From IMG/VR virus record IMGVR_UViG_3300031569_001202, positions 1 through 26,423 of that record: a DNA stretch of 26,423 nt, one strand, 5' to 3'. Below the pieces are notes generated by a model. The model ran no database searches and was not told the origin of the DNA. It saw only the letters and a list, made by a program, of their open reading frames with translations. Shown piece after piece: positions 1 to 26,423 of this stretch. Made by a program: the position numbers and the translations under genes. How positions within the stretch are numbered: the stretch's first letter is position 1; every line of letters begins with the position of its first letter. This DNA is from a virus.

Positions 1-2991
1 GATGGAAATTGGATGACCCAAGGCGGGGTTGTTTTAGGAATAGGGCCTAGGCCAGGAGATCAATGGAATATTACAGAATGTTTTTACCACCCAGGATGTA
101 TGGATTCGGCTTATCTAGAATATGATTCGAGTGCTAATTGGGATGATGGGAGTTGTCAAACATTAAAACAATATGGGTGTACAGACTCATTATCTATTAA
201 TTATAATCCATGGGCTAATATAAATGATGGCAGTTGTATACAATCATTAACATGCGGATTTGATTATATTGAAGTTCGTGTAAAAATTAAATTAGATAAT
301 TGGCCTAGTGAAACTAGTTGGCTTTTACTTCACATTAATAATAATATTACTGATACAGTATATTATGCGCCTCAAGGCACATACAATTATTTTAATCAAG
401 GCCAGACAGCTATAACTAGTTTTTGTGCACCTGCTGGACCTAATCATAAATTACAATTTGTATTACAAGATTCATATGGCGATGGTATAAAAGGTTCTAA
501 TCCACCGACTAATAGTGGATTTTGTTATGTAGAGAATATGTCTTGTCCTGATACTATATTTGCAATGGATGAATCGCAAGCTGACTTTGGTCATGTAATT
601 ACAAGTGATGGTAATTATTGGAGTCAACGATCGAGTTATTGTGGAGGGACACCTGTATATGGTTGTACAGATCCGGCATATCAAGATTATGATCCATTAG
701 CTACTATTGATGACACATCATGTTTAAATTTACATGTATATGGTTGTATAGATACTAGTGCAATTAATTATAATTCAAATCATACAGCGCCGGATAATAT
801 AGAATATTGCGAATATAGAGTTATACTTAAAGATGATGGTGGCGATGGCTGGGGAGATTGTTTTGCTGGTATTAGGCAAGGTGATTCGATATGGGACTTT
901 AGATTAGGTCCTAGTGTGTATGCAGATACATTTTATATTGATCTTATAGTAGAGGATAATCCAGGATTACAACATCCAGTTGAGTTATATTATTTTGAAA
1001 TTGGATCGGCTCAACAAAATGCTCAACAATTAGATATTCAAACTATACAAAATTCAGTTAAGATAGAAAATGATTATGGTATCTTAATACATGAAGGAAA
1101 TTTTCCATGGGCTAATGGAAATAAATTAAAAAACTACAAAACAACATCTGACATATATTCAGCAATTCCATTTTGTGGATATGTATGTACTCCTAAAGTA
1201 TATGGATGTACAGACCCAACATCATTAAATTATGATTCCTTAGCCAATACAGATAACGGCTCATGCATTCCAATTATATATGGGTGTACTAATAACTTTG
1301 CATTTAATTATGATTCAACTGCTACTATAGACAATGGTACATGTATCGCTACAGTGTATGGTTGTACAGATTCGATATCATTTAATTATAATTCATTAGC
1401 CAACGTAGACGATGGCAATTGTATTTATTTAGGATGTACAGATAACGATGCATGTAATTATGATTCAGTTGCAAATGTAGATAATGGTGGATGTATGTAT
1501 CCTGCACAATATTATAATTGTAATTATGTTTGTATAACTGATACTGATAATGATGGCATTTGTGATTCATTAGAAATACCAGGTTGTACAGATCCGCTAT
1601 CAATAAATTACAATCTAAATGCTACTGATGATGATGGTAGTTGCATACCGTATGTTTATGGATGCATGGATCCTACTTCATTTAATTATGATTCCTTAGC
1701 AAATATTAGTGATGGTTCATGTATACCTGTAATATTAGGATGTATAGATCCTACTTCATTAAATTACAATCCTAGTGCTAATACTAATAACGGAACATGT
1801 ATAACGCCAGTATATGGATGTACTAATCCTACTTCATTTAATTATAATCCTTTAGCAAATGTAGATAATGGATCTTGTATATCAATAGTTTACGGCTGTA
1901 CCGATTCAACACAATACAATTATGATCCAGTTGCTAATACTGATAACGGAACATGTATTCCATATGTATATGGATGTACTGATTCAACTGCTTTAAATTA
2001 TGACCCTTTATCTAATACTGATAACGGTTCATGTATTGCAAAGATATTTGGATGTACAAATCCTATATCATTTAATTATGATTTTTTAGCAAATACAGAT
2101 GATGGAAGTTGTGTTCCAGTAGTATTGGGTTGTATAGACCCTACCATGTTTAATTACAATCCTACTGCAAATACCGATAATGGTTTATGTATACCTTATA
2201 TATACGGTTGTACAGATCCAACTTCTTTTAATTTTGATTCAACTGCAAATACAGATAATGGTTCATGTTTACCAATAGTTTTTGGATGTACTGATTCAAC
2301 TGCTTTTAATTATGATCCTTTATCTAATACAAATAATGGCTCATGTATACCTGTAGTGTATGGTTGCACAGACCCAAATGCATTTAATTATAATCCTAAT
2401 GCCAATACAGAAGATTTTAGTTGTATTGCTACTGTATATGGATGTACTGATTCATTGGCTGTAAATTATGATTCGACCGCGAATGTAGATAATGGATCTT
2501 GTATAACAGCAATTCCAGGATGTACAGATCCAAATGCATATAATTTTAATCCAAATGCAAATGTTCCTGATTCATCATCGTGTTTATATGACGCCGGATG
2601 TATTACAGGTCCAGGCAATCCATATTGGTTAAATGATCAATGTTATGCTTGGGTTATTAATATAGATCCATATTGTTGTAATGATAATTGGGATGCTAAT
2701 TGTCAAAGTACATATGATTATTGTGATCAAAATAGTACATGGACAGACATAGAAGATTTGATTTATGACGGCGGAATAGCAATTTATCCTAATCCAACTA
2801 AAAATAAATTAAATGTAGTAAGTTCTAGATTCGGAAATGTATTAGTTACATTGTATAGTATATCAGGACAAATTGTTATAAATGAAACCAATAAGAAAGT
2901 TATCGATTTAAGCAATTTGCAAGATGGTGTTTATTTCATGCATGTATCTGTTGCAGAATTAACATTTATTAGAAAGGTAATTAAACAATGA
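1..2991 (+). CDS. Large Cys-repeat surface protein with C-terminal T9SS type A sorting domain (5' partial)
   Basis: The frame is open through base 1 (D-G-N-W precedes the first Met at 13), so the true start lies upstream and at least 996 residues are seen. The body is built from about 21 copies of a 26-residue unit of the form GCTDPxxFNYxxxANxDNGSC, each with two cysteines that probably form a disulfide. Two non-repeat inserts lie at about 247-657 and 815-1195. A DTDNDGICD segment (about 1540-1570) looks like a thrombospondin-3-type calcium site. A second cysteine-rich module (DPYCCNDNWDANC) precedes the C-terminus. The last 71 residues (YPNPT, LYSISGQ, IDLSNLQDGVYFMHV, RKVIKQ) fit the T9SS type A sorting domain, which directs export across the Bacteroidetes outer membrane and surface attachment. 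Its stop overlaps the next start (ATGA). The function of the cargo is unknown: adhesin, receptor mask or tail-associated protein are all possible. The sorting-domain call is firm. Confidence 0.88.
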   Translation, partial: DGNWMTQGGVVLGIGPRPGDQWNITECFYHPGCMDSAYLEYDSSANWDDGSCQTLKQYGCTDSLSINYNPWANINDGSCIQSLTCGFDYIEVRVKIKLDNWPSETSWLLLHINNNITDTVYYAPQGTYNYFNQGQTAITSFCAPAGPNHKLQFVLQDSYGDGIKGSNPPTNSGFCYVENMSCPDTIFAMDESQADFGHVITSDGNYWSQRSSYCGGTPVYGCTDPAYQDYDPLATIDDTSCLNLHVYGCIDTSAINYNSNHTAPDNIEYCEYRVILKDDGGDGWGDCFAGIRQGDSIWDFRLGPSVYADTFYIDLIVEDNPGLQHPVELYYFEIGSAQQNAQQLDIQTIQNSVKIENDYGILIHEGNFPWANGNKLKNYKTTSDIYSAIPFCGYVCTPKVYGCTDPTSLNYDSLANTDNGSCIPIIYGCTNNFAFNYDSTATIDNGTCIATVYGCTDSISFNYNSLANVDDGNCIYLGCTDNDACNYDSVANVDNGGCMYPAQYYNCNYVCITDTDNDGICDSLEIPGCTDPLSINYNLNATDDDGSCIPYVYGCMDPTSFNYDSLANISDGSCIPVILGCIDPTSLNYNPSANTNNGTCITPVYGCTNPTSFNYNPLANVDNGSCISIVYGCTDSTQYNYDPVANTDNGTCIPYVYGCTDSTALNYDPLSNTDNGSCIAKIFGCTNPISFNYDFLANTDDGSCVPVVLGCIDPTMFNYNPTANTDNGLCIPYIYGCTDPTSFNFDSTANTDNGSCLPIVFGCTDSTAFNYDPLSNTNNGSCIPVVYGCTDPNAFNYNPNANTEDFSCIATVYGCTDSLAVNYDSTANVDNGSCITAIPGCTDPNAYNFNPNANVPDSSSCLYDAGCITGPGNPYWLNDQCYAWVINIDPYCCNDNWDANCQSTYDYCDQNSTWTDIEDLIYDGGIAIYPNPTKNKLNVVSSRFGNVLVTLYSISGQIVINETNKKVIDLSNLQDGVYFMHVSVAELTFIRKVIKQ
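1201..2595 (+). repeat. Tandem array of about 17 in-frame cysteine repeats (about 78 bp each)
   Basis: Seventeen consecutive units run in frame within the first gene, each starting with Y/L/F/P-G-C and ending with D-N-G-S-C plus a short linker such as IPVV or IPYV. One unit, near 1430-1575, is longer and carries the calcium-binding-like insert. The protein motif is much better conserved than the DNA, since synonymous changes are frequent between units. That indicates an old, selected protein repeat rather than a recent DNA duplication. Four more units lie upstream, separated by the inserts. Confidence 0.9.
2776..2988 (+). other. T9SS type A C-terminal sorting domain (protein domain inside the first CDS)
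   Basis: The domain begins IAIYPNPTKNKLNV, continues with a strand pair around VTLYSISGQ and IDLSNLQDGVYFMHV, and ends RKVIKQ. These are the family hallmarks: a Y-P-N-P start, a central LYxxxGQ, a LxxGxYxxxV strand and a basic K-hydrophobic end. In Bacteroidetes this domain is recognised by the PorU-type machinery, cleaved, and the cargo is anchored or released. It is meaningful only in a host with a type IX system, so it is the strongest host marker in the window. Confidence 0.88.
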
Positions 2992-4121
2992 TCAAAAACT
3001 TATTATTAATATTAACTTTATTGCCACTATTTTTAAACGGTCAGTGGACACAAGAACTATCTACAGGTAAAAATGTAAATGGGTCTATAAAAAAAGAGAA
3101 ATGGCAACCATTTGAAGATTTTGATAAAAAATTTAAAAAGGCAATTAAATTTGCTACATTTTATGGAGCATTGAATGGAAACAATAGTATTGCAGATGCC
3201 GATGTATATTCAATAAATACTGGCCAACTACTTAATAGTACAGTAGAAACACCATTTGATTATTCAATTGTAGTTGGAGTAAGAAAAATAGCTAGATTTG
3301 GGTATGAAAATAGAGCAAATGTATTTTATAATGGTACTGAACATACATATGCTGATGCTGCAACAATAGGAAAGATATCTGGATTTGAATTTTTAATAGA
3401 GGCAGATTATAAAAGAAGATTCGGAAAAACATATTTAGATCAAAATCATTTCTTAAGATATGTAGCAGATAGGTGGATTGTTAAAACAGAATATGTACAA
3501 CAGGGATTTGCAGATATTAAATACTTTGAAGCATCACAAAGATATAGACAAAAAGTTAATAAAAAGTTATCATGGAATATAGGTATGGTACAACGAATAT
3601 CAGAACCGTACGGATATAATCCATTAGAAGAATTTATATTACCAAATGGGAGTTTACATTATACTGCATTAGCATTACAAGAAGGATATAATGTAGAATT
3701 TTTACCAGGCGGCCAAATAAATTATTTAAATCCAAGTGGTAACTTAGTAGCAGATAATAACATTATTTGGGAAGAAGTAGTAATACCGGAAATGTTAGCT
3801 AATTATGTTGCTAGAAAAAAAGAAGAAATACCACAACAATGGAATTATTCATTTGTAGTTGGATATGACTTTTATCATTATACTAAAACTTTTTGGGTAC
3901 ATTCTTGGGCAAGTATAATGCCATTCCATTTAGAGACTGGCGAATATGCATATCATAAATTTATAGCTCCAAAGCAGACATGGATTGATGTTGCCTGTGG
4001 ATTTATATTAGGAAATAGATTGAATAAACACTTAGGTATATTTATAGAAGGCAAGTATAATAAGTATTGGAATAGAGAGTGGCACGATTTTAGTGTTGGG
4101 CTAAATTATATAATTTTTTAA
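2988..4121 (+). CDS. Probable outer-membrane beta-barrel protein with signal peptide
   Basis: This 377-residue protein starts with a Lys followed by a Leu-rich hydrophobic stretch (residues 3-17) and a plausible signal-peptidase site near Gly18-Gln19. The mature part alternates polar and aromatic/hydrophobic residues in short strand-like runs (for example WNYSFVVGYDFYHYT) and ends GLNYIIF. A C-terminal aromatic residue after an alternating last strand is the usual beta-signal of outer-membrane barrels. It begins inside the stop of the T9SS cargo gene (ATGA overlap), so the two are translationally coupled and probably act together. I do not recognise a named family. PorP/SprF-like T9SS partner proteins are a tempting comparison because they often sit beside T9SS cargo, but I see no diagnostic motif. 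The export and barrel prediction is moderate; the function is unknown. Confidence 0.7.
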   Translation: MIKNLLLILTLLPLFLNGQWTQELSTGKNVNGSIKKEKWQPFEDFDKKFKKAIKFATFYGALNGNNSIADADVYSINTGQLLNSTVETPFDYSIVVGVRKIARFGYENRANVFYNGTEHTYADAATIGKISGFEFLIEADYKRRFGKTYLDQNHFLRYVADRWIVKTEYVQQGFADIKYFEASQRYRQKVNKKLSWNIGMVQRISEPYGYNPLEEFILPNGSLHYTALALQEGYNVEFLPGGQINYLNPSGNLVADNNIIWEEVVIPEMLANYVARKKEEIPQQWNYSFVVGYDFYHYTKTFWVHSWASIMPFHLETGEYAYHKFIAPKQTWIDVACGFILGNRLNKHLGIFIEGKYNKYWNREWHDFSVGLNYIIF

Positions 4122-4133
4122 GAAGAAACAAAG

Positions 4134-4430
4134 ATGGCAAAAGAATTAAATGAAGAGACAGGATTTAAAGTAAGTCTTAAAACTTTAGGAGGTATAGGAT
4201 TTGTGATGGTAACTGTAATAGGAATGTGGTTCTCATTACAAGCTGATATTGAGGAAGCAAAAGAGCTTCCAGAACCATTACCACCAGACGTAACTAGAAT
4301 GGAATTTGATATGAAAGATCAATTAATTAGACAAACTATTATGACAACACAAGAAGATGTTGAAGAAATAAAAGATGAACTTAATACTATCGAAGATAAA
4401 TTAGATAAAATAATTGAAAAAGGGCGATAA
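4134..4430 (+). CDS. Small membrane-anchored coiled-coil protein
   Basis: The protein has 98 residues. A short, partly charged N-terminus precedes one hydrophobic segment (about residues 18-35, LGGIGFVMVTVIGMWFSL). A proline-rich linker (LPEPLPPD) follows, then a long acidic heptad-like helix to the end (EDVEEIKDELNTIEDKLDKIIEKG). The single TM plus coiled coil would fit a holin, a spanin-like protein or an envelope anchor, but nothing decides between these. The gene follows the barrel gene by 12 nt and ends 1 nt before the preferred start of the thioredoxin-like gene, so it is part of the same envelope block. Confidence 0.6.
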   Translation: MAKELNEETGFKVSLKTLGGIGFVMVTVIGMWFSLQADIEEAKELPEPLPPDVTRMEFDMKDQLIRQTIMTTQEDVEEIKDELNTIEDKLDKIIEKGR

Positions 4431-4431
4431 T

Positions 4432-4758
4432 ATGAAAAAAATCTTAACAATTGTATTTTTATTTATATCAATTAGTATTATATCTCAAATACAAGTTATT
4501 CAATTTAATGCAAATTGGAATGATGCCAATGGAGTTAAATGGTTAGGTAAATTAACAGATGCTAAAATTAGTGAAGTTTGTATAGTAACAAATAAAGCAG
4601 CACAAGCAAAATATAAAATAGTAGTGGTACCGACAATTATTGTTCTTAATCATGGAGAAGAAGTGAAAAGATATCAAGCAAACATTATGATGAAGATGGA
4701 AGCAAAATTGGAAGACATACAAAATATAATTGATGAAACAGTAATGGAGTCATTCTAA
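4432..4758 (+). CDS. Exported thioredoxin-fold protein lacking the CxxC active site
   Basis: I chose the ATG at 4432 because it follows the upstream stop directly and leaves a clean signal-like N-terminus; an in-frame ATG at 4414 would add MKKGDN. The protein has 108 residues. Residues 1-18 are a Lys-Lys plus hydrophobic leader. The thioredoxin core follows: a strand ending FNANW where thioredoxin has FWAxWC, a central helix, then VVVPTIIVLNHGEEVKRYQA with the conserved cis-proline (Pro67), and a C-terminal helix. The residues after Trp29 are N-D-A-N instead of C-x-x-C, so disulfide exchange by the usual mechanism is ruled out. It is probably a binding or scaffold member of the fold, placed outside the cytoplasm. 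The stop overlaps the nuclease start (TAATG). Confidence 0.72.
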   Translation: MKKILTIVFLFISISIISQIQVIQFNANWNDANGVKWLGKLTDAKISEVCIVTNKAAQAKYKIVVVPTIIVLNHGEEVKRYQANIMMKMEAKLEDIQNIIDETVMESF

Positions 4759-5207
4759 TGTATGAATATAAATGTAAAGTAAATAAAGTAATCGACGGCG
4801 ATACAGTTGACGTCGATATTGATTTAGGATTTGGTGTTGTACTTACCGATGAGAGAGTAAGGATAATGGGTATAGATACTCCAGAGTCTAGAACTAGAGA
4901 TAAAGTTGAAAAGATATTTGGATTAGCATCTAAAAAAAGATTAAAAGAGCTTTTGTCTGAACACTGTGTTCTCAAAACAGAGATCAATAAAAATGGTGAA
5001 GATATGAAAGGTAAGTTTGGAAGAGTGTTAGGTGACTTTGTTACTACAGATGGGAAAATGATTACCGACATACTTATTGAAGAAGGACATGCAGTTCCTT
5101 ACCACGGGCAATCAAAAGATGATGTGCAAGGAGCACATATGTTAAATAGGGCAAAACTATTATCTGAGGGCATAGTATTGCAGTCAAACATAGATAAAGT
5201 ATTATAA
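4758..5207 (+). CDS. Staphylococcal-nuclease-like (thermonuclease) endonuclease
   Basis: This 149-residue SNase-fold protein has no signal peptide. VIDGDTVDVDI (residues 11-21) is the family's N-terminal signature. VRIMGIDTPES carries Arg35, the metal-binding Asp40/Thr41 and the general-base-position Glu43. KFGRVLG carries Arg89, equivalent to the second catalytic arginine. DILIEEGHAVPY is the usual C-terminal strand and helix. All catalytic positions are kept, so it should cleave nucleic acid in a Ca2+-dependent way. Homologues occur in marine T4-like phages. Possible roles are host DNA breakdown or nucleotide recycling; cytoplasmic action is implied by the missing signal. It lies directly behind an exported thioredoxin-like protein, but that may be only positional. 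Confidence 0.88.
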   Translation: MYEYKCKVNKVIDGDTVDVDIDLGFGVVLTDERVRIMGIDTPESRTRDKVEKIFGLASKKRLKELLSEHCVLKTEINKNGEDMKGKFGRVLGDFVTTDGKMITDILIEEGHAVPYHGQSKDDVQGAHMLNRAKLLSEGIVLQSNIDKVL

Positions 5208-5210
5208 GTT

Positions 5211-5220
5211 AATATTTATA
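5211..5220 (+). promoter_or_regulatory. Candidate non-early promoter element (AATATTTATA)
   Basis: The 30-nt gap before the 329-residue gene contains AATATTTATATAAAA. The same ten bases, AATATTTATA, occur again before the glycosyltransferase at 23865. Neither gap contains the TT(A/T)G-N20-TAnnTTT early-type motif. This may be a late promoter core for a phage sigma factor, but two examples in very A+T-rich DNA are weak support. Confidence 0.25.
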
Positions 5221-5237
5221 TAAAACATGGAAATACA

Positions 5238-6227
5238 ATGAAAAGATCACAGTTAAATAAAATAATAAGAGAAGAGTATCAAAGAATACTTTTTGAAGCA
5301 TTTGGAGATCCGATTGCTAGCAAGTTACAAAGATTAGGTGGCGTAGATACACGTTATAAAAAGTTCTGGAATGCAGCAGCTAATACATATGATATAGCAT
5401 GGGACAAATTACCAAAAGGGTCTTTTAGGAAAATTACTAATACAGCAGAAGCTAAAAAAGGAATGACATTTTTTGTTATTACATCCAGAAAACCAAATCC
5501 ATTTAAGACAGATAATTACGGTTTTGATGCAGAACTGCAACCAGGAGTATTGTCAGTGACAGTAGATGGTAAGCCACAATACTTTCAACAAAGTGGTGGA
5601 ACTAGATATACTAGAGGAATAGACAAGATAGGATCAAAACTTTCTGCTCGTGCAACACAAACAGGAGATCCAATTGGAAGAGGACAAAGAGGTATATTTA
5701 TGTTCAAAAAGCTCATTGAAGTTGCGGACATAATGTATAATTTTGATCTAGAAGCATTTAGAGGTGGAACAACAGCATTAAAAGCTGATAGAGTAGAGTT
5801 GCAATCCGGAGCAGATAAGTTTTCAGATCCTAAGGCATGGAAAAAAGCAAATATAGCTAGATACCAAAAGATTTTAGCTGATAGAGTAGGTAGTAGAGGC
5901 GCTGTTGATAGAATGGTTGCTGAGATAATTAAAATAGGCAATGAAGCTGTAACAAAAGGAATGGAACTTCCTAAGCTTGGAAAATATGATGAGATTGTAA
6001 CAGATATTAATGGAAATGAAGTTACATTGAATACTATAACAAGACGTATGAATGATACAATAAGAAACTATTCCAGATTTATTCAATCAGAAAATGAAAT
6101 GGCTAGTCACTTAAAAGATTATCCAGAATATGATATGGAAGATTCTTTTCAAAAAGGCAATCAACGAAGTATAGCGTTAGAGATAAAACAAGAATTAGCA
6201 GCTTTTAAATCTGGTAGAATTAGATAA
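5238..6227 (+). CDS. Unknown 329-aa protein, possible internal virion protein with capsid-targeting N-terminus
   Basis: I do not recognise the family. The N-terminus MKRSQLNKIIREEYQRILFE-A is a short amphipathic helix followed by L-F-E|A. That fits the (L/I)-x-E|(A/G/S) site cut by T4-type prohead protease gp21. T4 internal proteins such as the IPs and Alt carry a comparable short helical targeting peptide removed after a Glu. If the analogy holds, mature protein would begin at Ala21, be packed in the head and enter the host with the DNA. The remainder is soluble and lysine-rich, with no membrane segment or catalytic motif that I can name; the C-terminal third looks helical. It is separated from the nuclease gene by 30 nt holding a possible promoter and is followed closely by the next two unknown genes. 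Confidence 0.72.
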   Translation: MKRSQLNKIIREEYQRILFEAFGDPIASKLQRLGGVDTRYKKFWNAAANTYDIAWDKLPKGSFRKITNTAEAKKGMTFFVITSRKPNPFKTDNYGFDAELQPGVLSVTVDGKPQYFQQSGGTRYTRGIDKIGSKLSARATQTGDPIGRGQRGIFMFKKLIEVADIMYNFDLEAFRGGTTALKADRVELQSGADKFSDPKAWKKANIARYQKILADRVGSRGAVDRMVAEIIKIGNEAVTKGMELPKLGKYDEIVTDINGNEVTLNTITRRMNDTIRNYSRFIQSENEMASHLKDYPEYDMEDSFQKGNQRSIALEIKQELAAFKSGRIR

Positions 6228-6242
6228 AACAAGGAAAAAATT

Positions 6243-6473
6243 ATGGCAACAATGAATGCAAGATTAGATACAGATAACGTGCAAACGTTCTACAAAGCAA
6301 TCGATTCGTATATCGAAGCAGTATCAAAAACAGGAAATCAAGATGCATTGTCTGGATTATATGACATGTTCATGGATAATGATTATGCAAGTGAAATTCA
6401 AGATATGATGGAATCTAAAAAATCTAATAAGCCTTTACTAAAAGAATTTAAAAGAATCGGCGGAACAAGATAA
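6243..6473 (+). CDS. Small helical protein of unknown function
   Basis: This 76-residue acidic protein is mostly helical by composition, with a basic C-terminal tail (KPLLKEFKRIGGTR). It begins 15 nt after the previous stop, preceded by an A-rich AAGGAAAAAATT stretch that can serve as a ribosome-binding region. No family is recognised. Co-transcription with the putative internal virion protein upstream makes a structural or packaging role possible, but that is inference only. Confidence 0.6.
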   Translation: MATMNARLDTDNVQTFYKAIDSYIEAVSKTGNQDALSGLYDMFMDNDYASEIQDMMESKKSNKPLLKEFKRIGGTR

Positions 6474-6481
6474 ATTAAATC

Positions 6482-7117
6482 ATGTTTATTAAAAGTAGTT
6501 ACAAACATAGTCATAAATCCTCATGGCCTATACCAATCCTAGAAAATAATTTTCCTGGCACTGAATCAATTAAATTTTTTGATCAATCCGGATATGCATT
6601 ATGCACATTAGAATTAATGTATGCAAATGCAAATAACTCATATGTAAATGCTAATAGAGAAAAACAAGGCATATATATGCCATGGATTGAACTAGATAAT
6701 AAAATTACTGGACCGCATATAAATCATTCTTGGCTATTAGAAAGAAAAGGCTATTCCGGCGAAGCATTAGATCAACTACTAGATTGGAGTAAATCTTGTC
6801 CATTACTTTACAAATTAATTAAATTGCAATCCAAATGGGGAATTGATATAAGTTTTGATTATGTTGATGAACAAGGCAATGTAATGGAATTATTTCATTA
6901 TGAATGGGATAGTCATATATTAGAAGATGTTTTAGACACAAAAGAAAAAATAGAAAAAATTATATTTGATACTGACTGGAATGATTTTGCAGCAATGAAA
7001 CTAAAAAAGAAGTCAGAATGGTCTCATTTAGATTTTATAGCTCAAAGCAAATGGACAACACAGGTATTAAACTTACCACCAGAAAATTTTAAATTAATCC
7101 CATGGGATATCAAATAA
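6482..7117 (+). CDS. Conserved-looking hypothetical protein (211 aa)
   Basis: This soluble protein is rich in Trp, Tyr and Asp, with no signal peptide, membrane segment or recognised catalytic motif. The C-terminal part has the segment EWSHLDFIAQSKWTTQVLNL followed by a proline-rich end (PPENFKLIPW). It begins 8 nt after the previous gene and ends 12 nt before PhoH, so it sits in a tight run. Codon use and A+T content match its neighbours. Function unknown. Confidence 0.7.
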   Translation: MFIKSSYKHSHKSSWPIPILENNFPGTESIKFFDQSGYALCTLELMYANANNSYVNANREKQGIYMPWIELDNKITGPHINHSWLLERKGYSGEALDQLLDWSKSCPLLYKLIKLQSKWGIDISFDYVDEQGNVMELFHYEWDSHILEDVLDTKEKIEKIIFDTDWNDFAAMKLKKKSEWSHLDFIAQSKWTTQVLNLPPENFKLIPWDIK

Positions 7118-7129
7118 GGAATACGTACA

Positions 7130-7792
7130 ATGTCAGATAATATTTCTAAATCAGCACCTAAAGGTAATATTAAATTTAGTATTACATTATCAGGAGAACA
7201 GAAGTTAGCTAAAGCTCAAATATTACACCATCCTTATAATTTTATTATAGGTAAAGCAGGTAGTGGTAAGACACTATTAGCAGTACAAGTAGCATTGGAT
7301 ATGTTTTTTAAACGAACAGTCAATCAAATTGTTATAACCAGACCAACTGTATCAAATGAAGATAATGGATACCTACCTGGGTCATTAAATGAAAAGATGG
7401 AGCCATGGCTAGTACCAATCCGATCTAATATGCGAAAAGTCTATAACAAGCCGGCTATTTTAGAAAAAATGGAAAATGATGAAAATATTGAACTAGTATC
7501 ATTATCTCATTTCAGAGGCAGAACATTTGAAAATGCTTGTGTGATTATAGATGAATTTCAAAATTTAACTAAACAACAATTAGGAATGGTATTAGGTAGA
7601 TTAGGTAAAGGATCTACAATGATATTAACAGGCGATCCACAACAAATTGATTTGAAATTTAGTAATGATTCAGCTATACATGATGTGCCTAAAGTAAAAG
7701 ATTCAAACTTTGTCCATGCGATTACATTAACAGATAATCATAGACATGCTGCATTAAATGAAGTATTAAGATTATTGCAATCTTATTCATAA
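7130..7792 (+). CDS. phoH: PhoH-like P-loop ATPase
   Basis: The 220-residue length fits the phage PhoH ATPase core. Walker A is GKAGSGKT (residues 41-48). ITRPTVSNEDNGYLPG (69-84) is the PhoH signature loop. The Walker B/DExQ motif is IIDEFQN (139-145), and the sensor-like TGDPQQID follows at 167-174. The C-terminus VHAITLTDNHRHAALNEVLRLL is the typical ending. All nucleotide-binding residues are present. PhoH proteins are common in marine phages; an RNA-helicase-like or phosphate-stress role has been proposed but the phage function is unsettled. An AGGA lies 11 nt before the ATG. The gene ends just before the first early-type promoter, so it closes the upstream transcription unit. Confidence 0.93.
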   Translation: MSDNISKSAPKGNIKFSITLSGEQKLAKAQILHHPYNFIIGKAGSGKTLLAVQVALDMFFKRTVNQIVITRPTVSNEDNGYLPGSLNEKMEPWLVPIRSNMRKVYNKPAILEKMENDENIELVSLSHFRGRTFENACVIIDEFQNLTKQQLGMVLGRLGKGSTMILTGDPQQIDLKFSNDSAIHDVPKVKDSNFVHAITLTDNHRHAALNEVLRLLQSYS

Positions 7793-7826
7793 AAAGCTTC
7801 CAAATAATTTGGAATCGTGAGCTTTT
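7792..7826 (+). terminator. Possible terminator/operator hairpin overlapping a promoter
   Basis: Right after the PhoH stop, TTCCAAA (7798-7804), loop TAA, TTTGGAA (7808-7814) form a perfect 7-bp stem. An outer pair AAAAGC (7792-7797) and GCTTTT (7821-7826) extends it. The hairpin could end PhoH transcription, or act as an operator, because its 3' arm contains the promoter's TTTG element. A+T richness keeps its stability modest. Confidence 0.4.
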
Positions 7827-7838
7827 ATCCTTATATTT
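7808..7838 (+). promoter_or_regulatory. Early-type promoter P1, upstream of DNA ligase
   Basis: TTTG at 7808-7811, exactly 20 nt, then TATATTT at 7832-7838, matching the Bacteroidetes primary-sigma -33/-7 pattern. The spacer carries GGAATCGTGAG and TTTATCCTTAT, both repeated at 19007-19037. The predicted transcription start lies about 16 nt before the ligase ATG. Confidence 0.75.
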
Positions 7839-7859
7839 ATATATAATAAATTTAGAGAT

Positions 7860-9152
7860 ATGAAGTTAAAGCCGTTACAAAGATTTGTGGATAAAATGAA
7901 ATCCACATCATCACTCAATGAAAAAAAGGTTATCATTGAATCAATTAAAGATGATAATTTTATTTTATCATGTTTACAATATACATTTGATCCCTATAAA
8001 AAATATAATGTAACTAGTAAGAATTGTAAAAAGAATTTTGATCTAACATCAAAGATTGTTTTTTATGATGATCTATTTTATCTATTAGATGATCTAAATG
8101 ATAGAAAAATAACCGGCCATTTAGCTATATCAGCTGTTAACAGATATATTGAAGATAACATAGAATATAAAGATTTGATTTTTTCTATTATAGATAGAAA
8201 TTTAGAAATTAGGGCCTCTGCATCAGTTATCAATAAAGTTATTCCAAATTTAATTCCTACCTTTGATGTTGCATTAGCAACTAAATATGAACCTAAATTT
8301 TGCGACTTTGAAAATGAAGTATGGTTAGGATCTAGAAAATTAGATGGAGTACGGTGTATTATTAGAAAAGAACAAAATAGCATTATTGCTTATTCTAGAG
8401 AAGGAAATAAATTTACAACCATACAAAAAGTTTTAGATGAGGTAGCATTAATACCAGGAGATTTCGTATTAGATGGAGAAATTTGTTTGATGGATAAAGA
8501 TGGCAATGAAGATTTTCAAGGTATAATGAAACAAATAAAAAGAAAAGATCATACAATAGAAAATCCTAAATATGTTATATTTGATTATTTAACTTTAGAA
8601 GAATTTGCTAATAAAGAAGGAACAACAAAATTACAAGATAGATATACTAGTCTGCAAAAATGTTTTAAAATCAGTGATTTAACTTTCACTAATATATTAA
8701 GTTTATTATCTCAAATACAAATAACTGGAATCGACCATTTATCAGAAATGATATCAGATGCAGATGCGAATGGATATGAAGGAATTATGTTAAGAAAAAA
8801 TGCCGGATATGAAGGTAAAAGATCTAAAAGTCTTTTGAAATGTAAAAAGTTCTTTGACAATGAATATGAAGTGTTAGACGTTGAATTTGATAGCCATAGA
8901 GTTATCAGAGATGGTAAGGAAATAGTAATGGAAATGTTGGCAAATGTTATTATTGAACATAAAGGATATAAGGTATCAGTTGGGTCTGGATGGAATCAAG
9001 AACAAAGAATTAGATATCATGCTAATCCGGAAACATTGATTGGTAAGACAATAAATGTGCAATACTTTGAAGAAACTAAGAATCAGCAAGGAGAATTAAG
9101 TTTAAGATTCCCTACCGTAAAGTATGTTTATGAAAATGGCAGAAATGTTTAA
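7860..9152 (+). CDS. ATP-dependent DNA ligase (T4 gp30-like role)
   Basis: The protein has 430 residues. The nucleotidyltransferase motifs are in order: motif I SRKLDGVR with the adenylated Lys160; motif III LDGEIC (Glu207); motif IV EGIMLR (307-312); motif V LLKCKKF (325-331). An OB-fold domain follows, with VSVGSGWNQEQR near 376-387. The N-terminal 140 residues form a helical DNA-binding-like domain as in phage and eukaryotic ligases. It seals nicks during replication and repair, using ATP. Its own promoter (P1) sits 50 nt upstream, and P2 follows the stop, so it is probably transcribed as a single-gene unit. The length is somewhat short compared with T4 ligase but complete by motifs. Confidence 0.93.
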   Translation: MKLKPLQRFVDKMKSTSSLNEKKVIIESIKDDNFILSCLQYTFDPYKKYNVTSKNCKKNFDLTSKIVFYDDLFYLLDDLNDRKITGHLAISAVNRYIEDNIEYKDLIFSIIDRNLEIRASASVINKVIPNLIPTFDVALATKYEPKFCDFENEVWLGSRKLDGVRCIIRKEQNSIIAYSREGNKFTTIQKVLDEVALIPGDFVLDGEICLMDKDGNEDFQGIMKQIKRKDHTIENPKYVIFDYLTLEEFANKEGTTKLQDRYTSLQKCFKISDLTFTNILSLLSQIQITGIDHLSEMISDADANGYEGIMLRKNAGYEGKRSKSLLKCKKFFDNEYEVLDVEFDSHRVIRDGKEIVMEMLANVIIEHKGYKVSVGSGWNQEQRIRYHANPETLIGKTINVQYFEETKNQQGELSLRFPTVKYVYENGRNV

Positions 9153-9168
9153 AAAAGCTTCTAATAAA

Positions 9169-9199
9169 TTAGGATTTATGAAATTTTATCCTTATTTTT
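9169..9199 (+). promoter_or_regulatory. Early-type promoter P2
   Basis: TTAG at 9169-9172, 20 nt, TATTTTT at 9193-9199, with TTTATCCTTAT at 9185-9195 as in P1. The surrounding 65 bases, from AAAAAGCTTC to the ATG, are visibly similar to the P1 region, suggesting a duplicated promoter cassette. CTAAT-AA-ATTAG (9161-9172) is a small inverted repeat covering the -33 element. Confidence 0.72.
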
Positions 9200-9219
9200 A
9201 TATAAAATAAATAAGAAAT

Positions 9220-9372
9220 ATGATTAAAAGTGGAACTAGAAAAACAATAGATAAGTATTGGGAACAAAGAATAGGTCAAATATGTGATGATATGGTTGCA
9301 TTTGCTAGAACATCAGGCACAGTTATACATTGTGGTGCTTGTAATAATAAAGGTTGTGACGTTTGTAATTAA
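9220..9372 (+). CDS. 50-aa putative zinc-ribbon-like protein
   Basis: The ATG at 9220 opens a 50-codon frame ending TAA at 9370-9372. The peptide has a basic helical N-terminus and a cysteine/histidine-rich tail (HCGACNNKGCDVCN), which could bind one zinc through CxxC-x4-CxxC-like spacing or the nearby His. It lies immediately behind promoter P2, about 20 nt after the -7 element, and ends 5 nt before the next ATG. Placement between a promoter and another gene, full cysteine pattern and phage-like codon use make it a credible small gene. Function unknown; a nucleic-acid-binding or host-takeover peptide would fit. Confidence 0.65.
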   Translation: MIKSGTRKTIDKYWEQRIGQICDDMVAFARTSGTVIHCGACNNKGCDVCN

Positions 9373-9377
9373 AAGAT

Positions 9378-9626
9378 ATGAAAATAAGTTATTGTACATT
9401 CCAAGATATAGAACAATTTTATGGAACTAATGATTTTCAAATCGAAGCAAGATATGATAAATTTGATAATAAAGAATATATCATGCTAAGATTTGGATAT
9501 TGGGCCGAAGTCGATTTAATAGGATTAGAAGAAATAATTAATCCGATTGGTTATAATATTGAGGTAATGGCCTTTGATGAAGAAGATACCGGTTGTAGAT
9601 ATAGTTATCACATTAAACAAAAATAA
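9378..9626 (+). CDS. Hypothetical 82-aa protein
   Basis: This small acidic, apparently alpha/beta protein has no signal, membrane segment or recognised motif. It starts 5 nt after the zinc-ribbon-like peptide and ends just before promoter P3, so the pair form a short early unit driven by P2. Function unknown. Confidence 0.6.
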   Translation: MKISYCTFQDIEQFYGTNDFQIEARYDKFDNKEYIMLRFGYWAEVDLIGLEEIINPIGYNIEVMAFDEEDTGCRYSYHIKQK

Positions 9627-9638
9627 ATTAACAAATTA

Positions 9639-9669
9639 TTAGGATTTTAAATTTTTTTACTTTATATTT
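9639..9669 (+). promoter_or_regulatory. Early-type promoter P3, upstream of the QueD/QueE unit
   Basis: TTAG at 9639-9642, 20 nt, TATATTT at 9663-9669. The spacer differs from P1 and P2 (TTTTTTTAC instead of TTTATCC) but the spacing is identical. The ATG at 9688 follows 18 nt after the -7 element. The unit may extend to 12105, since no other promoter of this type is visible before P4. Confidence 0.68.
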
Positions 9670-9687
9670 AATACAAAATAAGCATAT

Positions 9688-9996
9688 ATGAAAAACAGTT
9701 ACAAGTTTAAAGACGTTGATATAATATTTGATTTCAAAAAAATATCAATGCATGATCAAGAATATTTAAGAACAATGTTTTATGAAACGATATTAGATCG
9801 TTCAGTGAAGCAGTCTGGTTATACTTTTAATGAGTATTATCCTAGAGCTAGTACATTCTCTATATTTAATGATGAGGATTCAATGGCTAGTTACATGAGT
9901 GAATTTAATTCAAATTATGGTAATACTGCATCTCATTTATTAGAAGGAAGAAAATATTATTTAGCATGGACATATAAAGAAAGAAGAAATGGGTAA
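9688..9996 (+). CDS. Hypothetical 102-aa protein preceding QueD
   Basis: This 102-residue soluble protein is rich in Tyr, Asp and Ser, with no recognised domain or signal. Its last 8 bases overlap the start of the QueD gene, so it is translationally coupled to the deazaguanine genes. That suggests, but does not show, a shared role. Function unknown. Confidence 0.62.
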   Translation: MKNSYKFKDVDIIFDFKKISMHDQEYLRTMFYETILDRSVKQSGYTFNEYYPRASTFSIFNDEDSMASYMSEFNSNYGNTASHLLEGRKYYLAWTYKERRNG

Positions 9997-10456
9997 ATTT
10001 AAATCGAGTAAAGTATTTGATGGGTTCAGTACAGTATTCCGTCAATGGAAAGCAAAAGATACACATTGTAGATTTTTGCATGGATATGGTATATCTTTTA
10101 AAGTATATTTTGAAGGTGAGTTAGATGATAGAAATTGGGTATGGGATTTCGGTGGCATGAAAAGAGCTAACACTAAAATTAATGACATGTCTCCTAAGAC
10201 TTGGATGGATTATATGTTTGATCATACTGTAGTAATAGCAGAAGATGATCCAGAAATGGACAATTTTCTTAAACTACATACTGCAGGGATAATACAATTA
10301 AGAATAATTCCGGCTACGGGCGCAGAGAAATTTTCAGAATACATTTACAATAAGTTAAATGATTTTGTTCATACCGAAACTAAAGGTAGAGTAAAGGTTA
10401 CTAAAGTTAAGTTTATGGAACATGGCAAAAATGCAGCATACTATGAAGAGGATTGA
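9989..10456 (+). CDS. queD: QueD-like 6-carboxy-5,6,7,8-tetrahydropterin synthase
   Basis: The 155-residue protein belongs to the PTPS/QueD family. Cys27 in HCRFLHGYG is at the catalytic position. WVWDFGGMK (50-58) is the signature following the first strands. FDHT (77-80) carries the catalytic Asp78-His79 pair, and Glu144 in EHGKNAAYY is the pterin-anchoring Glu. It converts 7,8-dihydroneopterin triphosphate, made by FolE, to 6-carboxytetrahydropterin, the QueE substrate. Of the usual three zinc histidines only His31 is obvious: FSTVFRQ replaces FxAAHR, and HGY replaces HGH. This looks like a phage-type variant rather than decay, because everything else is kept. It overlaps its upstream neighbour and the QueE frame. 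Confidence 0.87.
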   Translation: MGKFKSSKVFDGFSTVFRQWKAKDTHCRFLHGYGISFKVYFEGELDDRNWVWDFGGMKRANTKINDMSPKTWMDYMFDHTVVIAEDDPEMDNFLKLHTAGIIQLRIIPATGAEKFSEYIYNKLNDFVHTETKGRVKVTKVKFMEHGKNAAYYEED

Positions 10457-11213
10457 AGATTATAATAAAGTATTACCTGTATTAGAAGTATATAGATGTG
10501 TACAATCAGAAGGTAGTAGATTTGGAAGACCTACTATTGCAGTTAGAACAACAGGATGTACACATAGATGTTACTTCGGCGATGGTGGTTGGTGCGATTC
10601 TTGGTATACTAGTATTCACCCGGAAAAAGGTACTTTTTGTTTTAATGATATTATTAAAATATATGATGACAATCCCCATGTGAAAGAAATGATGCTTACA
10701 GGTGGGTCACCTACAATGCATCCTGCTTTAGTTAATGAAATAACACATTTTGCAAAAGAGAGAAATATTTTAATTACAATTGAAACAGAAGGCTCTCATT
10801 TTCTTGAAACAGATTATCCCCTGGACCTAATTAGTCTTAGTCCTAAATTTAGTAATAGTGTGCCTGTAGTTGGAGCTGTCACGCCCAATGGAGCTATAGC
10901 AGATGAACGTATGATTAAAGTACATAATAGACTTAGATTAAATAAAGAGGCTATTGCAAAAACAATTGCATATCATAAAGATTATCATTTTAAGCCTGTA
11001 TGGGATGGTACAGATGAAAATTTAGAAGAAATAGAAACTTTTAGAGTGGAAATGAATATCCCAAAAGATAAAACATTTATAATGCCGGCCGGAGATACTA
11101 GAGAAACATTAGTAAAAATGTATCCATTAGTATTTGAATTATGTGCTGAAAAAGGATATAACATGACAGGTAGAGACCATATTATAGCATATGATACAGA
11201 ACGTGGAGTATGA
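10422..11213 (+). CDS. queE: QueE-like radical SAM 7-carboxy-7-deazaguanine synthase
   Basis: It rearranges 6-carboxytetrahydropterin to 7-carboxy-7-deazaguanine (CDG), the committed step to preQ0. LEVYRCVQSEGSRFGRPTIAVR is the QueE N-terminal signature. GCTHRCYFGDGGWCDSWY holds the [4Fe-4S] cysteines, and EMMLTGGSPTMHP is the SAM-binding GGEP-like motif; TIETEGSH and DLISLSPKF are further family blocks. The cluster spacing is Cx3Cx7C rather than the usual Cx3Cx2C, with five extra residues before the WCD. Length 263 from the first ATG. In-frame ATGs at 10431 and 10443 give shorter forms, and 10443 (MKRIEDYNK) is quite possible because it overlaps QueD least. The stop overlaps the next start (ATGA). 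Confidence 0.87.
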   Translation: MAKMQHTMKRIEDYNKVLPVLEVYRCVQSEGSRFGRPTIAVRTTGCTHRCYFGDGGWCDSWYTSIHPEKGTFCFNDIIKIYDDNPHVKEMMLTGGSPTMHPALVNEITHFAKERNILITIETEGSHFLETDYPLDLISLSPKFSNSVPVVGAVTPNGAIADERMIKVHNRLRLNKEAIAKTIAYHKDYHFKPVWDGTDENLEEIETFRVEMNIPKDKTFIMPAGDTRETLVKMYPLVFELCAEKGYNMTGRDHIIAYDTERGV

Positions 11214-11344
11214 TAGAAGAAGCATTGGAAATATTATTGGAAATAGAAGAGAATGTAGGAACATGTTGTGCAATAACGATGGATCCGGAAGAAGTTGAAG
11301 ATTTGATTTACAAATTACGAACAATTATAGAAAGTTTAAAATAA
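11210..11344 (+). CDS. 44-aa acidic small protein
   Basis: The ATG overlaps the QueE stop (ATGA), and the TAA overlaps the next ATG (TAATG). The peptide is acidic and helical, with a Cys-Cys pair near its middle (VGTCCAITMDPEEVEDLI). Perfect stop/start coupling on both sides and phage-like codon use support it as a real gene despite its size. Function unknown. Confidence 0.6.
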   Translation: MIEEALEILLEIEENVGTCCAITMDPEEVEDLIYKLRTIIESLK

Positions 11345-11496
11345 TGAGCAATCCTGAAGATTTATTGTACAGTGCTGAAGAATATGGTAAACGGCATGAA
11401 ATGTTTACAGAAATAGATAAATTAAAATTAATCCATCCAAAATTGGATCGAGAAGAATTATATGAAAAAGCATATAATAATATAATGAAAACATAA
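11344..11496 (+). CDS. 50-aa small protein
   Basis: The start overlaps the stop of the 44-aa gene (TAATG). The 50-residue peptide is charged and helical (MSNPEDLLYSAEEYGKR...), with a pattern such as HPKLDREELYEKAYNNI that resembles a small helix-turn-helix-like or helical-hairpin unit. It ends 12 nt before the GroES-like gene. No family recognised. Confidence 0.6.
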   Translation: MSNPEDLLYSAEEYGKRHEMFTEIDKLKLIHPKLDREELYEKAYNNIMKT

Positions 11497-11508
11497 AAAG
11501 AAATAGAT

Positions 11509-11805
11509 ATGAACATGAAACCAATAGGAGATTTAATTCTCGTAGAAGAACAAGAAAAGACAAAGAAAACTGTATCTGGTATTATTATTCCAGATGGTGT
11601 TGAAGGTGATTATATATACGCAAAAGTAATATCCACCGGTAGAGGATTATTTACTCAAACCGGAAATAGGATTCCAATGACAGTACATGTAGGCGACACA
11701 GTTGTATTACATAAAAATCAATCCGGAGCAAATAAAAAAATTAAATTAGAAGATAAAGAATATTTACTATTGCATGAATCAGAAATTGTAATGGTATCAG
11801 TATAA
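11509..11805 (+). CDS. GroES/Cpn10-like co-chaperonin (T4 gp31 functional analogue)
   Basis: This 98-residue protein has the Cpn10 plan: KPIGDLILVEEQ (4-15), a mobile loop around residues 17-28 (TKKTVSGIIIP), AKVISTGRG (38-46), VHVGDTVVLHK (59-69) and EDKEYLLLHESEIVMV (81-96). T4 gp31 replaces host GroES to fold the capsid protein. This protein is closer to true GroES in sequence than gp31 is. No GroEL gene is in the window, so it would use the host chaperonin. It sits among nucleotide-metabolism genes, 12 nt behind the 50-aa gene. Confidence 0.88.
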   Translation: MNMKPIGDLILVEEQEKTKKTVSGIIIPDGVEGDYIYAKVISTGRGLFTQTGNRIPMTVHVGDTVVLHKNQSGANKKIKLEDKEYLLLHESEIVMVSV

Positions 11806-11835
11806 CAAATAACTCACGATAAAGAAAGGTTAATT

Positions 11836-12105
11836 ATGGAAACAATTAATATAATTATAATGACAGTTAGTGCATGTGCAGGTATAGGATTACTTGTGGG
11901 TGCATATTCAAAATTATCAAGACAAATACAGGATGAGACAAATTACTTAAATACAGAAATATCAAATGTAAAAAGTGATTTAGAGTTAGACTTGCAAGAG
12001 TTACATCGACAGATAGATAGGCGAGCAGATCAACTACTAGCTAAGATTGAGCTTAAAGCAGATAAAAAAGTGACAGTAAAAAAAACAACAAAGAAAAATA
12101 AATAA
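11836..12105 (+). CDS. Small single-TM coiled-coil protein with basic tail
   Basis: This 89-residue protein has a hydrophobic segment at about residues 5-24 (NIIIMTVSACAGIGLLVGAY). A long heptad-like helix follows (about 27-75), then a Lys/Thr-rich tail (KKVTVKKTTKKNK). A GAAAGG sits about 9 nt before the ATG. The layout, short outside N-terminus, one TM and a cytoplasmic coiled coil, resembles phage holin-like or membrane-remodelling accessory proteins, but there is no diagnostic motif. Confidence 0.6.
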   Translation: METINIIIMTVSACAGIGLLVGAYSKLSRQIQDETNYLNTEISNVKSDLELDLQELHRQIDRRADQLLAKIELKADKKVTVKKTTKKNK

Positions 12106-12122
12106 AAATAATGTGTGAGTTA

Positions 12123-12153
12123 TTTGTTTATTTGAAAAAAAATTCTTATATTT
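12123..12153 (+). promoter_or_regulatory. Early-type promoter P4, upstream of FolE
   Basis: TTTG at 12123-12126, 20 nt, TATATTT at 12147-12153. The 16-mer CTTATATTTAAGTATG (12145-12160) ends in the FolE start codon and is repeated exactly at 22484-22499. The start codon lies only 4 nt after the -7 element, close to the expected transcription start. Confidence 0.68.
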
Positions 12154-12157
12154 AAGT

Positions 12158-12832
12158 ATGACAAAAGAAAAAAGTATTGAACTAGTAAGAGAAGGTTTTG
12201 CAAATGGTATAGTACCAGGCGGACCTTTAGATGACTTTCAAAAGAATGAAATGATTCAAAAAGCAGCAAAGGCATTTGGTGAATTTTTAGATGCATTAGA
12301 ATGTGATTGGCGAAATGATCCGAATTCAGATAATACTCCTCGTAGAGTAGCAAAGGCATATGTAAATGATTTATGGTCAGGTAGATATAATGCTGCTCCA
12401 GATATTACCGGATTTCCGTCTGATGGATATGATGGTATAGTGTTTGAAGGCGGCATTCCATTGACAAGTATGTGTTCACATCATCATCAGACTATAATGG
12501 GAAAAGTGCATGTTGCTTATATTCCGGGCGAAGATAGTAGAGTTATAGGATTAAGTAAATTAAATAGATTGGTAGAACATTTTGCTAGAAGAGGCGCAAT
12601 ACAAGAACAATTGACGGTTGCTATACATAATTCAATAGATACTATTATTAATGACAATAATGGTGTAGCTGTAATGATAGAAGCAACTCATAATTGTGTG
12701 CAATGTAGAGGTGTAAAGCATGGTGGTGCATCAATGAAGACAAGTAAATTAACTGGTGCATTTAAAAATGACCCAGCAACTAGAAACGAATATTATGAAT
12801 TCATCAGAGGTTATGGAAATACTAATACCTGA
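12158..12832 (+). CDS. folE: GTP cyclohydrolase I (FolE)
   Basis: The 224-residue protein converts GTP to 7,8-dihydroneopterin triphosphate. Family blocks are present: TPRRVAKAYVNDLWSG (60-75), PLTSMCSHHHQTIMGKVHVAYIP (101-123), VIGLSKLNRLVEHFARR (129-145), QEQLT and EATHNCVQCRG. The zinc ligands Cys106, His109 and Cys180 match those of the E. coli enzyme. In this genome the product most likely feeds QueD and QueE rather than folate synthesis. The N-terminal ATG is the one formed at the end of promoter P4, so the mRNA may be leaderless. The 3' end overlaps the HPRT gene by 38 nt. Confidence 0.93.
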   Translation: MTKEKSIELVREGFANGIVPGGPLDDFQKNEMIQKAAKAFGEFLDALECDWRNDPNSDNTPRRVAKAYVNDLWSGRYNAAPDITGFPSDGYDGIVFEGGIPLTSMCSHHHQTIMGKVHVAYIPGEDSRVIGLSKLNRLVEHFARRGAIQEQLTVAIHNSIDTIINDNNGVAVMIEATHNCVQCRGVKHGGASMKTSKLTGAFKNDPATRNEYYEFIRGYGNTNT

Positions 12833-13319
12833 ATATAAAATAGAACGAAGAGTTAGAGCAATGGCTCATCGTATATCTGAGGAGCATAAAGCTAGTGGTA
12901 ATGATTTGCCGCCAGTGATGTTATGTGTATTGAATGGAGCATTTATGTTTTTTACGGATCTGGTAAAGGATATGGGCATCGATATACAAGTTGATTTTAT
13001 TAGAGCAAAATCATACCAAGGCAGAGATAACAGTAGTGGCGTTGAGATATTAAAAGATATAGAATTAGATCTTAAAGGTAAACGTGTCTATATTGTTGAA
13101 GATATAATTGATACAGGTGCTACAATGATAGAAATTTTACAATCTGTAAATAATAAAGTAGCATTAGAAGTTAATATAGTAACATTGGTACAACGTAAGG
13201 ATCCAGTTATACCAGTCGAACATTATTGTTTTGAGATCGGCGATGAGTGGATAGTAGGATATGGGTTAGATGATCATTCATTGAAAAGAAATTATAGAAA
13301 CATATATAAAATAAATTAA
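12795..13319 (+). CDS. hpt: Hypoxanthine/guanine phosphoribosyltransferase
   Basis: It transfers phosphoribose from PRPP to hypoxanthine or guanine to give IMP or GMP. I chose the ATG at 12795 because MNSSEVMEILIPEYKI aligns with the start of bacterial Hpt; the frame extends to a GTG at 12756, and ATG 12813, just after CAGAGG, is an alternative. The protein has 174 residues. LCVLNGAFMFFTDL (43-56) is the first PRPP loop region, VDFIRAKSYQG the flexible loop, and VYIVEDIIDTGATM (98-111) the PRPP-binding signature with both acidic residues. GDEWIVGYGLDD near the end binds the purine. It lies inside the FolE 3' end and is followed by a coupled small gene. A role in recovering guanine released by DpdA is inferred, not shown. 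Confidence 0.9.
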   Translation: MNSSEVMEILIPEYKIERRVRAMAHRISEEHKASGNDLPPVMLCVLNGAFMFFTDLVKDMGIDIQVDFIRAKSYQGRDNSSGVEILKDIELDLKGKRVYIVEDIIDTGATMIEILQSVNNKVALEVNIVTLVQRKDPVIPVEHYCFEIGDEWIVGYGLDDHSLKRNYRNIYKIN

Positions 13320-13474
13320 TGCAACAACCAGACGCAAAAAAACATCAAATAGTAAGTTTCATTAAATCAATAATAAGAATATTAGGATATTGTTTTCTGC
13401 CATATAATTTGGTAGTCTCAGCATTTATCCTTATATTAAGTGAAGTAGTAGGAATAATAGAAGAATTAGTATGA
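13319..13474 (+). CDS. 51-aa membrane peptide
   Basis: The ATG overlaps the HPRT stop (TAATG) and the TGA overlaps the SET-domain gene start (ATGATG). The peptide has a basic N-terminal 20 residues, a hydrophobic segment (about 21-46, ILGYCFLPYNLVVSAFILIL then SEVVGI) and an acidic end (EELV). Perfect coupling at both ends and a clean single-TM layout support a real gene. Promoter P5 lies inside it (13408-13438), so part of this sequence has two jobs. Function unknown. Confidence 0.62.
   Translation: MQQPDAKKHQIVSFIKSIIRILGYCFLPYNLVVSAFILILSEVVGIIEELV
13408..13438 (+). promoter_or_regulatory. Early-type promoter P5, inside the 51-aa gene, upstream of SET/DNA polymerase
   Basis: TTTG at 13408-13411, 20 nt, TATATTA at 13432-13438 (one mismatch to TAnnTTT), with TTTATCCTTAT at 13424-13434 identical to P1, P2 and P7. 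AATTTGG precedes the spacer as in P1. CTGCCA/TGGTAG forms a small inverted repeat over the -33 element. The agreement at spacing, spacer and both boxes is too close to be an accident of coding. Confidence 0.6.
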
Positions 13475-13779
13475 TGTATAAACCATTACCAGATCAAGTA
13501 ACTATTAATAGCTCCGGAATTGAAGGATTAGGTTTATTTGCTAGAACAGATATAGTAGCTTTGACAGAATTAGGAATTACTCATATACAAGACGATAGAT
13601 TTCAGTTAGGGTGGATTCGTACTCCATTAGGTGGATTTATTAATCATTCAGAAACTCCTAATTGTGAATTAAAACAAATAGATGATTGTAAATATTTAGT
13701 TGTTATAGACAATATTATGCAAGAAAAAGAATTAACCTTAAAATATACAACATATAATGTATCAAGCAGTAGCATATAA
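13471..13779 (+). CDS. Small SET-domain protein (putative lysine methyltransferase)
   Basis: The 102-residue protein has a minimal SET core. INSSGIEGLGLFART (12-26) is the N-terminal SxxxGxGLFA motif. TPLGGFINHSETPNCEL (51-67) contains the NHSxxPN cofactor/substrate motif. The C-terminal KELTLKYTTY (86-95) is the ELxxxY motif with the catalytic Tyr. It would use S-adenosylmethionine to methylate a lysine of a protein; the target is unknown. Lack of pre- and post-SET domains is normal for bacterial and phage forms. It overlaps the polymerase gene by 23 nt, so polymerase translation is probably coupled to it. The second codon is also ATG (13474). Confidence 0.83.
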   Translation: MMYKPLPDQVTINSSGIEGLGLFARTDIVALTELGITHIQDDRFQLGWIRTPLGGFINHSETPNCELKQIDDCKYLVVIDNIMQEKELTLKYTTYNVSSSSI

Positions 13780-16237
13780 TAAAAATAGCAATACAGTACA
13801 TGTATGGGATGATCATAAAGGACATCAAAAGATAAAGTATAAACCTTATGCATATAAAAAATCATCATATGGTGATAAGATAGCATTAGATGGGCAGAGA
13901 GTTGAAAAGGTATATAATCCGGAGCAAGGAATAGATGGATTATATGAAGCAGATTTAAACCCGGAGATGCGTACTCTTATTGATATGTACACAGATTCAG
14001 ATGAAGCATCGATAGGACATAAGACATTGTTTATTGATATCGAAGTAGATATATCAACTGGATTTCCAACTCCAGAAGAAGCTCAGAATCCAGTAACATC
14101 AATTGCAATTTATGATCAATTAGGCGATCAAAGATGTGTATGGATATTAGATCCGGATGGTGTAGTTAATAATGTAAATAAAAAAGGATATTCAGTTACT
14201 TCATGTCATGATGAAGGTGCATTATTAAATAAATTTTTATTCAAATATTTAGAAATACAACCTACTATTATTACAGGATGGAATATAGATTTCTTTGACA
14301 TTCCATATCTTTATAATCGTATGAAACAAATTATCGGAGAAAAGTCGGCTAGATCATTATCTCCAATTAATGACGTTATATGGCTTAAACATAGAAATAG
14401 ATATCGTATATCAGGAGTATCATGTTTAGATTATATGGCATTGTATAAGAATTTTACATATTCTCAGGAATCAAGTTATTCATTGGAAGCTATCTCTCAA
14501 AAAGAGTTAGGTAAAGGAAAGATGAAATATGAAGGTTCATTAGATGATTTAATGAGAAATGATATACAAGGATATATAGATTATAATATGAATGATGTTG
14601 ATCTTGTTTTTGAGATTGATGAGAAAATGAAATTATTAGATCTTGCAAGAAGTATATGTCATAAAGGCCATGTACCATATGAAGACTTTTTATTCCCTAC
14701 TAGATATTTAGATGGCGCTGCGTTAACATATCTAAAACGTATGGAAATAGTTTCTCCTAGTAGACCACCTAGAGTAGAAGGAGAGTTAAATTTATTAGGA
14801 GCATATGTAAAGGCACCTAATCCAGGTAGATATAAATGGGTATATGATCTAGATTTGACGTCATTATATCCTAGTATCATCATGACACTTAATGTATCTC
14901 CGGAAACTAAGGTAACTAAACTAAGTAACTTTGATGGACATAAATATATTAAAAATACCGGAACTCATTATACAGATGAATGGAATGGCTGGGAGACTAG
15001 TGAAGATCTAAGAAAATATTTAGAAGAAAATAAATATTCTATAGCAGCTAACGGTGTTGTATATGATACTCAAATAAAAGGATTTTTACCATCTATATTA
15101 GATAAATGGTTTAATGAGCGTGTTGAATATAAAAATTTACGTAAGAAGTTTGAAAAAGAAGGCAATCATGCTAAAGCAGAATACTTTGATAGAATGCAAT
15201 TAGTGACTAAAATTCTTTTAAATTCATTTTATGGAGTATTAGGTAATCCTAGTTTTAGATTTTTTGATCCGGACAATGCTGTAGCAATTACTAGTACGGG
15301 TCAGCAATTAATTAAATTTACTGCAGATATAGGAAATCAATTTTATACTAAAGAATTAGGACAGAAAAAAGATTATTGTATTTATACAGATACAGATTCA
15401 ACTTTCTTTTCATCATTACCATTAATTGAAAGTCGTCATCCAAATTATGATGTGACAGATGAAAAGTGGATGGCGGATCAGACAATTCAAATAGCAGATG
15501 AGGTACAAGGATTTATTAATAAGTCATATGATATATACGGTAAGAAGTTTCATAATGTAGATAAACATAGATTTGACATTAAACAAGAAAATGTTGCAAA
15601 GGCTGGATTATGGATAGCTAAGAAAAGATATGCTCAATGGATTATTAATATAGAAGGACATACAGTATCTAAATTAGATGTTAAGGGATTAGATGTTGTT
15701 AGATCATCATTTCCACCTTCGTTTAGAAAATTTATGGCAGAAGTATTAGAAGATATGTTAAATGATATTGATAAAGTTACATTAGATGACAAGATATTAA
15801 AGTTTAGAGAACATATGAAAACATTGCCGTTAATAGAAGTTATGTTTCCGGTAGGTGTCAAGAATGTTAAGAAATATGTCAGGCGAGGAGATAAGCCATT
15901 TGGAGTACGAATGAAAGGTACGCCGGTACATGTTAAATCAGCATTAAATTATAATGACATGATAAAACATTTGAAATTAACAAAAACATTTCAAGGTATG
16001 ATTAATGGAGAAAAGATTAAATGGACATATCTCAAACCCAATTCAATGAATTTAGATACAATGGCATTAAAAGGATTTGAAGATCCGCCTGAGATAGAAA
16101 ATTTTGTTCAGACAAATATTAATTATGAAAAAGTATTTGATTCTGCATTTGCAAATAAATTAGGAGACTTTTATAGTGCAATGAATTGGGGAACGATACC
16201 AAAGAATAATAATTTAGGAAAGTTTTTTGCATTTTAA
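13757..16237 (+). CDS. 43: Family B replicative DNA polymerase (T4 gp43-like)
   Basis: The protein has 826 residues with intact 3'-5' exonuclease and polymerase domains. Exo I is FIDIEV (Asp94, Glu96); Exo II is ITGWNIDFFDIPYLYNR (172-188); Exo III is YIDYNMNDVDLV (273-284). Motif A is DLDLTSLYPS (364-373), motif B KILLNSFYGVLGNP (485-498) and motif C YTDTDS (543-548). LGAYVKAPNPGRY precedes motif A as the YxGA-like switch between editing and synthesis. It ends SAMNWGTIPKNNNLGKFFAF; a short C-terminal tail after the thumb normally contacts the sliding clamp. It is shorter than T4 gp43 (898 residues) but has all catalytic residues, no intein and no split. It is translated from within the SET gene, in the P5 unit, and ends just before P6. 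Confidence 0.96.
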   Translation: MYQAVAYNKNSNTVHVWDDHKGHQKIKYKPYAYKKSSYGDKIALDGQRVEKVYNPEQGIDGLYEADLNPEMRTLIDMYTDSDEASIGHKTLFIDIEVDISTGFPTPEEAQNPVTSIAIYDQLGDQRCVWILDPDGVVNNVNKKGYSVTSCHDEGALLNKFLFKYLEIQPTIITGWNIDFFDIPYLYNRMKQIIGEKSARSLSPINDVIWLKHRNRYRISGVSCLDYMALYKNFTYSQESSYSLEAISQKELGKGKMKYEGSLDDLMRNDIQGYIDYNMNDVDLVFEIDEKMKLLDLARSICHKGHVPYEDFLFPTRYLDGAALTYLKRMEIVSPSRPPRVEGELNLLGAYVKAPNPGRYKWVYDLDLTSLYPSIIMTLNVSPETKVTKLSNFDGHKYIKNTGTHYTDEWNGWETSEDLRKYLEENKYSIAANGVVYDTQIKGFLPSILDKWFNERVEYKNLRKKFEKEGNHAKAEYFDRMQLVTKILLNSFYGVLGNPSFRFFDPDNAVAITSTGQQLIKFTADIGNQFYTKELGQKKDYCIYTDTDSTFFSSLPLIESRHPNYDVTDEKWMADQTIQIADEVQGFINKSYDIYGKKFHNVDKHRFDIKQENVAKAGLWIAKKRYAQWIINIEGHTVSKLDVKGLDVVRSSFPPSFRKFMAEVLEDMLNDIDKVTLDDKILKFREHMKTLPLIEVMFPVGVKNVKKYVRRGDKPFGVRMKGTPVHVKSALNYNDMIKHLKLTKTFQGMINGEKIKWTYLKPNSMNLDTMALKGFEDPPEIENFVQTNINYEKVFDSAFANKLGDFYSAMNWGTIPKNNNLGKFFAF

Positions 16238-16268
16238 TTAGGATATGTGTAAAATTATACTTATATTT
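16238..16268 (+). promoter_or_regulatory. Early-type promoter P6, upstream of the glycosyltransferase/DpdA unit
   Basis: TTAG at 16238-16241, overlapping the end of the polymerase gene just after its stop, 20 nt, TATATTT at 16262-16268. The next ATG (16282) follows 13 nt after the -7 element, leaving a leader of only a few bases. Confidence 0.66.
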
Positions 16269-16281
16269 AAAAAAAAGTTAT

Positions 16282-16725
16282 ATGATAGGATTTAGAAAGT
16301 ATTGGTACGGTAAAGAATGTGAAGGTAGATTAACTGATGTTGAAACATTATTTATTAGTGATATAGACGGATTACATTTAGATGAAATTGAATTAATGCC
16401 TCATATCTATTTTTGTTCTGGCGCAATAGAACAATTATTGGAAGAATATGATGACTATGATATTAATTGGGATGTCATAAATAAATTAATTGATGAACAG
16501 AATCTAACTATTAGTTTAGAAGTTGAACCGGACACATTGAGTATGATACCGCCGATGATAAGAATTAAGACACATATTATGTATATGATATCAGATACAG
16601 ATGTTTCATTATTAAAAAAGAATGATAGTATAAAAGTTGTTTATGCTGATTATTCATTATATTGTTCAAGTATACAAAATATGCAACATGTTACACCAGA
16701 CGATTACAAATATGACAGACCTTAA
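16282..16725 (+). CDS. Hypothetical 147-aa protein
   Basis: This acidic, soluble protein has many Asp/Glu and Ile and no signal or recognised domain. It is the first gene of the P6 unit and overlaps the glycosyltransferase start by 14 nt, so it is probably coupled to the glycosyltransferase and DpdA. Function unknown. Confidence 0.66.
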   Translation: MIGFRKYWYGKECEGRLTDVETLFISDIDGLHLDEIELMPHIYFCSGAIEQLLEEYDDYDINWDVINKLIDEQNLTISLEVEPDTLSMIPPMIRIKTHIMYMISDTDVSLLKKNDSIKVVYADYSLYCSSIQNMQHVTPDDYKYDRP

Positions 16726-17773
16726 TACAATTTGGATAGTCGACTTAGAAGCAGTTGAAAGTCGATATACTGGAGAATGGAAACATCATTTTCCTGATCT
16801 TATGAGAATACATGGTTTTGGAACTCATGAGGTTGAAGTTATAGAAGGACCAAGAAATATTCCAGAAGCGACTACGCCTGGTGCATTTTTAAACTTTGGC
16901 GGCACTAACATTTATAAAAGTGCTCAAATGGAAAAAATTAGTAGATTGTTTTGTGATGGAAAGATTAAATCCGGAGATCATTTTATTTATACAGATGCAT
17001 GGAATCCAACTATTATTCAACTTAAGTATATGAGTGAATTATTACAAATACCAATTAAAATTCATGGTCTTTGGCATGCAGGTAATTATGATCCGAATGA
17101 TTTCTTAGGTAGATTGATATCTGATAAATGGGTAAAAACATTTGAAACTTCATTAGCACAGACAATAGATTATAATTGGTTTGCATCTGATGATCATTTG
17201 AAAATGTTTAGAGATAATTTTGGATATGATGATATCGAATGTTTTAGGACAGGTTGGCCTATGGAGTATCTAAGTGTTATGTTTAAACCTAAAGAAAAAG
17301 AAAACATTATATTATTTCCTCATAGAATTGCACCAGAAAAGCAAGTTGAAATATTTAAAGATTTGGCTAAGTCATTACCTAAGGGTTATAAATGTATAGT
17401 ATGTCAAGAAGAAAATCTATCTAAATCAGAATATCATAGTCTATTAGAAAGATCTAAGTTAGTATTCTCCGCGAACCTGCAGGAGACGTTAGGTATTTCA
17501 TGTTATGAGGGGGCTTTGGCAGGTGCGATTCCAATGGTTCCGAATAGATTAAGTTATAAAGAAATGTATTCAGACGATTTTAAATATCCTAGTAAATGGA
17601 CAGAATCATGGGAATTATATATAGAGAATAAAGATAAATTGATATCCACAATTATAGAATATGTAGAACATCATGATCATTATAAGAAACAATTAAAAAA
17701 ATTAACAACAAAGTTACATGAAGAATATTTTTCTTGTAATGGACTAAAAAAGGTATTATTTAATGGAAAATAA
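16712..17773 (+). CDS. GT-B fold (GT4-like) glycosyltransferase next to DpdA
   Basis: The open frame reaches back to 16637, but the first sensible start is ATG 16712, giving IWIVDLEAVESRYTGEWKHH at the N-terminus and 353 residues. TPGAFLNFGGTNIYKSAQ and FIYTDAWNP (91-99) form the acceptor-side domain. IILFPHRIAPEKQVEIFKDLAK starts the nucleotide-sugar domain. ETLGISCYE (258-266) is the Ex7E motif of retaining GT4 enzymes, followed by GAIPMVPN. Its substrate cannot be read from sequence. Position between the DNA polymerase and the DpdA transglycosylase, in one early unit, makes sugar transfer to modified DNA bases an attractive idea, as T4 glucosylates its hydroxymethylcytosine. Its 3' end overlaps DpdA by 11 nt. 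Confidence 0.78.
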   Translation: MTDLNTIWIVDLEAVESRYTGEWKHHFPDLMRIHGFGTHEVEVIEGPRNIPEATTPGAFLNFGGTNIYKSAQMEKISRLFCDGKIKSGDHFIYTDAWNPTIIQLKYMSELLQIPIKIHGLWHAGNYDPNDFLGRLISDKWVKTFETSLAQTIDYNWFASDDHLKMFRDNFGYDDIECFRTGWPMEYLSVMFKPKEKENIILFPHRIAPEKQVEIFKDLAKSLPKGYKCIVCQEENLSKSEYHSLLERSKLVFSANLQETLGISCYEGALAGAIPMVPNRLSYKEMYSDDFKYPSKWTESWELYIENKDKLISTIIEYVEHHDHYKKQLKKLTTKLHEEYFSCNGLKKVLFNGK

Positions 17774-19010
17774 AGAAAAACAAAAAGAATTTATTTACTT
17801 CCCGTCTTTATCAGCAGGAGGATTTGCGTCAGCATTAATCAAAGATGAACAATTAGCATCTGGCACTCCTTGTAGATTTTATGATGATTCATATCCGGAG
17901 AAATTTAGACATAAAAATTTCTTGATAACAGCGGGGCATTATTATAAAAAAATGGATATACGTGAACAGTTTGGTTTAGGTAAAGATTCATTAGTATTTG
18001 GAGATTCTGGAGGATATCAAATTGCAACCGGTGCATTGAAATATAGCAATGACTTGCGAGAAAAGATATTTCATTGGTTAGAGGCCAATTCAGATGTAGC
18101 AGCTAATTTAGATATCCCACCTAAGACAGTTTATGAAAATAAATTTTATGAATGTGCTGATATTAGTTATGATAACTTTGCATATTTTGAAAAACATCAA
18201 TCAGGTAAGACTAAGTTTCTAAATATGTTACAAGGATCGAATCCCCAAGAATATGAATGGTGGTATAATAAATTTAAGCATTTTGAATTTTCTGGATGGG
18301 CTATTGGAGGTCCACAAAAGTTAGTAGATTTTATGTGGGCATTAGCATTAATGTTAAAGAACAGAGAATTTGAAAATCCTAAAATAGAGTATTTGCATTT
18401 ATTAGGCATTTCAAAAATATCTGATTTCTTTATTTTATCAACAATGCAAAAACTATTTAATAGACATTATGGAAATAGAATAATAGTAACTACAGATTCT
18501 AGTTCACCTGGCCAGTATCCAGTATATGGCACTTATCTACATTCACATAACTTTAAGAAGTTATCTTTTAGTGACGTATATATGCCAAAAGGAGCAAAAG
18601 ATGCAGATGGTAATATTGCAAAATTAGATTTACTAGATGCACCAGATGAATTAGTGCCATGTAGTTTAGATTGCCCGGCATGTAAAGACTTTAAATGGGA
18701 TATGTTAAATCAATATAATAAAGAAGCTGTTCCTAGAATGGTGTTACATAATGTACATGTATTTGATCATACAATAAAAGAAGTAAACAAGATTGTTGCA
18801 GCACATAGAGAGGTTGCTCAATATATGGTACCTAATAACTTAGGTGCCGTGTTAAAAAGTATATATGAAATGTTTGAAGATCCTGATAAAGCTATTACAA
18901 CATATGAAAAGTATAAGCAATATTATCAGAAATTCGGAGGACAGAGTATAACAACAATTAATAAAGATATATTTAATCAATTTTTTGAAGAAAAAGAATT
19001 AAAAGATTAG
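17763..19010 (+). CDS. dpdA: DpdA-like DNA-guanine transglycosylase (TGT family)
   Basis: The 415-residue protein is related to tRNA-guanine transglycosylase. LVFGDSGGYQIATG (77-90) contains the DSGG(Y/F)Q motif with Asp81. A second Asp lies in TTDSSSPG (Asp245), at the position of the nucleophile region. CSLDCPACKDF (Cys300, Cys304, Cys307) with a His downstream (His329 or His332) is the zinc site. The TIM-barrel strand GWAIGGPQK (178-186) matches the substrate loop. In phages, this family swaps guanine in DNA for a 7-deazaguanine base; QueD, QueE and FolE in the same window make that role very likely here rather than tRNA modification. It is the last gene of the P6 unit, and P7 overlaps its stop codon. 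Confidence 0.87.
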   Translation: MENKEKQKEFIYFPSLSAGGFASALIKDEQLASGTPCRFYDDSYPEKFRHKNFLITAGHYYKKMDIREQFGLGKDSLVFGDSGGYQIATGALKYSNDLREKIFHWLEANSDVAANLDIPPKTVYENKFYECADISYDNFAYFEKHQSGKTKFLNMLQGSNPQEYEWWYNKFKHFEFSGWAIGGPQKLVDFMWALALMLKNREFENPKIEYLHLLGISKISDFFILSTMQKLFNRHYGNRIIVTTDSSSPGQYPVYGTYLHSHNFKKLSFSDVYMPKGAKDADGNIAKLDLLDAPDELVPCSLDCPACKDFKWDMLNQYNKEAVPRMVLHNVHVFDHTIKEVNKIVAAHREVAQYMVPNNLGAVLKSIYEMFEDPDKAITTYEKYKQYYQKFGGQSITTINKDIFNQFFEEKELKD

Positions 19011-19037
19011 GAATCGTGAGAATTTATCCTTATCTTT
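19007..19037 (+). promoter_or_regulatory. Early-type promoter P7, upstream of the clamp/clamp-loader unit
   Basis: TTAG at 19007-19010 (sharing bases with the dpdA stop), 20 nt, TATCTTT at 19031-19037. GGAATCGTGAG and TTTATCCTTAT match P1 exactly. The clamp ATG is 40 nt past the -7 element, the longest leader among these promoters. Confidence 0.75.
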
Positions 19038-19076
19038 AAGTATAGTTAATTAATAAAAATAAGAACTACAAAAACT

Positions 19077-19793
19077 ATGAAAAAACAAGAACTATTAAAT
19101 TTTATAAACAGATATCATTTAGCCGGAGCTACTACATCTGTAAAATGGGTGTCAAAGGATGGCACATTAGAAACTAAATTTATTACAGATGATCAGAATG
19201 TGATCGGATCAATTGAGTCCACTAATTTAGATTTAGGTAATCATGATTTAGGTGTATATGCAACACCAGCATTAGTAAAAATGTTAACAGCTATTGGCGA
19301 TGATTTAACTGTAAAGGTAAATGCTATGGATTCGACGGCAGTAAGTATTGACATGTCAGATACTGATGTTAATATGAAATTTATGTTAGCTGATTTATCT
19401 GTAATAAGACAGGTACCGGATTTGAAACAATTACCAGATTGGGATGTTACTATAGATTTAACAAAAGAATTTACTAATAAATTTATTAAAGCAAAGAATG
19501 CAATTCCAGAATCAGAAAACTTTGGTATTGAATGTAAACATGATAAGACAGATTTTATTATTAATTATTCTTCTATAAATACTAATAGAATTAAATTTAA
19601 TGTGGATTCAACAATTCATAAAGATATGGGAGTAGTATGCTTTTCATCTACCGGATTCAAAGAAATATTACAAGCTAATAAAGATGCAGAGACAGCAAAA
19701 TTGGAAGTATCGGCAGCAGGATTAGGTAAAGTTACATTTACTGGTAAGACATATACATCTACATACTATTTAGTACAATTACAAGCAGCATGA
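19077..19793 (+). CDS. 45: DNA polymerase sliding clamp (T4 gp45-like)
   Basis: The 238-residue length is close to T4 gp45 (228). The N-terminal MKKQELLNFINRYHLAG, the two-domain strand pattern with VYATPALVKMLTAIGDDLTV and FMLADLSVIRQVPDLKQLP, and the C-terminal TFTGKTYTSTYYLVQLQA resemble phage clamps. The clamp is a trimeric ring that keeps the polymerase on DNA and, in T4, also activates late transcription. Clamps diverge strongly, so the call rests mainly on size, sequence pattern and placement directly upstream of the gp44- and gp62-like genes. The stop overlaps the dUTPase start (ATGA). Confidence 0.85.
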   Translation: MKKQELLNFINRYHLAGATTSVKWVSKDGTLETKFITDDQNVIGSIESTNLDLGNHDLGVYATPALVKMLTAIGDDLTVKVNAMDSTAVSIDMSDTDVNMKFMLADLSVIRQVPDLKQLPDWDVTIDLTKEFTNKFIKAKNAIPESENFGIECKHDKTDFIINYSSINTNRIKFNVDSTIHKDMGVVCFSSTGFKEILQANKDAETAKLEVSAAGLGKVTFTGKTYTSTYYLVQLQAA

Positions 19794-20230
19794 TACAAGT
19801 AAAGTATAAAAAATTATCAGAAAATGCAATTGCACCGTCATATGCTAAAAAAGGTGATGCAGGATTGGATATTTCAGCAATTAGATATGTCATCAATAAA
19901 AAATATAATTTTATTGAATATCATACGGGGTTAGCATTTGAGGTACCAGAAGGTCATGTCGGACTACTATTTCCTAGATCATCTGTATCTAAAACAGATC
20001 TAAGATTAGCAAATGCAGTAGGCGTTGTTGATTCTGGTTACAGAGGCGAAATAACATTTAGATACAAATTTAATAAAGATAGCTTTTTTGCATCTTTAAA
20101 AAGATTTGAAGAAGGAGATAGAGTAGGACAATTAGTTGTAATGCCATATCCAAAAGTAGAATTAGTAGAATCAGATCAATTAGCTGAATCCGAAAGAGGT
20201 GATGGCGCATATGGATCGACAGGTAAATAA
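19790..20230 (+). CDS. dut: dUTPase (dUTP diphosphatase)
   Basis: The 146-residue trimeric-type dUTPase has all five motifs in order: I AGLDIS (24-29); II PRSSVSKT (62-69); III LANAVGVVDSGYRGEI (73-88) with catalytic Asp81; IV GDRVGQLVV (109-117); V RGDGAYGSTGK (136-146), the arm that closes the active site. It hydrolyses dUTP to dUMP and pyrophosphate, keeping uracil out of DNA and supplying thymidylate synthesis. It is inserted between the clamp and the clamp-loader genes and overlaps the clamp stop, so it is expressed with the replisome. Confidence 0.95.
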   Translation: MIQVKYKKLSENAIAPSYAKKGDAGLDISAIRYVINKKYNFIEYHTGLAFEVPEGHVGLLFPRSSVSKTDLRLANAVGVVDSGYRGEITFRYKFNKDSFFASLKRFEEGDRVGQLVVMPYPKVELVESDQLAESERGDGAYGSTGK

Positions 20231-20235
20231 AAAAT

Positions 20236-21165
20236 ATGTTTGGAAATCAAGAAAATACATTATGGGTAGAGAAGTTTAGACCCGGAACATTAGATGGATA
20301 TGTCGGTAATGAACATATCATAGATAAAGTAAAATTATATCTTAAATCAGGCGACGTGCCTCATTTATTATTTTATGGTGGAGCAGGTACAGGTAAGACT
20401 ACATTAGCAAAAATTATTGCAAATAATGTAGATGCTGATATTATGTATATAAATGCATCAGATGAAAATAATATTGATACGGTTAGAACCAAGATAAAGA
20501 GTTATGCAAGTACAGTAGGATTTAAAAGATGGAAGATTGTAATATTAGATGAGGCAGATTATATGACTCCAAATGGTCAAGCTGCATTAAGAAATTTAAT
20601 GGAAACATTCTCTAAAACAACTAGATTCATATTAACATGTAATTATGTTGAAAAAATTATAGATCCAATACAAAGTAGATGTCAGGTATTTGGTATAACA
20701 CCTCCTAACAAAAAAGAGGTTGCACATCGTATAGTATCCATATTAGATGAACTACAAGTGTCATATGATAATAAGGACCTTGTTACAATTATAAACGCCG
20801 GCTATCCTGATATTAGAAGGGTTTTAAATGGCTGTCAGAGGCAAGTAATTGATGGAGTATTAACAATAGATGCTACTAGTGTTATGCAAGCAAATTACAT
20901 GTCAAAATTAACTGATATATTACAATCAAGTAGAGATAAGAAAGCAGCATTCAAAGATGTAAGGCAATTAATTGCAGATAGTAAAGTAAGAGATTTTTCA
21001 GCATTACATAAGTATTTATTTGATGAACTAGATAATTATGCAAAGGGACATATTGCAAGTGTCATACTAATCTTAGCTGAGTCACAATATCAAGATTCGT
21101 TTGCTGTAGATAAAGAGTTACATATAATGTCAACCATCGTTAAAATATTAAACGAAATAAAATAG
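20236..21165 (+). CDS. 44: Clamp-loader large subunit, AAA+ ATPase (T4 gp44-like)
   Basis: The 309-residue protein has the order typical of gp44/RFC small-subunit proteins: WVEKFRPGTLDGYVGNEHI (10-28), Walker A GGAGTGKT (48-55), Walker B VILDEADYMT (102-111), sensor 1 FILTCNY (131-137) and the SRC motif QSRCQVFG (146-153) with the arginine finger. A lid and a C-terminal helical collar follow. With the gp62-like protein encoded downstream it should open and load the sliding clamp in an ATP-dependent way. Close packing behind dUTPase (5 nt) fits a single replication transcript. Confidence 0.94.
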   Translation: MFGNQENTLWVEKFRPGTLDGYVGNEHIIDKVKLYLKSGDVPHLLFYGGAGTGKTTLAKIIANNVDADIMYINASDENNIDTVRTKIKSYASTVGFKRWKIVILDEADYMTPNGQAALRNLMETFSKTTRFILTCNYVEKIIDPIQSRCQVFGITPPNKKEVAHRIVSILDELQVSYDNKDLVTIINAGYPDIRRVLNGCQRQVIDGVLTIDATSVMQANYMSKLTDILQSSRDKKAAFKDVRQLIADSKVRDFSALHKYLFDELDNYAKGHIASVILILAESQYQDSFAVDKELHIMSTIVKILNEIK

Positions 21166-21173
21166 GAAATATA

Positions 21174-21407
21174 ATGAGTAAAATAGTAGGAATGGACGGA
21201 AAGAGTCCTAAGAAACCACAACTTAAGCCAGAAGACTTGAATGATATAGTATGTGAACAATGTAGTGGAAAATACTTTAGACAAGTAAGTGCATTTAAAC
21301 GAGTATCAGCAATAATGTCACCTACGGGTAAAGAACAAATTGCACCAGTACCATCATTTAGATGTGATGACTGTGATCATATAAACAAAGAATTTCAGAT
21401 ACTTTGA
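21174..21407 (+). CDS. Zinc-ribbon-like protein between the clamp-loader genes
   Basis: This 77-residue basic protein has two CxxC knuckles, CEQC (27-30) and CDDC (64-67), about 33 residues apart, enough for one zinc ribbon. An AGGAAATATA precedes the ATG. It sits between the large and small clamp-loader genes and its TGA overlaps the gp62-like TTG start. I cannot name it. A DNA- or RNA-polymerase-binding accessory factor would fit the position. Confidence 0.7.
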   Translation: MSKIVGMDGKSPKKPQLKPEDLNDIVCEQCSGKYFRQVSAFKRVSAIMSPTGKEQIAPVPSFRCDDCDHINKEFQIL

Positions 21408-21835
21408 AAAAACCTAAAACATTATTTGACCATTTAGCTGGAATAACACATAAGAAAGTTAAATGGGAAGACTTAGATGAAATGGATCAAAAATCATTTA
21501 CTCCATATCTAATTAATCGTTGGCTATCTATGTCACCGGAACTTATTGAAATTGTTAATATGTTTCAACAATATACAATAGGTCCACTAATGAAAGAACA
21601 TGTTTATAAATTGTATTACGAAATATTGCCTAAAGGAAAATATTTTAGTAAATATATAAAAGGTAAAAAGTCTGATAAGTATAACAAAGAGTTAATATCA
21701 TTCTTTGCAACACATTATCAAGTATCAAAGCGTGAAGCTGAGGAATATATATCATTAATGAAAAAGGATGATATATCATCTGTATGTAAACAATATGGCA
21801 AATCAGATAAAGAAATAAAACAACTATTAAAATGA
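21404..21835 (+). CDS. 62: Clamp-loader small subunit (T4 gp62-like), TTG start
   Basis: The 143-residue protein shares the recognisable block of T4 gp62: LPKGKYFSKYIKG (75-87) matches PRGKRYGKWAK, and SFFATHYQVSKREAEEYISLM (99-119) matches the LLAKRYQVNTNDAINYKSIL segment. FTPYLINRWLSMSP (32-45) is the phage-type N-terminal motif. gp62 has no ATPase activity and completes the five-subunit loader with gp44. The frame begins with TTG overlapping the previous TGA (TTGA); the next in-frame Met is at residue 27 and would remove much of the N-terminal domain, so the TTG is probably real and translationally coupled. Shorter than T4 gp62 (187). Confidence 0.88.
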   Translation: MKKPKTLFDHLAGITHKKVKWEDLDEMDQKSFTPYLINRWLSMSPELIEIVNMFQQYTIGPLMKEHVYKLYYEILPKGKYFSKYIKGKKSDKYNKELISFFATHYQVSKREAEEYISLMKKDDISSVCKQYGKSDKEIKQLLK

Positions 21836-22233
21836 AATCAATACAAGATACCCCGGGGAGATCAAACATAAAGTTTGTCGAAAAATCTATTAAAGAAGAA
21901 ACAGCAATTCAATATTGTGAAAGACTATATCCTGAAACTACACAAGAGTTTCAAAAGATATTATCTGAGATGTATGTAACATTCTGTAAAAAACAACGTA
22001 ACTATGGACCAAGTAATATTTCAGTTGGCACAAATTTAGAAACCGAAGAAGATATAAAACTATCATTATCAGGATTATGGTTTAGAATGAATGATAAGAT
22101 TCAAAGATTAAAGCAATTAGTTGTTTTAGGTCAGCCTGACGAAGTTGGTGAAAATATACAAGATACGTACGAAGACTTGAGCGTATATGGAATGATTGCT
22201 CAAATAGTACAAAGAAAAAAATGGGGAAAGTAG
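21832..22233 (+). CDS. DUF1599-type putative nucleotide-modification protein
   Basis: The 133-residue all-helical protein matches the family called nucleotide modification associated domain 1 (DUF1599). KKQRNYGPSN (53-62) corresponds to the KxxDYGxS motif, GLWFRMNDKIQRLKQLV (81-97) to the RxxDKxxRL helix, and DTYEDLSVYGMIAQIV (111-126) to the DTxxDLxxYxxIA helix. The acidic residues in these helices resemble the metal-binding pattern of MazG-like NTP pyrophosphatases. Its presence in a phage that appears to modify its guanine is suggestive, but the enzymatic activity is not established. It overlaps the gp62-like stop (ATGA). Confidence 0.78.
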   Translation: MKSIQDTPGRSNIKFVEKSIKEETAIQYCERLYPETTQEFQKILSEMYVTFCKKQRNYGPSNISVGTNLETEEDIKLSLSGLWFRMNDKIQRLKQLVVLGQPDEVGENIQDTYEDLSVYGMIAQIVQRKKWGK

Positions 22234-22235
22234 AT

Positions 22236-22445
22236 ATGAAAAAAAGTAAAATAATAGAAGCTTTAAGAGCTCAAGCATTAGCTGATAAGGCAAAGGCACA
22301 AATGGCATTAGACCTTTTAGAAAATCAAGCAGTGGGAATTGGAGATCATACTGCAAATGACTTCATGAAAGATGCTAATGACGCATTAACATTACTAGTT
22401 GATGCAGAAGATAAGTTAGCAATTCTAGACAAATATTATGCATAA
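22236..22445 (+). CDS. Small helical protein (69 aa)
   Basis: I chose ATG 22236, which follows the upstream stop and a GGGGAAAG stretch; an in-frame ATG at 22221 would add MGKVD and overlap the previous gene. The protein is alanine- and lysine-rich and helical, with an acidic C-terminal helix (DANDALTLLVDAEDKLAIL). No family recognised. It ends the P7 unit, just before P8. Confidence 0.6.
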   Translation: MKKSKIIEALRAQALADKAKAQMALDLLENQAVGIGDHTANDFMKDANDALTLLVDAEDKLAILDKYYA

Positions 22446-22461
22446 CAAATATAAGAAATCC

Positions 22462-22492
22462 TTAGGTTTTTACAGAAATTCTTCTTATATTT
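22462..22492 (+). promoter_or_regulatory. Early-type promoter P8, upstream of the PD-(D/E)XK nuclease
   Basis: TTAG at 22462-22465, 20 nt, TATATTT at 22486-22492. CTTATATTTAAGTATG (22484-22499) is identical to P4 and again supplies the start codon of the next gene, 4 nt past the -7 element. Confidence 0.68.
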
Positions 22493-22496
22493 AAGT

Positions 22497-23432
22497 ATGC
22501 ATTCAATAATAAAATTTAATAACCGTGAGCCTGAATCAGGCCAACGTAAGATATCATATTCTCAATATTCTATGTATGCGCAATGTCCCAAGAGATGGGA
22601 ATTGGCATATGTTAAGAATTTAAGAACATTTACTCAAAGTATACATACATTATTCGGAACAGCGTTTCATGAAACATTACAACATTATCTGACAGTAATG
22701 TATGAAACGACAGCTAAGGCAGCAGATGAAATAGATTTAAATGCCATGTTACTATCTCGAATGCAAACTTTGTATAAAGAGGCAGTAAAGAAAATGGACG
22801 ATCATTTTTCAGATAAGTTTCAACTTACAGAGTTTTATAATGATGGTGTTGAAATTTTAAATACTGTTAAGCGTAATAGGGCTAGATATTTCTCTGCTAA
22901 AAACGAAGAATTGGTAGGCATAGAAGTCCGTATATATCATCCTGTATCAGCAAAAAATCCTAATGTATTTATGTTAGGTTATTTAGATATAGTAATAAGA
23001 GATAAACGTACAGATAGAATTAAGATCATTGATATCAAAACAAGTACAATGGGATGGAACAAATATCAGAAAGCTGATAAATTGAAGTCATCACAATTGG
23101 TATTGTATAAGAAATACTTTGCTGAACAATATGGATTTGAAGTTGAAAAGATTGATATATTATATATGATCGTAAAACGTAAATTGATAGAGGGGGCAAT
23201 GTTTCCTCAACGAAGAGTACAAGAACATGCACCGGCAAGTGGTAAGCCTACAAGAAATGTGTTGACTAGATCGATTGATAACTGGGTTGAAACATGTTTT
23301 ACAGCGACGGGTGATTATATCACTAACAAAAGTTATCCTGCAATTCCTGGCAAGAATAAGAAGCATTGTAAATATTGTGACTTCAAAGATCAGTTTGATC
23401 TATGTCCAAAAGAAAATAGATTGAAGGAATGA
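22497..23432 (+). CDS. Cas4/RecB-like PD-(D/E)XK nuclease with probable Fe-S cluster
   Basis: The 311-residue protein carries the nuclease core: SYSQYSMYAQCPKRWELAYV (20-39) is the entry motif, FGTAFHETLQ (53-62) gives the conserved His58, GYLDIVI (161-167) Asp164, and IIDIKTS (177-183) the D-x-K pair Asp179/Lys181, followed by QLVLY (200-204), the QxxxY motif. Cys30 plus CKYC (291-294) and Cys303 match the one-plus-three cysteine arrangement of Cas4/AddB Fe-S nucleases. It is probably a 5'-3' or end-processing exonuclease for recombination or host DNA degradation. No CRISPR genes are near, so a Cas role is not implied. The start is fixed by P8; no in-frame Met occurs before residue 26. Confidence 0.88.
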   Translation: MHSIIKFNNREPESGQRKISYSQYSMYAQCPKRWELAYVKNLRTFTQSIHTLFGTAFHETLQHYLTVMYETTAKAADEIDLNAMLLSRMQTLYKEAVKKMDDHFSDKFQLTEFYNDGVEILNTVKRNRARYFSAKNEELVGIEVRIYHPVSAKNPNVFMLGYLDIVIRDKRTDRIKIIDIKTSTMGWNKYQKADKLKSSQLVLYKKYFAEQYGFEVEKIDILYMIVKRKLIEGAMFPQRRVQEHAPASGKPTRNVLTRSIDNWVETCFTATGDYITNKSYPAIPGKNKKHCKYCDFKDQFDLCPKENRLKE

Positions 23433-23830
23433 AGATAGCTGTTATTGGAAGTATAAAATATGAAAATACACGTAAGATAAAAAATTTATTGACTAATCTA
23501 AAACAGAAATTTAATGATGAGTTAATAATTATATCGAGCGGAAATAAACAAGGTGGAGATAAACATACAAAAAAGTTCTCTTTAGAATTTGGTATAAAAT
23601 ATAAAGAATTTAATCCTGCTCATACAGTGCAAAACTTATACAGTGCAATGTCAGAACGATATTATGCAAAACCATATCATGTATCCCAATTTCATCATAG
23701 GAATATGTTAATAGCAAAAGATTGTGATTATATGATAGCATTAATACCTGATGGAGTACAACATAATGAATTACAATCTGCAATAAAGCAGGCTATAAAG
23801 TTAGATAAAAAGGTGGTTATTATAACTTAA
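23429..23830 (+). CDS. SLOG-fold (YpsA/DUF2493-like) protein
   Basis: The 133-residue Rossmann-like protein starts MKIAVIGSIKYEN (1-13), continues with IIISSGNKQGGDKHTKKF (33-50), which matches the SGGxxGxD nucleotide/ligand loop, and has HRNMLIAKDCDYMIALIPDG (90-109), matching the NRxIAxxxDxxIA segment. Proteins of this superfamily bind nucleotide-derived ligands, and some act as sensors or nucleotide hydrolases in conflict systems. No partner domain is fused. It overlaps the nuclease stop (ATGA), so the two belong to one unit. Confidence 0.78.
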   Translation: MKIAVIGSIKYENTRKIKNLLTNLKQKFNDELIIISSGNKQGGDKHTKKFSLEFGIKYKEFNPAHTVQNLYSAMSERYYAKPYHVSQFHHRNMLIAKDCDYMIALIPDGVQHNELQSAIKQAIKLDKKVVIIT

Positions 23831-23832
23831 TG

Positions 23833-23842
23833 AATATTTATA
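23833..23842 (+). promoter_or_regulatory. Candidate non-early promoter element (AATATTTATA)
   Basis: In the 34-nt gap before the glycosyltransferase, GAATATTTATAATAAA repeats the AATATTTATA seen at 5211-5220. No TT(A/T)G-N20-TAnnTTT motif is present here. It may mark a switch to late transcription, with low certainty. Confidence 0.25.
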
Positions 23843-23864
23843 ATAAATTAGTTACAAGGAAAAT

Positions 23865-25319
23865 ATGGAAAAAATACAGTTACCAAAATTAAAAAAAATC
23901 GATCCGAATAGACCAAAAAAGAAAAAGATATTATTATTATCAGATGATCTACGAGTTCATTCTGGTATTGCGACTATGTCTAAAGAATTTGTAATTCATA
24001 CAGCACATATGTATGATTGGGTTCAATTGGGAGCAGCTGTTAAACACCCAGAAGATGGTAAGGTATTTGATGTATCTGCAGATGTTAACAAAGAAGCAGG
24101 AATAACAGATGCAAATGTTAGAATCTATGCATCATCTGGATATGGCAATGCACAAAAATTGAATCAAATAATAAACATAGAGAGACCAGATGCAATATTA
24201 CATTTTACAGACCCTAGATTTTGGCAGTGGCTATATCAGATAGAACATGAAGTACGTCAACACATTCCAATCATGTATTATAATATTTGGGATGATCTTC
24301 CATACCCATTCTGGAATGAACCTTTTTATGAGTCATGTGATTTAATCATGAACATATCTAGACAGACCCAAAATATAGTAAAAAATGTGTTACGTAAACA
24401 TCCAAAACCAGATTGGGCAGTACAATGGGTTCCCCATGGAGTCAATGAAAATAGATTTTGTACTATTACTCCATCATATGAGCATTATGATGAATATAAT
24501 AAATTTAAAGATGAGTTCAAAGCCAAACATAATGTAGATTTTATTGTGTTCTGGAATAATAGAAATATTAGACGAAAGCAGCCTGGAGATTTGATATTAG
24601 CATTTAAACATTTTTGTGATCAATTGACACCGGAACAAGCATCTAAATGCGCATTATTGATGCATACACAAATATCAGATGATAATGGAACAGATTTAAT
24701 GGCAGTTAAAAATGCTCTTGCTCCTGATTGTAATGTTATATTTAGTACAAATGGAGTAGCACCTAAGATATTAAACTTTTATTATAATATGTCTGCTACT
24801 ACAGTAAATATAGCATCTAATGAAGGATTTGGAATTTCATGGTGTGAATCATTGCATACCGGAACGCCTATAATAAATAACTCAACAGGTGGATTGCAAG
24901 ACGGTTGTAGATTTGAAAATGCAACAGGTGATTGGATAGAATTTGATACACATTTTCCAACTAATCATGATGCAACATATAAAACTACAGGTAAATGGGC
25001 TAAACCAGTATTCCCGACAAATAGATCATTACAAGGATCTCCACAAACACCGTATATATTTGATGATAGAGTTGACTTTAAAGATGTCGGTGATGCAATT
25101 AAATATTGGTATGATATGCCATCTGCAGATAGAGAAGAATGTGGCCAAGCTGGAAGAGAATGGATATTAGGTAATGAATCTAATATGTCAGCAAGACAAA
25201 TGGGAGTACGATTTATTGAGTGTATAGAAACATGCTTAAAAAATTGGACAAAACGTAAAAAGTTTTCATTATATAAAATTAATCAGTTACAAAAAATAGA
25301 AAATCCAGGAATAATATGA
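23865..25319 (+). CDS. GT4-type glycosyltransferase (484 aa)
   Basis: The GT-B fold enzyme has KILLLSDDLRVHSGIATMSKEF (21-42), the N-terminal nucleotide-fold strand and Gly-loop; MYYNIWDDLPYPFWNEPFYESCD (137-159); and VQWVPHGVNENRF (186-198) before the linker. VFWNNRNIRRKQPGDLILAF (228-247) opens the donor domain. EGFGISWCE (320-328) is the Ex7E motif, followed by SLHTGTPIINNSTGGLQD. No signal peptide, so it acts in the cytoplasm. The first 20 residues are Lys/Pro-rich and may be a linker. The acceptor is unknown: phage DNA, virion proteins or host glycans are all possible. An AAGGAAAAT precedes the ATG. Its stop overlaps the next glycosyltransferase start (ATGA). Confidence 0.85.
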   Translation: MEKIQLPKLKKIDPNRPKKKKILLLSDDLRVHSGIATMSKEFVIHTAHMYDWVQLGAAVKHPEDGKVFDVSADVNKEAGITDANVRIYASSGYGNAQKLNQIINIERPDAILHFTDPRFWQWLYQIEHEVRQHIPIMYYNIWDDLPYPFWNEPFYESCDLIMNISRQTQNIVKNVLRKHPKPDWAVQWVPHGVNENRFCTITPSYEHYDEYNKFKDEFKAKHNVDFIVFWNNRNIRRKQPGDLILAFKHFCDQLTPEQASKCALLMHTQISDDNGTDLMAVKNALAPDCNVIFSTNGVAPKILNFYYNMSATTVNIASNEGFGISWCESLHTGTPIINNSTGGLQDGCRFENATGDWIEFDTHFPTNHDATYKTTGKWAKPVFPTNRSLQGSPQTPYIFDDRVDFKDVGDAIKYWYDMPSADREECGQAGREWILGNESNMSARQMGVRFIECIETCLKNWTKRKKFSLYKINQLQKIENPGII

Positions 25320-26423
25320 AACCATACATAGTAATACAAGGACCAGTTGCAACTCGATCTGGTTACGGTAACCATACAAGAGATTTGGTATTAGCTTTAA
25401 TTAAAGCAGAGAAATATGATATTGATATAGTTGCGATGCCATGGGGGTCAACCCCTCAAAATGCATTAGAGCCAGGTAACTCTGATCATGAACAGATAAT
25501 AAAACATATTGCTACACAAAACATAACAAAACAACCAGACGTTTTTATACAGATATCAGTACCTAATGAATTCGGATTAAGTCCTGACGGAAAACAAGCT
25601 ATGAAAGTAGGCAAATATAATATAGGAATAACTGCCGGAATTGAAACTACACAAGTACCTGCTAACTTCTTAGAGGGAGCAAATAGAATGGACATGCTTA
25701 TAACGACATCAGAACATTCCAAACAAGGATTTGTTAATACAATATATGATAAAGTTGATCAACAAACAAAAGCAAAACAAGGAGAACTTAAGTTAGAAGT
25801 ACCAACTGAAATTTTATTTGAAGGAGCTGATTTAAGTATATATCATAAAACAAATAATATCCATGATACAGTAAAAGAAGAATTATCATCTATAAAGAAT
25901 CCATTTTGTTATTTATTTGTAGGACATTGGCTCAGAGGTAATATGGGACAAGATAGAAAAGATGTTGGTATGATGATTAAATGTTTCTGTGAAGCATTTA
26001 AAGATAAAGCAAAACATAATAGACCTGCATTAATTTTAAAAAGTAGTCATGCAACTTTCTCTATAATAGATAGAGATTTGTTAATGACTCGTATACAAGA
26101 AATTATTGCACCATATAAGCATAAAGCACCAGAAGTATATTTGTTACATGGGGATTTGACTGATAATGAAATGAATTCATTATATAATCATCCTAAGATA
26201 AAGGCTATGATATCTTTAACAAAAGGAGAAGGATTTGGCCGGCCATTATTAGAATTTAGTTTGACAGGTAAACCAATATTAGCTAGTAATTGGTCTGGTC
26301 ATATTGATTTCCTAAAAAAATCTATATTGTTGCCAGGTGAATTAAAAGATATAGATAAATCTGCAGCAGATCAGTTTTTGATAACTGGAACAAAATGGTT
26401 TACGGTTGATTATGGATATGTGG
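25316..26423 (+). CDS. Second GT4-type glycosyltransferase (3' partial)
   Basis: The frame opens with ATG 25316, overlapping the previous TGA, and runs uninterrupted off the window (369 complete codons). IVIQGPVATRSGYGNHTRDLVLAL (5-28) is a GT-B N-terminal strand with the Gly-rich loop. YNIGITAGIETTQVPANFLEG and ITTSEHSKQGF form the rest of the acceptor domain. CYLFVGHWLRGNMGQDRKDVGMM opens the donor domain. EGFGRPLLE (305-313) is the Ex7E motif, followed by FSLTGKPILASNWSGHIDF. It is clearly different from the upstream 484-aa enzyme, so the pair is not a recent duplication. Consecutive, coupled glycosyltransferases suggest successive sugar additions. Confidence 0.85.
   Translation, partial: MKPYIVIQGPVATRSGYGNHTRDLVLALIKAEKYDIDIVAMPWGSTPQNALEPGNSDHEQIIKHIATQNITKQPDVFIQISVPNEFGLSPDGKQAMKVGKYNIGITAGIETTQVPANFLEGANRMDMLITTSEHSKQGFVNTIYDKVDQQTKAKQGELKLEVPTEILFEGADLSIYHKTNNIHDTVKEELSSIKNPFCYLFVGHWLRGNMGQDRKDVGMMIKCFCEAFKDKAKHNRPALILKSSHATFSIIDRDLLMTRIQEIIAPYKHKAPEVYLLHGDLTDNEMNSLYNHPKIKAMISLTKGEGFGRPLLEFSLTGKPILASNWSGHIDFLKKSILLPGELKDIDKSAADQFLITGTKWFTVDYGYV

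What the first reader, a model, noticed from the sequence alone, without database searches (positions are those of the whole stretch)
9989..19010. 7-deazaguanine DNA modification pathway spread over three promoters
QueD and QueE (P3), FolE (P4) and a DpdA-like transglycosylase (P6) together should make 7-carboxy-7-deazaguanine and place a deazaguanine base into phage DNA, which protects from restriction. QueC, which makes preQ0, is not in the window, so the final base may be a carboxy form, or an amido or preQ0 form if the rest of the genome or host provides the enzyme.
Basis: partly seen in the sequence, partly recalled or inferred. Interest (0 to 1): 0.75.

Follow-up and report, generated by a model that had tools for sequence, protein, structure and literature searches.

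The report
Phage genes for altered DNA guanine
This marine phage carries genes that should replace guanines in its DNA with a 7-deazaguanine made without the usual QueC enzyme, and a sugar-attaching enzyme that travels with the base-swapping enzyme suggests the base may also be glycosylated, which I did not find reported for any DNA.

Summary
In detail: QueD, QueE, FolE and a TGT-superfamily protein lie where stated. The TGT-like protein folds as a TGT (AlphaFold pLDDT 82; best PDB hits all TGTs) with catalytic aspartates invariant in 162 relatives. It is a divergent family, remotely nearest DpdA2.

QueC is not simply outside the window. It is absent from all 53 related contigs searched, up to 169 kb.
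(1) A glycosyltransferase overlaps the transglycosylase gene and lies directly upstream of it in 107 of 109 relatives. Among 50,697 phage records its homologs occur in only 19, all transglycosylase-encoding.
(2) A QueD-like paralog (phrog_17812) is next to the transglycosylase in freshwater relatives and 31-46 kb away in marine ones. Of twelve unrelated phages carrying it, 11 lack a QueC match above cut-off.
(3) A hypoxanthine-guanine phosphoribosyltransferase overlaps FolE; phosphoribosyltransferase-FolE fusions exist in other deazaguanine phages. It may recycle the displaced guanine.

Most likely the phage makes CDG, processes its carboxyl group without QueC, swaps it into DNA and probably glycosylates it. 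Base identity and glycosylation are inferred, not shown. New variant of a known kind.

The parts
9662..9671 (+). promoter-like motif TTATATTTAA ahead of the QueD-QueE run
   Evidence: exact match; motif enriched just upstream of gene starts
9989..10456 (+). QueD-like 6-carboxytetrahydropterin synthase (catalytic Cys27, Asp78-His79, Glu144 kept; two of three canonical Zn histidines replaced, HGH to HGY)
   Evidence: PHROG 2389 E 3e-40, Pfam PTPS 1.5e-14; alignment
10422..11213 (+). QueE-like radical SAM 7-carboxy-7-deazaguanine synthase; overlaps QueD (an ATG at 10440 is an alternative start)
   Evidence: PHROG 2076 E 2e-48, TIGR03365 1.1e-14; present in 24 of 24 relatives with enough upstream sequence
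12146..12155 (+). promoter-like motif TTATATTTAA directly before FolE
   Evidence: exact match, 2 bp before the start codon
12158..12832 (+). FolE GTP cyclohydrolase I
   Evidence: Pfam PF01227 9e-47
12813..13319 (+). HPRT-type purine phosphoribosyltransferase overlapping FolE by 20 bp; candidate recycler of displaced guanine
   Evidence: TIGR01203 E 2.9e-42, PDB HGPRTs to 9e-32; conserved in relatives
16261..16270 (+). promoter-like motif TTATATTTAA ahead of the glycosyltransferase-transglycosylase run
   Evidence: exact match, 11 bp before ORF 16282
16282..16725 (+). conserved ORF of unknown function opening the run with the glycosyltransferase and transglycosylase
   Evidence: conserved in relatives; no family hit
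16706..17773 (+). group-1 (GT4-like) glycosyltransferase, overlaps the transglycosylase start by 11 bp; candidate sugar transferase for the modified base
   Evidence: Pfam PF00534 4e-5, below cut-off; directly upstream of the transglycosylase in 107 of 109 relatives, the other two being Phosso-type; homologs only in 19 transglycosylase-bearing phage records
17763..19010 (+). divergent DpdA-like DNA guanine transglycosylase (TGT fold; D81, D117, D245 invariant; C300/C304/C307/H329 Zn site)
   Evidence: AF2 plus Foldseek; conservation in 162 relatives

Best explanation
A QueC-independent 7-deazaguanine DNA hypermodification pathway. FolE turns GTP into dihydroneopterin triphosphate, QueD makes carboxytetrahydropterin and QueE makes 7-carboxy-7-deazaguanine (CDG); these steps follow from family assignment. 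A QueD-like paralog (phrog_17812, outside this window, present in long relatives) then acts on CDG in place of QueC, probably on its carboxyl group; this is inferred. The divergent TGT-fold DpdA swaps guanine in replicated phage DNA for the CDG-derived base; fold and active site are shown, the DNA substrate is inferred. The glycosyltransferase encoded immediately upstream adds a sugar to the modified base; this is inferred from strict gene association. The HPRT returns the displaced guanine to GMP and hence GTP; also inferred. The result would shield phage DNA from host restriction.
For: Family hits for FolE, QueD, QueE and HPRT. TGT fold with invariant catalytic residues. Conserved gene order in about 90 contigs, placed among PolB, sliding clamp, dUTPase and clamp loader. 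QueE in 24 of 24 and glycosyltransferase in 107 of 109 relatives with enough upstream sequence. QueC absent in 53 of 53 records; QueF absent in 24 of 24, its weak hits lying in or looking like FolE. phrog_17812 protein in 12 of 14 mostly long relatives and in three marine relatives of the window. In named phages QueC is above cut-off in 1 of 12 phrog_17812-positive genomes against 6 of 6 phrog_17812-negative deazaguanine genomes. Glycosyltransferase homologs confined to 19 phage records, all with a transglycosylase. Phosphoribosyltransferases in deazaguanine clusters of BUCT-ZZ01, immuto and PA5oct, and fused to FolE in VpKK5, MMDA13 and a Stenotrophomonas phage.
Against: No chemistry is shown: base, sugar and DNA substrate are inferred. 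The phrog_17812 gene is not in the window itself. The QueC-bearing comparison phages were partly chosen as known full-pathway phages, so the QueC contrast is partly by selection. Four of the 19 glycosyltransferase-positive records (PhiXhv-12/15/16, Ep032) have only a 24% match, far from their transglycosylase. Bacteroidota hosts often have QueC (general knowledge), so host preQ0 could be used. The window carries two further glycosyltransferase-like genes with other likely roles. The phage QueD lacks two canonical Zn histidines.
Confidence: 0.72

Rival explanations
1. The pathway ends in an unglycosylated CDG-derived base (7-carboxy-7-deazaguanine or plain 7-deazaguanine) inserted by the transglycosylase; the glycosyltransferase modifies something else, such as a virion protein or host surface.
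For: QueC absent throughout. Cellulophaga phage phiST has FolE, QueD, QueE, phrog_17812 and a TGT-fold protein with no glycosyltransferase homolog in the cluster, so the first part can stand alone. From memory, not verified here: Cui et al. 2023 report dCDG and dDG in phages.
Against: The glycosyltransferase overlaps the transglycosylase gene and its homologs sit beside the transglycosylase or phrog_17812 gene in unrelated Pseudomonas, Acidovorax, Xanthomonas and Sinorhizobium phages.
Confidence: 0.35
2. The host supplies QueC, so the phage inserts preQ0 or ADG as in known dPreQ0 phages, and its own FolE, QueD and QueE only raise flux.
For: Hutinet et al. 2019 (PMC6884629) discuss host supply of precursors for phages lacking pathway genes, and kept the QueC-less Mycobacterium phage Bipper in the preQ0 group.
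Against: QueC is missing in every related contig while FolE, QueD and QueE are kept; a QueD-like paralog occurs in almost all QueC-less phages examined and in none of the QueC-bearing references except a doubtful 9g match at E 1e-3.
Confidence: 0.13
3. The transglycosylase acts on tRNA and the genes boost or alter queuosine-type tRNA modification during infection.
For: The TGT fold matches tRNA TGTs, and Zn and catalytic residues are kept.
Against: Far from all cellular TGTs in sequence (no PDB TGT at E up to 10 with the family profile). Among viral fold matches is nt-1 DpdA2. Gene neighbours are replication genes; no tRNA gene in the window.
Confidence: 0.06

Closest known systems
Phage dPreQ0/dG+ pathway with DpdA1 or DpdA2 (Escherichia phages 9g and CAjan, Vibrio phage nt-1; Hutinet et al. 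2019, PMC6884629)
   Same: FolE, QueD and QueE feed a TGT-superfamily DNA transglycosylase
   Different: No QueC, Gat-QueC or QueF; transglycosylase not recognisable as DpdA1 by sequence and only remotely like DpdA2; added glycosyltransferase, QueD-like paralog and HPRT
Cellulophaga phage phiST cluster (QueD-QueE-FolE-MazG-gp040-ATPase-gp042)
   Same: No QueC; QueD, QueE and FolE about 60-64% identical to the window's; shares the phrog_17812 protein with the window's relatives
   Different: Short TGT-fold protein (259 aa) unrelated by BLAST; no glycosyltransferase homolog in the cluster; its phosphoribosyltransferase lies about 20 kb away
Flavobacterium phage immuto cluster
   Same: QueE 68% identical; QueD-QueE-phosphoribosyltransferase-FolE-DpdA order
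   Different: Encodes QueC, QueF and a formyltransferase; short DpdA unrelated by BLAST; no phrog_17812 protein
Pseudomonas jumbo phages PA5oct/Paride/Callisto, Acidovorax ACP17, Xanthomonas X1, Sinorhizobium Phosso
   Same: Transglycosylase, homologous glycosyltransferase, phrog_17812 protein and QueE in one genome, adjacent in most
   Different: Other, longer transglycosylases (424-549 aa, about 25% identical or less); other virus groups; genes mostly annotated hypothetical; held papers on Paride and Callisto do not mention deazaguanine

Membership tests
TGT superfamily | TGT (beta/alpha)8 fold | tested here: met
   AF2 pLDDT 82.3, pTM 0.85; the 34 best PDB matches are all TGTs, best E 1.6e-9
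TGT superfamily | two catalytic Asp (D102 and D280 in Z. mobilis TGT) and guanine-binding Asp (D156) | tested here: met
   D81, D245 and D117, assigned by motif, invariant in 162 of 162
TGT superfamily | Zn site of three Cys and one His | tested here: met
   C300, C304, C307 and H329 in the window; C300 and C304 are both Asp in 10 of 162 relatives
DpdA1 (9g type) | detectable homology to 9g DpdA | tested here: not met
   hhalign E 0.34; no tblastn hit in window or relatives
DpdA2 (nt-1 type) | detectable homology to nt-1 DpdA2 | tested here: inconclusive
   PHROG 10773 E 0.0012; hhalign E 0.004, probability 8%; fold match E 3e-9
Short phage DpdA of immuto, CP220 and phiST type (DpdA3 from memory) | detectable homology to immuto DpdA or phiST gp042 | tested here: not met
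   only a fold match to phiST gp042 (E 7.5e-4)
DpdA (function) | exchanges guanine in DNA rather than tRNA | not testable with these tools
   needs virion DNA or enzyme assay
preQ0 pathway | FolE, QueD, QueE present | tested here: met
preQ0 pathway | QueC present | tested here: not met
   0 of 53 related records; the one weak hit is NadE
CDG decarboxylase DpdL (Cui et al. 2023, from memory) | identity of phrog_17812 with the published DpdL | not tested
   paper not held; no paper on phage DpdL found in the library
QueD/PTPS T-fold (phrog_17812 protein) | homology to QueD with Zn triad | tested here: met
   hhalign to QueD E 3.4e-5, probability 72%; PDB PH0634 E 0.0045; H15, H34, H36 invariant but no catalytic Cys
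DNA glycosyltransferase | glycosyltransferase group 1 family | tested here: inconclusive
   PF00534 E 4e-5, below gathering score; homolog in X1 E 8e-12, above it
DNA glycosyltransferase | transfers sugar to a base in DNA | not testable with these tools
   needs LC-MS or assay
HGPRT | HGPRT homology and PRPP motif | tested here: met
   TIGR01203 E 2.9e-42, 144 bits, just under its 150 cut-off; VEDIIDTGATM motif

The most novel reading that the evidence does not exclude
These phages carry a glycosylated 7-deazaguanine in their DNA: a CDG-derived base made without QueC, inserted by a new DpdA family and capped with a sugar by a dedicated co-encoded glycosyltransferase. The same glycosyltransferase-transglycosylase pair occurs in jumbo phages of Pseudomonas and Sinorhizobium. 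It would be the DNA counterpart of the glycosylated queuosines of animal tRNA, with a phage phosphoribosyltransferase recycling the displaced guanine.
Probability: 0.45. Interest if true: 0.86.

Novelty: new variant of a known kind. Interest (0 to 1): 0.72.

Why it matters
Phage 7-deazaguanines are known restriction shields, but the reported ones carry small C7 groups. A conserved transglycosylase-glycosyltransferase-QueD-paralog module across phages of Bacteroidota, Pseudomonas, Acidovorax, Xanthomonas and rhizobia predicts a bulkier DNA base in common aquatic phages and in cultivated jumbo phages, so it can be tested at once by LC-MS on existing isolates. The phosphoribosyltransferase-FolE link also suggests how phages could pay for replacing many guanines after replication: by salvaging the guanine they push out.

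Tried and rejected
1) First AF2 job on 18 close homologs gave pLDDT 43.7 (job, result) and was discarded; a 51-sequence alignment solved it. 2) A weak QueC hit in the 129.6 kb relative is NadE. 3) Weak QueF hits are FolE: the window hit lies inside FolE, the others look alike. 4) A search for phrog_17812 in the window found nothing. 5) PDB profile hits to phosphomannomutase rejected as chance; they cover a short C-terminal stretch only. 6) The idea that the HPRT itself makes a deazaguanine nucleotide: it would bypass the transglycosylase, so disfavoured, though not excluded. 7) A basic residue (K or R at 186 in 162 of 162) aligns by motif with TGT Val233 at the C7 pocket and could bind the CDG carboxylate; kept as a lead only, since the TGT numbering is from memory and PDB titles. 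8) search for related loci with the PA5oct and GR7B transglycosylases gave no usable loci. 9) Held papers on glycosylated deazaguanine DNA: none found. 10) The paper on additional phage 7-deazaguanines (doi 10.1093/nar/gkad657) is not held.
Full report
What the window is. The window is a complete IMG/VR record of 26,423 bases, a fragment of a larger phage genome, 30% G+C, without tRNA genes. The gene content (PolB, sliding clamp, clamp loader, dUTPase, PhoH, ligase) and the nearest isolate QueE sequences (Flavobacterium phage immuto 68%, Cellulophaga phage phiST 61%) point to a large tailed phage of Bacteroidota. A related contig sits in a Crocinitomicaceae MAG.

Observation. QueD (9989-10456), QueE (10422-11213), FolE (12158-12832) and a TGT-superfamily protein (17763-19010) are all there. 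The TGT assignment is weak by single sequence, but 33 of 51 diverse relatives hit Pfam TGT, best 4.9e-8. An AlphaFold model from 51 relatives has pLDDT 82.3 and pTM 0.85, and its 34 best PDB matches are TGTs from bacteria, archaea and eukaryotes. Residues D81, D117 and D245, which correspond by motif to the catalytic and guanine-binding aspartates of TGT, are invariant in 162 full-length relatives. The gene runs start at copies of TTATATTTAA, which lies near 6 gene starts against 1 expected.

Which transglycosylase. By sequence it is not DpdA1 (9g) nor the short DpdA of immuto, Campylobacter phages and phiST. A remote link to DpdA2 of nt-1 exists (PHROG E 0.0012; hhalign E 0.004; fold match E 3e-9). 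Its recognisable relatives in isolates are long proteins of large phages: PA5oct group, Phosso, GR7B, and more distantly ACP17 gp123 and a BUCT-ZZ01 protein. I call it a divergent DpdA-like family.

No QueC. PF06508 finds no QueC in the window or in 52 related contigs, including contigs of 169, 160, 141, 130, 110, 101 and 97 kb; the only weak hit is NadE. QueF is absent too; the sub-threshold hits coincide with or resemble FolE. Since FolE, QueD and QueE are kept (QueE in 24 of 24 loci with enough upstream sequence), the pathway apparently stops at CDG or takes another turn.

The QueD-like paralog. Searching phiST cluster proteins against the relatives revealed that phiST gp040 (115 aa, phrog_17812, function unknown) has homologs just upstream of the glycosyltransferase-transglycosylase pair in the freshwater relatives. 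In the window's closer marine relatives it lies 31-46 kb away (three contigs), so in this phage it should lie outside the window. The family aligns with QueD (hhalign E 3.4e-5, probability 72%; PDB PH0634 E 0.0045), keeps three histidines in Zn-ligand spacing but has no catalytic cysteine. In isolates it occurs in 27 records. In the genomes inspected around a hit (MA9V-3, Ahp1, D479, BUCT-ZZ01, Bakedbeans, X1, RHph_I1_18, ACP17, Phosso, PA5oct, phiST) it sits within a few kb of FolE, QueD or QueE; for Faecalibacterium phage Roos no pathway gene is annotated in the stretch. QueC is above cut-off in 1 of 12 such genomes (D479, a partial match) against 6 of 6 deazaguanine phages without it. The comparison set was partly chosen for having the full pathway, so the contrast is suggestive, not a clean statistic. 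From memory, a 2023 paper predicts a CDG decarboxylase, DpdL, and reports dCDG and dDG in phages; I could not read it and do not claim identity.

The glycosyltransferase. The ORF at 16706-17773 overlaps the transglycosylase start by 11 bp and is a group-1 glycosyltransferase by weak Pfam match. A homolog lies directly upstream of the transglycosylase in 107 of 109 relatives; the two exceptions are the Phosso-type contigs. In Phosso, PA5oct, ACP17 and X1 a homolog (E 1e-27 to 1e-89 by hhalign) sits beside the transglycosylase or the phrog_17812 gene; BUCT-ZZ01 has a more distant one beside its phrog_17812 gene. Among 50,697 phage records only 19 carry a match at 1e-5, all of them transglycosylase-encoding; four of these are 24% matches far from their transglycosylase. 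Between the window and PA5oct or Phosso the glycosyltransferase is 45-47% identical while the transglycosylase is about 25% identical. Such association argues that the sugar goes onto the product of the transglycosylase. No held paper describes a glycosylated deazaguanine in DNA; glycosylated queuosine is known in animal tRNA (general knowledge).

The phosphoribosyltransferase. An HPRT-type enzyme overlaps FolE by 20 bp (12813-13319) and is conserved (26 of 29). Other phosphoribosyltransferases sit in the deazaguanine clusters of BUCT-ZZ01, immuto and PA5oct, and the FolE proteins of VpKK5, MMDA13 and a Stenotrophomonas phage carry an N-terminal phosphoribosyltransferase domain (hhalign E 6.5e-13). 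Base exchange frees one guanine per inserted base; conversion to GMP would return it to the GTP pool that FolE draws on. This is my inference.

Mechanism and confidence. Shown: gene content, conserved order, fold and active-site residues, absence of QueC in relatives, association of the modules. Inferred: that DNA is the substrate, that the phrog_17812 protein acts on CDG, that a sugar is added, that guanine is recycled. I put 0.9 on a deazaguanine DNA modification, 0.8 on a QueC-independent base and 0.45 on glycosylation.

Status. The pathway is known; the combination (divergent DpdA-like family, no QueC, QueD paralog, dedicated glycosyltransferase, phosphoribosyltransferase) is a new variant of a known kind.

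Noticed in passing
window 1-2991: The first ORF has many GCTDPxxxNYxxxANxDDGSC-type repeats and ends in a type IX secretion C-terminal sorting domain (PF18962, E 2e-12), odd for a phage protein and a hint at a Bacteroidota host.
   Followed up: partly
window 9989-10456: QueD keeps Cys27, Asp78, His79 and Glu144 but lacks two of the three canonical Zn histidines (HGH to HGY); shared by phiST, phiSM, immuto, ACP17 and BUCT-ZZ01. The phrog_17812 paralog shows the opposite pattern: three His, no Cys.
   Followed up: partly
window 18660-18674 (Cys300 to Cys304 of the transglycosylase): In 10 of 162 relatives both Zn cysteines are replaced together by aspartate (CSLDCPAC to DSLGDPAC), so metal binding may differ in that lineage.
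   Followed up: no
L218:3998-4900, L219:3989-4876, L220:3971-4864: FolE of VpKK5, MMDA13 and a Stenotrophomonas phage has an N-terminal phosphoribosyltransferase domain, annotated only as GTP cyclohydrolase.
   Followed up: yes
L121:5452-6333 and L126:4170-5321: In Chryseobacterium phage MA9V-3 and Vibrio phage Bakedbeans the phrog_17812 domain is the C-terminal part of a longer protein with an unidentified N-terminal region.
   Followed up: no
window 7831, 9662, 12146, 16261, 19030, 22485: TTATATTTAA-like motif 2-37 bp before gene starts; probably a phage promoter with very short leaders.
   Followed up: partly
L038:937-1710: The 129.6 kb relative encodes an NAD synthetase (NadE-like), the source of the false QueC hit.
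   Followed up: no
window 23865-26423: Two further glycosyltransferase-like genes at the right end, conserved in relatives; role unknown.
   Followed up: no
window 13471-13779: A small SET-domain protein between HPRT and PolB (PF00856 E 1e-6).
   Followed up: no
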